A DNA stretch of 64,000 bases, taken from positions 62,001 to 126,000 of the forward strand of contig CACHDI010000003.1 of the NCBI GenBank assembly GCA_902578545.1, given 5' to 3'. Source of the stretch: an uncultured Alphaproteobacteria bacterium. Its GTDB lineage: Bacteria > Pseudomonadota > Alphaproteobacteria > Rhodobacterales > Rhodobacteraceae. Shown here one piece after another: positions 1 to 64,000 of this stretch. The stretch's first letter is position 1. Every line of letters starts with the position of its first letter. The position numbers were made by a program, and so were the translations under genes. The notes under the pieces were generated by a model. That model was not told the origin of the DNA. It worked only from the letters and a program-made list of their open reading frames with translations, and did no database searches.

Positions 1-3000
1 CATCAAGAGCCGTATCTAAGTAAGACCCCGTACCCCAATTTCTTATGTCATCAGCGCCATCTGTTCCTTTTACTTCAACCCAGTCATAGCCGTTGGTTAC
101 ATCGTTATCCCAATTGTTCAATTCAATTCGCAGTCCCAAATCAATGGAACTTTCCTTAAATTGAACCATTTCAACATCGATCAACAGGTCATTTCCAGAC
201 CCACCCATATTAGAAGGCAACATATCCACTACTAAATAAGCAGTGGTAGTCATACTGGCATAGTCACTAGAACTAGCAGTCTTTTTGACAACATTATATC
301 CATCTAAATTAATGACACCACCTGTGGTAATGTCAGTATCACTCTCAATCTTTCCAGAAACATCATAGATGGACTGGGATCCAGGGGTTAATGAGCTACC
401 ATTAACTTTTACAGTAAATACTTTATATCGTGCTTCAATACCATTATATTCAGCCTTATCTAAATCACGCCAAGTATCACCTGAGGTACCATTAGCTCCA
501 CCCTTGAGAATATCATGGCCTTTACCCCCAATAAGTCTGTCACCTCCAGCTAAACCAGAAAGAAGATCATTACCGGCATTTCCTGATAGTGTGTCAGTCC
601 CGTTATCACCTTGAAGATTCGTATCGTCAAATGGAGTTCCCTCTTGAAAACTTTCTTTGATTGTTTCCCCAGTAAACCAATCAGTAAATTCCCAAGTGTC
701 TGAGAAAGGCTTAATATCAAGAAAGTCATCCGAGAAACCAATTGCTTCAATGTCTACAAGAACATTTAAACCCACAGACCCTTTCTCTGTCCCCGGTAAG
801 GTGTCCGTAACTAAAAGAGCGTCCATCCAGGTGAAATTAGAAACTGTGCCCGCTATAACTGTGCCCGCAGTGTCACCACTTGCCTTGATTTCAGTCACTT
901 GAGAAAAGATTTTAGTTCCCTTAACAGTAGCATTAGCAGCACCACCGGCTATGGTTTCGGTCTGATCTTTTCCTTGATAATCTTTTCCTGTTACAAGAAA
1001 ACTAATACTTGCCCCAGCTTCATTTCCGTCACTCGTGATGGAGATATATTTTCCAGATCCAAGATTTCCATTGCCGTTTAAAGCCAGATTGGTATTACCG
1101 GTTGTATTGGTTCCGGTGCTACCAGTTAAAGCATCATTATCAGCCCCCGTCGTCGTAATTGTTGAGGAATTAAATGCGTTAACCGTTGTATTTATGGACA
1201 CATCCTCAGAATAATCCTCAGATTTAGCCACTTTCCCATTATAATTATAAATTATAAATTGATCATCACTGGTGTGTGTCATTAAACCAGTATCTGCATT
1301 AACCATAACTTTAATTTGAGAAACTTCAGTACGCGCAAATGGAGCATCGTGAAAGAGAGCTTCATCCCTAAACCAACTAGCATTAGGATCACCACTATTA
1401 TTATTTAATCCACCATGTATGTAATCAGCTCCAGTACCTGGGGTAATTCTGTCAGCTCCATTTCCAGCAACTATATCATCATCACCCCCCATGCTCTCAA
1501 TGTCATTATTATTATCATCACCTTTAAAAAGATCGCCGAATTCTGTACCCTTCATGAAATGTATTTTACCATTATGATCCCTAAAGATTTCAGGAAGCAA
1601 TAGTACATCTTTCCAATCCATCACTCCTTCTTTGAACGAAAGCTTTTCGATACCGTAAAGCGTATCTTTACCATCGCCAGCACTGCCAGGCCTTGTATCT
1701 TCTACCGTTACCTGAGTAATACGTGGATTAGATACAGTTGCAAATTTATTGAATAAAGCCTCAGCCAATATTAAATCGGCAGTATCAGGTGCACCACTAC
1801 TACCATCCCAATTAATTGGTCCACCATCTGAAGCTCCCCAAGCAACAACCTCTTTCGTTGGATCCAATCGATGTTCGTCATTGGAGACTACTGTAACCGT
1901 ACCTCCTCCGGTAACGGCAATAGTCACTACATTACCCGTGGCAGAAGCAGTAAAATCACTATGACCATTGATTGCTGTTGCAAGATTAGTTGCAGTTGTA
2001 CTTGCTGAAGCATGAATATTGAACTGAGTACCTGAAGCTCCACTTGCTTTGGCAGTAAATGTGATTGCCGATTCTGCATTCTTTTGTATAGTAATGGTTT
2101 CGTCTGCACGTATATTAGCAGAATCCTGGATGGTAATTTTTGATTTTCCAGAAAGATTAAATTCAAGTTCTTTACTTGATATTTTATAATTTTGTTGCTT
2201 ACCATCATACATGGCCCGATCGCCAATGTTTACAATATTACTAACATTTTCACCTTGAAACTCAACACCACCCACAATTAAATCGTTACCGGTTTCCCCT
2301 TGAAATTGAAACTTGATATCCTTGACTTTTGCTGTCTCCATTTTTCCAACGTCATTGGAATTTGCTTTAACTTTTCCAGAACCTGCCGTGATATAAACAA
2401 TATCTCCATCTGACCAAGCGGTAAAAGAGGCCTTAGCGTTAATGGCTTTCGCAAGATTAGCGGCTGTATTACTAACTGAAGACGAATCAATATTAAATTC
2501 ATCACCTGAAGCTCCACTAGCTTTTGCAGTAAATGTGATTGCCGATTCTGCATTTTTTTGAACTGTTACGGTTTTGTCTGCCAGTTGAGCTACATTTTTA
2601 ATCTTAACAGTGGCAGCTCCAGTCTTAGAATCATCTGAGTATGTTGAGAAATCGTCACGTCCAGAAGTTCCCAAAAACTCCTTTTCCATCACTCCTTCAT
2701 ATCCAGGACGTTCAAAATTTCTTATAGTAAGGAAATAGGTTTGATCAGCAAATTCAATTTTCTCAATATCAATTAAGGTATCAACTCCATCTCCACCAAA
2801 TTCCTTGGTTAAACTGTCCGTTACTGTAAAATATGTTGGGGCAGTAGAACTTGGCAAATTATTTGCGGTTAACCATGCAGTCCAATCACTGGTGGATATA
2901 CCCGTATTATCCCATGTGCTATTTGAACCAGCAGTATTTACGTCTGTTTGCAAATTAGAAATGGTATATCGGTTCATATCTCCATAATAAATTACTGAGT

Positions 3001-6000
3001 CACCGGTTTCACTGGCTCTATCAGAATCGGTAGCTTGTTCCCCACGCCCCCACATAAAATCATCACCAGCTCGACCAACGATTTTCTCATTAAAAAAGTC
3101 ACTTCCGTATAACTTATCACTTTGACCCATTCCCTTAAATTGTATTTCCAAGGATAAAGAAGAACTGGCAGGTGCGGTGCTTTGATTCTCTAATGCTGTA
3201 AATTTTCCACTTGAATCATAAGTTCCGTATTCCTCATTCCACCAAGAACCTCCATAAGTAAATGCAGAATTGATAGGATTATTATTTCCCTGACCTTTTG
3301 CTACTACCCATTCATCCTTTTGAATTATATCATCATCATCACTATCAATAGTATCTAAAGAGGTCTTTAAATCTGTAGTAACTGATTGGCCCCATAAGAT
3401 AGTTGGGGTAATTTGTACGTCAGGAGAATTTGAATTTGAATTGGCATCATGATCAGCTGTGGTCCAGGAGTCAGGCATAAAAATAGAATTTTGAGTACCA
3501 ATATTTACATTTCCAGCTGTTTGCTGACCTATAACTGTAATCGAATCTATGGTTTTAAAAGCTACAGATGACACCGCAACATTCGTGGCTGCTTTTCCAG
3601 TCACCGTATCTGTTTGAGCATCTCCGTTTAAAGCTTTACCCTTTATTACAAACTGAGTATTGGATTCATCGCCTGTACTCTTAAAAGTAACAAATTTACC
3701 AGCAAAATTATCAACGGTACCAATCGTAAATAAATCACCTTGATTTAACAAAGATCCGCTTATTGCCATTCTGGCTGCATCACCTGTGGTAATGGTCGTT
3801 GCAACTCCACCAGTTGCAGCAACCGTGACTACTGAACCTGTCGCACTAGCTGTAAAATCGGAATGGGCGTTAATTGCAGCAGCAAGATTTGTAGCCGTTG
3901 TACTTGCAGATGCATCAGTATTAAATTGCGCCCCAGAAGCCCCACTTGCCTTAGCGGTAAATGTTACAGCACTTTCTGATCCTTTTTGCACAGTTACAGT
4001 TTTATTGGCAGCAATATTATCTGAATCACTGATAGTAAATGACGCTTTATTACCTCCGACCCACTGGAAGTTTTGGACTTGCTGAGAGTTAGAATTAACT
4101 AACGAATTCGCTACTGCACCTCCACTACTGAGAAGAGCAGAATATCCACCGGTGTCAGCTTTAGACAATTCAGAAAATTGGGCAAAATTATATTGATAAT
4201 TGCCATTATATATTGTCAGATTATCGTCAGCTGTCCCACTATCTTCTGTTCCATCAAAAGTTTTTCCAATTTCAATGTCAAATCTTTCATCAAATTTAAT
4301 TCGATCTATAGTTTTTGCATAAGTTGTTCCTGTACCACCTAAGGAAGCCTCAAGAGAATCAACTATTTTAAATTTTTTATTTGTTGGATTATAGCGAATA
4401 TCATAACGCATCCAGAAACCAGGAAGTATTACGCCATCAGCTCCATCAGTTGGTAAATCCGTTCTACCAGTAAATTCATTACCGCTGCTTCCAGATCCTA
4501 AAGCTTCAAAATAAATGTCTTGCTTCGCATTTTTATCATAATCAGCAGCAACAACTGTATCGTCATACTTTGTACTTACAACCTTCACACCTTTAACGAT
4601 TTCCATTTGAAGTGTCGGATCATTTTCCTTATAGTCCTTAGTCTCGGGTAAGAAATTCACCACTTTTTCAGAATGTGATTGAAAACCGAAAATGGCTTTA
4701 TTGATGTCATAAAGAGTATCAGTTCCCGTACCACCCGCTTTGTCAGAAACTTTATGCTTTACAGTCACAAAATTTAATGTTGACCCAGTTGTATCTGGAG
4801 TAATCGTATACTCTTCAACAGAACCACTATAAATAGCATAAGAATCGTTTATCTTAGGTGTTTTGGAAAAGGAGGATTTAGCACCATAGAATATATCATC
4901 ACCCTGGCCACCATCAAAACCCATATCCGTTACTTGATTAAGATTAAACTTTGTCCCTACAAATGACTTAAAAGTTGATTCATCATCATATTTGATTACA
5001 TCATCAAAATTAGTACCCTGATATAAGGTTCTGTAATTTTGTACTAGATAGCTATCACCAGCTGTTCCTATTTTTATATCACCATTTTTTGTGCCACTTT
5101 TGACTGCAATATTAGTAATTTTAGTCCATAAGTAATCACCCGCCTTTTTACCGCTATGATCAACAATAAAATCCTTAGTTACATTGTTTTGAGTTTGGGC
5201 ATCTGGAGATGGATCTTCCTTAATATCACCGGTAATTTCATATGTGAAATTTTGTAAATTACTACCAGTACGCGTTATTTCTAAGTAACGACCTGTATTA
5301 CTTAAAGTCACTGCTCCACCGCCTGCTAAGTTCACACCATCGGCAGAAATATTATCTACTACTGAATCTACCCATTCATAACCTAAAAAATCTTCAGAAG
5401 CTGTTGTTACTGCGAGTTTAGTCAAATCCGAACTCTGACTATTCTGTCGTTCTAACCCCTCATTATCACTAGATGAATGATTAAAAACCAAGCCCTCAAC
5501 GCCAACAAGTACATCTGTACCTTCTCCGCCTTGATCTTTTGCCAAACTATCTACAACAACTACAGCCTCATAAAATTTATTGTTTGTTGTTAAGTCAGAT
5601 AGTGCCATTTTATAGCTTGTACCAATAGTAACTTTACCAGCTGAAGCTTTAGCTGCAGCACTGCCACCATTTCCATCTTTAAAAGTAATTGATGTTATTT
5701 CCTTAAATTTATCAGTAGATGTGGCAATACCTCCATTAGATCCTTGCAACTTCACAGGTGCTGAAAGAGCTTGACCATTCGCGCCTTTACCATCAATCCA
5801 AAAATAACCACCTGAGTCATTGCCCGAACTATTAATGGTGATTGCTTGAGCTACATTAAACGCTACAGAGCCAGAGGATACCATTCCTCCGTTAAGACTC
5901 ACTTGACCGTTGGTCCCAATGGTTTGCTCTTTACCAATACCATCATCATTACCATTAGAAAATGCCAAAGCCTCTTTCGCAGCAGCGTCAGTGTAATATA

Positions 6001-9000
6001 AGGCGACATTTCCAGATGAATCGCGTTCTACCGCACCATTTTCACTTGCTGCCTTAACATATACATTTTGCACAACTTCATATCGACTTATAGAACCGGT
6101 ATAAAAGGCAATGTCACCACTAAATTGCCCATGTTCTCCTCCAGAATGAGTTCCTCCCCATATCGTATCATCACCAGATCCCCCTTTTATGAGATCAATA
6201 GAGGCACCAGCAATAACTAAATCATCACCACCCTTACCAAAGATTTCATCAGATTGCTTTTTATTTGGGTTATTAGCATGACCAATTGTATCACTTACAA
6301 TAGTGCCTCGGAATGTTCCTTCAAAAGCCTGTTCTTGTGCAATTTTAAACTGGCTTTGGCTGGTAATAGTATTATTATTACCATCGACGACAACTAAGTG
6401 CTCAACATTATTTTGAACAACTCCTGCATCAATTTCTTTTTTAAATACAGCTGCGTATACCGTCTTTGTAACACCATTATCCGTTACTTGAACATCCGAA
6501 CCACCTTGGGTGTATTTATATAAATTCCATGCACTTTGGCCTCCTCCTTGATTACCATGGCCTCCTCCTTGATTACCATGGCCTCCTCCTTGATTGTAAG
6601 GGTTGATTGGTGGACCGTCCATCTGTTGAATAGAAGTCACTGCAATGACACTACCATTTACCGCTAAAGGATTTGCAAATCCTCCAGAAGGTTGCCAGCT
6701 TTCGTCTAATTCCATTGCAACATGACGAGAATAACCCCAACTATCAACAGCTAGTTGCTCCCATCCATCTTCAAAATTAACTTCTTCAACGTTGAGTAAA
6801 TAGTCCGTTCCCTCGCCACCAGCTAATTCTGGTAGAATATCCTTAATCTTAACTACTTTTGTATATTTAGATTTTGCAGCATTTGATAGGCTCTTATAAG
6901 CGGTAATAGAAACTTCCTGATAAGAACCATCACTTGCTAAATCGGGACGTCCAGCCTCCATTTTTAAATATACTTCAGAGATATTATATCTTGCTTTGGA
7001 CCCAGAATAAATTGCTCTATCGTAAGAATTAAAGCGATCCATTTCTAATTCCTGCATTTCCCATTCTGAGTACTGTTTCGCTTCATAACCTGTGGATCCA
7101 GGCTTAGCTTGCACTTCAAAATATAAAGGATTGGTCTGACTACCATCCCAAGCCCATTTCTTACCAGATCCATTACTATTTTCAGAATAAATGTCGTATT
7201 TCTTTTTTATCCCAGTATCCGGATTGGTAATTAATTGACCGGTTGCAAGTTTGTTTGTTAGCCCAGCTAAGAAATCACTTTCTGATCCACCATCAATAAA
7301 ATCATTTCCAAATCCACCTTCTATTTCGTCTCGACCCTGACCAGCTAAAATTATATCATTTCCACGACCACCCTGGATATAACTATCATGAATTCGACTA
7401 TTTGAATTTTGATTATTATTTGTATTATTGGAATGTGAATAACCTTGATTAGTCGACTCAACCCAATAATATTTAGAGTCTGAAGCACTCCATTCAACTT
7501 TTTGCTCTAATTGCCCATATTCATTATTGTAGGCATAATATTCACCTTGTGAATATTCATAAATATCCCATTTTCCATTGATTTCTTCAGCAGGAGCCGA
7601 ACCTTGGCCTTTGTACCATATAGCTGTAACTTCATTTGGAAAAACATTACCATCTAGATTAGCTTTTTGGTCATTAGGTCCTGGTTGCCAATTTGCAGTA
7701 TCAGGGCCTTTTTGATCGTCTTTAAATTTAAATTGATCGTCTGGTCTTTTATTGTTCCATGTTTTTCCATCAGCGTTTAACACCACCAAATCGACTACAT
7801 AACCAAACTGACCTTCAACTTTATAGGCCAAAAACTCACCAGTTTTAAATTCATAAATATCAAAAGTATCTTGAGTAGTAAAACCATCATCATAAGTAAT
7901 AGTTTCTCCTTGGGCCTTTGGCTGATCAGAACTTGAAGGCTGCCAGGCTTTCCAATCATCAGCCTGTGCAGCATTTAAAACTGAAATGTTAGTAGAATCA
8001 GTAACCCCTTCAAGTTTTATTTTCCAGCCAGCACTTTCTTCTTTTACCTCTTCCTTAACAGAATTTTCCACTGTATCGTAAGCAAGAAAGATATAACTGG
8101 GTGCCTCAGGTGTAGCAGTATTAACTTTGTAAATATCAAATTTACCATTGACTGGCTGACCACCTTGATAAGCACTAATAAGAGATGTTATTCCAGATCC
8201 GTTTGATACGGGGCTGTCGCCCTTTCCTGGAGACCAATTCCATATATCAAAACCGGCTACACCAGTAGCCATAGACATGTTGGCATCCATAGCATCCTGA
8301 AAACCAGAATCCCAAATATCCATACCATCATTAAAATCATTAAATCCACCAAATCCTGAATCTGATGACTTTTTACCAGCTCTTAGATCTATTACGTCAT
8401 CAAATCGAGTACCGTCCGCCATAACCTGACCATTACCGGTATGACCCATATAAGGGTCAACATTATATTTAACTTGGAAATTTACTTCACCATCAAAATC
8501 AAAGCCAAATTGAGCTTTTTCCATACCAAGGAGAATATCCGTACCTTCTCCTCCATACTTTTCAGGCAAACTATCAGAAACAAGATAAAAAGTATCTCCT
8601 TCTTTAATAGTAATGGCTGTTTTATCTTCACCATTACGCTTTACTAGCCCTAATGTATCCGTACCTTTCTTCTTTGATGTAATGGTAAAAACAGCATTTC
8701 CGTTGGTATCCTTAAGAACCATGGCCTTTCCTGTGAAGGTATGTTTCGTTAATGTAAAACGATCAATACTTGCATTATATTCTGCAATATCACTGTCTTC
8801 CCATTCAATACCAGTAGACCCATTGGCACCACCATCCAAAATATCATTACCGACACCACCGACTAATCGGTCACCACCAATGCCTGCAATCAAAACATCG
8901 TTTCCAGCTTCTCCGTCCATAAAATCATTGACTGGCGCTACTTCATTGTTGCTGGTGTTAATACCAGATGTATCTAAATCATTATGATTAATCACATCAT

Positions 9001-11542
9001 CACCAAAAGTACCTTTCCAATCGGCTGAACCTGCCCATCCGTTTTTCATACCTGGCATAACATTTTGGACAATCGATAGATTAAATGAAAAATCATTAAA
9101 TTGTATTTGCTCGACATTCACTAACAAATCTTTACCAAGGCCTTTAGAACCTGTGTTGGTATCTGAAACGACCGTATAACTTTTACTCTCTACCCACTTT
9201 GAAGAATCATTAACCAAATCACCAAAATTTTGTGAAATAATTGTGGCTAATTCTGAGCTATTTCCTGCATAAGTCTTTACAGTGAAACGAGCATAATCAC
9301 CTTGATAAACTGCTGTATCACCAGAGGGACCACCACCATGGCCATGACCCATATCTCCACCGGGCATAGCTGAGTTGCCACCAGGCATGGAGACATTAGT
9401 CCCTCCTCCACCCATGTCTTGATAATTACCACCCGTACCTCCAGCATCATTAAATCCACCACCCATAGAATCGTTAAAACCTGAACCACCACCCATGGGA
9501 TCATTCATTGGCATTCCAGACCCAACAGGTCCAACATCCATCATGTTCATAAATTCGTCAGGATTAAATGATCCTAGTGCATTAGGATCAGCATCAAGAT
9601 TAAAACCAATCCCCTTTAGATAATCTGTAGAATTAAAATCTTTTTTATTAGATCCACCATCAAAAAAATCATTTCCTTTTCCTAGAATAGCTCTATCAGA
9701 TCCAGCACCACCAGAAACGCGGTCATCACCATCGCCACTATCTATCTCTTCATCGACACCTTCACCTGTAATAGTATCAGCAAAGTCAGTACCCTCAATT
9801 CGACCTCCCCATACATCCTTAAAGAGAGATAATCGCATACCTTTATCATCAAAGAAAATTTCATCTATGTTTACTAAAATGTCAGTACCTAAACCACCAT
9901 TGGCATCACTGACACTATCCGTTACAACAAAATATTCTGTTGGTTTTTGAGACGTACCTGCAGACAAAGCACCAATGGCATTTGCATTCATGTTTAATGA
10001 TGAAATTAATGAATCTATGTATTCCTTATCTGTCTTATCTGTAATTGTATTCCCATCAGCATCTTTTCTAGAATATGAATTTGTATAAGTTAATTTTTCT
10101 ACTGTGAATCGTCTAGCTGCTGCCATATATTCAGCAATATTATCGTTCTCCCAAGGCATAACGCCTTGGCCCCTTGCCTGACCATCGATAAAGTCATTAC
10201 CAGCACCACCTTCAATGATATCTTTAGACCCACTAGTTAAAACACCATCGCCTTTTATAACGTCATTACCCGCTTTACCCTTGATAATTGATTTTCCTGT
10301 ACCACCTATAATAACATCATCAAATTCGGTACCTTTGGAAAATTCCTCTTGGATTGTTTTTCCTGTAGCAAAGTCCTGTGTTGAGAAACTCTCTGTCTCT
10401 GTAACCAGTAACTCTTCACTGTCTGCAAACTCTAAAATCTCAATATCCTCAAGAGTATCCGTACCATCTGTTCCAACGTTATCTGTAACGGTAAATGTCC
10501 CATCACTATTAGAAGTTATAGTGTAGTCCGCTTTCTTTCCTTTGAAGACAGCTCTATCACCCCACTCTTGAACCTTAAGTTGAATAGTATTACCATTTTC
10601 CGTTATTTGTTTTGCCCCGTCACTACCACCTTTGATAGTATCATCACCTTCACCACCTTGAAGACGATCAGCTCCACCACCCCCATCAAGTATGTCATTT
10701 CCAGCACCAGCATTTACAGCATCCCCTTTATCTGAGCCCTTTACTTTGTTAGCATCCGAATTACCAAAAGCGACTGCACCACCGCCACCAGGACCTGCTT
10801 CAAGTATTTCCTCTGTATCACCAGTGATATTTTTAAAAGTGTCACTTAAGGTAATATTCTGACCTTGGTCATTTTGAAATTGCATAAAATCACCAAGAGC
10901 TTCAAAAATACTGTACTCTCCAGAAGTATTATAATTGCCCTGTAATGCAGTGGCACCAGTTTCTACGGCTATAGTTTTTTGAACAAAAATTTCTACCCTT
11001 TCACCACTACTTGTTTTATTAATGAAAACATCTAGTGCTACTTTATTTGAACCCTGTTCAATAGAAGACTTAAACTCATCTACAGCATTTTTAAATTGGG
11101 AATTTGTTATAGAACCTTTTTCCCAACCCGTTCCAATTAAATTAACCTTAGTACTTGTACTTGCACCTGTATTGTTTCCACCGGAATAAGTTTTTGGCAA
11201 ATAAAATGCTGGATCAGAATTTGCAATAAATATAGCTGAAGCATCCCCCTCAGGTGCTTTATAGCCAACTTTCGAAACAATTTCTGTATCCAAAAATAAT
11301 TGTCCAGGCCTATTAGGATTTGTCTGCTCAAAAGCTAAAACCATTTTACCCTTGGCATCTAACATCTCTTGTGTACCTTCGGGCTCAACCATTCTAAGAT
11401 TATCCCACTGGTTACCAATGAATTGGATCGAATTGTTAGTTTTGTTTTGATCCTTAAAATTTGGATTTGGTGCATTTATATTGGTTACAACAAAAAAGTC
11501 TTTGTCACTGGGTTTAAAGAGGGGTCCCATTGGTTCTGACAT
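1..11542 (-). CDS. Giant RTX-type surface protein (partial, C-terminus beyond window)
   Basis: The frame opens at ATG 11542 after an AGGAG ribosome site (8-nt spacing) and stays open to base 1, so at least 3,847 residues are visible and the C-terminus lies outside the window. There is no Sec signal peptide; the N-terminus begins MSEPMGPLFKPSDKDFF. Calcium-binding RTX nonapeptides (for example GNDILDGGGGADRLQGG, about residues 277-304) recur throughout. About twelve times they alternate with a unit built as [S/N]DxAEYxxxxxRF, then a hydrophobic strand, then VxDxLxxxxGGxGTDxLxxIExIxFxD. A Gly/Met/Asn-rich linker lies at about 677-747 and a GHGNQGG tandem repeat near 1650. The C-terminal half holds seven inserted modules of two kinds that resemble phage structural-protein repeats. 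I infer a type I-secreted, calcium-dependent adhesin or S-layer-like giant protein, exported by the TolC/ABC/HlyD system at 17772-22751. Substrate pairing is inferred from proximity only. Confidence 0.85.
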   Translation of the reverse strand, partial: MSEPMGPLFKPSDKDFFVVTNINAPNPNFKDQNKTNNSIQFIGNQWDNLRMVEPEGTQEMLDAKGKMVLAFEQTNPNRPGQLFLDTEIVSKVGYKAPEGDASAIFIANSDPAFYLPKTYSGGNNTGASTSTKVNLIGTGWEKGSITNSQFKNAVDEFKSSIEQGSNKVALDVFINKTSSGERVEIFVQKTIAVETGATALQGNYNTSGEYSIFEALGDFMQFQNDQGQNITLSDTFKNITGDTEEILEAGPGGGGAVAFGNSDANKVKGSDKGDAVNAGAGNDILDGGGGADRLQGGEGDDTIKGGSDGAKQITENGNTIQLKVQEWGDRAVFKGKKADYTITSNSDGTFTVTDNVGTDGTDTLEDIEILEFADSEELLVTETESFSTQDFATGKTIQEEFSKGTEFDDVIIGGTGKSIIKGKAGNDVIKGDGVLTSGSKDIIEGGAGNDFIDGQARGQGVMPWENDNIAEYMAAARRFTVEKLTYTNSYSRKDADGNTITDKTDKEYIDSLISSLNMNANAIGALSAGTSQKPTEYFVVTDSVSDANGGLGTDILVNIDEIFFDDKGMRLSLFKDVWGGRIEGTDFADTITGEGVDEEIDSGDGDDRVSGGAGSDRAILGKGNDFFDGGSNKKDFNSTDYLKGIGFNLDADPNALGSFNPDEFMNMMDVGPVGSGMPMNDPMGGGSGFNDSMGGGFNDAGGTGGNYQDMGGGGTNVSMPGGNSAMPGGDMGHGHGGGPSGDTAVYQGDYARFTVKTYAGNSSELATIISQNFGDLVNDSSKWVESKSYTVVSDTNTGSKGLGKDLLVNVEQIQFNDFSFNLSIVQNVMPGMKNGWAGSADWKGTFGDDVINHNDLDTSGINTSNNEVAPVNDFMDGEAGNDVLIAGIGGDRLVGGVGNDILDGGANGSTGIEWEDSDIAEYNASIDRFTLTKHTFTGKAMVLKDTNGNAVFTITSKKKGTDTLGLVKRNGEDKTAITIKEGDTFYLVSDSLPEKYGGEGTDILLGMEKAQFGFDFDGEVNFQVKYNVDPYMGHTGNGQVMADGTRFDDVIDLRAGKKSSDSGFGGFNDFNDGMDIWDSGFQDAMDANMSMATGVAGFDIWNWSPGKGDSPVSNGSGITSLISAYQGGQPVNGKFDIYKVNTATPEAPSYIFLAYDTVENSVKEEVKEESAGWKIKLEGVTDSTNISVLNAAQADDWKAWQPSSSDQPKAQGETITYDDGFTTQDTFDIYEFKTGEFLAYKVEGQFGYVVDLVVLNADGKTWNNKRPDDQFKFKDDQKGPDTANWQPGPNDQKANLDGNVFPNEVTAIWYKGQGSAPAEEINGKWDIYEYSQGEYYAYNNEYGQLEQKVEWSASDSKYYWVESTNQGYSHSNNTNNNQNSNSRIHDSYIQGGRGNDIILAGQGRDEIEGGFGNDFIDGGSESDFLAGLTNKLATGQLITNPDTGIKKKYDIYSENSNGSGKKWAWDGSQTNPLYFEVQAKPGSTGYEAKQYSEWEMQELEMDRFNSYDRAIYSGSKARYNISEVYLKMEAGRPDLASDGSYQEVSITAYKSLSNAAKSKYTKVVKIKDILPELAGGEGTDYLLNVEEVNFEDGWEQLAVDSWGYSRHVAMELDESWQPSGGFANPLAVNGSVIAVTSIQQMDGPPINPYNQGGGHGNQGGGHGNQGGGQSAWNLYKYTQGGSDVQVTDNGVTKTVYAAVFKKEIDAGVVQNNVEHLVVVDGNNNTITSQSQFKIAQEQAFEGTFRGTIVSDTIGHANNPNKKQSDEIFGKGGDDLVIAGASIDLIKGGSGDDTIWGGTHSGGEHGQFSGDIAFYTGSISRYEVVQNVYVKAASENGAVERDSSGNVALYYTDAAAKEALAFSNGNDDGIGKEQTIGTNGQVSLNGGMVSSGSVAFNVAQAITINSSGNDSGGYFWIDGKGANGQALSAPVKLQGSNGGIATSTDKFKEITSITFKDGNGGSAAAKASAGKVTIGTSYKMALSDLTTNNKFYEAVVVVDSLAKDQGGEGTDVLVGVEGLVFNHSSSDNEGLERQNSQSSDLTKLAVTTASEDFLGYEWVDSVVDNISADGVNLAGGGAVTLSNTGRYLEITRTGSNLQNFTYEITGDIKEDPSPDAQTQNNVTKDFIVDHSGKKAGDYLWTKITNIAVKSGTKNGDIKIGTAGDSYLVQNYRTLYQGTNFDDVIKYDDESTFKSFVGTKFNLNQVTDMGFDGGQGDDIFYGAKSSFSKTPKINDSYAIYSGSVEEYTITPDTTGSTLNFVTVKHKVSDKAGGTGTDTLYDINKAIFGFQSHSEKVVNFLPETKDYKENDPTLQMEIVKGVKVVSTKYDDTVVAADYDKNAKQDIYFEALGSGSSGNEFTGRTDLPTDGADGVILPGFWMRYDIRYNPTNKKFKIVDSLEASLGGTGTTYAKTIDRIKFDERFDIEIGKTFDGTEDSGTADDNLTIYNGNYQYNFAQFSELSKADTGGYSALLSSGGAVANSLVNSNSQQVQNFQWVGGNKASFTISDSDNIAANKTVTVQKGSESAVTFTAKASGASGAQFNTDASASTTATNLAAAINAHSDFTASATGSVVTVAATGGVATTITTGDAARMAISGSLLNQGDLFTIGTVDNFAGKFVTFKSTGDESNTQFVIKGKALNGDAQTDTVTGKAATNVAVSSVAFKTIDSITVIGQQTAGNVNIGTQNSIFMPDSWTTADHDANSNSNSPDVQITPTILWGQSVTTDLKTSLDTIDSDDDDIIQKDEWVVAKGQGNNNPINSAFTYGGSWWNEEYGTYDSSGKFTALENQSTAPASSSLSLEIQFKGMGQSDKLYGSDFFNEKIVGRAGDDFMWGRGEQATDSDRASETGDSVIYYGDMNRYTISNLQTDVNTAGSNSTWDNTGISTSDWTAWLTANNLPSSTAPTYFTVTDSLTKEFGGDGVDTLIDIEKIEFADQTYFLTIRNFERPGYEGVMEKEFLGTSGRDDFSTYSDDSKTGAATVKIKNVAQLADKTVTVQKNAESAITFTAKASGASGDEFNIDSSSVSNTAANLAKAINAKASFTAWSDGDIVYITAGSGKVKANSNDVGKMETAKVKDIKFQFQGETGNDLIVGGVEFQGENVSNIVNIGDRAMYDGKQQNYKISSKELEFNLSGKSKITIQDSANIRADETITIQKNAESAITFTAKASGASGTQFNIHASASTTATNLATAINGHSDFTASATGNVVTIAVTGGGTVTVVSNDEHRLDPTKEVVAWGASDGGPINWDGSSGAPDTADLILAEALFNKFATVSNPRITQVTVEDTRPGSAGDGKDTLYGIEKLSFKEGVMDWKDVLLLPEIFRDHNGKIHFMKGTEFGDLFKGDDNNNDIESMGGDDDIVAGNGADRITPGTGADYIHGGLNNNSGDPNASWFRDEALFHDAPFARTEVSQIKVMVNADTGLMTHTSDDQFIIYNYNGKVAKSEDYSEDVSINTTVNAFNSSTITTTGADNDALTGSTGTNTTGNTNLALNGNGNLGSGKYISITSDGNEAGASISFLVTGKDYQGKDQTETIAGGAANATVKGTKIFSQVTEIKASGDTAGTVIAGTVSNFTWMDALLVTDTLPGTEKGSVGLNVLVDIEAIGFSDDFLDIKPFSDTWEFTDWFTGETIKESFQEGTPFDDTNLQGDNGTDTLSGNAGNDLLSGLAGGDRLIGGKGHDILKGGANGTSGDTWRDLDKAEYNGIEARYKVFTVKVNGSSLTPGSQSIYDVSGKIESDTDITTGGVINLDGYNVVKKTASSSDYASMTTTAYLVVDMLPSNMGGSGNDLLIDVEMVQFKESSIDLGLRIELNNWDNDVTNGYDWVEVKGTDGADDIRNWGTGSYLDTALD
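835..4060 (-). repeat. Phage-structural-like modules, C-terminal part of the giant protein
   Basis: Two kinds of protein repeat sit between RTX units. Type A (about 65-90 aa) has the core VQKxAESAITFTAKASGASG followed by NLAxAINxxxxFTA. It occurs at about 1880-2135, 2335-2620 and 3785-4060. Type B (about 90-100 aa) has the pattern ITSxGNxSGxxFxIxGKDxxGxxQTET, later a VxxITxxGxTAGxxxxG tail. It occurs at about 835-1110 and 3485-3775, with two more diverged copies at about 5050-5375 and 5615-5930. From memory both patterns are common in phage tail and neck proteins. That likeness is recognition by eye, not a search result. Confidence 0.6.
2052..2554. repeat. 29-bp exact direct repeat inside the giant gene
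   Basis: Bases 2052-2080 and 2526-2554 are identical over 29 bp. They encode the same part of two type A modules (the AESAITFTA core). A third module at about 3955-3985 is diverged at the DNA level. The two near copies suggest recent duplication or gene conversion and are a possible site for recombination. Confidence 0.85.
6540..6595. repeat. 21-bp tandem repeat (2.7 copies) in the giant gene
   Basis: Units at 6540-6560 and 6561-6581 are identical, with a 14-base partial third copy at 6582-6595. The unit is a multiple of three and encodes GHGNQGG on the minus strand, a flexible Gly/His/Asn linker. Copy-number change would lengthen or shorten the linker without breaking the frame. Confidence 0.9.
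9300..9510 (-). other. Gly/Met/Asn-rich low-complexity linker in the giant protein
   Basis: About 70 residues (roughly 677-747) are dominated by Gly, with Met, Asn, Asp, Ser and His, in degenerate units such as GGGFND and MPGGN. The segment separates RTX modules and carries a GHGHGG patch. It is probably disordered. The composition is quite different from the flanking beta-rich modules. Confidence 0.7.
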
Positions 11543-11716
11543 TACAAAAGCTCCTGAAAGGTAAATTTTAATTTAATTAAACAAGAAAAAAGAAGGCAAC
11601 GAATTGGTTTTTCACGAATCAATTTTTTAAAATTGTAAATTGATGAAAAAACCATTCTGTCTAAATCCTCCCCTAACCATACGTAAACTACTAATTTCAT
11701 TGATAAAATAAAATCA

Positions 11717-11740
11717 ATTATAAAATTGAATACGTATTCA
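11717..11740 (-). promoter_or_regulatory. Candidate promoter with 14-bp palindrome upstream of the giant gene
   Basis: A perfect TATAAT lies on the minus strand at 11722-11717. Just upstream, bases 11727-11740 form a perfect 14-bp palindrome (TGAATACGTATTCA) that occupies the spacer, where no good -35 hexamer is visible. This is the arrangement expected of a regulator-dependent promoter, but no regulator is identified. The rest of 11543-11778 is AT-rich with one GANTC site at 11616-11620. Confidence 0.4.
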
Positions 11741-11778
11741 CTACTGTATTAAATTATAACATTAAAAATTACTAATAA

Positions 11779-12069
11779 TCAATTAACAGTTTGGTCTTTA
11801 TCCCTATTTTTCACTGTATCTTTATTAGCTTTATTTTCCACTGTATCTTTACTTGCTGACTGTGATCTCTCTGCCAGTCTCTTAATCGTATTATTTAAGA
11901 TATTTGTAATTTTAAGTAAGTTCTGTCCTGTCATGGTTAAATGAAGTACTTCTTCTTCTTTATCATTTTCTACTTTAGATCCCTGCTGAACCCTGGTCAT
12001 AGATAAAGTTACGACTGGACCTTGTACAGAAATATTACCAATACCATCAATATAAAATTCTTTTGTCAT
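11779..12069 (-). CDS. 96-aa protein of unknown function between the two RTX-type genes
   Basis: The start at 12069 follows a strong GGGAGGGG ribosome site. The N-terminal half (FYIDGIGNISVQGPVVTLSM, then a pattern of short strands up to VLHLTMTGQNLL) looks like a small beta-sandwich followed by an amphipathic helix (LLKITNILNNTIKRLAERS). The last 30 residues are a charged tail with near-repeated KDTV units (SKDTVENKANKDTVKNRDKD). It has no signal peptide or membrane segment, so it is likely cytoplasmic. I do not recognise a named family, although short proteins starting FYxDGIxNISxxxxVV seem familiar from alphaproteobacterial surface-protein loci. A chaperone or regulator for the adjacent secreted proteins is a guess from position. 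Confidence 0.75.
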   Translation of the reverse strand: MTKEFYIDGIGNISVQGPVVTLSMTRVQQGSKVENDKEEEVLHLTMTGQNLLKITNILNNTIKRLAERSQSASKDTVENKANKDTVKNRDKDQTVN

Positions 12070-12146
12070 TTATTTCCCCTCCCTTTGATGAAAATAACTT
12101 AATTAATTCAATACCAAGAAACAAGGCTTAAAAATAACAAAATAGC

Positions 12147-12174
12147 AAAAAAAAACCCCTCAAAAAGAGGGGTT
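12147..12174 (-). terminator. Rho-independent terminator of the S-layer-like gene
   Basis: On the minus strand an 8-bp stem (AACCCCTC / GAGGGGTT at 12174-12154) with a 5-nt loop is followed by a run of T (A-run at 12147-12155 on the plus strand). It lies 25 bases after the stop of the gene at 12199. It would limit read-through into the 96-aa gene and the giant gene. Confidence 0.85.
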
Positions 12175-12198
12175 CTTTTATTTAATATTTTTTTTTAA

Positions 12199-15105
12199 TT
12201 ACGCTATAACAACGTAATCGTTAGTATCCATGTTAGCCAAACTACTTACACCAGTTAATTCAACAATAGTAACTACTGAGTCTAAATCGTTTGTAGTAGC
12301 TTTTGTCGCTCCATTATTTGTTGCTACAGCAATGTATGAATTGGTTCCATCAGTGTAAGCAACTAAAAAGGAATCGTCATCTTCTAAGGCGGTTTGGTAA
12401 GCTATTGTATCTGATCCTGCAGTTGCCATTCCAGCAAGCGCTGCTGCATCATTAGCATAAGTTTGAGATAACACAACCAAATCAGCTCCATTGATTGTAC
12501 CACCATCTGTTGTAACTTTAGCAACTACAGCTGCACCAGCTCCAACTGAAGCAGTATTTGTATCGACTAAATCATTAGTGGTGGTCAGACCTTCAAGCAT
12601 TGCAACACTTAACTTAAGAACGTCTGCAGCAGTAGTAGCTGTGCCAAGATCAAAATCTGTGATTTTAGCAACTGCAGCAGTTGTTGCAACTGTATTAGCG
12701 GATTGAAAAATATCATTTCCAGCACCACCAGTCATAGTATCAGCTTTTGCAGTTTCCATTGTAAAAGTTATAGTATCTGCTCCAGCACCACCATTTATAG
12801 TATCGGTTCCAGTTCCAGCCACAATAGTATCATCACCAGCATCACCGTTGAGAGTGTCATCGCCAGCACCACCAGTAATGGCATCAGCACCACCTCCACC
12901 AGAAATAGTATCACCATTTGCACTGGCATCGATAGTATCTTTGTTGGCTGAACCAGTGATAGTAAAAGCTTGAGTGCTTACAAACTTAGCTGGATCAAAT
13001 GCCGTTACATTAATCTCTGTTTCACCAGCTGTTGCTCCTCCGCTGAAAGATAAACCTGAAAGGTCAATAGTAGAAACGTCAACCAACGTAGCTGTACCAG
13101 CTCCATCAATATCCATAACATCAGCAGCGGCATCAGCTGTAATAATGTAGTTTTTACCACTAAGCTGAGACGCTTTAAAAGTAACCTTACCATTTGCAGC
13201 TGAAATGTCGACAACTTCGATATTTGATAATGTTAAGTTAGCATTAGCACTTGCATTTGCGATTGTAATTTTGTCATTTCCAGCACCGCCATCAACCTTC
13301 TGACCTGCAGCAGGAGCGGCAATACTAGTAATTGTATCATCACCAGATCCTAGTACGATGTCTTTGTTACCAGCGCCTAGAGTAATACCTATGGCTCCGG
13401 TTGCACCAGATGCGTCCATCTTTTTGGCAGTAAAAGTTCCAGCAATAGTTGCAGTCTTTGAACCTGTAATATTAACAGTAGTTGCCGTACCACCTCTAAT
13501 ATCTAGAGCTGATTGATTTGCAGTCATATTGAAATTTAAGGTAGCAATATTATCAGAACTAGCAGTTGCATCAATTGTCAAAACACCAGTTTGATCCTGC
13601 CCAGCATTAATGGTTAATGAACCATTAGCATTGTGGGTCGAAAGACCATCGGAAACGTCTAAACCAAAAGCGTTAGCTTGAGCTACTGTAGAATAAGTTA
13701 AAGTAGACCCATCCTTGAATACAGGAACATTTGTACCTGTGGTAGCAGCTTGCAATTCAATAACATCTACATCAATTTTTGAATAATCAGCAGTAGCAGC
13801 AGCAGTTGAAAATTGTACAGTAGATACAGCTGAACCTGTTGTTGAATCTGTAATACCAGTTGTATGGTTCAGAGCTTGTGCACTTGTTGTTTTGTAAGTT
13901 ACACTCTGACTACCAGACATTGTCACACTAAGTGGTTGAGCTCCGGCATCTAAATTATATGTAGCCGCCGCTCCATTACCGCTCAAGGTTAATATTTCAA
14001 CAGGCTGAGCAGCGTCAGAGTCAAAAGTAATGATACCAGCAGCAGTTACACTAGCAGTATCGGTGGCTGAACCAGTACCATCTAAATTAATAGTAGTAGC
14101 CGATGCCGCAGTACCAGTCTTAGCAACAGTTACGCTTGCCGCGGTTGCTATGTTATTAACTGCAACAGTCTGTGCTACTGTGCCCGTGTAGGCGGTTGTT
14201 ACGGAAGAAGTTGAAGCAGAATTTAAATCTACAGTAACAGCACCAGAACCAGTACCACTATTTACACTTACATTCTTACTAGTTGCACCCATTGCAACTG
14301 TCATAGCTCCACCAGTTCCACCATTTATGGTTAGTCCGTCAACACTAGCATCAGTAACAACATAAAGGGCAGAAGCACCAGCATTTAACGTCACATTAGT
14401 TGCGGAAGCAGCAACATGCATAGCTGATTCTGTACCACCAAAAGGACCTGTACTTGGGTTAGTTGCATCAATAGTTGTGGTATCAATGTTAGTTCCCAGA
14501 GTAACCGTCATGTTAGGGCCGATGTTTATAATCTCTGCTGCATTAGGAGCAACAAGAGCATTACCAGTATGATTAACAGTAACATTTGCACCAATGATAT
14601 TACCAAGATTAATATTAGTTTCATTAGCAGTTACATTACTTCCGTAATTATAGTTGATGTTTTCAATACCGGTAACAGTAGCAGGGGCTGTGGCCATCGC
14701 ATTGCCAGCCATTGTAATATTTAAAGTATCAGAGTCAGTTGAAGATGCATCAACTAAAACATCACCAGCACCAAATGTGGTATCAGTAGCACTTATGGTA
14801 TCATTTTCTGTTGTAAATGTTGAAGTAATTACGTCAGCAGTAGTAGCTAAGTCTTTTGACAGGGCTGTAACTGTTGGCGTAGCAGGTGTTGTTGTTGTAG
14901 TAGTAGTAGTAGTTGTGTCATCAGAACTACTGTTACAAGCTGCAAGGGATACCGCTAAAAATCCTAATCCGCCAAAGCGAGCAGCATTCTTTGCCTGTTT
15001 GCTTTCCCATGCCGCTACTATTTTAGCAAGAGCTTTCTTCTTAACCTCTGTGCGGTCGACTGCCTCGTACCCGACGAGATCAGATTTGTTTACGATCATA
15101 TTCAT
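12199..15105 (-). CDS. S-layer-like RTX protein with lipobox (beta-strand repeat protein)
   Basis: A roughly 968-residue Thr/Ala/Gly-rich, beta-strand-repeat protein. I choose ATG 15105 because GGAG lies 9 nt upstream; ATG 15114 is only one base from that site, and 15099 is also possible. The N-terminus has a long charged segment (GYEAVDRTEVKKKALAKI), then a hydrophobic stretch ending in the lipobox LAAC (Cys at about residue 57), a Ser/Asp linker and a run of ten Thr. The body (100-720) is repetitive strands rich in NVTVN, ATTVN and TINLDG patterns. A compact block of RTX nonapeptides (GGAGDDTLNGDAGDDTI and relatives) lies at about 725-785, followed by an acidic C-terminal domain. The RTX block and C-terminus suggest type I export, whereas the lipobox suggests Sec export and lipidation, so the route is unresolved. 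SapC downstream supports an S-layer-like role. GC content is visibly higher than in its neighbours, as expected of a Thr/Ala/Gly-rich protein. Confidence 0.85.
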   Translation of the reverse strand: MNMIVNKSDLVGYEAVDRTEVKKKALAKIVAAWESKQAKNAARFGGLGFLAVSLAACNSSSDDTTTTTTTTTTPATPTVTALSKDLATTADVITSTFTTENDTISATDTTFGAGDVLVDASSTDSDTLNITMAGNAMATAPATVTGIENINYNYGSNVTANETNINLGNIIGANVTVNHTGNALVAPNAAEIINIGPNMTVTLGTNIDTTTIDATNPSTGPFGGTESAMHVAASATNVTLNAGASALYVVTDASVDGLTINGGTGGAMTVAMGATSKNVSVNSGTGSGAVTVDLNSASTSSVTTAYTGTVAQTVAVNNIATAASVTVAKTGTAASATTINLDGTGSATDTASVTAAGIITFDSDAAQPVEILTLSGNGAAATYNLDAGAQPLSVTMSGSQSVTYKTTSAQALNHTTGITDSTTGSAVSTVQFSTAAATADYSKIDVDVIELQAATTGTNVPVFKDGSTLTYSTVAQANAFGLDVSDGLSTHNANGSLTINAGQDQTGVLTIDATASSDNIATLNFNMTANQSALDIRGGTATTVNITGSKTATIAGTFTAKKMDASGATGAIGITLGAGNKDIVLGSGDDTITSIAAPAAGQKVDGGAGNDKITIANASANANLTLSNIEVVDISAANGKVTFKASQLSGKNYIITADAAADVMDIDGAGTATLVDVSTIDLSGLSFSGGATAGETEINVTAFDPAKFVSTQAFTITGSANKDTIDASANGDTISGGGGADAITGGAGDDTLNGDAGDDTIVAGTGTDTINGGAGADTITFTMETAKADTMTGGAGNDIFQSANTVATTAAVAKITDFDLGTATTAADVLKLSVAMLEGLTTTNDLVDTNTASVGAGAAVVAKVTTDGGTINGADLVVLSQTYANDAAALAGMATAGSDTIAYQTALEDDDSFLVAYTDGTNSYIAVATNNGATKATTNDLDSVVTIVELTGVSSLANMDTNDYVVIA
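14887..14916 (-). repeat. Trinucleotide tract encoding ten threonines
   Basis: Ten consecutive Thr codons (ACA/ACT; plus strand tgt and agt triplets) follow the lipobox and SSSDD linker of the S-layer-like protein. The tract is a plausible site for slippage in units of three, changing linker length without frameshift, and Thr-rich linkers are typical O-glycosylation targets. Confidence 0.9.
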
Positions 15106-15114
15106 TTTCACCAT

Positions 15115-15434
15115 CTCCAGGTTGTTTATTTAATTATTCATTCGCGCGATGTTATAGCGTATCAAACATGTTGAACGCAATACATTAATTTGGTTTTTAC
15201 AGAAAGGCTCAATTGGGTGCAACAATTATTTAGATTTTATTTAATAAATTTTGACTTTGGGTAGGGGTGTTTCTTTTAAACAACACTATGGTTTATTTTT
15301 TTTTAATATTAGTTGTCTATTTAGTTCATCATTTATAAAAAAATTTTGCTTATAAGTAAATTTATAAAATATTATTACAAATTATTAAAAAATCCCTTAT
15401 TCTGATATAAGTTTTATAAATTTAATGAATAATA
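15115..15434. other. 320-bp divergent intergenic region, S-layer-like gene / sapC
   Basis: This region separates the divergent S-layer-like gene and sapC. The left part carries the candidate promoter described separately. The remainder is strongly AT-rich with a T10 tract near 15295-15306 and no stable hairpin. A weak -10-like TATAAG lies at about 15407-15412, ahead of sapC. I see no RNA gene or small ORF with a ribosome site. Confidence 0.5.
15151..15180 (-). promoter_or_regulatory. Candidate sigma-70 promoter of the S-layer-like gene
   Basis: The minus strand reads TTGCGT (15180-15175), 18 bases, then TATAAC (15156-15151), giving a 5' leader of about 40 nt before the start at 15105. The -10 is good and the -35 moderate. 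A GCGCGA-containing segment follows. Confidence 0.4.
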
Positions 15435-16274
15435 ATGAAAGTCATACCCATATCAAAAGAAAATCATAGTGATTGGTCTTATGTTGGACTTAGTAGTTAT
15501 CAGCATACAAAAAATGATGCCATTGTCCCTATATTAATGGCCGAAATAGATAGAATTATATCAACTAATCCTATTATCTTTATACAAAATGATGAGAAAT
15601 TAGGACTTTATAGTTTGCAAGGCTTATTACCAAACATGAATTTAATGATTAATAATCAAGGGAGATGGACCCAAAATTATATTCCTGCACGATATAGGTC
15701 CTTACCATTTGTGTTAGCAACTGACTCAAATAGTAAAAATACGGAAGAAAAAGTATTATGCTTTATAGAAGACCTTAATTGTGTTGCAAAATCAATCAAT
15801 AGGAAAAGTACAAAAATTTTTAATTCAAATGAAGATTTGTCAGAAGATATGAATCGTGTTTTTGAGTTTCTAAAAAGTATAGAACAAAATGAATTAGTTA
15901 CACAAAAAGCATTATTATCAATCAAAGAGGCTGATATTATAGAGGACTGGTCATTATCAATCAAGTTATCAGATGGTGAAAGAACCATGAAGGGTTTGAA
16001 AAAGATAAATATTAAAAAACTAAAATCATTATCGGGTAAGATACTTGAAAAGTTAAATATCACTGGTGGATTAGACATCTGTTTTGCAAATATTTTATCT
16101 TTAAACAACATTGAAAATTTAAAACAATTACTCATTTCAAGAACTCAATCCATTCAAAAAAAGAAGGAAACAAACGAAAACAAATCCTTGAGGGATCTTA
16201 CGCTTGAAAAACAAAGTAAAGAGAAAAAGGAAGAAATGGATAACTTGGTTAAGAATTTATTATTAGAAGATTAA
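15435..16274 (+). CDS. SapC family protein
   Basis: 279 residues. Residues 28-100 carry the SapC pattern: VPILMAEI, then PIIFIQNDEKLGLYSLQGL, then NNQGRWTQNYIPARYRSLPFVLA. SapC was named from the Campylobacter fetus S-layer locus, and relatives are common in alpha- and gammaproteobacteria next to large surface proteins; its biochemical role is not established. There is no signal peptide, so it is probably cytoplasmic. The C-terminal 40 residues are a Lys/Glu-rich helix (KKKETNENKSLRDLTLEKQ). It is transcribed divergently from the S-layer-like RTX gene, which fits a shared surface-layer function. The ribosome site is poor (AATAATA before ATG). Identification of the family is by motif recognition. 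Confidence 0.8.
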   Translation: MKVIPISKENHSDWSYVGLSSYQHTKNDAIVPILMAEIDRIISTNPIIFIQNDEKLGLYSLQGLLPNMNLMINNQGRWTQNYIPARYRSLPFVLATDSNSKNTEEKVLCFIEDLNCVAKSINRKSTKIFNSNEDLSEDMNRVFEFLKSIEQNELVTQKALLSIKEADIIEDWSLSIKLSDGERTMKGLKKINIKKLKSLSGKILEKLNITGGLDICFANILSLNNIENLKQLLISRTQSIQKKKETNENKSLRDLTLEKQSKEKKEEMDNLVKNLLLED

Positions 16275-16331
16275 ATATAGCTTGTTACAAAAAAAATATT
16301 TGCTATAACTTTAATTATACAGGAGGATATT

Positions 16332-16562
16332 ATGGCAAAAATAAAATTAGATGACGTCGAGTATGATACAGATGATATGTCTGACAATGCAAAAGCGCAA
16401 TTAGCTTCACTTCAATTTAATGAAGCCCACATAAATAGGCTTAAAAACGAACTGGCTATTGCTGATACTGCAAAGATTGCTTATGTCAATGCCCTTAAAA
16501 GGGAACTTGAGTCGGCTGATAATACAAAACCTTCCAGCAGCAAGTCAAAAGCTAAAAAATAA
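16332..16562 (+). CDS. Small conserved protein, DUF6447-like
   Basis: 76 residues with a very strong ribosome site (AGGAGG, 5-nt spacing to ATG). The sequence MAKIKLDDVEYDTDDMSDNA, then QLASLQFxxxxIxxLKxELAxxxTAKxAYxxALKREL, is a short N-terminal strand motif followed by one long amphipathic helix, then a Lys/Ser-rich tail. I match it from memory to the DUF6447 group of small marine-bacterial proteins; function unknown. It lies 57 bases after sapC on the same strand and may be co-transcribed, and ends 15 bases from the convergent AsmA-like gene. It is likely cytoplasmic, and the helix suggests oligomerisation. Confidence 0.75.
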   Translation: MAKIKLDDVEYDTDDMSDNAKAQLASLQFNEAHINRLKNELAIADTAKIAYVNALKRELESADNTKPSSSKSKAKK

Positions 16563-16577
16563 TTAAATCATTTATTT

Positions 16578-17762
16578 CTAAATTATTGGTTTTCCATTTA
16601 GTAATATTTTGTTACCGATAACCTTAATTTTAGCATTATGGTCATAATTATTTGAAATGTCAGGTGAACTTAATAAGGCTCCAAGAAGCACTCCTCCTAA
16701 AATAGGATCAAGAAGCCCTGAAACCATGGTTTTTGAAATTACTTCGGCAGTATTTTTTGTCCGTATTGAGCTATCAATCATTTGCTGACATCCCGCATTA
16801 GGTGTTACACAAAAACCGTCTGCTGAAAATTCAAATGTTCCCTGATTGTTTGCATCTTTAAACTTAAGATCAATTCCTACCACATCAACTAATTTTCCAC
16901 ATTCTTTTCTGTTAGATAATATATCATATAATTCACAGTTAATTGAGGCATTTTTCCAAATTCCTATAGCTTTTATATCTAACCTGGAACCAATTTCTCC
17001 AGAAATAGCTTGAATGTTTTCAGCTTTAAATTCAATTGGCATTTGCCAAACTTTCCTCTCAGCTAAATCTAAATTCAATAAAACTTTTTCACCGATTAAA
17101 ATTCTATTAGGATTACCTCTACCGATATTACTTAAATCTAGTTTTAAATTTTTAGCCTCTATTTTTGTCTTGAGCTCCTTACCAAAATCACCTGTTAGAT
17201 TAAAATTGTTTAATTTTACTTCAACTAAACCATTTGGTGATAAAAATTTTACATCTATTTCTTCAGCTACTGCAGTGATTTTTTTTTGTTCAGTAATTAT
17301 CCCATTGATAAGAAAATTTATGTTGTTAAATACTGATTTTTCTTTTTCTTTAAGCTCTTTTAACTTTCCTGATATTGAAAAGTCTTTATTTCTATAACTA
17401 CTTACTAATATTTTACCATTTAAATTAGTAACTAAAAATTCAGCATTTTTACTTCTTATTATCCCACTACTAATTTTAAAATTTACTGGTTTAGAGATGC
17501 TTATATTAGGCTCTAAAATAATATCCTTTAAATTTATCTGAAAATTTTCATTATTATTTCTAAAAACCAAGTCTTTATATGAAATCCCCAAATTAGGGGT
17601 AGATATCATTTCACCTATTTGAAGCTCAGAACCACTTGGTAAAGAAGAACTAATATATTCTTTCAACCAACCTGGCAATAATATTCTTGCACCACTGTAA
17701 AGAGGAACGCATATAATTAGTAATGTAATGGAAAGATAAATAAATATTCTAAATATTTTCAT
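16578..17762 (-). CDS. AsmA-like membrane-anchored protein, fourth gene of the secretion operon
   Basis: About 394 residues. An N-terminal hydrophobic segment (about residues 7-27) anchors it in the inner membrane, followed by a periplasmic region made almost entirely of short alternating strands (FKAENIQAISGEIGSRLDIKA, KAKNLKLDLSNIGRGNP and similar). Two cysteines near CVTPNAGC and a small hydrophobic stretch (GLLDPILGGVLLGALLSS) lie near the C-terminus. The pattern resembles the AsmA/TamB-type beta-groove proteins or DUF2125-type periplasmic proteins, but I cannot assign a family. A GTG lies directly before the chosen ATG at 17762. Only 9 bases separate it from hlyD, so it is very probably the last gene of the type I secretion operon. 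A role in export or in moving lipid or substrate across the periplasm is inference. Confidence 0.7.
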   Translation of the reverse strand: MKIFRIFIYLSITLLIICVPLYSGARILLPGWLKEYISSSLPSGSELQIGEMISTPNLGISYKDLVFRNNNENFQINLKDIILEPNISISKPVNFKISSGIIRSKNAEFLVTNLNGKILVSSYRNKDFSISGKLKELKEKEKSVFNNINFLINGIITEQKKITAVAEEIDVKFLSPNGLVEVKLNNFNLTGDFGKELKTKIEAKNLKLDLSNIGRGNPNRILIGEKVLLNLDLAERKVWQMPIEFKAENIQAISGEIGSRLDIKAIGIWKNASINCELYDILSNRKECGKLVDVVGIDLKFKDANNQGTFEFSADGFCVTPNAGCQQMIDSSIRTKNTAEVISKTMVSGLLDPILGGVLLGALLSSPDISNNYDHNAKIKVIGNKILLNGKPII

Positions 17763-17771
17763 CACTTAAAC

Positions 17772-19076
17772 TTAATCTGTAAAAGCACGTTCTTTAACTT
17801 TTGCCATAGGCTGCCATAAATAATCAAAAATGGTTCTTTTTCCTGCCAAAACATCAATCGATGCAACCATACCAGGTAGTATTTCAATTGCAGAACCATC
17901 ATCTTCATAAAGAGTTGTATCAATAGAAACATCAACTAAATAATAACTCATTCCTGTAGACTTATCTTCAACTGCATCAGCAGACACCTTTAATACCTCA
18001 CCATCAATAGTACCATATCTTGAAGCATCATAAGCTGTTAAACTTATTCGAACTTCCTGTTTTGGTTGAATATATGCAATATCTTTGGGATCAATTTTTC
18101 CTTCAACTATTAAGTCATCGCCTGTTGGAACTATCTCTAAAACAATATCCCCAGGCTTAACAAAACCTCCAATAGTTTCAAAATTAAGCCTATTAATTAC
18201 TCCATCTACGGTTGATTTTAGCTGAGTTCTTTTTACTCTATCTTCTAGAGCTGGAATTCTTGATTCTACTTCTGCAATTTGAGAAATTATATCTGAAAGT
18301 TCAGTTTGGCTTTTTGTAGTGTAAGCCTGTCTAGCAGAAGCTATTTGATCCTCAACTTCTAAAATTGAGGTTTTAAATCTAAACTTTGAAGCAATTGAGC
18401 TTTCTATTTTTCCTTCAAAATCTTTTGCTTGTCTTTGTAAATTAAGTAATTCTGTTTCTGGATATTGTTGCAATTTCACCAGAGGTTCTATTATGGAAAT
18501 TTGTTTCTCTACAAATCTCAGAGTGTCTCTTGTAGTCTCAATCGTTACATCAACTTCATTTAATTGTTGTTCTCTCTGCGTTAATTGCTGCTTTAGTACT
18601 GAGAGTTGTGCATTAAGATCTGCTTTTCTAGCAGAATACAAAGCCCTTTCAACAGTAACAACAGTAGGCGCCATTTCTTGAAGATCTTTTTCAAAATTAG
18701 GTTCGTCACCTAATACTTCTGCTGATAGTCTCGACTCTTGTATTTTTAAACTTGCTAACCTTTGAAGAGCTTGGTCGTAAGATGTTTTAGCGTCTATGGG
18801 ATCAATTTCGAATAATATATCGTCCTTATTTACTTTTTCACCCGTTTCCACAAACCTAGCCTTGATCACACCTCCTTCGGAAGTTTGGATCAATTGATTT
18901 TGTAAAGAAGATACTATTTTTCCTTGACCTCTCGTTACATTATCAAGTTCTGTGACATTTGCCCAAAAAAGTAGTATTGCAACTAAAGCAATAATTATAA
19001 ATAACAAAAAAGATCCAAAGAAGCCGGAAGACCCTGACAATTCTTTTGATAATTTATTAAAATCAGTTGCTGGCAT
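17772..19076 (-). CDS. HlyD family type I secretion membrane-fusion protein
   Basis: 434 residues with the order expected of a type I adaptor. It has a short cytoplasmic N-terminus, one transmembrane helix (about 20-40), a first lipoyl half-motif (TSEGGVIKARFVETGEKVNK), a long coiled coil rich in Gln/Glu (about 97-280), and the second lipoyl half (STVDGVINRLNFETIGGFVKPGD). A beta-barrel domain (GKIDPKDIAYIQPKQEVRISL) follows, ending WQPMAKVKERAFTD as is usual in this family. It links the ABC exporter at 19086 (9-bp gap, upstream in the same operon) to the TolC-type channel at 21321. It bridges the inner and outer membranes during export of unfolded RTX substrates. Confidence 0.95.
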   Translation of the reverse strand: MPATDFNKLSKELSGSSGFFGSFLLFIIIALVAILLFWANVTELDNVTRGQGKIVSSLQNQLIQTSEGGVIKARFVETGEKVNKDDILFEIDPIDAKTSYDQALQRLASLKIQESRLSAEVLGDEPNFEKDLQEMAPTVVTVERALYSARKADLNAQLSVLKQQLTQREQQLNEVDVTIETTRDTLRFVEKQISIIEPLVKLQQYPETELLNLQRQAKDFEGKIESSIASKFRFKTSILEVEDQIASARQAYTTKSQTELSDIISQIAEVESRIPALEDRVKRTQLKSTVDGVINRLNFETIGGFVKPGDIVLEIVPTGDDLIVEGKIDPKDIAYIQPKQEVRISLTAYDASRYGTIDGEVLKVSADAVEDKSTGMSYYLVDVSIDTTLYEDDGSAIEILPGMVASIDVLAGKRTIFDYLWQPMAKVKERAFTD

Positions 19077-19085
19077 CTTTTTTCT

Positions 19086-21287
19086 CTATTTGTTATTTGC
19101 TTGCATAAGTTTTTCTGGAGTATCATCAGCAACTAATAATCCCCGATCTATGACCATAACTCTTGAAGCTAATTTGACTAAAGTATTTCTGTGCGTGATT
19201 GCAATTAGGGTTTTATCCTCCATCCAAGAAGAAAGATTATCTAAAACTATTTTTTCAGTAGCAGTATCCATTGAGCTAGTTGGCTCATCTAGTATAAGTA
19301 AAGAGGGTTTATGTAAAATAGATCTAGCCAAATTTATTGATTGTCTTTGACCCCCTGAAAGTCCCTCACCTCTTTCTTTTAATTGAAAATCATATCCAGA
19401 TGGATTCTGTCTCACAAATTCATCTACTCCAGATATTTTTGCAACTTCTAAAATATGTTCATCATCATATTGTACAAAACCCATTTGAATATTTTCTTTT
19501 ACTGAACCAGAAAATAACCATGTTTCTTGTAGCATAAAACCAACATTTCTTCTTAAGTCTGCAGAATCTATTTGCCTTATATCAACACCATCAATCAAAA
19601 TAGAACCTGTATCAGGCTCATAAAGTCCAGAAAGAAGTCTTGCTATTGTCGACTTTCCAGATCCCATTTTTCCCAAAATAGCTACTTTCTCTCCTGGTTT
19701 AATTTTAAAACTTAAATCCCTTAGTGTCGGTTCATTAGCACCCGGATAAGTAAATGAAACATTTTTGAACTCCACCTCACCTTTTAAATTTGGTCGACTC
19801 AAAGGATTTTCATTATTCCCACCATCTTTACGCTTAGACATAAGCTCATTTATTGATTTATAAGCTGTACGAGCTGAATTTACTCTAGTAAGAGCATTAG
19901 CTAGTTGCGATAAAGGTGCTAGGGTTCTACCACATAAAATTACTACAGCTATTAAAGCACCCATAGTAACAATACCGTCTTGTATTAAAAATACTCCATA
20001 AAAGATAATACCAATTTGTGCAAATTGCTGTACTGAAGCAGCAGAATTAATTGCAAATTGAGAAATCATTCTACTCCTGAAACCTAAATCAGACTGTGAA
20101 TTACTAGCTTCCTCAAATCTTTTTCGCATCAATCCGGCAGAACCCGTAGCTTTAATAGTTTCAAGGCCATTTAGAGTTTCAACCAAGACACCTTGTTTAG
20201 ACATTCCACTTTTCATTCCTTGAACGCTTAAATTAGCTAAAAAAGGCTGAACAAGAATACCCGTTAACATTACAATAGGAACACAAATCAGTGGAATGAT
20301 TGATAATGGTCCTCCGATTAGAGAGATAATATAGATAAAAAGAAATATAAAAGGTAAATCAACTACTGCAACTAAAGTAGCTGATGTAAAAAAATCTCTA
20401 AGACTCTCAAATTCCCTGACTGTGCTAGCTAAGGCACCTGATTTGTCATTTTTAGTTGCTAAATTCATGGTCATTAACTGATTAAATATTAATCGAGACA
20501 TTCTTGCATCAGCCCTTTTTCCAGCTCTATCTATAAAATTTGCCCGTAGCATTTTAATTAAGAAATCAAAGCCCAAAGCGATAAGAACACCGATAGTAAG
20601 GGCGATTAATGACTCTATAGCTTGATTTGGAACGACTCTGTCATAAACAACCATAATGAATAAGGAGGAAGACAAACCCAGAAAATTAGACACGGCAGCG
20701 GCTAAAATGACTTGAGCATAAGTCCATTTACTCTGTGTTAGAGAACCCCAAAACCAATTTACTTTTTTATTTTTTGTAGAATCTCTTAATTGTCGTCTAT
20801 TTTTAATTAATAAGATGCCACCATTATAAATTTTTCTAAAATCTTTTTCGCTATATTTTGTAAATTTATCATTTGTATTTTCATCGTATAAAATATAACC
20901 CTTATTTGCATCAACACTTGTAAGTACGGCTGTTTTACCTCCTTTAAGTTCAATAATTGCAGGGCAATGCCCTTGAGATATTTTTCTTGGTTTAAGTTGA
21001 CCAACATTTGCAGAAAACTCAAGATTTTCAAGTGCTGAAACTGCATCTGAATAGCCAAATTCTCCATCTGTAACATCGGCCATATCCCTTATTGAAGATA
21101 TACTTCTCTCTAACCCATTAATCCTAAGAATAATTTGCAAGCTTTCTAATAAAGAGGCTTCTGCACTAGCATTGTCAGATAAATCAATCGCTTCTTTTTG
21201 TACTGGCTTTATTTTAGCTAACTTAGCAGACGTTTTATTTATAGTTTTCGACTTCTTTTCAGTCTCTTTAAGGGTTTCTGAATTCAT
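19086..21287 (-). CDS. Type I secretion ABC exporter (HlyB/LapB type)
   Basis: 733 residues. Residues about 50-165 form a peptidase C39-like domain (GHCPAIIELKGGKTAVLTSVD, then YILYDENTNDKFTKYSEKDF). The N-terminal Gln/Cys catalytic motif of true C39 proteases is missing, so it is a substrate-docking domain rather than a protease. About 185-480 are six transmembrane helices (FLGLSSSLFIMVVYDRVVPN is the typical start). The nucleotide-binding domain follows: Walker A GKMGSGKST, signature LSGGQ, Walker B SLLILDEPTSSMD, switch ITHR. It works as a homodimer with HlyD and TolC to export C-terminally signalled RTX proteins. The two RTX genes to the left are the obvious substrates, although this is not proven by sequence. 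The first 40 residues are an extra Lys/Ser-rich extension. Confidence 0.95.
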   Translation of the reverse strand: MNSETLKETEKKSKTINKTSAKLAKIKPVQKEAIDLSDNASAEASLLESLQIILRINGLERSISSIRDMADVTDGEFGYSDAVSALENLEFSANVGQLKPRKISQGHCPAIIELKGGKTAVLTSVDANKGYILYDENTNDKFTKYSEKDFRKIYNGGILLIKNRRQLRDSTKNKKVNWFWGSLTQSKWTYAQVILAAAVSNFLGLSSSLFIMVVYDRVVPNQAIESLIALTIGVLIALGFDFLIKMLRANFIDRAGKRADARMSRLIFNQLMTMNLATKNDKSGALASTVREFESLRDFFTSATLVAVVDLPFIFLFIYIISLIGGPLSIIPLICVPIVMLTGILVQPFLANLSVQGMKSGMSKQGVLVETLNGLETIKATGSAGLMRKRFEEASNSQSDLGFRSRMISQFAINSAASVQQFAQIGIIFYGVFLIQDGIVTMGALIAVVILCGRTLAPLSQLANALTRVNSARTAYKSINELMSKRKDGGNNENPLSRPNLKGEVEFKNVSFTYPGANEPTLRDLSFKIKPGEKVAILGKMGSGKSTIARLLSGLYEPDTGSILIDGVDIRQIDSADLRRNVGFMLQETWLFSGSVKENIQMGFVQYDDEHILEVAKISGVDEFVRQNPSGYDFQLKERGEGLSGGQRQSINLARSILHKPSLLILDEPTSSMDTATEKIVLDNLSSWMEDKTLIAITHRNTLVKLASRVMVIDRGLLVADDTPEKLMQANNK

Positions 21288-21320
21288 AGTGTTCTTTCTT
21301 GATAAAATAGTTTGTAACTA

Positions 21321-22751
21321 TTAAAACGTCTTCCAACCAATTTCTTTAGTTAAACCATGTGTTAAAGCTCTAACTCTATAACTAGCCAATGTAAATTCAG
21401 CTAAAGCATTTACTAATAAAATACGGTTCTCAGCTAATGTAACTTCAGCATTTAGAACATCTTGTATTTTACTTCGCCCAGATTGTAATTGAGCAGATAA
21501 CTCTTCTTTGTTTTTTTGAGATAATTCAACCATATCAAAAATCACTTCATAAGATTTTTTAGATCCATAATAACTTTCTAGAGCAACATCTAATTGTGAA
21601 ATCAATTGTTTCTCTATAGATTGTCTTTGCCTTTTTGCTTCTTTGATTTGTTCTTTTAAAGTTGCAATCTGATTTTCCAATCTTCCACCATCGTTAAATA
21701 CATAATTAACTAAAATACCAATGTTGGCTGTACTATCTTCTGCAGTATCCCTAGCAGGTGCTGTTAATCCAGCATTCATAGCAACATTTGGTCTTTGTTG
21801 TGCCTTTAATGCTTTATACTCTGCTTCTAATCCTTGAATTAAAAAATCTTGTGCTTTAATTAGTGGTGATTCTTTTAACATCTTAGATTTTGCACTTGCC
21901 TTGCCAATTATGGTTCTTGCTTGCAAGGAATCTACTGATAAGACATCTCCCCCAGGAAACATTTCATTAAAAAGAGCTACCGCAGAATGATAATCTGTCT
22001 GAGATCGTGAATTGGCAATTTTTAACTTGGCGTAGTCTTGTTGGGCTTTAATAAACATCGAGGTATCGCCTAAACCAGATACAGAAATATTTTCAATCTG
22101 TCCTAAAAAGGGTTCTGCCTGTTCTAAACCTTTCTTATAAATAGCAACAACTTCCTTTTGCCTATTAAGATTTACCCAGACTTCATATGATCTTATCGCC
22201 ACGGTCTCTGCTGAAATTTTTGATTGAATTCTAGAGACCTGGTACCTTTTTTTCTGCGACAAAATGCTGTTGTCTAAAGATCCATAATCAAACAATACTC
22301 TTGATATATTTAAACTTCCTACTGCGCCAAAGGAGTTTTTAGAGTTATCACGACTAACACCACTCAATGCTTGTACATTAACTTGGGTATCCTTGCCAGA
22401 TTTTAGAGTTTCAATTGTTAACTTTGCAGCTCTTGTGTTAGCTTGCGATGATAAAACTGACGGATGTGATTTAACAGCTTGTAAAACATTATAAAAAGCA
22501 TTTTTTTGATTAAAAGCTTTAAAGTTTGGGTCGGACCTACCAACTAAGATGCTTTCATTTTCGATTGGGGTAGGTTTAAAATTTTCAAAAAAACTAAAAA
22601 GGGGATTAGATGATGTTTTATCAAATTCCTTTTCTTCCTTTGTAGAAATATTTTTTGGATTTTTATTAAATAAATTTAAAAAGTTTTGATTAGAAGATTG
22701 GCAACCTACTAAAATCAGTAATATAAAAGTAAAAAATATCTTATAAACCAT
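21321..22751 (-). CDS. TolC family outer-membrane channel lipoprotein
   Basis: 476 residues with a lipoprotein signal (hydrophobic segment ending LVGC, Cys17), then Ser/Asn-rich sequence. Two TolC-type outer-membrane efflux repeats follow, with long helices and the strands SFGAVGSLNISRVLFDYG and TANIGILVNYVFNDGGRLENQI. It is the first gene of the secretion operon, with the ABC gene 33 bp downstream. TolC proteins of type I systems are usually not lipidated, so the lipobox resembles the OprM/NodT branch. It provides the outer-membrane exit duct. The ribosome site is weak. Confidence 0.9.
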   Translation of the reverse strand: MVYKIFFTFILLILVGCQSSNQNFLNLFNKNPKNISTKEEKEFDKTSSNPLFSFFENFKPTPIENESILVGRSDPNFKAFNQKNAFYNVLQAVKSHPSVLSSQANTRAAKLTIETLKSGKDTQVNVQALSGVSRDNSKNSFGAVGSLNISRVLFDYGSLDNSILSQKKRYQVSRIQSKISAETVAIRSYEVWVNLNRQKEVVAIYKKGLEQAEPFLGQIENISVSGLGDTSMFIKAQQDYAKLKIANSRSQTDYHSAVALFNEMFPGGDVLSVDSLQARTIIGKASAKSKMLKESPLIKAQDFLIQGLEAEYKALKAQQRPNVAMNAGLTAPARDTAEDSTANIGILVNYVFNDGGRLENQIATLKEQIKEAKRQRQSIEKQLISQLDVALESYYGSKKSYEVIFDMVELSQKNKEELSAQLQSGRSKIQDVLNAEVTLAENRILLVNALAEFTLASYRVRALTHGLTKEIGWKTF

Positions 22752-22788
22752 TCCAAAACACCAATTTGAGCAATTAGATATATAATTA

Positions 22789-22801
22789 AACTAAGTTAGT
22801 T
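22789..22801. promoter_or_regulatory. 13-bp inverted repeat upstream of the secretion operon
   Basis: AACTAA-G-TTAGTT is a perfect 6+1+6 inverted repeat 38 bases before the start of the TolC gene, in a 291-bp divergent, AT-rich spacer (22752-23042). It could be an operator. A TATATC element lies between it and the gene. No clear -35 is visible and nothing else stands out in the spacer. Confidence 0.3.
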
Positions 22802-23042
22802 GCTAATCCAATAGTAAATCTTAATATTAATGAAAATACCTCCATTTTGTTGGTTAATAAAAATTTCTTAATTGATATAGTTCAAATTTAACACTCATAA
22901 TTTCATTTGTAATTTCGAGTTGTATACAATTTTATGTTAGTACTATTTATATATTTGTTGTATTGATATATTTAGTTTTATTCTAAAAGAGAAATTAAAT
23001 AAGATTTCGGAACAAATTCTAAATAATTTTAAAAATAAAATT

Positions 23043-24143
23043 GTGCATCCAATACTTACTATAATTATTCCAACTTTCAATGAAGTAAACAATATATCTA
23101 AAATTGTTGAAAAATTAGAGTCAGCTTTGTCAACCGTAAAATACAAAATAATTTTTGTAGATGATGAAAGTAACGATGGTACCATAAATAAAATAAGGTT
23201 ATTGGAAGCTCAAAAATCAAATATTTCTCTTTTGCTCAGAATTGGAAGACGTGGACTATCCGGAGCTTGCATAGAAGGTATGCTTATTTCAAAAACTGAA
23301 TTGATTGCCGTTATTGATTGTGATCTTCAGCATGACGAGAAAAAGCTTTTAGAAATGGTAAATAAATTTCAAGCTCAACAAAATTTAGATTTAGTCATAG
23401 GAAGTAGACATACTAATCACGGAAAATCCGAAGATGGATTTAATAAATTCAGAAAGTTGGGAAGTGATTTTGCAATTTTACTTACAAAAAAACTTCTTAG
23501 AATCCAATCAACAGATCCCATGAGTGGTTTTTTTATGGTTAAGAAAAATAGCTTATTAACAGTAATCGATAAACTACAACCAAATGGATTTAAAATTTTG
23601 GCTGATATAGTAGCTTGTAGCAATAGAACTCAAAAAAAATGGGAAATAGCAGAAGTTGGATATGAGTTTAAAAAACGTACTTCTGGTCAAAGTAAAATGA
23701 GCATAATAATTATTTTAGAATTCATAAGTTTAATTTTATCTCATTTATCAAGAGGTATATTGTCCATAAGATTTATTTTATTCGGAATGGTAGGTCTTTC
23801 TGGAGTATTTGTTCAATTATTTACCACTTTTTTATCTTTAAATTTATTCATACAGCCTTACGTCATTGCTCATTCTACTGGCGTATTTATGGCCATGACA
23901 AGCAATTATTATTTTAACAATTTATTAACCTACCAAGATCGATCTCTTACAGGCTCAAGCTTTTTTAAAGGGTTACTTTCCTTTTACTTAATTTGTTCTG
24001 CTGGAGCCCTTGCAAATATTGCTGTTGCAAAACTTTTTTTTGATAATACAGAAATTTGGCTGCTTTCCTCACTAATGGGTGCGATTCTAGGTGCTGTTTG
24101 GAATTTTATATTTAGTTCTATTTTTACATGGAAGGCTCGTTAA
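23043..24143 (+). CDS. Family 2 glycosyltransferase fused to a GtrA-like membrane domain
   Basis: 366 residues starting at GTG. Residues 1-220 are a GT-A fold of the polyprenyl-phosphate sugar synthase kind (DpmA/ArnC-like): IIIPTFNEVNNI, FVDDESNDGT, DCDLQHDEK, GSRHTNHG, SGFFMVK. Residues about 235-365 form four hydrophobic helices matching the GtrA family (VGLSGVFVQL, SNYYFNN, WNFIFSSIFTW at the end). Such fusions transfer a sugar from a nucleotide donor to undecaprenyl phosphate and help it across the membrane. It sits 17 bp before a PMT-type transferase that would use such a lipid-linked sugar, so the two likely act in sequence on lipid A, LPS or a surface protein. There is no good ribosome site. 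Confidence 0.9.
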   Translation: MHPILTIIIPTFNEVNNISKIVEKLESALSTVKYKIIFVDDESNDGTINKIRLLEAQKSNISLLLRIGRRGLSGACIEGMLISKTELIAVIDCDLQHDEKKLLEMVNKFQAQQNLDLVIGSRHTNHGKSEDGFNKFRKLGSDFAILLTKKLLRIQSTDPMSGFFMVKKNSLLTVIDKLQPNGFKILADIVACSNRTQKKWEIAEVGYEFKKRTSGQSKMSIIIILEFISLILSHLSRGILSIRFILFGMVGLSGVFVQLFTTFLSLNLFIQPYVIAHSTGVFMAMTSNYYFNNLLTYQDRSLTGSSFFKGLLSFYLICSAGALANIAVAKLFFDNTEIWLLSSLMGAILGAVWNFIFSSIFTWKAR

Positions 24144-24160
24144 TAGATATTGGATAAAAT

Positions 24161-25645
24161 ATGTTTTTTATAAAAAACAAACAAATATTTTTTTTTGTTT
24201 CAATTTTTTTTATTATCAAAGTTTCTTTGGCGACATATATACCTTTAATAAACGACGAAGCCTACGCAATCGCTGTTTCGAAGCAATTTTCATTATCCTT
24301 TTTTGACCATCCACCTTTAGGTTTCTTATCATCACAAATCTTTCCAAAAATTTTCGGGTTTGAAAATGAAGTGTTATATCGTTTACCCTTTATATTATAT
24401 GGTTTAGCTACATCAATAGTGCTTTATGAAATAGGGAAGACAATACAAAACCATAATGTAGGAATATGGTCAGTAATTATTTATAACTTAGCTCCTTTTT
24501 ATTTTTTTTCGGGTGGTTTTTTTGTAGTACCTGATGGTCCACTTAATTTAGGGATTACCTTAGTAGGTTTATATATAATTAAATTAAATTTTGAAAATAA
24601 TAAAAATGAGACTTTTTATCTCATTTTATTAGGGTTTTCATTAGCTCTTTGTTTTGGGAGTAAATACCAGGGTTTTTTAATTGGTCTCGGTTGTCTACTG
24701 GTTTTAATTATTTCAAAAAAAAGAAACTTTTTTTTTAAAAACCCCTATTTCTATTTATGTCTTCTCATAGCTATAGTCGGGCTCTTACCTACTATTATAT
24801 GGAATCATAATAATGATTGGATCAGCTTCAAGTTTCAAGGTTCAAGACAGGAAAATGAAATTAATCTTTTAAATTTTGTATTTATGTTAATTGGTTTAAT
24901 GATCTACTTACTCCCTCAAACATTGATTATTCCTTTAGTTAATTTATTTCATTTATTTAAAAATCGTTTCAAAGGTTTCAATTATAATACTCAAGAATTT
25001 TATTTAATTCTTTTAGCACTTCCGAATATATTTGTTTTTACAATTATATTTATGACTAGTGATAAAACTTTTCCTCACTGGATAATACCTGGGTGGTTAT
25101 TAATTGTGCCCATTTTTGCCAAACAATTAATTGGAATTATAAATAAAACTAAAAGATATTTTTTCCTAAGCAGTGCAATATTAATTTGGGGATTATTAGG
25201 TATTTTGATGATACACTCTCAAACAGGTATCCTTACTATTTTAAAAAATCCTCTTCCTAAGTGGGATAACACATTAGAGTTAATAAATTGGAAACCTCTC
25301 AAAGAACCCCTCCAAAAGATTATTGAAAGCAAAAATGACTTTGGAAAAGTAAAACTAGCTGCCTTTACTTGGACAGAAGCAGGTCAAATTTCAACTCTGA
25401 TGGATAATAAATTTGATATAGTCGTTGTTGAAGGCAAAGAACACCATTTTCAATTTTTAAGAAAGTCTGAAAAGATAGAGCCAACTATATTAATAAAATT
25501 AACTCTTGGAAAAAATCCTGATATTATATCTATGTTAAATAGATTAAAAGTCTTTTATAATGATGCGCAACATATCCAAAATGTTTCGATCAAAAGGGGC
25601 AGTAAAGAATATGCTACGGCTTCTTTATTTCTAATCAAGCAATAA
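24161..25645 (+). CDS. PMT/ArnT-type glycosyltransferase (GT39/GT83-like)
   Basis: 494 residues, highly hydrophobic, with about 11-12 membrane segments. The first periplasmic loop has the hallmark acidic motif (LINDEAYAIAVSKQFSLSFFDHPPLGF), equivalent to the catalytic Asp/Glu loop of ArnT and protein mannosyltransferases, followed by RLPFILYG. The C-terminal 110 residues form a soluble periplasmic domain. It would transfer a sugar from undecaprenyl phosphate to an acceptor at the periplasmic face. It is probably co-transcribed with the GT2-GtrA gene just upstream. The acceptor cannot be read from the sequence; lipid A or the neighbouring Thr-rich surface protein are both possible. Confidence 0.85.
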   Translation: MFFIKNKQIFFFVSIFFIIKVSLATYIPLINDEAYAIAVSKQFSLSFFDHPPLGFLSSQIFPKIFGFENEVLYRLPFILYGLATSIVLYEIGKTIQNHNVGIWSVIIYNLAPFYFFSGGFFVVPDGPLNLGITLVGLYIIKLNFENNKNETFYLILLGFSLALCFGSKYQGFLIGLGCLLVLIISKKRNFFFKNPYFYLCLLIAIVGLLPTIIWNHNNDWISFKFQGSRQENEINLLNFVFMLIGLMIYLLPQTLIIPLVNLFHLFKNRFKGFNYNTQEFYLILLALPNIFVFTIIFMTSDKTFPHWIIPGWLLIVPIFAKQLIGIINKTKRYFFLSSAILIWGLLGILMIHSQTGILTILKNPLPKWDNTLELINWKPLKEPLQKIIESKNDFGKVKLAAFTWTEAGQISTLMDNKFDIVVVEGKEHHFQFLRKSEKIEPTILIKLTLGKNPDIISMLNRLKVFYNDAQHIQNVSIKRGSKEYATASLFLIKQ

Positions 25646-25672
25646 AAAAGGGGAGACAAGCTCCCCTTAATT
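25644..25672. terminator. Bidirectional terminator between the glycosyltransferase and the porin
   Basis: An 8-bp stem (AAGGGGAG 25648-25655 / CTCCCCTT 25661-25668) with a 5-nt loop lies between the convergent genes. The A-run at 25644-25649 gives a U-tract for minus-strand transcripts. The plus-strand tail (TTAATTATTTTG) is weaker. Confidence 0.8.
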
Positions 25673-25692
25673 ATTTTGAATAAAATTCTAAG

Positions 25693-26802
25693 TTAGAACT
25701 TAAATGCCATCTTTACTTGAGTGCCATTATCGAAGTTATCTTCGTCTGGATCATTCGAGTAAGAAGCTGAAATTGTCGTTCCATTTGTACCAGGTACAGC
25801 ATATGTTACCCCAGCTTCAATTGTAGCATCTGCTGCATCAGTTGTAGCAGGATCAGATGAATCATAGTCAATTACAAGAGTAACAGGACCCATTGGGCCT
25901 GAGATTTTGAATTGGTTATCTTCATCACTGTCAGTTCCAGCAGATACTGCAAAACCAGCAACTGTTGTTGATATAGAAGCACCCCAGTTGTTAGTACCGT
26001 CTGTAGTTGTTGAATTTACTGATAAATTCATACCCCCAAGAGGCATATCAACTTGTACACCTTGCTCCTGGACATTCTTCTTTTTGGTATCATTATAAAT
26101 AGATGCGGCAGCAACTTTAACAGTAGCACCCATCAAAGATGTCGATACAGATACACCAGCGTCCTTATGCATTCCACCAGCTGTGATAGAAAGCCCACCT
26201 ACTGTACCTTTAAGACCAATTGATGTCTTATTCTTAGCAGCGGTTGTACTCATGTCTTTTTCACCAGAAGCAGCAACAGTCCACCCACCAAAGTTTGGAA
26301 GTGATACATACCAGTCAGAAGTATCTTCGTCAGTACCAATGCCTGTCATATGGTCAATATCGGAATAAAGGTCAGAAGCATCGGCACCAGCGCCAGCTCC
26401 GCCACGTGCATCGTCAGTACCAACAGATACATTGAACATAGGAGTGGTAACAGTAACAGTAGCTGTTGAAAGACCCTTAGAATCTGTAACGCCATTACCA
26501 GTTCTAGCACCACCTTCTAGGCCATAACTGATAGTAGCAGAATATGCACCTGGGCTTGTCATTGTAACATCTAAATCAACGTCAGATGCAACAACACCGT
26601 CAGCTTTATTCTTTACACCATTAGTTGTTTTAACTAAAGGAACATTGTATTTAATATTAGCATCACCAGTCCAGACGATTGTTGCAGCGCTGTGTGTGTG
26701 ATGAGTTGAACTCGCAGAGTTTACTGGAGTATCAATACTTGATGCAAATGCTGCGCTGTTAAGAGCAACAAGTGCTGTAGTAGTCAAGAGAGCTTTTTTC
26801 AT
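25693..26802 (-). CDS. Outer-membrane porin
   Basis: 369 residues with a classic signal peptide (MKKALLTTTALVALNSAAFAS, cleavage near residue 20). The mature protein is Gly/Thr/Asp-rich and made of alternating beta strands (ATISYGLEGGARTGN, WTVAASGEKDMS, LSITAGGMHKDAG, FAVSAGTDSDEDNQFKISGP), ending in phenylalanine (KMAFKF) as BAM substrates do. This matches alphaproteobacterial porins of the Rhodobacter type, a 16-stranded trimeric channel for small solutes. The GAGG ribosome site is 8 bases before ATG. A good sigma-70 promoter lies upstream, and the GC-rich codon choice compared with neighbours fits strong expression. Confidence 0.85.
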   Translation of the reverse strand: MKKALLTTTALVALNSAAFASSIDTPVNSASSTHHTHSAATIVWTGDANIKYNVPLVKTTNGVKNKADGVVASDVDLDVTMTSPGAYSATISYGLEGGARTGNGVTDSKGLSTATVTVTTPMFNVSVGTDDARGGAGAGADASDLYSDIDHMTGIGTDEDTSDWYVSLPNFGGWTVAASGEKDMSTTAAKNKTSIGLKGTVGGLSITAGGMHKDAGVSVSTSLMGATVKVAAASIYNDTKKKNVQEQGVQVDMPLGGMNLSVNSTTTDGTNNWGASISTTVAGFAVSAGTDSDEDNQFKISGPMGPVTLVIDYDSSDPATTDAADATIEAGVTYAVPGTNGTTISASYSNDPDEDNFDNGTQVKMAFKF

Positions 26803-27188
26803 TTTCTTGCCTCAGTAGTTTCATTTCAAAGTACCTCAATCGCACAGATTACGATCGGATGTGTCCGTTATCTAATTTCACTGGCTTTTGGTCAAGTGTC
26901 TTAATGATTAAAAGTACTTGTTTTTTTTTTTGGTGCAAAGATGCCACAGTGAAATGACCTAATTTAAGCTTGGACCCCCTATTTTTGACTTTTTGTCGCA
27001 TAATTTACGTTAGATCCTGCTAAATTTACTCAAACATTTGAATTAAAAAATTTTACAAAAAAATTTAAATTTAACTTAATTTAACTTAATGAATTATAAC
27101 AAATTGATAAATGCAATATTGATTGTCAAAAGTCTCTTAATAAAGATATAAGTAAAATCATAATGTACTGAAGAGAAAGTAACTAATT
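26803..27188. other. 386-bp divergent intergenic region, porin / leuS
   Basis: The left third carries the porin promoter and leader. The middle has a T12 tract (26922-26933) and a mixed-sequence stretch up to about 27020. The right part is a low-complexity TTAA-rich tract, including the perfect 10-bp tandem repeat ttaacttaat twice at 27071-27090. I see no RNA gene, attenuator or T-box; a leucine leader peptide is not evident before leuS. Confidence 0.5.
26867..26895 (-). promoter_or_regulatory. Candidate sigma-70 promoter of the porin gene
   Basis: The minus strand reads TTGACC (26895-26890), a 17-bp spacer, then GATAAC (26872-26867). The -35 matches five of six consensus bases and the -10 matches four. 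A leader of about 60 nt precedes the start codon. Confidence 0.5.
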
Positions 27189-29780
27189 ATGGATCGATAT
27201 AATTTCAAAAAAACAGAAAGTAAATGGCAAAAAGAATGGGTTAAAAATGACCTTTACAAGTCTGAAATAGATCGATCTAAGCCAAAATATTATGTACTCG
27301 AAATGTTTCCATATCCATCTGGAAGAATTCATATGGGACACGTAAGAAATTACACGATGGGGGACGTTGTAGCACGATACATGAAAGCAAGAGGATATAA
27401 TATTTTGCATCCAATGGGGTGGGATGCTTTTGGAATGCCCGCAGAAAACGCAGCAATGGAAAATAATATTCATCCTGGAGATTGGACTTATCAAAATATA
27501 GAAGATATGAGAAATCAATTAAAGCCTCTTGGTCTATCGATTGATTGGTCTCGAGAATTTGCTACTTGTGACCCTGAATATTACGGTCTTCAACAAGAAA
27601 TGTTTCTAGATATGCTGAATGCTGGGCTTGCTTACAGAAAAAGTGCAACGGTAAATTGGGACCCTGTTGATCAAACAGTCCTAGCAAATGAACAAGTGGA
27701 AAATGGTTTAGGATGGCGATCTGGAGCAGTTGTTGAAAGAAAGGAACTTACTCAGTGGTTTTTTAAAATATCAAAATATTCAGAGGAGCTCTTAACTTCT
27801 CTTGAAGAAATGCCTAAGTGGCCTGAGAAAGTTCGCACTATGCAAAAAAACTGGATTGGTAAATCCACGGGATTAGAAATTGATTTTAAACTGCAAAATT
27901 ACCCTGGAAAATTTAATAAGTTAAAAGTCTATACGACAAGGCACGATACTTTATTTGGAATGAGCTTTGCAGCAATTTCAGCCGATCACCCTTTAGCTTT
28001 AGAATTAGCAAAAAACGATCCTAAAATCACGAAATTTATAAAAAAATGCCGAGAAACTTCTACTAATGAAGAAGCCTTAGAAAAAGCAGAGAAAATTGGA
28101 TATAAAACAAAAATAAATGTAATCAATCCGTTAAATGAAAAGGTGGCTTACCCTCTATTTATAGCCAACTTTGTTCTCATGGACTATGGCACTGGAGCTA
28201 TTTTTGGATGCCCAGCTCATGATCAAAGGGATTTGGACTTCGCTAATAAATATAATCTAGACGTATATCCAGTAGTTTGTCCTTCAGATATAGAAGTAAA
28301 TAATTTTAAAATTGAAGAAGAAGCCTACACCGGACCAGGAAATTTAGTCAATTCAGATTTTTTAGATGGTTTATCAATTGAAGAGGCAAAAAAAACCGTT
28401 TCAACTAGATTAAGAAAATTAGGTGTTGGTACTGAAAAAACAAATTATCGCTTGAGAGATTGGGGTATTTCAAGACAGCGATATTGGGGATGTCCTATTC
28501 CAATTATACATTGTGAAAAATGTGGAATAGTACCTGAAAAAAAGGATAATCTTCCTGTCAAATTACCCAAAAATATTGCTTTCGATTTACCAGGCAACCC
28601 CCTAAATAGACACGATGAATGGCTATTTGTTAAATGTCCAAATTGTAATGAAAAAGCGAAAAGAGAAACAGATACAATGGATACTTTTGTGGATAGCTCC
28701 TGGTATTTTGCTAGATTTACCTCTCCCAGATCAAAAAGCCCTACTGATAAGGATTCCGTAGATTATTGGATGAATGTCGATCAATATATTGGTGGAGTAG
28801 AGCATGCAATTTTACATCTGCTTTATTCCAGGTTTTTTTGTAGAGCCATGTTTGAAACTGGTCATTTACCAATTGAAGCAAAAGAACCATTTTCTTCTTT
28901 GTTTACTCAAGGAATGGTCTGTCATGAAACCTACAGAAACCAAAATGGAAAGTGGTTGTCTCCTAATGAGGTTAGAGAAGAAAAAAAAGAAAATAATAAA
29001 AGAATATTAAAATGTACAAAAACAGGAATGAATATTGACATTGGTCCATCCATAAAGATGTCAAAATCTAAAAAAAATGTAGTTGATCCAGAAGACATTA
29101 TAGAGCAATTTGGAGCAGATACTGCCCGATGGTTTATGATGTCAGATAGCCCACCAGAAAGAGACGTCGAGTGGACAAATGCTGGAGTTGAAGCAGCTTG
29201 GCGTCATTTACAAAAAGTTTGGCGTATAGCTTATAAAATATATGATGAGGGAAATGAAATAAGAGACAAAAAAAATTTCACATTAAAATTTACAGAAAAT
29301 AAAGAAGATAATGACCTAATAAGTGCATCTCAAAATTCAATAAATAACGTCACTAATTGCCTAAATAACTTCTCATTTAACAAAGCAGTTGCACATATGT
29401 ATGAATTAACAAATTTTATATCCAATTCAAATGCAACATATAGAGTAAAAGAATATTCAATAAAAACTTTAGCGTTGCTTATGCAACCCATAACACCTCA
29501 TTTATCTCAAGAAATTTGGAGCTTATTTGTATCAAAATCTTTTCTTTATAATGAAAAATGGCCAATTGTTATTAAAGAATTTATACAAAAACAGGAAATG
29601 ACGTACCCCATTCAAATCAATGGAAAAAGACGGGCTGAGATTTCTGTTTTGAAAAATATTTCAAATATTGAATTGGAAAGGAAAGTGCTAACACACTCAA
29701 CAGTTATCAAATACCTAGATGGCTCTAAACCTAAAAAAGTTATAATTGTGACGGGCAAAATTATTAATGTTGTTCTATAA
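27189..29780 (+). CDS. leuS: Leucyl-tRNA synthetase
   Basis: 863 residues, full length for a bacterial class I LeuRS. The HIGH motif appears as [15 protein letters not shown] (about residues 37-51) and KMSKS as [17 protein letters not shown] (about 617-633). The CP1 editing domain is present ([34 protein letters not shown]), as is a zinc-like knuckle ([18 protein letters not shown]). It charges tRNA-Leu in the cytoplasm. Its last 14 bases overlap lptE, which is followed by holA; leuS-lptE-holA is a common proteobacterial order. Confidence 0.98.
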
Positions 29781-30273
29781 AAGAATTAAACTAATAGCTG
29801 GTTTTTCATTTTTTTTACTTTTTGGATGTGGTTACAGCCCATTAATTGATATGAATCAAACCAATTCTTTTATGTTAGATAAAGGCCAATTCATAATATT
29901 ATCTCCTAAAAATGATATTGATTTTTATGTAAGAGAAAAGCTTTTATCAGATTTTGGTTTTCCTAAAAACCCAAAATATAGAATTGAATTAGAAAATAAA
30001 TTAGTCAGAAAAAAAAGTATTGTTACTGAAAAAAATGACATCATAAGGTATAATTTAATATTAACTTCTCATTTTAAACTTAAGGAAATCAGAACTAATA
30101 ATGTAGTTTTATTGAAAAAGTTTAATTCTGAAACATCCTTTTCAGCATCAATAAACATAACAGGCTTCAAAACTGAAGTGGCTAAAGACAATGCAGAAAA
30201 AAGGTTAGCCTATGATTTAGCTGAGGAAATTAGGAAAGAAATACTTGTTTTCCAAAAAGGTTTAATAAATTGA
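29767..30273 (+). CDS. lptE: LPS-assembly lipoprotein LptE
   Basis: 168 residues. The N-terminal signal ends in a lipobox (LFGC, Cys21) followed by GYSPL, the usual start of mature LptE. A short alternating strand/helix fold follows ([31 protein letters not shown]). LptE plugs the LptD barrel and helps insert LPS in the outer membrane. It overlaps leuS by 14 bp and holA by 4 bp (TTGA), so translation is probably coupled. The assignment rests more on gene order and lipobox than on sequence, because LptE diverges fast. Confidence 0.8.
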
Positions 30274-31289
30274 TTATTAAGGACTATAACTTTCAACAAT
30301 TTTTGGAAAATATCCCCACTGAAAAAAAAATTTTTCTACTACATGGATCATTAATATCAAAGATTTGGTACTACAGAAAACTTTTGGAATTAAAATTAGT
30401 AGGACCTAAAGCACTTCAACAGATGAAATTAGTTTTGGTCGATAAGAGCACCATACAAAAAGATAAAGATAATCTCTTAAATGAAATAAAAACTAGATCT
30501 TTTTTTGGTGATAAAAAAGTGGTTGTGGTTAATGACATTAGTGATAAGGATATAGGCCTTATAAAAGGAATATTAGATGATTATGATATTGAAGATCACT
30601 ATCTAATATTGACTAGTGGCTATTTAAATCAAAACTCAAAAATTAGAAAATTAATAGAAGGAGATATTAAATCATGTGCCATTGGTTTTTATCCTTCAGA
30701 ATTTAGCGAAAGAGATGTTGAAAACCAGCTTAAATCATTTAAAATAAGCGTAAATGACAAATTAGTAATAAAAAAATTAAGAGATTTATCATCAGTCTAT
30801 GATTTTCTAGAATTTAAACAAGAATTGAAAAAACTCTTTTTATTAAAATCCTTCGACAAAAAACCTTTATCTCAAGAAGAAGTAGAAAGTGTTTTTTCTA
30901 AAGAGGTAAGTAATAATGAAAGAAAACTTTTTGACTTTTTATTAGAAAAAAAGGAAGAGTTGATTGTTGACTTTTTTTCAAATTATCCTGGTGAAATAAA
31001 AAATCCTAATAGTTTTTTTGTGAGCGCAAATGACCAATTTAACGTTCTATATAGAATGAAAAATACTGATGACAAGTCTTTTTCTTTTTTAAAAAAAGTT
31101 TGGCCACCAGTACAGGGAAAAAACAGAGAAAAATTTTTAAACATTATGAAATATTGGACTAAATCTAGTATTGAAGATGCTTTATTAATTTTAAAAAAAG
31201 CAGAGCTTAGAACTAGAAAAAATTCTAAGTTATCTAACAAAAAAGTTATTTCATTTGCTTTTTTAGAGATTTGTTTATTGAATAAATAA
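30270..31289 (+). CDS. holA: DNA polymerase III delta subunit
   Basis: 339 residues starting at TTG inside the stop of lptE (TTGA overlap). The N-terminus (KKIFLLHGSLISKIWYYRKLLE) matches the HolA nucleotide-binding-like fold without a functional Walker A. SFFGDKKVVVVNDIS and HYLILTSGYLNQNSKIRKL follow, then the helical collar domain. Delta opens the beta clamp within the clamp loader. The neighbour lptE and the length support it. The protein is Lys-rich, as usual in this AT-rich genome. Confidence 0.88.
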   Translation: MIIKDYNFQQFLENIPTEKKIFLLHGSLISKIWYYRKLLELKLVGPKALQQMKLVLVDKSTIQKDKDNLLNEIKTRSFFGDKKVVVVNDISDKDIGLIKGILDDYDIEDHYLILTSGYLNQNSKIRKLIEGDIKSCAIGFYPSEFSERDVENQLKSFKISVNDKLVIKKLRDLSSVYDFLEFKQELKKLFLLKSFDKKPLSQEEVESVFSKEVSNNERKLFDFLLEKKEELIVDFFSNYPGEIKNPNSFFVSANDQFNVLYRMKNTDDKSFSFLKKVWPPVQGKNREKFLNIMKYWTKSSIEDALLILKKAELRTRKNSKLSNKKVISFAFLEICLLNK

Positions 31290-31333
31290 GTAAAGTATCA
31301 ATATATAGATCAAGTCACTAAGGATATAGATAT

Positions 31334-32686
31334 ATGAGTAAACAACTTTTTAATTTGGCTGATAAAGTAATAGAATTTACCAGAAAATTTGGTGATGTCC
31401 AATCCGAAGTGGTCATAAAAAAGAATGAAGACATAACAGCCGATGCCAGAAAGGAAAATATCGATTTTTCTGAAGTTTCTCACAGTACGTCTATTTCATT
31501 AAGAGTAATCTATAATAATAAGTCAGCATTAGTTTCAACATCCAGTACTAGTGAAAGTAATTTAAAAAAGCTGGCATCAAAAGCTTTAGATATAGCAAAA
31601 GATTCTTTAGAAAATCCTTATGACATCATAGCTCAAAAATTTGAATTTGCAGATAGTTCTGAAATTAAAAATTTAGAAATCTTTGATAATAAAACAGATG
31701 AATTAAAAAATATTTCATTTTTTGAAGAATTAGCTATTGCAGCGGATAAGGCATCGTTAAATGATTCTAAAATCACAAATACAGACGGTAGTTCTGCAGG
31801 ACGTTCAGATAGTGAATACATTCTTTGCACTTCTAATGGATTTCAAGACGGATACAAAAAATCTTCTTTTTATATTTCCTCATCTGCTATTGCAGCTGAA
31901 AATAAAAAGATGGAAAGAGAATTTGCTTTTGAACAAAGAACATATTTAGAAGATCTACCAAATGCCTCAGAAATTGGGGAACTTGCCGCTGAAAGAGCCA
32001 TAAATATGATAGGAGCTACTAAACCAACTACTGGTAATTATCCTGTAATTTTTAATGAGAGAATTTCATCTTCAATAGTTGGTCACATATTGAGCGCAAT
32101 AAATGGAGAAACAATAATTAGAGGTTCTAGTTGGTTACTCAAAAGTTTGAATAAAAATATAATCCCAGAAAAATATAGTTTAATTGAGGACCCACATATA
32201 TTGAGATTATCTGGATCTAGACCATTTGATGCTGAAGGCTTAAAAACCAAAAGAAATAAATTTATTGATAATGGTGTATTAAAAAGCTGGGTTATGGATT
32301 TGAAAACAAGTAGTCAATTAGGCTTAAAATCAACTGCAAACGCAATCAGATCAAATTCATCTCTACCATATCCAGGTGTAGGAAACATAGAGTTGGTAGG
32401 TGGAGATTTATCTCTTGATGACTTATTAGTTATGGCTGGTGAAGGCCTTATGGTTTGTTCAATGATTGGCTCTTCAATAAACCAAAATAATGGAGACTAT
32501 TCGAGAGGGGCATCAGGTTTCTGGTTTAAAGACGGTAAAATATCTCATCCAGTGAATGAATGTACGATTGCAGGAAATCTTGCTCAAATGATAAAAAGTA
32601 TGACAATAGCAAATGATAGTAAATCGCATTTATCTAGGCGTGTGCCAAGCATTTTAATAAAAGATATGACTATTGCAGGTAATTGA
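31334..32686 (+). CDS. pmbA: PmbA/TldE family metallopeptidase subunit
   Basis: 450 residues across the U62 peptidase family. N-terminal AxxRxxxIDFSEVSHSTSISLRVIYNNKSALVSTS, central ITNTDGSSAGRSDSEYILCTSNGF, and C-terminal NGDYSRGASGFWFKDGKISHPVNECTIAGNL are the typical PmbA blocks. PmbA (TldE) pairs with TldD as a zinc protease that degrades unfolded peptides and matures some modified peptides. TldD carries the metal site and is not in this window. lpxK follows 18 bases later, an order seen in several alphaproteobacteria, usually with waaA in between. Confidence 0.93.
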   Translation: MSKQLFNLADKVIEFTRKFGDVQSEVVIKKNEDITADARKENIDFSEVSHSTSISLRVIYNNKSALVSTSSTSESNLKKLASKALDIAKDSLENPYDIIAQKFEFADSSEIKNLEIFDNKTDELKNISFFEELAIAADKASLNDSKITNTDGSSAGRSDSEYILCTSNGFQDGYKKSSFYISSSAIAAENKKMEREFAFEQRTYLEDLPNASEIGELAAERAINMIGATKPTTGNYPVIFNERISSSIVGHILSAINGETIIRGSSWLLKSLNKNIIPEKYSLIEDPHILRLSGSRPFDAEGLKTKRNKFIDNGVLKSWVMDLKTSSQLGLKSTANAIRSNSSLPYPGVGNIELVGGDLSLDDLLVMAGEGLMVCSMIGSSINQNNGDYSRGASGFWFKDGKISHPVNECTIAGNLAQMIKSMTIANDSKSHLSRRVPSILIKDMTIAGN

Positions 32687-32704
32687 ATAATAAAAGAGTT
32701 TTTT

Positions 32705-33703
32705 TTGCATTTAAAAACACCCAAATTTTGGTTTAATAATAATCACAAAATTAGTCCCCTTTTATATACTCTTAAACCTTTGAGTAAATTGTGGGAGTTA
32801 GTCCTAAGATTTAGATTAAAAAACGGCTTATGGGAAAAAATGCCCATTCCTGTCATTTGTGTTGGAAATCTTACCATAGGAGGTTCTGGAAAAACCCCAG
32901 TTACGTTGTCTCTCCAAAAATTACTTGAAGATATGGGTATTAAAGCATGTATTGTAAGCCGTGGTTATAGAGGCAAAATCCAACGGCCTCATTATGTAAC
33001 AAAAAATGATACTTTTGACAAAGTCGGTGATGAACCGTTAATGCTCTCAAAAAAAGGAGCAATAATTGTTTCAAAAAACAAAAAAGAAGGAATAATTAAA
33101 GCATATAATGACGGATACGACATAGTAATCTTAGATGACGGTTTTCAAAATTCAAGAATAAAAAAAGATTTATCATTAGTAGTTGTAGATTCCCAAATTT
33201 TATTTGGAAATGAACTTATATTCCCCTTAGGACCACTTAGAGAACCTATTCAAAGTGGATTATCAAGAGCTGACGCAATAGTTCTGATAGATTATAATCC
33301 TAGTATTATAGATAGCAAAATAAACAAATTAAAAAAAGATTATAAAGTTCAGTTTTTAGATGGTTTGGTAAATGAAAAAAAAGTTAGTAAATATAGCTCA
33401 AATAAAAAAGTACTTGCTTTTTCAGGTATAGCGTTTCCAGAAAAATTCCATAATTCTCTTAAAAGACTTAAGTACACTATTATTAAAACTAAAGTTTTTC
33501 CTGACCACTATCCCTTTACTAGTAAAGATATATTAAAACTAAAAAAAACTGCTAAAAGTAAAAATTTAAGACTAATAACTACAGAAAAAGATATGGTAAG
33601 AATTCCAAAAATATTCCATGAATTTATTGATCAAATAAAAATTGAATTTAAATTTAAAAATCCAGAGAAAATTAAAGAACTTATAAGAAAAAAATTAAGT
33701 TAA
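32705..33703 (+). CDS. lpxK: Tetraacyldisaccharide 4'-kinase
   Basis: 332 residues starting at TTG. It begins with the family's PKFWF pattern and an amphipathic N-terminal helix that binds the inner membrane. VGNLTIGGSGKTP (Walker A at 59-64) and VILDDGFQNSRIKKDLSLVVVD (catalytic Asp region) follow, then FPLGPLREP and TTEKDMVR. It phosphorylates the 4' position of the lipid A disaccharide. With lptE and the LPS-related genes nearby it shows that this organism makes lipid A. waaA (Kdo transferase), usually just upstream, is absent here. Confidence 0.95.
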   Translation: MHLKTPKFWFNNNHKISPLLYTLKPLSKLWELVLRFRLKNGLWEKMPIPVICVGNLTIGGSGKTPVTLSLQKLLEDMGIKACIVSRGYRGKIQRPHYVTKNDTFDKVGDEPLMLSKKGAIIVSKNKKEGIIKAYNDGYDIVILDDGFQNSRIKKDLSLVVVDSQILFGNELIFPLGPLREPIQSGLSRADAIVLIDYNPSIIDSKINKLKKDYKVQFLDGLVNEKKVSKYSSNKKVLAFSGIAFPEKFHNSLKRLKYTIIKTKVFPDHYPFTSKDILKLKKTAKSKNLRLITTEKDMVRIPKIFHEFIDQIKIEFKFKNPEKIKELIRKKLS

Positions 33704-33717
33704 ATTTCTTTAATTTA

Positions 33718-34353
33718 TTATTTCTCCAAATTATCATCAATTATATTTTTTAGTTCTTCATAGGACATATTTTGAACTAACTGCCCATTAATTATAAAGC
33801 TTGGTGTACTTGAAATAGAATCTTTAGTTGCATTTTTTTTAAAAATTTCAATCAAATTTTCAGCTAATTTTCCATTCTCCATACAATCTCTAGATTTTTT
33901 ATCTGTTAATCCAGATTGTCTACCAATGGATAATAGTCCTTTAATTATGTCATCACGATTGCCACTTGCCCAATCTTTTTGTTTTTTATAAATTAAATCC
34001 ACCATTGGAAAATATTTTTTATAACCTTGACACCTTGCCAGCAAACCCGCCCAAAGACCTGGACCATCAAAATAGACCTCACGATATTCTAATAAAACTT
34101 TTCCATTTTTTATATAATCTTGTTTTAATTTAGGTAAAATTTCATTGTGAAAAGTTGCGCAATGTGGACAAGTAAATGAAGCATACTCTATTATGGTTAC
34201 TGGAGCTTCTAAATTACCAATGTACATAGGTTGTAATTCAATACTCATTTCAACTTTACTATTATCCTCAGAAAAAGAGAAAAAAGGATTAAAAATAAAT
34301 ATTATGAGATAAATTGGTGTAAAAATTATTCTTTTGAACATGATAATAAACAT
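33718..34353 (-). CDS. DsbA-like thiol-disulfide oxidoreductase
   Basis: 211 residues. A hydrophobic N-terminal signal or anchor (about residues 9-27) is followed by the thioredoxin-fold DsbA type: APVTIIEYASFTCPHCATF (CPHC at 62-65), a helical insert, and the cis-Pro loop STPSFIINGQ. It oxidises or isomerises disulfides in periplasmic proteins. It lies about 95 bp downstream of a DUF721 gene on the same strand, an arrangement conserved in alphaproteobacteria beside mutY. Starts at 34353 and 34341 are both possible; neither has a clear ribosome site. Confidence 0.88.
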   Translation of the reverse strand: MFIIMFKRIIFTPIYLIIFIFNPFFSFSEDNSKVEMSIELQPMYIGNLEAPVTIIEYASFTCPHCATFHNEILPKLKQDYIKNGKVLLEYREVYFDGPGLWAGLLARCQGYKKYFPMVDLIYKKQKDWASGNRDDIIKGLLSIGRQSGLTDKKSRDCMENGKLAENLIEIFKKNATKDSISSTPSFIINGQLVQNMSYEELKNIIDDNLEK

Positions 34354-34448
34354 TTTATTAATTAGAATATCTATATAGTAAATAAAATTATTTTATAAAG
34401 ACATAAAATAACAACATCCAAATGAAGGGTTTAAAAAAAATTAGGCAC

Positions 34449-34808
34449 TTATGAATTTTGATGGTTTTTAAAACTTCCTAACTTAGTTTTTTTTAATATT
34501 ATTTTTTTTACCACGTTTGATCCAAAGAAAAAATTTATTCTTTGAATGATTTTTTTAATCATTAGTTCAACCTCACTAAAACACATTTCATGAACTCTTA
34601 TTATTAATGTTGCTTCAAACAATTTATTTTTTTCAAACTTTAAAGATGATGGAATAGTAATTTCAGAAATATCCTCACCAACTATTTGTTTCCAATTATT
34701 AAAAATATTATTATATATAAAAGCCTTCTGCTTTAAATTTACAGGTAGTATTTCATCAAATAATACTGAGACTTTCTGAAAGTGTTTAGATTTCATAATA
34801 AAATTCAT
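34449..34808 (-). CDS. DUF721 (DciA-like) protein
   Basis: 119 residues. NIFNNWKQIVGEDISEITIPSSL followed by LIIRVHEMCFSEVELMIKKIIQRINFFFG is the DUF721 pattern (Trp-x-x-IVG, then an alternating hydrophobic strand and helix resembling a KH fold). DUF721 includes DciA, the ancestral loader of the replicative helicase DnaB in bacteria that lack DnaC. It fits beside mutY and a DsbA-like gene as in other alphaproteobacteria. It starts only 11 bp from the divergent mutY, so its promoter must lie inside mutY. An alternative ATG is at 34796. Confidence 0.8.
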   Translation of the reverse strand: MNFIMKSKHFQKVSVLFDEILPVNLKQKAFIYNNIFNNWKQIVGEDISEITIPSSLKFEKNKLFEATLIIRVHEMCFSEVELMIKKIIQRINFFFGSNVVKKIILKKTKLGSFKNHQNS

Positions 34809-34819
34809 TTTGAGGTATA

Positions 34820-35905
34820 GTGATTAAATTAAATCAAAAAACAAGTAAGGTAAACCATTCTAAATTCAGTAAATCTTTGCTTGAATGGTATGACATAAAT
34901 GCTAGGAATTTGCCTTGGAGGATTCCTCCTGAATTAACTAAAGAAGGTATTACTAATGATCCATACAAAATATGGATTTCTGAAATAATGCTTCAGCAAA
35001 CTGGAGTTAAAACAGTTCAAAGTTATTTTTTGAATTTTATAAAAAGATGGCCTAATGTTATTGAGCTTAACAAAGCTAAAGAGGATGACGTTTTAAAAGC
35101 GTGGTCTGGCCTTGGTTACTATAGAAGAGCACGTAATCTTAAAAATTGTGCAAAAACTATATGCGAGAAATATAATGGAATATTTCCAAATTGTACTGAA
35201 GAACTCACAAAACTTCCTGGTATTGGTAATTATACAGCTGCTGCAATTGTTTCTATAGCATATAATAAAATTGCATTTCCAATTGATGGAAACATTCAAC
35301 GTATTGTTTCAAGATTATTTGAAATAAGAGATGAAATAAAAAATGATAAAACAAATCTTCTTGAGAATCTTAAAGAAATTTTTTCTCAAAAAAGACCTGG
35401 AGATTTTGCACAAGCAATGATGGATTTAGGTTCTATAATTTGTAAGCCAGCAAATCCAACTTGTAATTCTTGTCCTGTATTAAAATATTGCTTAGCTCAT
35501 AAAAATAATACTTATAAATCTATACCATTCAAAACTAAGAAAGTTAAAAAGGTTGCTAAAAAAGGGTATCTTTATATTGGTATAACAGATTGTAAAAAAA
35601 TTATTTTAATTAAAAGACCTAATAATGGATTACTTGGAGGCACTATATGTCCTCCTACTAGTGAATGGAAAGTAAATAAATTTCCAATACCAAAACCACC
35701 ATATGAAGGGGATTGGAAAGTTTTAGACAATAGACTTTTTCATTCATTTACACATTTTGAACTAGAGCTTAAAATAATGATATCTAAAGTAAAACATTTC
35801 CCACAAAATGTTTATTTGGAGCCTTTAAACGATTACACTCTTAATTCTCTTCCCACAGTAATGAAAAAGGGAGTGGAAATGGGAATAACTAGTTTTAATG
35901 ATTAA
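34820..35905 (+). CDS. mutY: A/G-specific adenine glycosylase
   Basis: 361 residues starting at GTG after a TGAGG ribosome site. Catalytic Glu55 lies in SEIMLQQTGV, the helix-hairpin-helix LPGIGNYTA at 132-140, and catalytic Asp156 in PIDGNIQRIVSR. The [4Fe-4S] cysteines are C208, C215, C218 and C224 (C-x6-C-x2-C-x5-C). The C-terminal third is the NUDIX-like domain that recognises 8-oxoG. It removes adenine mispaired with 8-oxoguanine and works with MutM (59426-60310). The last 11 bases overlap the convergent ccrM gene. Confidence 0.97.
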   Translation: MIKLNQKTSKVNHSKFSKSLLEWYDINARNLPWRIPPELTKEGITNDPYKIWISEIMLQQTGVKTVQSYFLNFIKRWPNVIELNKAKEDDVLKAWSGLGYYRRARNLKNCAKTICEKYNGIFPNCTEELTKLPGIGNYTAAAIVSIAYNKIAFPIDGNIQRIVSRLFEIRDEIKNDKTNLLENLKEIFSQKRPGDFAQAMMDLGSIICKPANPTCNSCPVLKYCLAHKNNTYKSIPFKTKKVKKVAKKGYLYIGITDCKKIILIKRPNNGLLGGTICPPTSEWKVNKFPIPKPPYEGDWKVLDNRLFHSFTHFELELKIMISKVKHFPQNVYLEPLNDYTLNSLPTVMKKGVEMGITSFND

Positions 35906-37007
35906 TGTTACAAATTTCTGATATAAGTTTTTGACGTAAAACGTCAATTGGTGCACTAGATCCATCAATTTTAAAATGCCAATAAGCCCATCCATTACAA
36001 GATGGTAAACCTTCTAATTTTGCACCAACTTGATGTATTGAACCTTTAGTATCATGAGAAATTAAAGTACCATCAGCTCTTATTTTTGCTTTATGTCTGC
36101 CGTTAAACGATTGTAGATCTTCGCCAGGATTTAAAATACCTCTTTCTATCAAAGAACCGAATGGAATTCTTGGTAAACTTCTTTTACTTTTAGTAACTTC
36201 CAAACATGAATTATCATGTTCAATGGTTTTACTTATTCTTTTACTAGCTACTTCGATATATGATTTGTCTTTTTCTATTCCAATGAAGTATCTGCCCAAC
36301 TTTTTTGCAACAGCACCAGTTGTACCAGTACCAAAAAAAGGATCTAAAATTATATCATTTTTATTGGAAGTACCAATCAAAATTCTGTGTAATAAAGCTT
36401 CAGGTTTTTGAGTAGGATGAGCTTTCTTTCCTTTTTTATTTTTAATTCTTTCTTTCCCACCACAAATAGGCATAAGCCAATCAGATCGCATTTGTAGACC
36501 TTCATTTAATTCTTTAAGAGCATCATAATTAAAAACGTATTTTGATGAATCAGATCGTGAGGCCCAAATTAGAGTTTCGTGGGCATTAGTTAGTCTTTTT
36601 CCGTGAAAATTTGGCATAGGATTTGATTTTCTCCAAATTACATCGTTTAAAATCCAAAACCCTAAATTCTGAAGAATTGATCCTAATCTGTAGATATTAT
36701 GATAAGTTCCAATTACCCATAATGCACCGTTTGGTTTAAGTAATCTTTTAGCCTCTATAAGCCATTTTTCACAAAAATTGTCATAGTCTTTAAAATTAAT
36801 GAATTTATCCCAATCCTCTTTAACAGCTTGAACCATTGAATTGTCTGGTCTATGCAAATTTCCATTGAGTTGAAGATTGTAGGGAGGATCAGCAAATATA
36901 AGATCAATCGAGTTGCTAGGTAATTCTTTCATATTCTCAATTGTATCACCCTCTAAGATTGAATTGAGAGGAAGTGATGTTTTATTTTTTTTTATGATTA
37001 AACTCAT
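35895..37007 (-). CDS. ccrM: CcrM-type adenine methyltransferase (GANTC)
   Basis: 370 residues. Beta-class N6-adenine methyltransferase order: IFADPPYNLQLNG (DPPY at 40-43), the target region, then DPFFGTGTTGAVAKKLGRYFIGIE (SAM site). The C-terminal domain (IPFGSLIERGILNPGEDL, RADGTLIS, GSIHQVGAKLEGLPSCNGWAYWHF) is found in CcrM and HinfI-type enzymes and reads DNA by strand opening. CcrM methylates GANTC in hemimethylated DNA late in the cell cycle and tunes promoters of cell-cycle genes. No restriction partner is present, so it is a solitary methyltransferase. Two GANTC sites lie directly upstream at 37041-37055. It may be transcribed from its own promoter or with rnhB. Confidence 0.96.
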   Translation of the reverse strand: MSLIIKKNKTSLPLNSILEGDTIENMKELPSNSIDLIFADPPYNLQLNGNLHRPDNSMVQAVKEDWDKFINFKDYDNFCEKWLIEAKRLLKPNGALWVIGTYHNIYRLGSILQNLGFWILNDVIWRKSNPMPNFHGKRLTNAHETLIWASRSDSSKYVFNYDALKELNEGLQMRSDWLMPICGGKERIKNKKGKKAHPTQKPEALLHRILIGTSNKNDIILDPFFGTGTTGAVAKKLGRYFIGIEKDKSYIEVASKRISKTIEHDNSCLEVTKSKRSLPRIPFGSLIERGILNPGEDLQSFNGRHKAKIRADGTLISHDTKGSIHQVGAKLEGLPSCNGWAYWHFKIDGSSAPIDVLRQKLISEICNINH

Positions 37008-37040
37008 TATGATCTCATTAAATAATTATTTGAACAAAAT

Positions 37041-37055
37041 GATTCAAAATGATTC
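37041..37055. promoter_or_regulatory. Paired GANTC methylation sites upstream of ccrM
   Basis: GATTC occurs at 37041-37045 and again at 37051-37055, exactly 10 bp apart (one helical turn), 34-48 bases before the ccrM start. In Caulobacter the ccrM leader also has GANTC sites, through which methylation state affects its expression. The same feedback here is inference. Confidence 0.7.
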
Positions 37056-37089
37056 GTCTGTCAAATAGTTTTTGAAATCAATAAGTTAT

Positions 37090-37686
37090 TTAATTTTCTT
37101 CATACAATATATTGTGTATTGGTTTAAATGTTTGTCTATGTATGGGAGTGACCCCAAGAGTTTTAAGTGCATCTAAATGTAGTTTAACACCATATCCTGC
37201 ATTATTTGTGAAACCATAACCAGGATATTTTTTATCTAATATTTTCATATGAGTATCTCTAATTACCTTGGCCACAATCGAAGCTGCGGATATCTCTGAG
37301 ATAAACTTGTCCCCTTCAATTATTGGATAAGCTTCTATTGTAAGTTTTGGTGGAATCCTATTTCCATCAATAAGTAACAAATCAGGAGTTAAAGTTAGGG
37401 AATTTATTGCCCTCTTCATGGAAAGAAATGTGGCCTGTAAAATATTAAATTTCTCTATTTCTTTAACAGAGGAAAAACCTACTCCTATAATTGAATTATT
37501 TTTTAATTTATCGAAAATTTCATTTCTATCTTTTTTATTAAGAATTTTTGAATCTTTCAATTCTTTAGCATTTGGGTAATTTTTTAAAATTACAGCTGCA
37601 GATACTACTGGACCGGCCCAAGATCCCCTGCCTGCTTCATCAACTCCTGAAATTATTTTTTTTTTTATAATAATATTAACTTTCAA
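37090..37686 (-). CDS. rnhB: Ribonuclease HII
   Basis: 198 residues starting at TTG. GVDEAGRGSWAGPVVSAAVIL (catalytic Asp16, Glu17) and LLIDGNRIPP (third acidic residue) are diagnostic, followed by SAASIVAKVIRDTHM (fourth acidic residue in RD). It cuts the RNA of RNA-DNA hybrids and single ribonucleotides in DNA. It lies 82 bp upstream of ccrM on the same strand, as in Caulobacter and relatives, and 40 bp downstream of tRNA-Arg. Confidence 0.96.
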   Translation of the reverse strand: MKVNIIIKKKIISGVDEAGRGSWAGPVVSAAVILKNYPNAKELKDSKILNKKDRNEIFDKLKNNSIIGVGFSSVKEIEKFNILQATFLSMKRAINSLTLTPDLLLIDGNRIPPKLTIEAYPIIEGDKFISEISAASIVAKVIRDTHMKILDKKYPGYGFTNNAGYGVKLHLDALKTLGVTPIHRQTFKPIHNILYEEN

Positions 37687-37726
37687 ATAAATTTAAAAAA
37701 ACTTTACAATAAAAAGAGTTTATTTT

Positions 37727-37803
37727 TGGCGGTCCCGATAGGATTCGAACCTATAACCTGCCCCTTAGGAGGGGGCTGCTCTATCCAGTTGAGCCACGGG
37801 ACC
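37727..37803 (-). tRNA. tRNA-Arg (anticodon CCT)
   Basis: On the minus strand the cloverleaf is complete. A 7-bp acceptor stem GGTCCCG/CGGGACC, D arm GCTC...GAGC, anticodon stem GCCCC/GGGGC with loop CTCCTAA (anticodon CCT), T arm ATAGG-TTCGAAT-CCTAT, discriminator G and an encoded CCA at 37729-37727. It reads AGG codons. Confidence 0.97.
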
Positions 37804-37819
37804 ATCAGTATGATATAAT

Positions 37820-39358
37820 CTAATTAAACCATAAAAACAAAACTAATACACTTATAATACCCAAAAATAGTCCCAATAATATCCCTCCTATAAACGCAGG
37901 TAATCTTCTTTTAGGTGGTTTTATTGGTTTGAAATCAAGAGCATTTCGAAGTGATTTTTCAATAAGATATGGGGCATGTGGGCCAAATTTTATTATAGCT
38001 TTTGCACTTTCTGAAATATCTCTAACAATTGCTTTTGGACCCAAATTTTCTTTGATGTAACTTTCAACTACAGGCCTTGCAACTTCCCACATATTTAAAT
38101 TTGGATCTAAACTCCTACCCACACCTTCTACAACTACCATTGTTCTTTGTAATAAAAGTAGTTCAGTCCTCACCTGCATACCAAAACGTTCTGTAACTTC
38201 AAAAAGGTGTCCTAAAAGTTTGGCAATAGAAATTTTACTTGCTTCCATACCAAATATAGGTTCTCCAACAGAACGTAAAGCTTGAGCAAATTTATCTATA
38301 TCCTGATCGTAACTTATATAGCCAGCTTCAAAATGTACTTCTGCTACTTTTCTATATTTTTTATTAATAAATCCATTTAATATTTGTGCATAAACTCTTC
38401 TAGTGTATAAATCAATTCGACCCATAATTCCAAAATCCAGAACTATTAATTCACCATCAACACCACATCTTAAATTACCTTGGTGCATGTCAGCATGAAA
38501 AAATCCGTCACGAAGTGCATTATTTAAAAAAGATTGAATAATTAATTCTGACAATTTTTTTAGATTTATATTATGAGACCTAAGTAAATCAATATTGCCA
38601 ACTGGTATTCCTTCAACCCATTCTGTTGTCATTACGCGTTTACTGGATAATTCCCAAACGACTTTGGGTACTCTAAATTTTTTATCATTACTTGTATTAG
38701 AGTAAAATTCTGCTGCTGCAGCACTTTCTAACCTTAAATCTATTTCCGCTCTTACAATTCCCTCAAAATATTTAATTACCTCAAGGGGTTTTAACCTTCT
38801 AGAAGATGGAGATAATAATTCAATAAACCTTGCAATAAAATAAAAAGCATCGATATCTCTCAGAAAAGCTTTCTCAATTCCTGGTCTTAAGACTTTTACT
38901 GCCACTTCTTTTTTATTTGATTTAAGAGTTGCTTTATGGACTTGTGCTAAAGAAGCTGCGGCCACAGGTTTTTCAAAATTATGAAAAATTTCATCGATAT
39001 TAATATTTAAATCTTTTTCAATTGCTTTAATAGAATCTTTTTGATCGAATGCAGGAAGGGCATCTTGCAAAATCCTTAGTTCTGTGGCTAAACCTTCTCC
39101 TACTACATCAGGTCGTGTAGACAACAATTGACCAAATTTAATATAAGCTGGACCTAACGCAATTAAGGCTCTCAACATAGGTGAAAATTTTTTTTCTCCT
39201 TTTAAACCAATAAATTTTAATGGCCAGATAAGAAAACGTACCGGAATTCTAATTGATTTTGGAGCATCCATAGCATCCATAGCAACAGTCATAGCTCCCG
39301 ATCTCTCAAAAGTTGCTCCTGTTTGGATGAGCCTCCAAATATTATGAGGACCTCTCAT
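37820..39358 (-). CDS. ubiB: UbiB, ubiquinone-biosynthesis atypical kinase
   Basis: 512 residues. The ABC1/ADCK/UbiB core includes the Ala-rich KxGQ motif (YIKFGQLLSTRPDVVG), the AAASLAQVHKA loop, AVKVLRPGIEKAFLRD, and the catalytic segment FFHADMHQGNLRC with VLDFGIMG. Two C-terminal hydrophobic segments (GGILLGLFLGIISVLVLFL) anchor it in the membrane. It is needed for aerobic ubiquinone synthesis; ATPase activity rather than a fixed hydroxylation step is the current view. Its ATG follows the ubiE stop without a gap (TAGATG), so the two are co-translated. Confidence 0.96.
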   Translation of the reverse strand: MRGPHNIWRLIQTGATFERSGAMTVAMDAMDAPKSIRIPVRFLIWPLKFIGLKGEKKFSPMLRALIALGPAYIKFGQLLSTRPDVVGEGLATELRILQDALPAFDQKDSIKAIEKDLNINIDEIFHNFEKPVAAASLAQVHKATLKSNKKEVAVKVLRPGIEKAFLRDIDAFYFIARFIELLSPSSRRLKPLEVIKYFEGIVRAEIDLRLESAAAAEFYSNTSNDKKFRVPKVVWELSSKRVMTTEWVEGIPVGNIDLLRSHNINLKKLSELIIQSFLNNALRDGFFHADMHQGNLRCGVDGELIVLDFGIMGRIDLYTRRVYAQILNGFINKKYRKVAEVHFEAGYISYDQDIDKFAQALRSVGEPIFGMEASKISIAKLLGHLFEVTERFGMQVRTELLLLQRTMVVVEGVGRSLDPNLNMWEVARPVVESYIKENLGPKAIVRDISESAKAIIKFGPHAPYLIEKSLRNALDFKPIKPPKRRLPAFIGGILLGLFLGIISVLVLFLWFN

Positions 39359-40105
39359 CTAAAATTTCCAGGCAGAATGTAATGCTGCAATTCCAAAGGT
39401 AAGATCTCTGTATTTAACTTTTCTAAAACCCTCATTTATAATCATTTCAGAAAATTTTTCTTGATTTGGAAATTTTCTTATACTTTCAACTAAATATTGG
39501 TAACTTTCTCTGTCGTTTGATACGAACTCTCCTAATTTTGGTATAATGTTAAAAGAGTATTTATCATAAATCCAGGAAATTAAATCATTATTAACTGATG
39601 AAAATTCCAGTATCATCAGTCTACCACCAGGTTTTAAAACTCTATATGCTTCAGATAATGTTTTAGAAATATTAGTTACATTTCTTATTCCAAAAGAAAT
39701 TGTATAAACATCAAATGTGCTGTCACTAAATGGCATCCTCATGGCATCTCCACAAACCCAATTTATTTGTGACTCTTCTGGGAGATCTATGGTTTTTTTT
39801 TTGCCCTCAATCATCATAGATTCTGTTAGATCCAAAATAGTTGCATTAGCTCCAGTTTTAGCTCTTTTGATAAAATTAAAAGCTATATCTCCAGTACCAC
39901 CAGCAACATCAATTAAACTTTGCCCTCTTCTAGGTGCTAACCAGTCTAACATTGACTTTTTCCATACTCTATGAATTCCCAGACTCATAAAATCGTTCAT
40001 TAAATCATATCTACCTGAAACATTTTCAAATATTTTTTTTACTAAATTAGATTTGTCTTTAGATTTGACACGAGAAAAACCAAAGTCCGTATATTTATTT
40101 TGCAA
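39359..40105 (-). CDS. ubiE: Ubiquinone/menaquinone C-methyltransferase
   Basis: 248 residues starting at TTG, with GAGG 6 nt upstream. It has the UbiE signature at both ends: [21 protein letters not shown] and [38 protein letters not shown]. The SAM-binding loop is [11 protein letters not shown]. It methylates the demethoxy-quinone ring. With ubiB it forms the usual alphaproteobacterial pair, though here away from mutM, next to which it often lies. Confidence 0.96.
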
Positions 40106-40165
40106 ATGATATCCTCAAATATTTTTAAAAATAATTATATTCATTCAGAAGAATTCAGAATTCTA

Positions 40166-40732
40166 TTAAAATAATTTAAGCCTTAAAAATAGAATTTCTG
40201 TATTCCCATAAATTCTGTTATCTATTAAATGTGCATCTAAATTAAAAATTTCTTTTTTGCTTTTTTCCAAGATTATCAGTGAATCTTTATCTATCCAACC
40301 ATTTTGTAATAATCTTTGAATTACTACTTCAGAAATTCTTTTTTTATAGGGGGGATCCATAAAAACAACATCACTTTTTTTTAATCCATAATCTCCAATT
40401 TCTAACACATTTGTAAGTAAAAAATTCGTTTCATTTTCACAACTCAAATTCTTTATATTATCTAAAGTTATTTGACTAGAAATTGGTGAATTATCAATAA
40501 ATTGACAAAAAGATGCACCCCTAGATAATGCCTCAATGCCCATAGCGCCAGTTCCACAAAATATGTCGAGTACATTAGCTCCTTTTATTTGATGTTTAAC
40601 ATCCAAATTTTGAATTATATTAAAAATGTTTTCCCTAATTCTGTCAGTAGTAGGTCGAATAATAGAATAGTGATCATTTTTTAAAAGCTGATTTATTTTT
40701 CTACTCTTCCATTTACCTCCAACAACTCTCAT
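40166..40732 (-). CDS. rsmD: 16S rRNA (guanine966-N2)-methyltransferase
   Basis: 188 residues. MRVVGGKWKSRKI, RPTTDRIRENIFNII, VLDIFCGTGAMGIEALSRGA (SAM site) and VVFMDPPYKK (catalytic DPPY) are diagnostic of RsmD. It methylates G966 of 16S rRNA in assembled 30S particles. It overlaps the upstream FAD reductase gene by 4 bp (ATGA), which suggests translational coupling. Confidence 0.94.
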   Translation of the reverse strand: MRVVGGKWKSRKINQLLKNDHYSIIRPTTDRIRENIFNIIQNLDVKHQIKGANVLDIFCGTGAMGIEALSRGASFCQFIDNSPISSQITLDNIKNLSCENETNFLLTNVLEIGDYGLKKSDVVFMDPPYKKRISEVVIQRLLQNGWIDKDSLIILEKSKKEIFNLDAHLIDNRIYGNTEILFLRLKLF

Positions 40733-41946
40733 TTTATTTCTCTTAACATATCTTTTAAATTAATTTTATTTGAAACAATATCTTTAGAACTAGGAGTTTT
40801 TTTCATTTCTAAAAGTTTTTTTCCAACCATATAACTCTTGGGATCGTTAATAGCTTCAACAGATATCAATTGATCATCCTTATAATACCAAAATGAGTTT
40901 TTCTGATCACTTTGCCTGTGAAAAACTTTTGTAAAGCCCTTATTTAAACCTGCAATTTGTAATTTTATATCAAATTGATCGGACCAAAACCACGGAACTG
41001 GTTGATACTTGATATCTTTTCCAAGTACATTTTCAGAAGCAGCTTCTGACTGCTCAATTGCATTTCCTACATTCTCTAATCTTATTAAATCTTTGTTAAA
41101 AGGAAAACTTACACAATCACCAGCAGCAAAAATATTTGGATCACTTGTTCTACAATTTTCATCAACAACAATTCCATTATCAATTAACAAACCTGCGTTA
41201 TCTGCAATTTCTGTATTAGGTTGCGCTCCTATCCCTATTATCATAAAATCAGCTAATAATTCTTCATTTTTATTAGTCAAAATACGAATAGAATTATTTT
41301 TAGTTTTTAGAAATTTTTTTATATTGGTATTTTCTTTAATAAAAACACCATTTAAGAGGTGTATTTTTTTTATATGATTGGCTACTATTTTAGCAGAAGT
41401 TCGTTTCAAGATTCTTTCTTGTGATTCCAATATAGTAACATCTACACCGAAATTTCTTGCGACTGAAGCTACTTCAAGACCAATAAAACCACCTCCCAAA
41501 ATAATCAATTTTCTTTTATATCTAAACTCTTTAGTTATGAAACTAATATCACCTATTTCCCTTATATAGTATAATTTTGGTATGCCATTGGATAAATTTT
41601 TTGGAAGCAACCGGGATCTAGAACCTAATCCTAGAAAAAGTGTCTTGTAATTCAAAACTTTCTCATTCTCCAAAATTATTTGACTTTGCCTACGATCAAT
41701 TTTTTTAACAATTTGTCCTTTTATTACCTCTATATTTTGTTCATCATAAAAGCCTTGTGGTTTAAAAAATAATCGATCTTTTTCGAGTTCACCAATTAAA
41801 AATTTTTTTGAAAGAGGTGGCCTTTGGTATGGAATGTGGTTTTCACCACAAATGAGGCTTATTGGTTTTTGATAGCCCAAAGACCTTAATTTACTTATAA
41901 AAGAAAAACTCGCTTGACCACCACCAATTGCAATTATATCAGGCAT
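40729..41946 (-). CDS. FAD-dependent NAD(P)H ferredoxin/rubredoxin-type reductase
   Basis: 405 residues. The N-terminal FAD Rossmann motif is IIAIGGGQASFSFI, then QRPPLSKKFLIGE, the NAD(P)H motif KLIILGGGFIGLEVASVARN, and the second FAD contact NIFAAGDCVSFP. The C-terminal domain resembles the ferredoxin-reductase family (PWFWSDQFDIKLQIAGLN). This is the class of single-component reductases (like rhodocoxin, putidaredoxin and ThcD-type) that pass electrons from NAD(P)H to a ferredoxin or rubredoxin. Its partner is not in the window. It lies directly upstream of rsmD with a 4-bp overlap. Confidence 0.92.
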   Translation of the reverse strand: MPDIIAIGGGQASFSFISKLRSLGYQKPISLICGENHIPYQRPPLSKKFLIGELEKDRLFFKPQGFYDEQNIEVIKGQIVKKIDRRQSQIILENEKVLNYKTLFLGLGSRSRLLPKNLSNGIPKLYYIREIGDISFITKEFRYKRKLIILGGGFIGLEVASVARNFGVDVTILESQERILKRTSAKIVANHIKKIHLLNGVFIKENTNIKKFLKTKNNSIRILTNKNEELLADFMIIGIGAQPNTEIADNAGLLIDNGIVVDENCRTSDPNIFAAGDCVSFPFNKDLIRLENVGNAIEQSEAASENVLGKDIKYQPVPWFWSDQFDIKLQIAGLNKGFTKVFHRQSDQKNSFWYYKDDQLISVEAINDPKSYMVGKKLLEMKKTPSSKDIVSNKINLKDMLREIK

Positions 41947-42022
41947 ATATTATTTATCTCAAAAAACTATAAAAAAGTTATTATATAAATCTAAAAAAAT
42001 ATCAACCAATGGAATACATAAA

Positions 42023-42517
42023 ATGAATATAAAAGTTGGCAGCATTTTTCCAGAAAATAGTATTTATTTATATAATGATGGAATAATGAAAAAAACTATT
42101 ACCACATCTTTATTTTCTAAAAAAAAAGTTATTGTAATTGGAATGCCCGGAGCATTTACACCGACTTGCTCTAACTTTCATATACCAAGTATTATTGAAC
42201 AAATGAGCAATTTTAAAATGCATGGTATAGATGAAATTTATTGTTTAGTTGTAAATGATATACATGTCACAAAAGTGTGGGCAGAACAAACAGGTGGAGC
42301 AAAATCTGGTTTAAAGTTTATCACAGATACAGATAGTTCTTTAGTAAATATATTAAAATTATCATATAGTGCACCAGATATTGGTCTGATTAATCGCTCA
42401 AAAAGATTTTGTATAGTATTAAATAATCTAATCATAAAAAAAATACTTGTTGAGGAAGAACGAGGCGTTTGTGATCTTACATCTGGAGAAAATATTTTAA
42501 CTCAACTAGATAAATAA
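42023..42517 (+). CDS. Peroxiredoxin (Prx5-type)
   Basis: 164 residues. Peroxidatic Cys49 in IGMPGAFTPTCSNFHIPSI matches the Prx5/AhpE-like PxxxTxxC motif. DIHVTKVWAEQTGG and FITDTDSSLVNIL are typical of Prx5. A second Cys near 148 (EERGVCDLTSG) could be the resolving residue. It reduces peroxides using thiols. It stands alone, 76 bp from the divergent reductase, and ends four bases from the convergent pterin dehydratase gene. Confidence 0.93.
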   Translation: MNIKVGSIFPENSIYLYNDGIMKKTITTSLFSKKKVIVIGMPGAFTPTCSNFHIPSIIEQMSNFKMHGIDEIYCLVVNDIHVTKVWAEQTGGAKSGLKFITDTDSSLVNILKLSYSAPDIGLINRSKRFCIVLNNLIIKKILVEEERGVCDLTSGENILTQLDK

Positions 42518-42521
42518 TATT

Positions 42522-42821
42522 TTAATTATTCACAAAATAATCCATTTTTTGAGATAATATTTTGTCTAAGTCACTTAGAGAATTTAAATCGTGTGTTTTT
42601 AAAGTCACTTCTACTGTTTTATAAACATTGAACCATTCTGGATGATGATTTATCTTTTCTGCAAATAGGGCAACCTTTGTCATCCATGAAAATGCTTCCA
42701 CAAAATTTTTAAATTCAAATTTTTTACAAATGCAGTCGTTTTCTTCTATATATTTCCAACCACTTTTCGCATTTTCGTTAATTAATTTCTTTTTTTCTTC
42801 GATACTAAGTTTTTGGGCCAA
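42522..42821 (-). CDS. Pterin-4a-carbinolamine dehydratase
   Basis: 99 residues starting at TTG, with AGGAG 7 nt upstream. The motif AEKINHHPEWFNVYKTVEVTLKTHD carries the two conserved His and the Trp/Asn pocket residues of the PCD/DCoH family, and the length is typical. It dehydrates 4a-hydroxytetrahydrobiopterin. No aromatic amino acid hydroxylase is visible. It is the last gene of the RidA-GDPD-FemAB-like-PCD operon. Confidence 0.93.
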   Translation of the reverse strand: MAQKLSIEEKKKLINENAKSGWKYIEENDCICKKFEFKNFVEAFSWMTKVALFAEKINHHPEWFNVYKTVEVTLKTHDLNSLSDLDKILSQKMDYFVNN

Positions 42822-42831
42822 AATTTTTCTC

Positions 42832-44010
42832 CTAAAGTTGTTTATAAGGACTTGTTTTCATTAAAACATCATATTCTTGATTAATAACTTTTTCTTCTTT
42901 ATCCAAATATTCTGAAATCGCACTCGCAAAAGATTTACTGGAAAACCAATGTAAAGAATATACGAAACTTGGCAAGTAACCCCTACTTATTTTGTGTTCT
43001 CCTTGGGCTCCCGCCTCAACTTTTTTGATGCGGTTTTTAAGTGCATAATCTATGGCTTGATAGTAACAAAGTTCATAATGTAAACATGAATGATACTTTG
43101 AACATCCCCAATATCTTCCATATAATGTATCTGCACCAATAAAATTGAGTGCACCAGCAATTGGTGTATCATTTTCTATGGCTAAAAATAATAATATGTT
43201 TTCAGGCATACATTCATTTATTATCTGAAAAAAATCTCTTGTTAAATAAGGTATACCCCACTTCCTATTACCTGTATCTTGATAAAATTTCCAAAAGCTA
43301 TCCCAATGTTTATCTCTAAGTTGAGATCCTGTGAAACTAAAAATGCCATCATTATCTTTAAATAAACTTGTAGCTATTTTTCGCTCTTTTTTTATTGTTT
43401 TACGTTTTCTACTAGATAAGGAATTTAAAAAGTCTTCAAAATTACTAAATCCTTTATTTTCCCAATGGTATTGAAGAGTCTTTCTCTTCAAAAAATTATT
43501 GTCTGAGACTTTCTTTGCTTCAAAAGAAGTACAAAATGTAATGTGGGCAGATGATAATTTATTATTAAGAGCTAAATTAATGATTCCTCTTTCAAGAGCA
43601 TCTCTCCCCTGTTTTTCAAATCCTTTTTTTGTTAGAAACCTTCTTCCTGTTGCCGGAGTAAATGGTACTGCAGATTGTATTTTGGGATAATAATTCCCTC
43701 CAAAATTATTATATGCTTGAGCCCAATTATGGTCAAAAATATACTCTCCTTGAGAATGTCCTTTTAGATACAGTGGCATAACTGCTATTATTTCTTTTTC
43801 AATTTTTACCACTAGGTGGCAGCTATGCCATCCTGTACCTTTTCCAACTGATCCGCTATTTTCCAATGCTGATATGAAGTTATATGTAGTGAAAGGGTCT
43901 ATTATTTTCTCACCTTTGAAAGCCTCAGGACAAGCACAAAGATCCCATTGTTTTTTCTCTATAAGGTTTATGTCATTTATAAATTCAACCTTTACATTTT
44001 TTTTATCCAA
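42832..44010 (-). CDS. FemAB/GNAT-like protein (DUF482 family)
   Basis: 392 residues starting at TTG; AAGGA lies 7 nt upstream inside the end of the GDPD gene. It has PFTPATGRRFLTKKGFEKQ in the middle, HITFCTSFEAKKV, then SSRKRKTIKKER, and a C-terminal GNAT-like fold (DTPIAGALNFIGADTLYGRYWGC, ARGYLPSFVYSLHWF-type). This matches the DUF482/PF04339 proteins annotated as putative peptidoglycan or GNAT acyltransferases, which remain uncharacterised. It sits two bases after GDPD, a conserved alphaproteobacterial order with RidA. It is likely cytoplasmic. Confidence 0.85.
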   Translation of the reverse strand: MDKKNVKVEFINDINLIEKKQWDLCACPEAFKGEKIIDPFTTYNFISALENSGSVGKGTGWHSCHLVVKIEKEIIAVMPLYLKGHSQGEYIFDHNWAQAYNNFGGNYYPKIQSAVPFTPATGRRFLTKKGFEKQGRDALERGIINLALNNKLSSAHITFCTSFEAKKVSDNNFLKRKTLQYHWENKGFSNFEDFLNSLSSRKRKTIKKERKIATSLFKDNDGIFSFTGSQLRDKHWDSFWKFYQDTGNRKWGIPYLTRDFFQIINECMPENILLFLAIENDTPIAGALNFIGADTLYGRYWGCSKYHSCLHYELCYYQAIDYALKNRIKKVEAGAQGEHKISRGYLPSFVYSLHWFSSKSFASAISEYLDKEEKVINQEYDVLMKTSPYKQL

Positions 44011-44011
44011 T

Positions 44012-44800
44012 TTATTTTCCTTGTAATTTATAAATTGGTTTAAAACCTTCGAAGGTTATATTATCACAAAAATTTCTTATTTTTTCTGCATCCAATTCAG
44101 ATTTAATAGTCCAAGTTAAAACTTTTCTATTTTTCCCTTTGTTAAAAACATAAAAATCTTCAGTTAAGTTAGTGTATTTTAGTGATACAAAACTTATCCC
44201 ATTTTTCTGCATCTGAAATTCAGTAACTATTCTTTCAACACTAGAGCTAAAAGTTTTTCTATAATGATCAAATTTTTCTAAAATTATACCTCTATTTATA
44301 TTTGGTAATATTTTTGAAAAATGTGCTATTAGTTTCATATCAAATGACATCAATGCTAAAGGTCCAGAGTAACTACTTAATAATGAATATAGTTCTTTTT
44401 TTATATTTATAAGGTTTTGTGTTTTATTTAGTTTCTTAAATTCAATTAATACAGGAGTATGCCCGTCAATAATACCAAGGATTTCTTCTAAAGTTGGTAA
44501 ATTTTCGTTATTATTTAATTTTAATAGACTTGATTCTCTATAAACAGTGTTTGACAAATATTTATCAACGCCACACAGCCTTTTTAAATAATCGTCATGA
44601 ATCACTACAGGTATATAATCTTTTGTAAATCTAATATCAATTTCTACGCCTAAACCGTTTTGAATTGCATGAATTATGGACCTTCTTGAGTTTTCCGGAC
44701 CTTTCCCCTCTTTAAAAATACCATTACAATCATGGTAACCCCTATGGGCAAAAGGTGAATGAAAAAAACTTTTCGGAAGATGTTTTAAAAGATTAAACAT
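44012..44800 (-). CDS. Glycerophosphodiester phosphodiesterase family protein
   Basis: 262 residues. FAHRGYHD near the N-terminus (catalytic His-Arg), GPENSRRSIIHAIQNGLGVEIDIRFTKDYIPVVIHDD (metal-binding Glu/Asp and catalytic His), and VLIEFKK are the GDPD hallmarks. There is no signal peptide, so it is cytoplasmic. It hydrolyses deacylated phospholipids to glycerol-3-phosphate and an alcohol. It is separated from RidA by two bases and from the FemAB-like gene by one, so it is in an operon. Confidence 0.93.
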   Translation of the reverse strand: MFNLLKHLPKSFFHSPFAHRGYHDCNGIFKEGKGPENSRRSIIHAIQNGLGVEIDIRFTKDYIPVVIHDDYLKRLCGVDKYLSNTVYRESSLLKLNNNENLPTLEEILGIIDGHTPVLIEFKKLNKTQNLINIKKELYSLLSSYSGPLALMSFDMKLIAHFSKILPNINRGIILEKFDHYRKTFSSSVERIVTEFQMQKNGISFVSLKYTNLTEDFYVFNKGKNRKVLTWTIKSELDAEKIRNFCDNITFEGFKPIYKLQGK

Positions 44801-44802
44801 TT

Positions 44803-45261
44803 TCAGGTTAATTCAAATAAACCTTCTACTTCTACAGCCACTCCTAGTGGTAAAGTTGCACCTAGGGCAATTCTCATATGTTTTCCATTTTCACCAAAAA
44901 CACTTACCATTAAATCAGAAACACCATTTACTACTTTAGGATGATCTTCAAAATTATTTGATGAATTAACATATCCGGCAATCCTTATTACTCTTTTGAA
45001 TTTTTGGAAATCTCCATTAATTGCGACATTCAAATGAGCTAGAAGAGAAAGTCCACAATTTTGAGCAGCTTTATACCCTTCTTCTACACTCATATTTTGT
45101 CCAACTACTCCTTTAATCAAACCATTTTCATTAGCGGATATCTGTCCAGAAATAAACAATAATTTATTTGTAATAACATATGGCAAATAATTAGCAGCTG
45201 GTGTTGGTGCTGAAGGCAATTTTAAAGACAAACTACTTAATTTATTTTCTATATTTAGCAT
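44803..45261 (-). CDS. RidA family protein
   Basis: 152 residues. YVITNKLLFISGQISANENG, GQNMSVEEGYKAAQNCGLSLLAHLN and RIAGYVNSSNNFEDHPKVVNGVSDLM match the longer YjgF-like subgroup (about 150 aa) common in alphaproteobacteria. The conserved catalytic Arg of true RidA is replaced in this part of the family, so deaminase activity on enamines is uncertain. It is the first gene of a four-gene operon with GDPD. Confidence 0.9.
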   Translation of the reverse strand: MLNIENKLSSLSLKLPSAPTPAANYLPYVITNKLLFISGQISANENGLIKGVVGQNMSVEEGYKAAQNCGLSLLAHLNVAINGDFQKFKRVIRIAGYVNSSNNFEDHPKVVNGVSDLMVSVFGENGKHMRIALGATLPLGVAVEVEGLFELT

Positions 45262-45378
45262 TTATTTTTACGCAACTTTATTTTATTTGTAATATTCATT
45301 TTGTGTATATATTATTTATTTATCAAATTTAAGTATATTATATTTTATGTTTTATTAATAAAGTAAATAGTAGAAAAA

Positions 45379-46020
45379 TTGAAAATAGATCAAAAAAATT
45401 ATAAAACATTTTTCTCGAAAAGATCCTTTTTCCTTCTTTTCTCTTCGATTTTAATTGTTACACCTATTTTCAGTTTTGATTCTGTAAATGCAAAATCTTC
45501 AAGAATTAAAAACGCTGAGCTTTTATCAAAAAGAATCTTTGATGATATTTTTTACATTATAAATAATAATGAAAGTGATGAGAATAAAAAAAAATCACTT
45601 CTAAATTTATTTGATAGGCATGCTGATGTTCCTATAATAGCAAGAGCAGTATTGGGATCCCCCTGGAGACAACTCAGCCAAATTGAACGTACCAATTTTA
45701 CAAATGCATTTAGACAATATCTCGCCAAAAAATATACAGCCCAATTTTCAGAATTTACAGGAGCAGAAATGCTTATTGAGAGAAGTAGAGATTCTGGTGG
45801 AAAAGCAGGTATTATGGTTGAAACTAGATTACTTATGCCTGGAAGTGCACCGATTAAAGTTGGATGGCAAGTTTCAGATGCAAGTGGTAAATTTAAAATG
45901 ATTGACGTTAAAATTGAAGGTGTCTCTCTTCTTACAACTGAAAGAGGAGAAATTAGAAATCAGTATTCTAAAGAAGGAAGATCTATATCTAAGCTTATAA
46001 ATTCTTTACTTAATTATTAG
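45379..46020 (+). CDS. MlaC/Ttg2D-like periplasmic protein
   Basis: 213 residues starting at TTG. A signal peptide (RSFFLLFSSILIVTPIFSFDSVNA) leads into the Tol_Tol_Ttg2 family pattern: LLNLFDRHADVPIIARAVLGSPWRQLSQIERTNF, FRQYLAKKYTAQFSEFTG, GWQVSDASGKFKMIDVKIEGVSLLTTERGEI. MlaC carries phospholipids between outer and inner membranes. No mlaDEF or mlaA is in the window. Its final 4 bases overlap the convergent PBP gene. Confidence 0.92.
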   Translation: MKIDQKNYKTFFSKRSFFLLFSSILIVTPIFSFDSVNAKSSRIKNAELLSKRIFDDIFYIINNNESDENKKKSLLNLFDRHADVPIIARAVLGSPWRQLSQIERTNFTNAFRQYLAKKYTAQFSEFTGAEMLIERSRDSGGKAGIMVETRLLMPGSAPIKVGWQVSDASGKFKMIDVKIEGVSLLTTERGEIRNQYSKEGRSISKLINSLLNY

Positions 46021-48014
46021 TTGCCAAATAGGGTATCTAATAAAGCTCTTATCATAGATGTATTTTTTTTATATTGTTGAATTAATTTATCATCATCCTT
46101 TCTCTGCCCTGCAATTTTTTCAAATTCCTCGGGTATCAAGTATGGAAGAGATGATGGTGTGTTTTGTTTAATCAATTGTTTTATAATATTTGACCACAAT
46201 TCAGCAGGTAAACCACCACCTGTTACACCTTTTAAGGGAGTATTATTATCATATCCCATCCATATACCACATACGTACTCTGTATTAAAACCTATAAACC
46301 AAGCATCTTTCATTAATTGGCTAGTCCCTGTTTTACCTGCTATGTCCCAACCAGGAATTTTAGCTCTATTGCCAGTACCATTTTCAACCACATCATATAA
46401 CATGTACAATAAAGCGGCAGATGCATTTTGGTCAATGACTTGCATTCCCTCTGACCTATCAGCACTCATTAAAACCCCTTTTTCACCTCTTATTTTCAAA
46501 TCAAACCAGCCTATTGGATTTACTTTTTTCCCACTTGACAGAAAACCAGCGTATGCAGAAGTCAGTTCCAATAAATTAACTTCTGAAGAACCTAATGCAA
46601 CTGCTAATCCTTTACCTATTCTGGAACGTATACCAAAATCATTTGCAATTGCTCTTATTTTTTCGATTCCTATTTCGTTTGCTAATTTAACAGCTACAGT
46701 GTTTATTGAGCCACTAAGTGCTTGATTAAGAGTTACTGGGCCTAAATATTCACCAGTATAGTTTTTTGGACTATAAATTTTTGAACCCTCTATTTCAATC
46801 TCTGTAGGTTCATCAAAAAAAATAGAATTAGGACTATAACCTTGATCTAATGCCGCTGCATATATAAATGGTTTAAATGCTGAACCTGGCTGCCTTAATG
46901 CTTGTACTGCTCTATTAAATTTGTGATTTCCATTCTTAAAATCTCTACCACCTAGCATAGCTCTTACTAAACCATCTTTAGTCATTACAACTACTGCCAA
47001 TTCAGCCTTAGAATCGTCCTTAACATATTTATTAAAAATTTCTTCAGTTGATCTTTCTACAATTTGCTGAATAAGAGGATCGAAAGTTGTATTTATTATA
47101 ATATCTTCAGAAGTAGCTGTTGATAATTCTTTTGGGGTAGAATTCATAATCCAGTTAGCAAAATGACTTCCAATTAACTCGTTTGCCTTATTTGAAAGTT
47201 TAGCTGGGTTTATTTCTGCAATAATTTTATCTTTTTCTGTTATATATCCTTCTTTAAACATAAGATTAAGAACTATGGATGCTCTATCAACAGCCAAGTC
47301 TAAATTTCTTGTAGGTGCAAATCTGGATGGAGCTTTTAAAAGACCAGCTAACATCGCTGATTCTGCCAAATTAACTACTTTTGCAGATTTATTAAAATAT
47401 CTTTGAGAAGCTGCTTCAAATCCAAAAGATCCTGCACCTAAATATACCCGATTTAAATAAACTGATAATATTTCATTTTTCGAATATTTGAGTTCCATCG
47501 CTATGGAAAATGGTATTTCCATTAATTTTCTTGCTAATGTTGCTCTTCTGCATTCTTGCTCAATTTTCTTTTCTGATTGTAATAAGCATAATAATTTGGC
47601 TACTTGTTGAGTTATTGTTGATCCACCATGCCCTTGGAAAGGACCTCTTCCTTCTCTTAAATTAATAATGATAGCCCCTAATATTCCTCTTAATGATATG
47701 CCTATATGTTTATAAAAACCCTTATCCTCAACAGAAATAATTGCTTTTTTTAAAATTGGACTAATGGTTTCAGATCTTAAAGAGCCTTCAAACTGTTTCC
47801 CTCTCCATGCAAATATATCACCGTTTTTATCCAGAAGTGTTACAGATCCCTGATCTCGTGCATCTAAGAGATATTCCATGGGTGGAATTTTAAAATAAAA
47901 GTAGCAAACGATTGTGAAAAAAATTATACAAATAAGAATGATTACTCTTAAGATTGTCCAAATTATTAATTTTCTAATAAAAGTGAATAATTTACTTAAA
48001 ATTTTTATAATCAT
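46017..48014 (-). CDS. Class A penicillin-binding protein (PBP1a type)
   Basis: 665 residues. One N-terminal transmembrane helix (about 17-41). The glycosyltransferase (GT51) domain has catalytic Glu96 in SVEDKGFYKHIG, then GHGGSTITQQVAKLL and RKLMEIPFSIAMELKYSKNEIL. The transpeptidase domain has SxxK at 378-381 (QPGSAFKPF), SGSIN as the SxN motif, and KTGTS near 560. It polymerises and cross-links peptidoglycan. It lacks the large PBP1a insert and is short, closer to the compact alphaproteobacterial forms. Confidence 0.95.
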   Translation of the reverse strand: MIIKILSKLFTFIRKLIIWTILRVIILICIIFFTIVCYFYFKIPPMEYLLDARDQGSVTLLDKNGDIFAWRGKQFEGSLRSETISPILKKAIISVEDKGFYKHIGISLRGILGAIIINLREGRGPFQGHGGSTITQQVAKLLCLLQSEKKIEQECRRATLARKLMEIPFSIAMELKYSKNEILSVYLNRVYLGAGSFGFEAASQRYFNKSAKVVNLAESAMLAGLLKAPSRFAPTRNLDLAVDRASIVLNLMFKEGYITEKDKIIAEINPAKLSNKANELIGSHFANWIMNSTPKELSTATSEDIIINTTFDPLIQQIVERSTEEIFNKYVKDDSKAELAVVVMTKDGLVRAMLGGRDFKNGNHKFNRAVQALRQPGSAFKPFIYAAALDQGYSPNSIFFDEPTEIEIEGSKIYSPKNYTGEYLGPVTLNQALSGSINTVAVKLANEIGIEKIRAIANDFGIRSRIGKGLAVALGSSEVNLLELTSAYAGFLSSGKKVNPIGWFDLKIRGEKGVLMSADRSEGMQVIDQNASAALLYMLYDVVENGTGNRAKIPGWDIAGKTGTSQLMKDAWFIGFNTEYVCGIWMGYDNNTPLKGVTGGGLPAELWSNIIKQLIKQNTPSSLPYLIPEEFEKIAGQRKDDDKLIQQYKKNTSMIRALLDTLFGN

Positions 48015-48246
48015 ACAACTATCAATTTAGTTAGTTTTTAATCGCTTAATAATGATTTTATGCATAAATCAATCCATGAAAATTTAAAATATAAATTTTG
48101 TCCTGCTTAAAAATTATTCAAACCTGATAATCTGTATAAATTTTGCTCATTTTTTGTTAAATTTAGCTCAATTTTATTTAAATAAACTTTGATTCAAATA
48201 TTTTGAAGGTATTTAGTTCATAGATTTTTAAAATTAAGGAGATCTC

Positions 48247-48585
48247 ATGAAATTAATTATTGCAGTAATTAAACCATTTAAGCTTGAGGAAGTTAGGGAA
48301 AAACTAACTGAAATTGGTGTTCAGGGGTTAATGGTTTCAGAAATAAAAGGTTATGGAAGACAAGCAGGACATACAGAAATGTATAGGGGTGCAGAATATG
48401 TTGTAAATTATATTCCAAAGATACGATTAGAATTAGTTGTACCCGACAATAATGTCTCAAAAGCTACTGATATAATCTCAGAAACAGCAAAGACTGGAAA
48501 AATTGGAGACGGAAAGATTTTTGTCTTGAATGTGGAAGATGCAATACGAATTAGAACCGGTGAAACCGGTGATAATGCAATTTAG
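48247..48585 (+). CDS. glnK: P-II nitrogen regulatory protein (GlnK/GlnB)
   Basis: 112 residues. The T-loop GRQAGHTEMYRGAEYVVNYIPK carries the uridylylation Tyr51, and the B-loop TGKIGDGKIFV and C-loop are intact. It is 27 bp ahead of amtB, so GlnK is the better name than GlnB. AAGGAG precedes ATG. It blocks the ammonium channel when nitrogen is plentiful and signals to NtrB and glutamine synthetase adenylyltransferase. I see no sigma-54 element (GG-N10-GC) in the 232-bp upstream spacer, only one GANTC site at 48191-48195. Confidence 0.95.
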   Translation: MKLIIAVIKPFKLEEVREKLTEIGVQGLMVSEIKGYGRQAGHTEMYRGAEYVVNYIPKIRLELVVPDNNVSKATDIISETAKTGKIGDGKIFVLNVEDAIRIRTGETGDNAI

Positions 48586-48612
48586 TAAATTATAATAAGA
48601 ATAGAGGTTTAA

Positions 48613-49956
48613 ATGTTAAGTTTATTTAAAATTTGTGTAAGTGCAATAATCTGCATACTTTCGACTACAACATTGTACGCAGAAGAAGTTAGTTCAGATT
48701 TAGTTTCTGCTCATGGCATATTTGTTTTTAATACATTATTATTTTTAATCGGTGGTTTTTTAGTAATGTGGATGGCTGCTGGTTTTGCTATGCTAGAAGC
48801 AGGATTAGTACGATCCAAAAATGTAACGACGCAGTTGACTAAGAATATTGCCTTATTTTCAATTGCTGCAATTGCATATTTTTTGGTTGGTTTCAATCTT
48901 ATGTATCCAGGAGACTTAGTTGAAGGAAGCTGGCTAATATCAGGATATTTAGGTCCAATCTTTTCACTGACAGGTTTAGAGCCTGTTGGTGCGGCCGTTG
49001 ATCAAATTGGAGACATCAGTTATGCATCTGTTGGTTCAGATTTCTTCTTTCAGCTTATGTTTTGCGCAACTACCGCTTCTATCGTTTCTGGAACCATAGC
49101 TGAAAGAATGAAGTTATGGCCTTTTTTAATCTTCACTGTTTTACTAACTGCATTCTTATATCCAATAGAAGCTTCTTGGCAGTGGGGAGGCGGATGGCTA
49201 TCTGAATTAGGTTTTTCTGACTTCGCTGGTTCCACATTGGTTCATGCCGCAGGCGCTTCTGCTGCTTTGGCTGGTGCAATTGTTCTTGGACCTAGAATTG
49301 GTAAATATAAAGATGATGGTAGTGTAAATCCAATGCCTGGATCAAATATGCCTTTGGCTACATTAGGCACTTTTATATTATGGCTAGGTTGGTTTGGATT
49401 TAATGGAGGCTCCCAACTTGCATTGGGTACTATTGGTGATGCGGCTGATGTCTCTAGAATATTTACAAATACTAATACAGCGGCAGCTGGAGGAGCATTA
49501 GCAGCCCTAATACTTACTCAATTAATGTACAAAAAAATAGATCTTACTATGGTCCTAAATGGTGCACTTGCGGGATTAGTCTCTATTACAGCCGAACCTT
49601 TAGCCCCATCTATTGGTGGAGCTACACTTATAGGAGCAGTTGGTGGAGTAATCGTTGTATTTGCTGTTCCTATGCTTGACAAGCTTAAAATTGACGATGT
49701 TGTTGGAGCTATATCAGTTCATGGAATTGCAGGCATTTGGGGAACTATAGCCGTTGTATTTTCTGGAGGAAGTTTTGGAGCTCAAATAATTGGAACAGTT
49801 TCTATTTGTTTATTCATATTTATTCTCTCTCTGGTTATATGGTATGTATTGGATCTGATAATGGGTATTAGAGTAAGCGAAGAGGATGAAATAACTGGAT
49901 TAGACTCAACAGAGTTGGGTATGGATGCATATCCAGACTTTTCCAAAAGTCAATAA
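48613..49956 (+). CDS. amtB: Ammonium transporter
   Basis: 447 residues: a cleavable signal (CVSAIICILSTTTLYAEE) and eleven membrane helices. VHAAGASAALAG and ISVHGIAGIWGT carry the two pore histidines, and MLEAGLVRSKNV is a typical family block. An extra periplasmic segment before helix 3 resembles the longer marine proteins. It forms a trimeric NH3/NH4+ channel gated by GlnK, which is the gene upstream in the same transcript. A strong terminator follows. Confidence 0.96.
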   Translation: MLSLFKICVSAIICILSTTTLYAEEVSSDLVSAHGIFVFNTLLFLIGGFLVMWMAAGFAMLEAGLVRSKNVTTQLTKNIALFSIAAIAYFLVGFNLMYPGDLVEGSWLISGYLGPIFSLTGLEPVGAAVDQIGDISYASVGSDFFFQLMFCATTASIVSGTIAERMKLWPFLIFTVLLTAFLYPIEASWQWGGGWLSELGFSDFAGSTLVHAAGASAALAGAIVLGPRIGKYKDDGSVNPMPGSNMPLATLGTFILWLGWFGFNGGSQLALGTIGDAADVSRIFTNTNTAAAGGALAALILTQLMYKKIDLTMVLNGALAGLVSITAEPLAPSIGGATLIGAVGGVIVVFAVPMLDKLKIDDVVGAISVHGIAGIWGTIAVVFSGGSFGAQIIGTVSICLFIFILSLVIWYVLDLIMGIRVSEEDEITGLDSTELGMDAYPDFSKSQ

Positions 49957-49978
49957 AATCTAATAGATTTATAATAAA

Positions 49979-50010
49979 AAGGATCATTTTTTATAAATGA
50001 TCCTTTTTTT
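49979..50010 (+). terminator. Rho-independent terminator of glnK-amtB
   Basis: An 11-bp stem (49979-49989 / 49995-50005; AAGGATCATTT / AAATGATCCTT) with a 5-nt loop, followed by seven T. It lies 22 bases after amtB. The remaining spacer to HU (50011-50222) is AT-rich with poly-A tracts and holds nothing else I recognise except a TATA-rich stretch near 50190-50212. Confidence 0.9.
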
Positions 50011-50231
50011 TGGATTGCACCTATATATTTCAAAAAAGACGTAAGACACTAAAATAATCAAATAAATATTATTTAAATTTATTAATAAACTTCGTTTTTT
50101 TAAAAATTTGCAAAAAAAATAAAAAAAAATACAATAAATTAAAATCAATCATTGAATTTACCTACTAAAACATTGTACTTAATAAGTATACATAACATGT
50201 ATATAAAAAGAGTTTAAAAAGGGTGGAAAAT

Positions 50232-50522
50232 ATGACAAATAAACCAATGACAAAAAGTCAACTCGTAGCCAACTTAGCAGAATCTGTTGGTTCAGATAAA
50301 GCTTCTGCAAATAGAATGATAGATGCACTATCTGCTATAATTAGCAAAGAAGTAGCAGCTGGGGGAGCTGTAACTTTACCAGGCATAGGAAAGTTTTCAT
50401 GCAGAGCCCGCCCGGAAAGAATGGTTAGAAACCCGGCTACTGGAGAACAAATGAAAAAACCAGCTGATAGAGTTGTAAAAGTTTCTATAGCTAAAGCATT
50501 GAAGGATGTTATCAATCCTTAA
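50232..50522 (+). CDS. HU family DNA-binding protein
   Basis: About 96 residues. SQLVANLAESVGSDKASANRMIDALSAII, VTLPGIGKFSCRARPERMVRNPATGEQMKKPADRVVKVS and the C-terminal LKDVI are the HU/IHF fold with the beta-arm RxxRNPxTGE. I choose ATG 50232 because AAGGG lies 8 nt before it; the GTG at 50223 falls within that site. It acts as a dimeric nucleoid protein. Confidence 0.94.
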   Translation: MTNKPMTKSQLVANLAESVGSDKASANRMIDALSAIISKEVAAGGAVTLPGIGKFSCRARPERMVRNPATGEQMKKPADRVVKVSIAKALKDVINP

Positions 50523-50533
50523 TTTTATTTAAA

Positions 50534-50567
50534 CCAAAGCCACTTAATACTAAGTGGTTTTGGTTTT
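50534..50567 (+). terminator. Rho-independent terminator of the HU gene
   Basis: A 13-bp stem with one G-T pair (50534-50546 / 50551-50563), a 4-nt loop ATAC, then TTTT. It starts 11 bases after the HU stop and ends 15 bases before the next gene, so that gene must have a promoter overlapping it or depend on read-through. Confidence 0.85.
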
Positions 50568-50582
50568 AACTTTTCCTATATC

Positions 50583-53905
<3,323 letters not shown>

Positions 53906-53932
53906 TCACGCAAATGAAAAATAAAATTATAC

Positions 53933-55039
53933 TTAATTTTTGTTTAATAATACTTTGCTATTATTTTCACTCCAATCTATTGAATATGACTGGATGTTAC
54001 ATGGTAAAATTTCTAAATTTTTTATGTCGGTACCTGTAGCAAATATTTGAGCATTTATGTTAATTAATTGTTGCAAAAAAATTGACAAATTTTCTTTATC
54101 TAAATGGGCTACTATTTCGTCTAAAAGGATAATTGGAGGTTTTCCAAATTTTTTTGAAATAGCTAAGGAACTTAATATGAAAAAAGAAAGTAAAAGTGAT
54201 TTTTGCTCGCCTGTTGAACAATTTTTGGCTTGGATATTTTTAACACTATGGGATACTAACAAATCAGTCTTATGAGGACCAACTAAAGTTCTTTTTGCTT
54301 TTAAATCGGATTGTCTTGATTTCTGAAATTCTTCTAATAATTCTTCACTACTTTTTATAGGTTGAGTATCAAGTTCGATATTTAATATGGGTAAAAATCC
54401 TTGATATTTCATGTTTATTTGCATTTCAATAAGTAATTCAATTACCTCTCTTCTGTATTTATCTATTTGATATCCAATTAATGCTAATTGTTTTTCAACT
54501 GCCAAAAACCATGCCAAATCTTTTTCATTTTCTTTTAAAAGAAGATTTCTTTTTTTCAAAGCTTGTTCGTAAATTATACAATTTTTTGCATGTTTAGGAA
54601 AAAAATTCATTACCAATCTATCTAAAAATCTTCTTCTATCACTTGAACCTCCAATCCATAATCGATCCATTAATGGGGTAATCCAAATTATTTTAAATAG
54701 TTCCGTCAAATAAATCAGTGGTTTTTTCTTCCCATCAATCCTTAAATTTTTTCTTCCCTTATCATCTAAACCTATTTCTATTTCTATTAAGATATTTGAA
54801 ACTTTAAAAATGGAAAATAAATCCCATAATTTTCCACTATTATTTTTTATGAGATCATTAATATTAGCACCTCTTAATCCGCGACCTGGTGAAAATAAAG
54901 ATATAGCCTCTAATATATTTGTTTTTCCAACACCATTAGGACCAGAAAAGTAAATAAAATGTGAATAAAAATCTAAATCTAAACTCTTATGAGAGCGAAA
55001 ATTCCTCAATTTTAACTTTTTTAAATTAAGATTATTCAC
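53933..55039 (-). CDS. recF: DNA replication and repair protein RecF
   Basis: 368 residues starting at GTG. KLRNFRSHKSLDLDF, Walker A GPNGVGKTNILEAIS, LVGPHKTDL, the signature STGEQKSLLLSFFI and Walker B PIILLDEIVAHLD are present. RecF loads RecA at gaps through RecOR. It lies 15 bp after dnaN. Confidence 0.97.
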   Translation of the reverse strand: MNNLNLKKLKLRNFRSHKSLDLDFYSHFIYFSGPNGVGKTNILEAISLFSPGRGLRGANINDLIKNNSGKLWDLFSIFKVSNILIEIEIGLDDKGRKNLRIDGKKKPLIYLTELFKIIWITPLMDRLWIGGSSDRRRFLDRLVMNFFPKHAKNCIIYEQALKKRNLLLKENEKDLAWFLAVEKQLALIGYQIDKYRREVIELLIEMQINMKYQGFLPILNIELDTQPIKSSEELLEEFQKSRQSDLKAKRTLVGPHKTDLLVSHSVKNIQAKNCSTGEQKSLLLSFFILSSLAISKKFGKPPIILLDEIVAHLDKENLSIFLQQLININAQIFATGTDIKNLEILPCNIQSYSIDWSENNSKVLLNKN

Positions 55040-55054
55040 TAGTTTTTAAAACTT

Positions 55055-56173
55055 TTAAACCCTCATTGGCATTACAACATATATTGCGCTTTCATCATCA
55101 ACATCCCTCATCAATGCAGGATCTCCTGACGATTTAAAACTAAACTCTACATTTTTTCCATCTACTTGAGAAGCCAGTTCTTGTAGATACCTTCCATTAA
55201 ACCCTATTTCCAAATTATCCTGATCATAATCGACAAACATCTCATCTTCTGCTTTTCCATTTTCAGGAGAATTAACAGATAATTGTAAACTACCTGAGCT
55301 TAATTTAAGTTTTACGGCTCTGGACCTTTCTGAACTTACTGTAGAAACTCTATCAACTGCCTTAGAAAATTCAGAAGCATTAACCTTTAACTTTTTATCA
55401 TTATTTATTGGTATTACCCTTTTATAATCTGGGAAGGTACCATCAACTATTTTTGACGTCAAAGTAAGTGACTTATTAGCAAATCTTATTTTATTATTAG
55501 AAATTGAAATTGAAATATCATCATTATCATTCTCTAGAATCATCCTAAGCTCACCAACAGTTTTCTTTGGCACAATAATACCAGAAAAACTATTTTTTAA
55601 CCCTGGGTTTTCTATGTCTATTTGAGCTAACCTATGACCATCAGTCGCCACAGCACGTAAAATATTTTTTTCATTTTCAATGCAAGGATGCAAATAAACA
55701 CCGTTTAAATAATACCTAGTTTCTTCAGAAGACATTGCAAATTTAGACTTATCAAAAAGTCTTTTAATAACCTTTGATTTTAATGAAAATTCAAAATCAT
55801 ATTCTTCTGTGGCCATTATTGGAAAATCTTCTTTTGGTAAGGTAGAGAGAAAAAATTTAGATCTTGAAGCAACGATTTCTAATTGATTTGAACCTGATTC
55901 ATTTAAAAATTCGACCTGAGACCCGTCTGGTAATTTTCTGACAATCTCATAAAGTGTATTTGCTCCAACAGTAAGTGAACCTGGGGTTTCAACATCTGCA
56001 GAAACTTTATCTAAAACTTCAATATCTAAGTCTGTAGTCCTTAGATATAAAAAGGATTCTTTGGCTTCTAAAAGTACATTAGACAGAATAGGTATAGTTG
56101 TTCTCCTTTCTACTATGGATTGTACTCTAGCCATTGATTTTAAAAGTTCAGTCTGCTCAATACTCGCTTTCAT
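55055..56173 (-). CDS. dnaN: DNA polymerase III beta sliding clamp
   Basis: 372 residues. The three-domain clamp is intact: N-terminal RVQSIVERRTTIPILSNVLLEA, YYLNGVYLHP and VATDGHRLA in the middle, FNGRYLQELASQV, and the C-terminal VVMPMRV that forms part of the binding pocket. It follows dnaA by 62 bp. Confidence 0.98.
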   Translation of the reverse strand: MKASIEQTELLKSMARVQSIVERRTTIPILSNVLLEAKESFLYLRTTDLDIEVLDKVSADVETPGSLTVGANTLYEIVRKLPDGSQVEFLNESGSNQLEIVASRSKFFLSTLPKEDFPIMATEEYDFEFSLKSKVIKRLFDKSKFAMSSEETRYYLNGVYLHPCIENEKNILRAVATDGHRLAQIDIENPGLKNSFSGIIVPKKTVGELRMILENDNDDISISISNNKIRFANKSLTLTSKIVDGTFPDYKRVIPINNDKKLKVNASEFSKAVDRVSTVSSERSRAVKLKLSSGSLQLSVNSPENGKAEDEMFVDYDQDNLEIGFNGRYLQELASQVDGKNVEFSFKSSGDPALMRDVDDESAIYVVMPMRV

Positions 56174-56235
56174 TTTAGTTATCCAAAAAATATATATTAA
56201 AACTAAAAATATTTATTATTCAATTGTTTTTTAAA

Positions 56236-57612
56236 TCATGCCTCTAACATTCTTCTTAGGATTTCTACTTCCTCTGCAATTTGTAAATCTTTATTTTTTA
56301 ATTCTTCAATCTTCTTTACAGCATGAATTACAGTTGTATGGTCTCTCCCTCCAAATCTTCTTCCAATTTCAGGCAGGGACTTAGAAGTTAAATTTTTTGA
56401 TAAGAACATAGCTAATTGCCTAGGTCTAGAAATTGTTCTTGACCTTCTTGCTGATATCATATCACTCATTCTTAAATTGTAATGATCTGCTACTTTTCTT
56501 ATGATTTCTTCAATTGTGACTTTTCTTTCAGATATTCTAAGGATATCTGCTAAACATTCCTGAGCCATATCAATATCAATAGGCCTTCCAACTAATGAGG
56601 CATAAGCAAATAGCCTAGTCAAAGACCCCTCCAAAACTCTAACATTTGATGAAATTCTATGTGCTAAAAACTCCAGAATTCCATTATTAATATTAATCCC
56701 AGGATGAAGTTTACTTTGGATTTCTACTTTAGATTGAAGTATCCCAAGTCTTAGCTCGTAGTCAGTTGGGTGAAGATCTACAACCAAACCCCATGCTAGT
56801 CTTGATTTAATCCTTTCTTCTAATCCATCAATTTCTCCAGGGGCTCTGTCACCTGAAATTACTAATTGTTTTCCTTGTTCTACAAGAGCATTAAAAGTAT
56901 GAAAAAATTCGTCCTGAGTACTTTCTTTACCTGCAATAAACTGAACATCATCAACCATAAGAATATCAACTGACCTAAAGATTTCTTTAAAACCATACAT
57001 ATCTTTAAATCTTAAAGCTTGCACAAATCTATACATAAACTGTTCTGCTGAAAGATATAACATTCTCGATGAAGGATTTGTCTTTTTTATTTGCCAAGCA
57101 ATAGCATGCATTAGATGTGTTTTACCTAATCCAACTCCACCATATAAAAATAAAGGATTAAATGTAACAGGACCAATTTCAGATACACGTTTTGCTGCTG
57201 CATGCGCTAACTCATTAGGTTTTCCAACTACAAATCTTTCGAAAGTAAATCTTTTATCTAAAGGAGAGGAGGGTAACTCAATATTGTTATTATCTAAACT
57301 ATTTTTTATATTAGATAAATTATTATCTCTTTTTTCGGGAATATTTTTTTCATTAGAAAATGGTAAAGAATTCTTATTTTTAAATTCAAATAATATATCA
57401 TCGATAAAGATTTCTTCATTTTTGAAAGTTTCAATTATTGTTTCCCTGTAATTTCTATCGATCCAATTTGCTATAAAACTGTTGGGAACATTGAAAAATG
57501 CTGATTTTTTCTCAATTTTTACTAACTCAATCGACTCAATCCAGTTTTTGAAGATGTTTTTGCCTAATCTGGATTTAAGTATTAATCTAATCTTACTCCA
57601 TGAATTAATCAT
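56236..57612 (-). CDS. dnaA: Chromosomal replication initiator DnaA
   Basis: About 458 residues. N-terminal domain I (W-x-x-I, then FKNWIESIEL), linker, then AAA+: NPLFLYGGVGLGKTHLMHAIA (Walker A), VDILMVDDVQFIAGK (Walker B), and ERIKSRLAWGLVVDLHP (sensor/Arg finger). The C-terminal DNA-binding signature is LPEIGRRFGGRDHTTVIHAVKKI. I choose ATG 57612: AAGGAG lies 5 nt before it, and the following MINSWSKI aligns well with the start of DnaA proteins. An ATG at 57633 overlaps the stop of the upstream rhodanese gene as ATGA and is the main alternative, adding seven residues. It starts replication; I could not see clear TTATNCACA clusters to mark the origin in this window. Confidence 0.97.
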   Translation of the reverse strand: MINSWSKIRLILKSRLGKNIFKNWIESIELVKIEKKSAFFNVPNSFIANWIDRNYRETIIETFKNEEIFIDDILFEFKNKNSLPFSNEKNIPEKRDNNLSNIKNSLDNNNIELPSSPLDKRFTFERFVVGKPNELAHAAAKRVSEIGPVTFNPLFLYGGVGLGKTHLMHAIAWQIKKTNPSSRMLYLSAEQFMYRFVQALRFKDMYGFKEIFRSVDILMVDDVQFIAGKESTQDEFFHTFNALVEQGKQLVISGDRAPGEIDGLEERIKSRLAWGLVVDLHPTDYELRLGILQSKVEIQSKLHPGININNGILEFLAHRISSNVRVLEGSLTRLFAYASLVGRPIDIDMAQECLADILRISERKVTIEEIIRKVADHYNLRMSDMISARRSRTISRPRQLAMFLSKNLTSKSLPEIGRRFGGRDHTTVIHAVKKIEELKNKDLQIAEEVEILRRMLEA

Positions 57613-57629
57613 TCCTGCTCCTTGCTCAC

Positions 57630-58103
57630 TCATGACTGTTTCCATGGTAAACCAGAAAATTTCCAACCATTTGAAAATCCTCTTCTTTTATCTTCAGACA
57701 GATCACCTTCGAAACCAAATTTCACATTAATACATTTTATGGTATTTTTTATATTTTGTTGTTGATTTACAAGAGTTTGAACCGAATAAGCAGCATAAAG
57801 TGATCTGGAACCAGAACGACAAATGAAATACAATTTCGTGCAACTATCTAAATTTAATTTAGATAAAATTTCATCTTCAAAGTGTGGATTTTTTTGCATC
57901 AAAGGATAAAAAGCCCATTCGCAAAAAATAATATCATTTTTCATATTTTTAATATATGGATAGCCAACAAAATTCCATTCTGGCTTAGTTCTAACATCAA
58001 TTAAATAGCTTGAATCATCTATAGATAAATCACTATAAACAGAAGATGGCGGACTTTCTTCAATAATTATTTTTTTTTCAAAATTATCAGAAGATTGGCC
58101 CAA
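57630..58103 (-). CDS. Rhodanese-like domain protein
   Basis: 157 residues starting at TTG. A single rhodanese domain: YLIDVRTKPEWNFVGYP, then LYFICRSGSRSLYAA with the active Cys in a CRSGSRS loop, and the C-terminal GFEGDLSEDKRRGFSNGWKFSGLPWKQ. It may carry persulfide sulfur; its substrate is unknown. Its stop overlaps the possible dnaA start (ATGA), so it is likely to be co-transcribed with dnaA, an arrangement that would tie dnaA expression to this gene. One GANTC site lies upstream (58166-58170). Confidence 0.9.
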   Translation of the reverse strand: MGQSSDNFEKKIIIEESPPSSVYSDLSIDDSSYLIDVRTKPEWNFVGYPYIKNMKNDIIFCEWAFYPLMQKNPHFEDEILSKLNLDSCTKLYFICRSGSRSLYAAYSVQTLVNQQQNIKNTIKCINVKFGFEGDLSEDKRRGFSNGWKFSGLPWKQS

Positions 58104-58249
58104 GATAATAACTTTCCAAAATGAAGATTTATTGAACTGTTTTATTAATACACGACAAACTTAGAGAATCGATTAAGTTATTACAGGTTAAACATTGCTT
58201 CATATTGGAGCAATAGGAATGAAACAAGAACATTAAAAAATATTTTAAT

Positions 58250-58516
58250 TTATTTTGAAATAGCTTTAATTCTGGAGGATAATCTAGATATTTTTCTGCT
58301 AGCGGTATTCTTATGAAAGATCCCTTTGGTTACACCTCTCATTATTTCTGGTTGCGCAGCCTTTAAGCTTTCCATTGCCGCTTTAGCATCTTTTGATTCT
58401 AAAGCATCTTCTACCTTTCTAACAAAAGTTTTTATCCTAGACCTTCTAGATTTATTTATATCTGTCTTTCTTAACGTGTTTCTAATTCGCTTTTTTGCGG
58501 AAGGGGTATTAGCCAT
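58250..58516 (-). CDS. rpsT: 30S ribosomal protein S20
   Basis: 88 residues. [36 protein letters not shown] is the conserved basic helix of bS20, ending [14 protein letters not shown]. Its place next to dnaA is conserved in alphaproteobacteria. A 146-bp spacer separates it from the rhodanese-dnaA pair. Confidence 0.98.
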
Positions 58517-58582
58517 TTATTGTCTTTCCATTTATTTAAGGTGCTGATGGCATAGAGTTAACTAAAAGTCAACTATAAGAAG

Positions 58583-59359
58583 TTATCTATCTGAAAATTT
58601 TGGGGTCCTTTTTTCTACAAATGCAGCCATACCCTCTTTTTGATCCTCTGTTGAAAACAGTGAATGAAACTTTCTTCTTTCAAAAATGATGCCTGATGAA
58701 AGATTTGATTCATATGAGAAATTTATAGATTCTTTTATTGCAATAATTGATGACATAGATTTTTCACTTATTTTTTTTGCTATTTCTATAATCTTTATTT
58801 CAAAATCTTTCTCTGGAAAAACTCTGCTTACTAAACCTACTCTTTCAGCCTCTTGGGCGTCCATGTATCTCCCTGTTAAGTGCATGTCCATTGCCTTATA
58901 TTTACCTACTGATTTAGGAAGTCTCTGAGTTCCTCCTATTCCTGCCATAACTCCAAGGTTAATTTCGGGTTGTCCAAATTTAGCAGTTTCAGAAGCGATT
59001 AATATGTCACACATCATAGCTAATTCGCAACCACCACCTAAAGCATAGCCCGAAACACCTGCAATAATCGGCTTTCTAAAAGAAGAAATTACGTTATGTT
59101 CTTTAGTAAAATAATCATCTAAATACATTTCTGTTGAATTTTTTTTCTCCATTTCTTTAATGTCAGCTCCAGCTGCAAAAAACTTTTCTGATCCTGTTAA
59201 AATTATAACTCTCACATTTACATCGTTACTTGATTTTTCCAAAACAGAACAAAGCTCTTTTAACATTTTACCGTTTATTGCATTTAGAGCCTCAGGCCTA
59301 TTGAGTCTTATTAACAAAACTGTTTCGTGATGTTCTAAAATAATTGTTTCGTAAGCCAT
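58583..59359 (-). CDS. Enoyl-CoA hydratase
   Basis: 258 residues. The crotonase fold has the oxyanion motifs KFFAAGADIKEM and GVSGYALGGGCELAMMCD, and the catalytic Glu region FGQPEINLGVMAGIGGTQRLP. It hydrates trans-2-enoyl-CoA in beta-oxidation. It lies between mutM and rpsT as in Caulobacter and many relatives. Confidence 0.95.
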   Translation of the reverse strand: MAYETIILEHHETVLLIRLNRPEALNAINGKMLKELCSVLEKSSNDVNVRVIILTGSEKFFAAGADIKEMEKKNSTEMYLDDYFTKEHNVISSFRKPIIAGVSGYALGGGCELAMMCDILIASETAKFGQPEINLGVMAGIGGTQRLPKSVGKYKAMDMHLTGRYMDAQEAERVGLVSRVFPEKDFEIKIIEIAKKISEKSMSSIIAIKESINFSYESNLSSGIIFERRKFHSLFSTEDQKEGMAAFVEKRTPKFSDR

Positions 59360-59425
59360 ATATTACTCAATAATTAAATGTGTATCTATTTACTACAATA
59401 TTAAATATAGAACCAGACTAAATTT

Positions 59426-60310
59426 TCATAGCTGACAAATAGAACAAAAAAAAGTTGAACGACCAGATTGTTTTTTTCTCATTACAACTCCTTCACAATA
59501 TTTTCTCTTACAATAGGAATTTTCTCTTGAATAAACATTAAATAAATTTTGAAAATATCCTAATTCCCCACCTGTATCTTTAAAATCTTTCAGAGAAGAT
59601 CCTCCAGCATTTATTGCTTTAGTTAATACTATTTTTAAAGCATCTACCAAATCATCAAAATTTTGTTCATTCATATTATTACACATTTTATAAGGAGAAA
59701 TTTTTGCCTCCCATAATGCTTCACAAGCATAAATATTACCAATACCTGCAACTATATTTTGATCTAAAATTGCCGTTTTTATGAAACGTTTTTTTTGTTC
59801 AATTTTATCTTTTAAGATTGGAGAAGAAAAATGGTTGCTTAATGGTTCAGGACCCAGTTTTGATAGCCATTTATGGTTTTCTATTCTATCCGTTCTACTT
59901 AAATCAATTGCTCCAAATCGCCTAACATCATTGAAAACCAATTGACTACCATCATCAAAATCAATTTTTACATGATCATGCTTTCCTAATTTTAATAGTG
60001 TATGGTGAAAAACTCCCATTTCTATTTCCTGTGATGAACTTTTTTTACTATGAGAATTATCGTAAACCAGTAATCTTCCAGACATGCCAAGATGAATAAT
60101 TAAAGTATAATTAACATTGAAATTTATAAGTAAAAATTTACCTTTTCTATAAATTGAGAGAACAATTGCACCCTCAATTTTTTCTTTAATATTGGGTGGA
60201 ATTAGCCATCTTAAGTCTTTACGAAATTGTTGATATAAAGAAATTTTCTTACCAACTATCTTGATTCTCAAACCTCTACTTACAGTTTCTACTTCTGGTA
60301 ATTCTGGCAA
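59426..60310 (-). CDS. mutM: Formamidopyrimidine-DNA glycosylase
   Basis: 294 residues starting at TTG after GAGG. After Met removal, Pro1-Glu2 (PELPEVETVSRGL) form the catalytic end. VAGIGNIYACEALW (H2TH) and the C-terminal zinc finger YCKRKYCEG...FFCSICQL, with the C-x4-C spacing usual in alphaproteobacterial MutM, are present. It removes 8-oxoguanine opposite C and complements MutY (34820-35905). Confidence 0.97.
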   Translation of the reverse strand: MPELPEVETVSRGLRIKIVGKKISLYQQFRKDLRWLIPPNIKEKIEGAIVLSIYRKGKFLLINFNVNYTLIIHLGMSGRLLVYDNSHSKKSSSQEIEMGVFHHTLLKLGKHDHVKIDFDDGSQLVFNDVRRFGAIDLSRTDRIENHKWLSKLGPEPLSNHFSSPILKDKIEQKKRFIKTAILDQNIVAGIGNIYACEALWEAKISPYKMCNNMNEQNFDDLVDALKIVLTKAINAGGSSLKDFKDTGGELGYFQNLFNVYSRENSYCKRKYCEGVVMRKKQSGRSTFFCSICQL

Positions 60311-60378
60311 ACAAGACCTCTTTTTTTTGGAATTCGTAGGTTAATATAGTATTCTTAAATCAAAATAAAATAAATGTG

Positions 60379-61314
60379 ATGATTATGAGAAAAACAGCTC
60401 TTTATTACAATGATATATTCTTAGAACATCTGGTTCCTATTGGACATCCTGAAAATAAGAATAGAATACGTTTTATATTAGATAAAATAAAAAAAAGTGA
60501 TTTAAAAGGTCTTAAAATTAATTCTGCTAAACCAGCTAATTATAACATTCTAAGATTGGGACACTCTGATAAGTATTTAAATTGGCTTGATAGATTAAAA
60601 CCGGGAGAAGAAATTATTAAAATAGACCAGGATACTTTTATGTCAAAAAAGTCTCTTCAAGCAGCTAAAATAGGTGTTGGTTGTGTTATTGGTGCTATTG
60701 ATAGTATTGTGGAAATGCAAAATAAAAATGCGTTCTGTTTGATAAGGCCACCTGGGCATCATGCTGAGAGAGAAAAGGCTATGGGTTTTTGTTTTTTAAA
60801 TAACATAGCAATAGGAGCAAAGTATTTAAAAGAAATCAAACAAATCGACAAAATAGCGATTGTAGATTTTGATGTTCATCATGGAAATGGAACTCAAAAC
60901 ATTTTATGGAATGACCCAGATTGTCTTTTTATTTCAATTCACCAGAGTAATTTATTCCCATTTACTGGATTAGAAAATGAAACAGGAAATAAAAACAATA
61001 TACTTAATATACCTGTAAATGCAAATTCAAATAGTTTTGAATTTAGATATATTGTTGATAAGGTCGTTATCCCTAGATTAAAAGAGTTTCAACCAAAGTT
61101 TTTATTAATATCTGCCGGATTTGATGGTGAAAAGAATGACCAAATGTCTCAAACACAGTGGGTGGAGAGTGATTTTATATACCTCACAAAAAAATTAAAA
61201 AATTTAGCAAAAAAATATTGCGATAACAGAATTGTTTCTTGTTTAGAAGGGGGGTATCATCTGGAAAAACTTGCCTCATGCTGTGTTTCACATATAAAGT
61301 CTTTAATGGAGTAA
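60379..61314 (+). CDS. Histone deacetylase family amidohydrolase
   Basis: About 311 residues. The class II HDAC/acetylpolyamine amidohydrolase motifs appear in order: HPENKNRI near the start, RPPGHHAEREKAMGFCFLNNIAIGA, DFDVHHGNGTQ (zinc ligands), SAGFDGEKND and CLEGGYHLEKLA. The native substrate in bacteria is usually an acetylated polyamine or similar. The start could be GTG 60376, ATG 60379 or ATG 60385. It is followed two bases later by xseB. Confidence 0.92.
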   Translation: MIMRKTALYYNDIFLEHLVPIGHPENKNRIRFILDKIKKSDLKGLKINSAKPANYNILRLGHSDKYLNWLDRLKPGEEIIKIDQDTFMSKKSLQAAKIGVGCVIGAIDSIVEMQNKNAFCLIRPPGHHAEREKAMGFCFLNNIAIGAKYLKEIKQIDKIAIVDFDVHHGNGTQNILWNDPDCLFISIHQSNLFPFTGLENETGNKNNILNIPVNANSNSFEFRYIVDKVVIPRLKEFQPKFLLISAGFDGEKNDQMSQTQWVESDFIYLTKKLKNLAKKYCDNRIVSCLEGGYHLEKLASCCVSHIKSLME

Positions 61315-61316
61315 TA

Positions 61317-61547
61317 ATGAACAAAGATATAACTGAAAATATTACCTTTGAAAAAGCAATCGAAGAATTAGAAGATATAATTAAAAGCCTCGAACAAGGT
61401 GATGTACCTTTGGATGATACTATTGAATTATATGAAAGGGGTGCAAAATTAAAAGATTTTTGCGAAAAAAAACTTAAAGATGCAGAGATAAAAATAAAAA
61501 AAATAAATGAAAATACAAAAACCAAGGAAATAATTATTGAAGATTGA
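61317..61547 (+). CDS. xseB: Exodeoxyribonuclease VII small subunit
   Basis: 76 residues from ATG 61317, with GGAG 5 nt upstream; a longer frame upstream of this is spurious. TFEKAIEELEDIIKSLEQGDVPLDDTIELYERGAKL is the XseB pattern, a two-helix hairpin followed by a Lys-rich tail. It pairs with XseA (not in the window) to degrade single-stranded DNA. It overlaps ispA by 11 bp, the common xseB-ispA order, although dxs does not follow here. Confidence 0.94.
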   Translation: MNKDITENITFEKAIEELEDIIKSLEQGDVPLDDTIELYERGAKLKDFCEKKLKDAEIKIKKINENTKTKEIIIED

Positions 61548-62448
61548 AAAAAATGTAGAGCCTATAAAGTCTAATGAATTCTTAAAAGAATTATCTTTTT
61601 GTCGAAATGATACAAATTCTTATTTAAGAAAATTACTTCCCCAAGAAAATAATGAAGTTTTATATGATGCAATTAATTATGCAATATTTAGCGGGGGTAA
61701 AAGATTTAGAGCATTTTTAGTTATACAAGCTGCTAAACTATTTGAAATACCAAAGATTAGGGCGCTACAAGCTGCTTCAGCTATTGAAACTACACATACC
61801 TATTCTTTAGTGCATGACGACTTACCATCAATGGACAATGACGACATAAGAAGAGGTAAACCTACAGTCCACATAAAGTGGGACGAAGCTACAGCAGTTT
61901 TAGTAGGTGATGCATTACAAGCTTTTGCATATCAAATACTTTCTGATAAAAAAACTCATCCAAATTCTGAAGTTAGATTACATTTAATCAAAACTCTTTC
62001 TGAAGCTTCCGGCCATAATGGTATGGTATTAGGTCAATCTAAAGATTTAGAAGCAGAAAAAAATGTTAAATCACCTCAATTAAAGGATATAGTCAATTTA
62101 CAAAAACTAAAAACTGGGGCACTTTTCAGATGGTCTTTAGGGTCTGCAAGCATATTGGCAGAAGAAAAAAACGATCATTTAAAAATATATGCTGAAGCCA
62201 TTGGACTTGCTTTTCAAATAAAAGATGACCTTCTTGATCATGAAGGCACAACAGAAAAAATTGGAAAAAAAGTAGGTAAGGATAGTCAAGCAGGGAAGGC
62301 TACATTGGTATCAATCTTAGGAGTAGAAAATGCAAAAAAAAGGTGTTTAGAATTATGTGACGAAGCTTGTGAATCCCTTAATTTATTTGGTAAGAAATCA
62401 GAAATGTTAAAAACAGCCGCAAGATTTACAATTGAACGTGGTTTTTAA
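61537..62448 (+). CDS. ispA: Farnesyl diphosphate synthase
   Basis: 303 residues starting at TTG, after AAGGA. GGKRFRAFLVI, HTYSLVHDDLPSMDNDDIRRGKPT (first DDxxxxD) and IKDDLLDHEGTTEKIGKKVGKD (second Asp-rich motif) mark an E-type prenyl synthase. The long first-motif loop (DDLPSMD) is the class typical of bacterial FPP synthase. It makes farnesyl diphosphate for quinones and undecaprenyl phosphate. Confidence 0.95.
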   Translation: MKIEKNVEPIKSNEFLKELSFCRNDTNSYLRKLLPQENNEVLYDAINYAIFSGGKRFRAFLVIQAAKLFEIPKIRALQAASAIETTHTYSLVHDDLPSMDNDDIRRGKPTVHIKWDEATAVLVGDALQAFAYQILSDKKTHPNSEVRLHLIKTLSEASGHNGMVLGQSKDLEAEKNVKSPQLKDIVNLQKLKTGALFRWSLGSASILAEEKNDHLKIYAEAIGLAFQIKDDLLDHEGTTEKIGKKVGKDSQAGKATLVSILGVENAKKRCLELCDEACESLNLFGKKSEMLKTAARFTIERGF

Positions 62449-62449
62449 T

Positions 62450-63862
62450 TTAATTAAAAAATTTTTCCTCAATTGCTGTACCTAAAGACCTTACTCCTTG
62501 CATTAAACCTCCATAAGTTTTACCAGGTTTTGATTTTGTATTCCAACCAAATATATCAAAGTGTAAAAACATATTGTGACTTTTTGTAAATTTTTTTAAA
62601 AAAAGCGCAGCCGTTATAGCGCCAGCCATTCCACTTAAAGGTGCATTATTTAAATCTGTAAATTCCGATGATAATTCTTTATTATAATCTTTATAAAATG
62701 GAAGTCGCCAAACTGGGTCAAACACTTTATCTCCACTTTTTTTTAATAGGTCTGCAAAATCATCACAAGTTGAAAAGAAAGGAGTTATATCCGGTCCCAT
62801 TGCTACTCTAGCTGCTCCAGTAAGTGAAGCAAATGTTACCAAAATATCTGATTTTTTTTCGGTTGAATATGTCAAAGCATCAGCCAAAATTAATCTTCCC
62901 TCAGCATCTGTATTTTTAATTTCTATTCCCTTACCACTTCTAGAAATTAAAATATCACCTGGTCTAAATGACTTTTCTGATAAAGAATTCTCTACACAAG
63001 GAATCAGTATTCTCAAATTAAGATTTAAATTTAATCTTATTAAATAGTGAGCAAGACCCAAAACTGAAGCTGCTCCTGACATATCTTTCTTCATATTCAT
63101 CATGCCAAAACCGCTCTTTAAATTTAGTCCTCCTGTATCGAAACAAACACCCTTTCCTATTAAAGTTAGATTAAGCGATGAATTAGATCTTTTATATGTT
63201 AACTCAAATAGTCGCGGTTTATTTGATGAGGCTTTTCCTACCTCATGAATTAAAGGAAAATCTTTTTTTAGACTTTTTCCACAAACAATTTTAAGTTTTG
63301 TATTATGAAAATTTGAGAATTTTTTTACATATTCCTCAAAATAATTAGGATTTAAAATATTCGCTGGAAGATTTATTAAATCCCTGACAACATACTCGCT
63401 TTCAGCAAAGTATAATATCTTATTCTTTTTTTTATAATTAGGTAGATTTAGAGTTGGCTTTTTTAAACTTTTTGACCTTTTATGATATTCTTTAAAAGAA
63501 TAAAAACTCAAATAAAAACCTAAAATCAACTCAAATGTGTTTTCATTTTTTGGATAATTTTTAATGAGGTAATTATTCTTGGGTAATTTTGAAAGCTGAC
63601 TTCCAATTAAAAATTTTGAAACTTTTCTTGTTTTTTTCATTCCAAAAATAACAGAAGAAATTTTACCATTTATGTCTGGTAAAATGACATAATTGCCATA
63701 ATTAAAATTAAAATTTAATTGTTTTAAAAAACTATAGTTTGCGGTTGTTAGTATTTTTTCTATTTCAGAAAATTTACTACAGAAATGAATAGTAATTGTT
63801 TTTTTTAAAGTTTTATTGGATATTATTTTTGAATTAATTCTTTTTAACGATTTTTGTATCAA
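62450..63862 (-). CDS. M17 leucyl aminopeptidase
   Basis: 470 residues starting at TTG. GKGVCFDTGGLNLKSG (metal site, Lys/Asp), KKDMSGAASVLGLAH, and KNTDAEGRLILADALTYS (catalytic NTDAEGRL) are the M17 signature. The N-terminal 160 residues are poorly conserved and Lys-rich. It hydrolyses N-terminal residues using two divalent metals. It begins 12 bp after asd and is likely in the same transcript. Confidence 0.95.
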   Translation of the reverse strand: MIQKSLKRINSKIISNKTLKKTITIHFCSKFSEIEKILTTANYSFLKQLNFNFNYGNYVILPDINGKISSVIFGMKKTRKVSKFLIGSQLSKLPKNNYLIKNYPKNENTFELILGFYLSFYSFKEYHKRSKSLKKPTLNLPNYKKKNKILYFAESEYVVRDLINLPANILNPNYFEEYVKKFSNFHNTKLKIVCGKSLKKDFPLIHEVGKASSNKPRLFELTYKRSNSSLNLTLIGKGVCFDTGGLNLKSGFGMMNMKKDMSGAASVLGLAHYLIRLNLNLNLRILIPCVENSLSEKSFRPGDILISRSGKGIEIKNTDAEGRLILADALTYSTEKKSDILVTFASLTGAARVAMGPDITPFFSTCDDFADLLKKSGDKVFDPVWRLPFYKDYNKELSSEFTDLNNAPLSGMAGAITAALFLKKFTKSHNMFLHFDIFGWNTKSKPGKTYGGLMQGVRSLGTAIEEKFFN

Positions 63863-63874
63863 TGAAAAACTTTT

Positions 63875-64000
63875 CTAATTTAATTTAAATTTCTTTATAA
63901 AAAGCTCAGCTATTTGTACTGCATTTAATGCTGCGCCTTTTCTTAAATTATCAGATACACACCATAAATTTAGTCCATTTTCAATAGTGGTATCCTGTCT
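63875..64000 (-). CDS. asd: Aspartate-semialdehyde dehydrogenase, C-terminal end (partial)
   Basis: The last 41 codons lie in the window, reading [27 protein letters not shown] and ending [16 protein letters not shown]. The [22 protein letters not shown] block is highly conserved in Asd. The 5' part lies beyond base 64000. It makes aspartate semialdehyde for Lys/Thr/Met and diaminopimelate. Confidence 0.92.

Follow-up and report, generated by a model that had tools for sequence, protein, structure and literature searches.

Type I secretion is described in textbooks as a three-component export, in which the substrate passes straight from the cytoplasm to the outside. In the window, i.e., the whole stretch of 64,000 nucleotides of alphaproteobacterial DNA analyzed here (GC content of 32%; source assembly of 1.96 Mb), a type I operon includes a fourth gene, which raises the question of what this gene contributes to secretion. 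The initial annotation had described its product as AsmA-like and had suggested that it could be a new export accessory, for example a periplasmic guide or a lipid conduit needed for a substrate beyond 400 kDa. We report here that the fourth protein is a component of the type I operon with a predicted AsmA-like fold, and we propose that it helps lipid-anchored exported proteins to reach the cell surface.

Organization of the type I secretion locus

The operon is located on the minus strand and its genes are arranged in the order tolC-hlyB-hlyD-fourth gene. The first gene (21321..22751) encodes a tolC-like outer-membrane factor (OEP/TolC; PF02321), which was found to carry a lipobox of its own (LVGCQSS). 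The hlyB gene (19086..21287) encodes an LssB-type permease/ATPase with a C39-like N-terminal domain (PF03412), which matched TIGR03375 with a score of 806.5 bits (cut-off of 693.1), and hlyD (17772..19076) encodes a periplasmic adaptor (PF13437), which matched TIGR01843 with a score of 338.9 bits (cut-off of 208.65) and was the only protein in the source genome to exceed this cut-off. Together with the PF02321 protein and the PF00353 RTX proteins of the locus, these matches correspond to a type I secretion system of the LssB class. The fourth gene, also on the minus strand, extends over 16578..17765 when read from a GTG codon (395 aa), or over 16578..17762 when read from the ATG at the next codon (394 aa). 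As initially annotated, 9 bp separate the end of hlyD, at position 17772, from this ATG.

Two RTX genes were found on the same strand. One encodes a protein of 971 aa (12199..15114; PF00353), and the other, which starts at position 11542 and continues past the edge of the window (2..11542), encodes a giant RTX protein, whose reading frame reached a total of about 5480 aa when extended beyond the window; the locus thus does encode a giant substrate, as had been assumed. A gene of 96 aa located between the two RTX genes (11779..12069, minus strand) is kept in two relatives and showed no convincing family match. On the opposite strand to the operon, two conserved neighbors were recognized by synteny: a SapC family gene (15435..16274, plus strand; PF07277) and a gene of 76 aa (16332..16562, plus strand) with a weak, below cut-off likeness to DUF6447. 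Tandem copies of this small DUF6447-like gene were observed downstream of hlyD in two other loci (L086 and L087).

Distribution and conservation of the fourth gene

The fourth gene was carried by nine genomes, eight of which belong to one Rhodobacterales genus and one to a second genus (G315); the gene is thus known from 2 of the 294 genera sampled in the family. The closest named relatives were marine single-cell genomes and MAGs, labeled Rhodobacteraceae, Paracoccaceae or uncultured Alphaproteobacteria. Apart from the source genome, 11 genomes represented the genus, and a homologue was present in 7 of them. Three of the genomes of the genus without the fourth gene were also devoid of this hlyD, and in the remaining one the contig ended inside hlyD. 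In all nine carriers, the gene was located directly 3' of hlyD, with a gap of 6 to 18 bp. The initial annotation had held that homologues found consistently away from hlyD would refute an accessory role; no such copy was detected among 295 genomes of the family and 385 genomes of the class. A single-sequence scan of the genome contigs with the window protein revealed no relative. One additional match (G633) came from the profile search of the class; its sequence looked like that of an MgtE-type transporter, and it was rejected as a relative.

The reading frame was intact in six other full-length loci, in which the protein exhibited 27-45% identity to the window copy, versus 62-89% for HlyD, and a Ka/Ks ratio of about 0.17 was obtained for the closest pair of fourth genes. 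The protein therefore diverges fast, yet is under purifying selection. The fourth gene is a real gene and a stable fourth member of the type I operon, in agreement with the export accessory that had been proposed. Three genomes of the genus also possess a second, unrelated HlyD, next to which no such gene was found. This second HlyD (L117, L118, and L119), with a length of 647-669 aa, is encoded after an ABC ATPase and appears from its sequence to be fused to a cyclic-nucleotide-binding (cNMP) domain.

Predicted structure of the fourth-gene protein

The window protein matched none of the Pfam-A and NCBIfam models, including the AsmA-family HMMs, and a sequence search of the PDB also gave no match. 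When seven members of the family were scanned against Pfam, only a weak RodZ_C match was obtained, in one of them. We considered the predicted structure, using an AlphaFold2 model built on an alignment of eight sequences (mean pLDDT of 77; pTM of 0.68). This model was characterized, from the N- to the C-terminus, by a helix (residues 2-40), about 18 strands, two short helices (residues 339-349 and 354-366) and a terminal hairpin. LPD-3, a bridge-like lipid-transfer protein, was the sole Foldseek match at E ≤ 0.001 (E = 1.2e-4, prob 1.00) and was aligned by VIA-align with a Z of 7.2 and an rmsd of 4.7 Å over 228 residues. The top VIA-align ranks by Z were mostly occupied by porins; however, their rmsd was mostly 7-9 Å versus 4.7 Å for LPD-3, and we therefore attributed the porin likeness to a common beta meander. 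Hydrophobic alternation along the strands was not clearly above that of shuffled controls (p = 0.15 and 0.09).

The model supports a single helix in the inner membrane that leads into an extended periplasmic groove of antiparallel beta strands, of the AsmA-like or 'beta-taco' type; this agrees with the membrane-anchored, beta-rich periplasmic protein and the elongated beta groove that had been anticipated. As for the term 'AsmA-like', it is valid at the level of the predicted fold only, since no AsmA-family HMM was matched. The idea of a lipid conduit gains from the groove of the model and from its likeness to LPD-3; it is a better guess than a guide for giant proteins.

The protein shares a membrane-anchored periplasmic beta groove with the phospholipid transporters AsmA, TamB, YhdP, and YdbH, but is shorter and is bound to one secretion operon. 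A profile comparison of the fourth-gene family with E. coli AsmA revealed no significant homology.

Lipobox of the neighboring RTX proteins

The 971 aa RTX protein possesses a conserved, extended N-terminus (residues 1-70), which is covered by no Pfam model and contains a lipobox, AWESKQAKNAARFGGLGFLAVSLAAC-NSSSDD, with the cysteine at position 60. Across 11 loci, the motifs MN, WE, and LAAC were invariant in this region. An RTX protein with the conserved lipobox was present in all seven assessable loci beside the fourth gene, and in these seven loci G, S, N, or D occupied five to six of the seven positions after the lipobox cysteine, although G/S/N/D-rich residues at this place also serve more generally as a signal of the Lol-avoidance type. 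In two relatives (G006 and G011), a second, longer RTX gene also encodes a lipobox (SACGGGGSGD and TACGGGGGNTS); in these long second proteins, encoded at 10242-20000 of L014 and 15852-19994 of L012, GGGGSGD or GGGGGNTS comes after the lipobox. No lipobox was found at the N-terminus of the window's own giant RTX protein.

Among the 295 genomes of the family, the lipobox N-terminus and this hlyD clade occurred together in seven of the nine genomes with the hlyD clade, and outside the query genera in four of six (p ~ 2e-6). The lipobox gene and hlyD were on different contigs in G323 and G035. The RTX lipobox is thus a feature that tracks the operon and is a better clue than substrate size. More widely, the lipobox N-terminus (AWESK...GLLAVSLAAC) was seen repeatedly in Rhodobacterales, either near one HlyBD clade or alongside it.

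Genes in the same slot of other loci

Further loci were gathered across genomes by means of hlyD relatives; in plasmids, the search retrieved only relatives with 32-39% identity. In Tateyamaria pelophila (L051) and in one other locus (L052), a gene of a different AsmA-like family, DUF2125 (PF09898), was located directly after hlyD. The slot gene of Tateyamaria adjoins an RTX-type protein of 1019 aa. T. pelophila has also kept the usual DUF2125 copy beside tyrA, so the copy in the type I slot is an extra one. L052 (PXDX01000083.1) is labeled 'candidate division WWE3', and its genes (HlyB, HlyD, DUF2125, and lipobox RTX) are Rhodobacterales-like; this contig was probably mis-binned.

In the HlyD tree, the loci with the fourth gene formed one group (support 90/73), with the two DUF2125 loci placed elsewhere, which suggests either two separate recruitments or an old gene that was replaced or lost. 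Other loci of the same hlyD clade showed no AsmA-like gene after hlyD (Yoonia SKA53 L047, L042, L083, L085, L086, and L087). Lipobox RTX proteins were nevertheless present in L047, L042, and L086, and L087 contained a partial lipobox gene; such systems therefore do not in general need the fourth gene, unless its role is taken by a groove protein acting in trans.

Comparison with DUF2125 and GspN

DUF2125 was previously linked by HHsearch to the N-terminus of DUF2993 and, through the latter, to Chorein-N (PMC6791001). In a comparison of overall layout, the predicted DUF2125 structure agrees with the fourth-gene model: a helix comes first, then about 14-18 strands, then a pair of short helices and a final hairpin. 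This likeness would fit an ancestry in which the fourth gene is a highly diverged DUF2125, recruited from the tyrA-locus copy and sharing the function of that family. Moreover, the C-terminal cap aligned with DUF2125 with a score reached by only 4 of 200 column-shuffled controls, but this signal is weak because the block was chosen by eye after the resemblance had been seen. Usual DUF2125 genes, however, are found beside tyrA and not beside hlyD, the fourth gene has no PF09898 match, and hhalign gave the comparison of the two families a non-significant probability of about 2%. A separate DUF2125-like gene was in addition present beside tyrA in four of the eight genomes of the genus, as well as in G315. 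We consider a DUF2125 origin possible but doubtful; it is compatible with a GspN-like role, so the two are not mutually exclusive. At the usual DUF2125 place beside tyrA, the DUF2125-like gene observed in the source genus (L063-L066) was shortened and diverged.

GspN is an AsmA-like inner-membrane beta-taco protein of type II secretion. It is needed solely by substrates in which the lipobox precedes a motif rich in G/S (GGG) or in N/D (ND(N/D)), and its groove has been proposed to shield or extract acyl chains (PMC12802150). The fourth-gene protein resembles GspN/PulN (T2SSN, PF01203) in its predicted beta-taco, its single inner-membrane helix, and the location of its gene within a secretion system. 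The proposed partner substrates are also alike, in that the lipobox of the type II substrates (PMC12802150), like that of the RTX neighbors here, is followed by G/S- or N/D-rich residues. The two differ in that GspN, of about 250 aa, belongs to type II operons, whereas the fourth gene, encoding about 395 aa, was part of a type I operon at every locus. The T2SSN profile gave no hmmscan match to the fourth-gene family and an hhalign probability of 4%. Judged by sequence, the fourth-gene protein is a member of neither GspN nor DUF2125.

Discussion

We propose that the fourth-gene protein is a dedicated fourth component of an LssB-type type I system, in which an inner-membrane-anchored periplasmic beta groove would act like that of GspN, in that it shields, or passes on, the acyl chains carried by lipidated RTX substrates. 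This proposal of a GspN counterpart is based on the fact that the locus shares both features, namely an AsmA-like protein fixed in the operon and lipoboxes in the RTX proteins. The putative substrates would be the 971 aa lipobox RTX protein and, in some relatives, also the long second RTX protein. These would be lipidated on the lipobox cysteine and exported by this type I system; with the help of the groove, the lipid-anchored N-terminus would leave the inner membrane, and the protein would become anchored at the cell surface. By analogy with GspN, we give such an accessory for lipid-anchored RTX proteins a chance that falls only a little short of even. Type I substrates exit with their C-terminus first. 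A difficulty for the proposal is consequently that an N-terminal lipobox could encounter Lgt and LspA only when export ends, unless it is inserted first.

According to a different reading, the protein would carry out an AsmA-type transfer of phospholipids, which would supply lipid to the outer membrane, or relieve stress on it, at sites of heavy export and leave the substrate untouched. AsmA-like proteins of known role (YhdP, TamB, and YdbH) do move phospholipids, and the predicted fold resembles LPD-3. This reading nevertheless appears unlikely to us, as the gene is strictly linked, one to one, with a single secretion system and is absent without it, and as the rapid divergence of the protein relative to HlyD suits substrate-specific change better than housekeeping.

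A further reading is that the protein guides or braces very large substrates in the periplasm; the initial annotation had suggested a guide, for a substrate beyond 400 kDa. The RTX protein of about 5480 aa encoded at the locus would fit such a role. However, RTX adhesins of comparable or larger size, such as LapA, are established to be exported elsewhere by ordinary three-component systems devoid of such a part, the slot gene of Tateyamaria adjoins a protein of only 1019 aa, and no trend with size was seen; we regard this role as quite improbable and the need for a giant substrate as unsupported. Least probable of all is that the gene is a neutral passenger that one lineage happened to retain in the operon, as its restriction to two genera might suggest, given its intact frames and purifying selection across HlyD divergence down to 62% identity and the second AsmA-like family in the same slot elsewhere.

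Among the known systems, the LapA-type RTX adhesin systems with an N-terminal retention module resemble the present locus in their LssB-type transporter, C39-like domain, and surface-anchored RTX proteins. In these systems, anchoring relies on a plug domain in the TolC-like pore (LapE) and not on a lipobox. To our knowledge, LapA-type systems include no AsmA-like gene. In the Aat system (AatPABCD), known from enteroaggregative E. coli, outer-membrane and adaptor parts of a type I-like kind are likewise accompanied by additional subunits, dedicated to a surface protein that is acylated (PMC7943197). The additional subunits of Aat, however, are an acyltransferase and Lol-like parts, with no beta-groove protein, and the Aat substrate is acylated on a glycine and crosses by Sec (PMC7943197).

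No paper in the literature searched connected AsmA-like proteins to type I secretion. It is conceivable, although we would not yet expect it, that a type I system with an AsmA-like subunit built in for lipid handling, exporting RTX lipoproteins to the surface, has arisen at least twice, through different AsmA-like families recruited beside hlyD. If the fourth protein has the proposed role, the delivery of lipid-anchored proteins to the surface would be among the tasks of some type I systems, and type I and type II systems would share beta-groove proteins as a means of moving lipoproteins. For the anchoring of giant adhesins, the locus also offers a candidate mechanism distinct from the plug of LapA. 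The small-genome ocean bacteria that carry the fourth gene would then possess a component not previously described for the type I machine.

Follow-up and report, generated by a model that had tools for sequence, protein, structure and literature searches.

The window, the whole 64,000-nucleotide stretch of DNA analysed here, carries a gene for a CcrM-type adenine DNA methyltransferase, with rnhB (ribonuclease HII) as its upstream neighbour on the same strand (Table 1). The ccrM product matches Pfam N6_N4_Mtase (1.3e-65) and a C-terminal RAMA domain (8.6e-17), both above the gathering score, and residues 16–360 of its 370 match the solved CcrM 6pbd_A (Modification methylase CcrMI; E 1.1e-146), which is presumably the C. 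crescentus enzyme. The NCBIfam CcrM equivalog NF050803 is matched over 348 of 350 positions (E 1.4e-178) with 593 bits, which falls below the curated 830-bit cut-off, and the gene is therefore called CcrM-type and not assigned to NF050803. Between the ccrM ATG at 37007 and rnhB lies a gap of 82 bp (37008–37089).

Read on the ccrM strand, this gap contains TTGACA-GAC-GAATC-ATTTT-GAATC-ATTTT, a sigma70-type promoter with a consensus -35 element and a 17-bp spacer. The earlier note had placed two GANTC sites 10 bp apart just upstream of ccrM, and two GATTC words are indeed found there, their starts 10 bp apart and the pair spanning 34–48 bp upstream of the ATG. The outer site and the -10 element share one base, the C that ends the former and opens the latter, and the inner site lies one turn upstream. 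Of the promoter or leader position that had been proposed, the first is correct, as the pair lies inside the promoter and upstream of the predicted start, and not in the transcribed leader. A generic promoter scan misses CATTTT because it demands four of six matches per hexamer and CATTTT has three. The TTCAAA/CATAAT pair that the scan reports at 37034–37006 was rejected, its -10 overlapping the start codon. The consensus of the full CtrA box is TTAA-N7-TTAA; seven exact matches occur in the window, none of them in 37008–37089. Further upstream, many leaders of the family have additional elements before TTGAC (37065–37090 in the window and its counterparts in relatives): a word resembling TAAC, an A-rich tract and, near -50, a third GANTC.

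Table 1. Features of the ccrM promoter region (positions in the window; promoter positions relative to the predicted start).
Feature	Position	Strand	Basis or remark
ccrM, CcrM-type adenine DNA methyltransferase, 370 aa	35895..37007	-	Pfam, structure match, NCBIfam
Predicted transcription start (+1)	about 37029	-	22 nt before ATG; predicted solely from the -10 position
-10 element CATTTT (A at -11, T at -7)	37036..37041	-	conserved A and T positions
Outer GANTC (GAATC on ccrM strand)	37041..37045	-	-16 to -12; exactly 14 nt after TTGAC
Inner GANTC (GAATC on ccrM strand)	37051..37055	-	-26 to -22; within the 17-bp spacer
-35 element TTGACA	37059..37064	-	sequence; TTGAC anchors 27 of 28 family leaders
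GATTTC, probably a decayed third site	37074..37079	-	many family members have GATTC ~10 nt before TTGAC
rnhB (ribonuclease HII)	37090..37686	-	upstream neighbour, same strand as ccrM

The earlier note had also held such close pairing to be unlikely by chance, a claim that fails for the spacing and holds for the place. A sample of 446 kb from the 1957-kb genome contains 655 GANTC words and eight pairs of neighbours that begin within 15 bp of each other. At exactly 10 bp, one pair is seen and about one is expected (655 squared / 446,000). As the 10-bp pair is no commoner than density predicts, it is weak evidence by itself, and the case is carried by its place and its conservation. The ccrM pair is the sole intergenic one of the eight, as judged with a crude ORF mask, and the chance of such a close pair in an 82-bp gap at that density is estimated at roughly 0.3%. 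Intergenic enrichment of GANTC was sought in the same sample with the same mask and was absent (1.30 vs. 1.48 per kb). A pattern joining the outer site to both promoter elements, TTGAC-N14-GANTC-A-N3-T, has a single match in the whole genome, which is at ccrM, and two in the reversed-pattern control. Across the window, GANTC is under-represented (112 sites vs. 182 expected from shuffles).

The genus is represented by 12 genomes, small AT-rich assemblies of 1.0–2.5 Mb, some incomplete, with loci of 29–40% GC. Eight of these, the genome of the window included, have a ccrM hit. The earlier note had tied its proposal to conservation in sister genomes and to a promoter position; the sites lie in the promoter, both are kept in all eight of these genus members, and they are widespread in the family. 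The outer GANTC always stands 14 nt after TTGAC in the eight leaders, with the inner site offset from TTGAC by 4 nt in three genomes, 2 nt in four and 1 nt in one. GANTC starts are consequently 10, 12 or 13 bp apart in the genus, and 11 bp apart in most of the family rows listed. The 10-bp spacing was rejected as a signal in itself, as spacing varies across relatives while the outer position hardly moves.

The same layout is found in the family. Among 28 leaders taken from the best-scoring family ccrM hits, regardless of pattern, the outer site is at 14 nt in 25 and at 15 nt in one; one leader has the inner site only and one (L017) has neither. Both sites are thus present in 26 of 28, or 26 of 30 when the lower-scoring genes of G019 and G028 (L086 and L087) are counted, these two ccrM genes of lower identity having no GANTC in their promoters. 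L017 comes from a near-complete genome (G017) with both CcrM and GcrA and has no GANTC in 190 bp and no TTGAC in 200 bp; it is a natural counter-example to the layout. The remaining 27 leaders, unselected for pattern, could be anchored on TTGAC for an analysis of information content, from which L017 was dropped for want of this word. The most informative positions are TTGAC, the outer word, the A at -11 and the T at -7, the last being found in all 27 (2.0 bits); further downstream the information is near zero. Within the outer word, the middle base is loose, at 0.63 bits vs. 1.54–1.62 for the other four. The inner site slides by 1–5 nt.

A wider search used the strict pattern TTGAC-N3-GANTC-N5to7-GANTC, which occurs in 191 of 248 family genomes (about 201 matches; once in 181 genomes and twice in 10). 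The reversed control gave about 24 matches in 21 genomes. Exactly N6 is found in 144 of the 150 rows listed. Of these 150, 96 can be placed relative to ccrM, the other 54 lying in genomes with no recorded ccrM position, and 92 of the 96 sit 47–123 bp upstream of the ccrM match, with four elsewhere. When the -10 was included in the pattern, 66 of 80 family genomes matched, giving 81 rows of which 61, in 61 genomes, had the inner site. The 20 rows that lack it are at about control level (about 22 reversed), one of them, in G111, being at ccrM. The layout is therefore nearly unique to ccrM, and a regulon sharing it exactly was rejected, since none of these 80 genomes has the full layout, inner site included, more than once. 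Nor was it seen at gcrA in eight gcrA leaders inspected by eye over 220 bp. The ccrM gene itself was matched at E 1e-100 in 234 of the 248 genomes; of the 14 without a match (e.g. G025, G064, and G094), eight are among the 214 near-complete genomes, and some may have lost the gene.

The strict pattern is absent from 57 of the 248 family genomes, in ten of which ccrM was not matched at E 1e-100. The genome of the window is itself among the 57 because its spacing (N4, N5) differs, and the same is true of L092. Leaders were fetched for 18 of the 57: three retain the pair but differ in spacing or -35, six have the outer site only, seven the inner site only, and two neither. In all 13 that have lost one GANTC, the -35 and CANNNT persist at 17 bp, from which it follows that promoter function alone does not need the GANTC sites. 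This bears on whether the words are kept for some other reason, as the operator of an unrelated regulator or as a promoter preference, with methylation irrelevant. In favour of such a reading stands the middle base of the outer GANTC, which all 38 class leaders with the layout (see below) and 137 of the 144 family rows listed have as A or C. CcrM has no need for A or C at this base. The reading accords poorly with the retained promoters of the 13 one-site leaders, and with an inner site that remains GANTC while its position and its middle base change, and is thought highly improbable. The moved inner site remaining GANTC and the loose middle base of the outer site argue instead for selection for CcrM sites within a working promoter. 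Given these two features, selection seems to keep CcrM sites, and not a rigid footprint or operator.

Conservation extends to Alphaproteobacteria outside the family. A class set of 152 genomes, mostly one per family, contained 107 with ccrM at E 1e-60, from which two members of the window's own family (G000 and G244), two partial matches (G046 and G292), and one at contig ends (G403) were dropped. The 102 leaders used (300 or 260 bp; about 96 families) thus all come from outside the family of the window. TTGAC-N14-GANTC occurs in 38 of them, from 35 families, compared with a mean of 0.09 and a maximum of 1 in 200 dinucleotide shuffles. Nearby distances between TTGAC and GANTC are almost empty, with one leader each at 11, 12 and 13 nt and four at 15 nt. 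All 38 have the A at -11 and the T at -7, and the middle base of their outer GANTC is A or C throughout. An inner GANTC is present in 31 of the 38 (mean 1.2 and maximum 7 in 2000 letter-shuffled spacers), at offsets of 3 nt (16 leaders), 5 nt (seven), 4 nt (six) and 2 nt (two). The remaining 64 of 102 leaders lack the exact N14 form; some have one site, some another spacing, and some, as judged by eye, a CtrA-like box (L029 and L146). No GANTC at all is present in 14 of the 102.

Because the layout is conserved in genus, family and class, methylation feedback on ccrM is likely, as far as sequence can indicate. The occurrence of the layout in many alphaproteobacterial families suggests that the enzyme controls its own production via its own marks. 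The earlier note had seen in the pair a methylation feedback kept in a streamlined genome. Feedback appears the likeliest reading, whereas the layout is not special to streamlined genomes. In its specific form, the proposal is that the GANTC pair belongs to the promoter of ccrM, that full methylation directly weakens this promoter, and that hemimethylation permits it to fire; this is judged probable on balance. CcrM would methylate both promoter sites, so that full methylation would modify an adenine of the outer site on each strand, at about -15 (coding) and -13 (template), as well as those of the inner site. A promoter methylated in this way would be weakened directly, with no dedicated reader protein. 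Passage of the replication fork would leave it hemimethylated and able to fire, and the newly made CcrM would then remethylate it and shut it off. Four parts of this scheme, namely that the sites are methylated, that promoter activity is affected, that the effect is negative, and that no reader protein takes part, are what we infer from the promoter. The ccrM gene is reported to lie preferentially near the origin in Rhodobacterales (PMC8116508). In that position, the promoter would become hemimethylated early, which fits a burst of expression gated by hemimethylation.

Precedents for such an effect without alphaproteobacterial regulators are provided by two promoters. Methylation is described as lowering the activity of the gcrA promoter of Agrobacterium tumefaciens, an effect seen in E. 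coli too (PMC11514494). That promoter resembles the one described here as a GANTC-rich cell-cycle promoter of an alphaproteobacterium, and differs in belonging to another gene and in having six sites in 250 bp, for which the source describes no fixed geometry (PMC11514494). The transposase promoter of IS10 has a Dam methylation site over its -10 and is inhibited directly in vitro, the hemimethylated form being intermediate (reported in PMC3701705). In IS10 and in the MamA-affected promoters of M. tuberculosis, as at ccrM, an adenine-methylation site overlaps the -10, and the effect is thought to be directly on polymerase (PMC3701705); these promoters involve other methyltransferases and do not drive the methyltransferase's own gene. 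Higher expression is said to go along with methylation at the -10 in M. tuberculosis (PMC3701705). This is the opposite sign, and the sign of a methylation effect can thus not be read from position.

The ccrM promoter of Caulobacter crescentus is the closest known case. It is described as driven by CtrA, with two GANTC sites in the promoter and transcription tied to hemimethylation (PMC2217572, PMC10073500). The earlier note had likened the present layout to it, and the likeness holds for the two GANTC sites in the promoter of CcrM's own gene. It does not extend to CtrA, as the gap contains no exact match to the full CtrA box, while Caulobacter ccrM is CtrA-driven. Compared by description, the present promoter differs in its consensus -35, 17-bp spacer and outer GANTC at the -10. 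The Caulobacter promoter is thus a case of the same principle with another anatomy.

Instead of acting on polymerase directly, the marks could be read by GcrA, which together with sigma70 would recognise the methylated or hemimethylated inner GANTC and turn ccrM on in S phase, methylation then acting positively or as a hemimethylation-timed licence. This reading is considered doubtful. A 61-genome set includes 37 genomes of the family, and GcrA is present in 36 of them and in 11 of 12 of the genus, including the genome of the window, where the hit lies at the edge of a contig (G000:C7:2-553) and scores 117 bits. In 118 of the 144 family rows listed, the inner site matches YGAKTCG, the word for GcrA activation quoted in PMC7987155, on either strand. 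In the window, the inner CGAATCA reads TGATTCG on the opposite strand and fits this word; the outer site, which is the most rigid one, does not. Moreover, the flanks required by YGAKTCG are missing in five of the eight genus members (L003 and L005–L008, by eye) though GANTC is kept. Caulobacter start sites that have a GANTC between the -35 and -10 are reported to switch on at 40–60 min (PMC4287350). Among promoters with such a spacer GANTC are the cell-cycle promoters ctrA P1 and podJ P2, which belong to the GcrA/CcrM regulon (PMC4287350). However, just 11 of the 96 spacer-GANTC start sites described there have more than one GANTC (PMC4287350), whereas the ccrM layout has two with the outer one fixed, and, unlike these promoters, it occurs also where no convincing GcrA is found.

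Three genomes without detectable GcrA (G057, G058, and G289) have no GANTC in the ccrM leader, as a GcrA-bound role predicts. Over the larger comparison, the layout is present in nine of 23 genomes without GcrA at E 1e-3 and in 29 of 79 with it (Fisher p = 1.0), G037 being counted as positive on a C-terminal piece that falls under the cut-off. The nine are 90–100% complete, and searches with Pfam (E up to 10) and with a 13-sequence profile returned weak matches only. The best of these, both in G343, reach E 0.03 (Pfam) and 0.0125 (profile), with none over the Pfam cut-off, and the stronger of the two proves to be a domain of WSPEED type within a long open frame, which by eye does not resemble GcrA. 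GcrA could be divergent in the apparently GcrA-less genomes or encoded in missing contigs. As the layout is as common without a convincing GcrA as with it, a direct methylation effect is favoured over GcrA activation, and the case for GcrA as an obligatory reader appears weakened.

CcrM might also repress its own gene as a protein, by occupying the two spacer sites and excluding RNA polymerase, the methyl groups being irrelevant. Two sites one turn apart cover the spacer, and a layout nearly unique to ccrM would suit such a role. On the other hand, CcrM would be titrated by the many GANTC words of the genome (655 in the 446-kb sample), and no DNA-binding domain of the protein besides N6_N4_Mtase and RAMA exceeds the Pfam cut-off. 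Repression by bound CcrM is thought quite improbable, and the preferred reading remains a direct effect of the methyl marks.

Two GANTC sites in the ccrM promoter and expression from hemimethylated DNA are already known for Caulobacter, via CtrA, and the timing of CcrM has so far been explained from this CtrA-driven case. For a fixed GANTC at the ccrM -10, no description was found in the open-licence literature searched. One study counted GANTC upstream of cell-cycle genes, and is reported to have drawn no conclusion on control (PMC2877005). A broader interpretation, offered tentatively and as somewhat short of probable, is that much of the Alphaproteobacteria shares a GcrA-independent, possibly ancestral self-timing switch. 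In such a switch, near-private to ccrM, the -10 would be fused to a CcrM site at a fixed distance and the methyl mark would set promoter strength, confining CcrM synthesis to the period of hemimethylation that follows the fork; it would predate or bypass CtrA and GcrA. The layout provides a small, precise promoter for direct tests of methylation feedback and of the need for GcrA.

Relatives of CcrM were also met in genomes with other labels. Four that are 52–54% identical (L076–L079) come from MAGs labelled Anaerolineae, Deltaproteobacteria, Anaerolineaceae, and Desulfobacterales, and lack GANTC in the 190 bp inspected. A MAG labelled Candidatus Pelagibacterales (L044), a label that may be wrong, carries ccrM behind the same promoter, TTGAC-N3-GAATC-N6-GAATC-ATATT.
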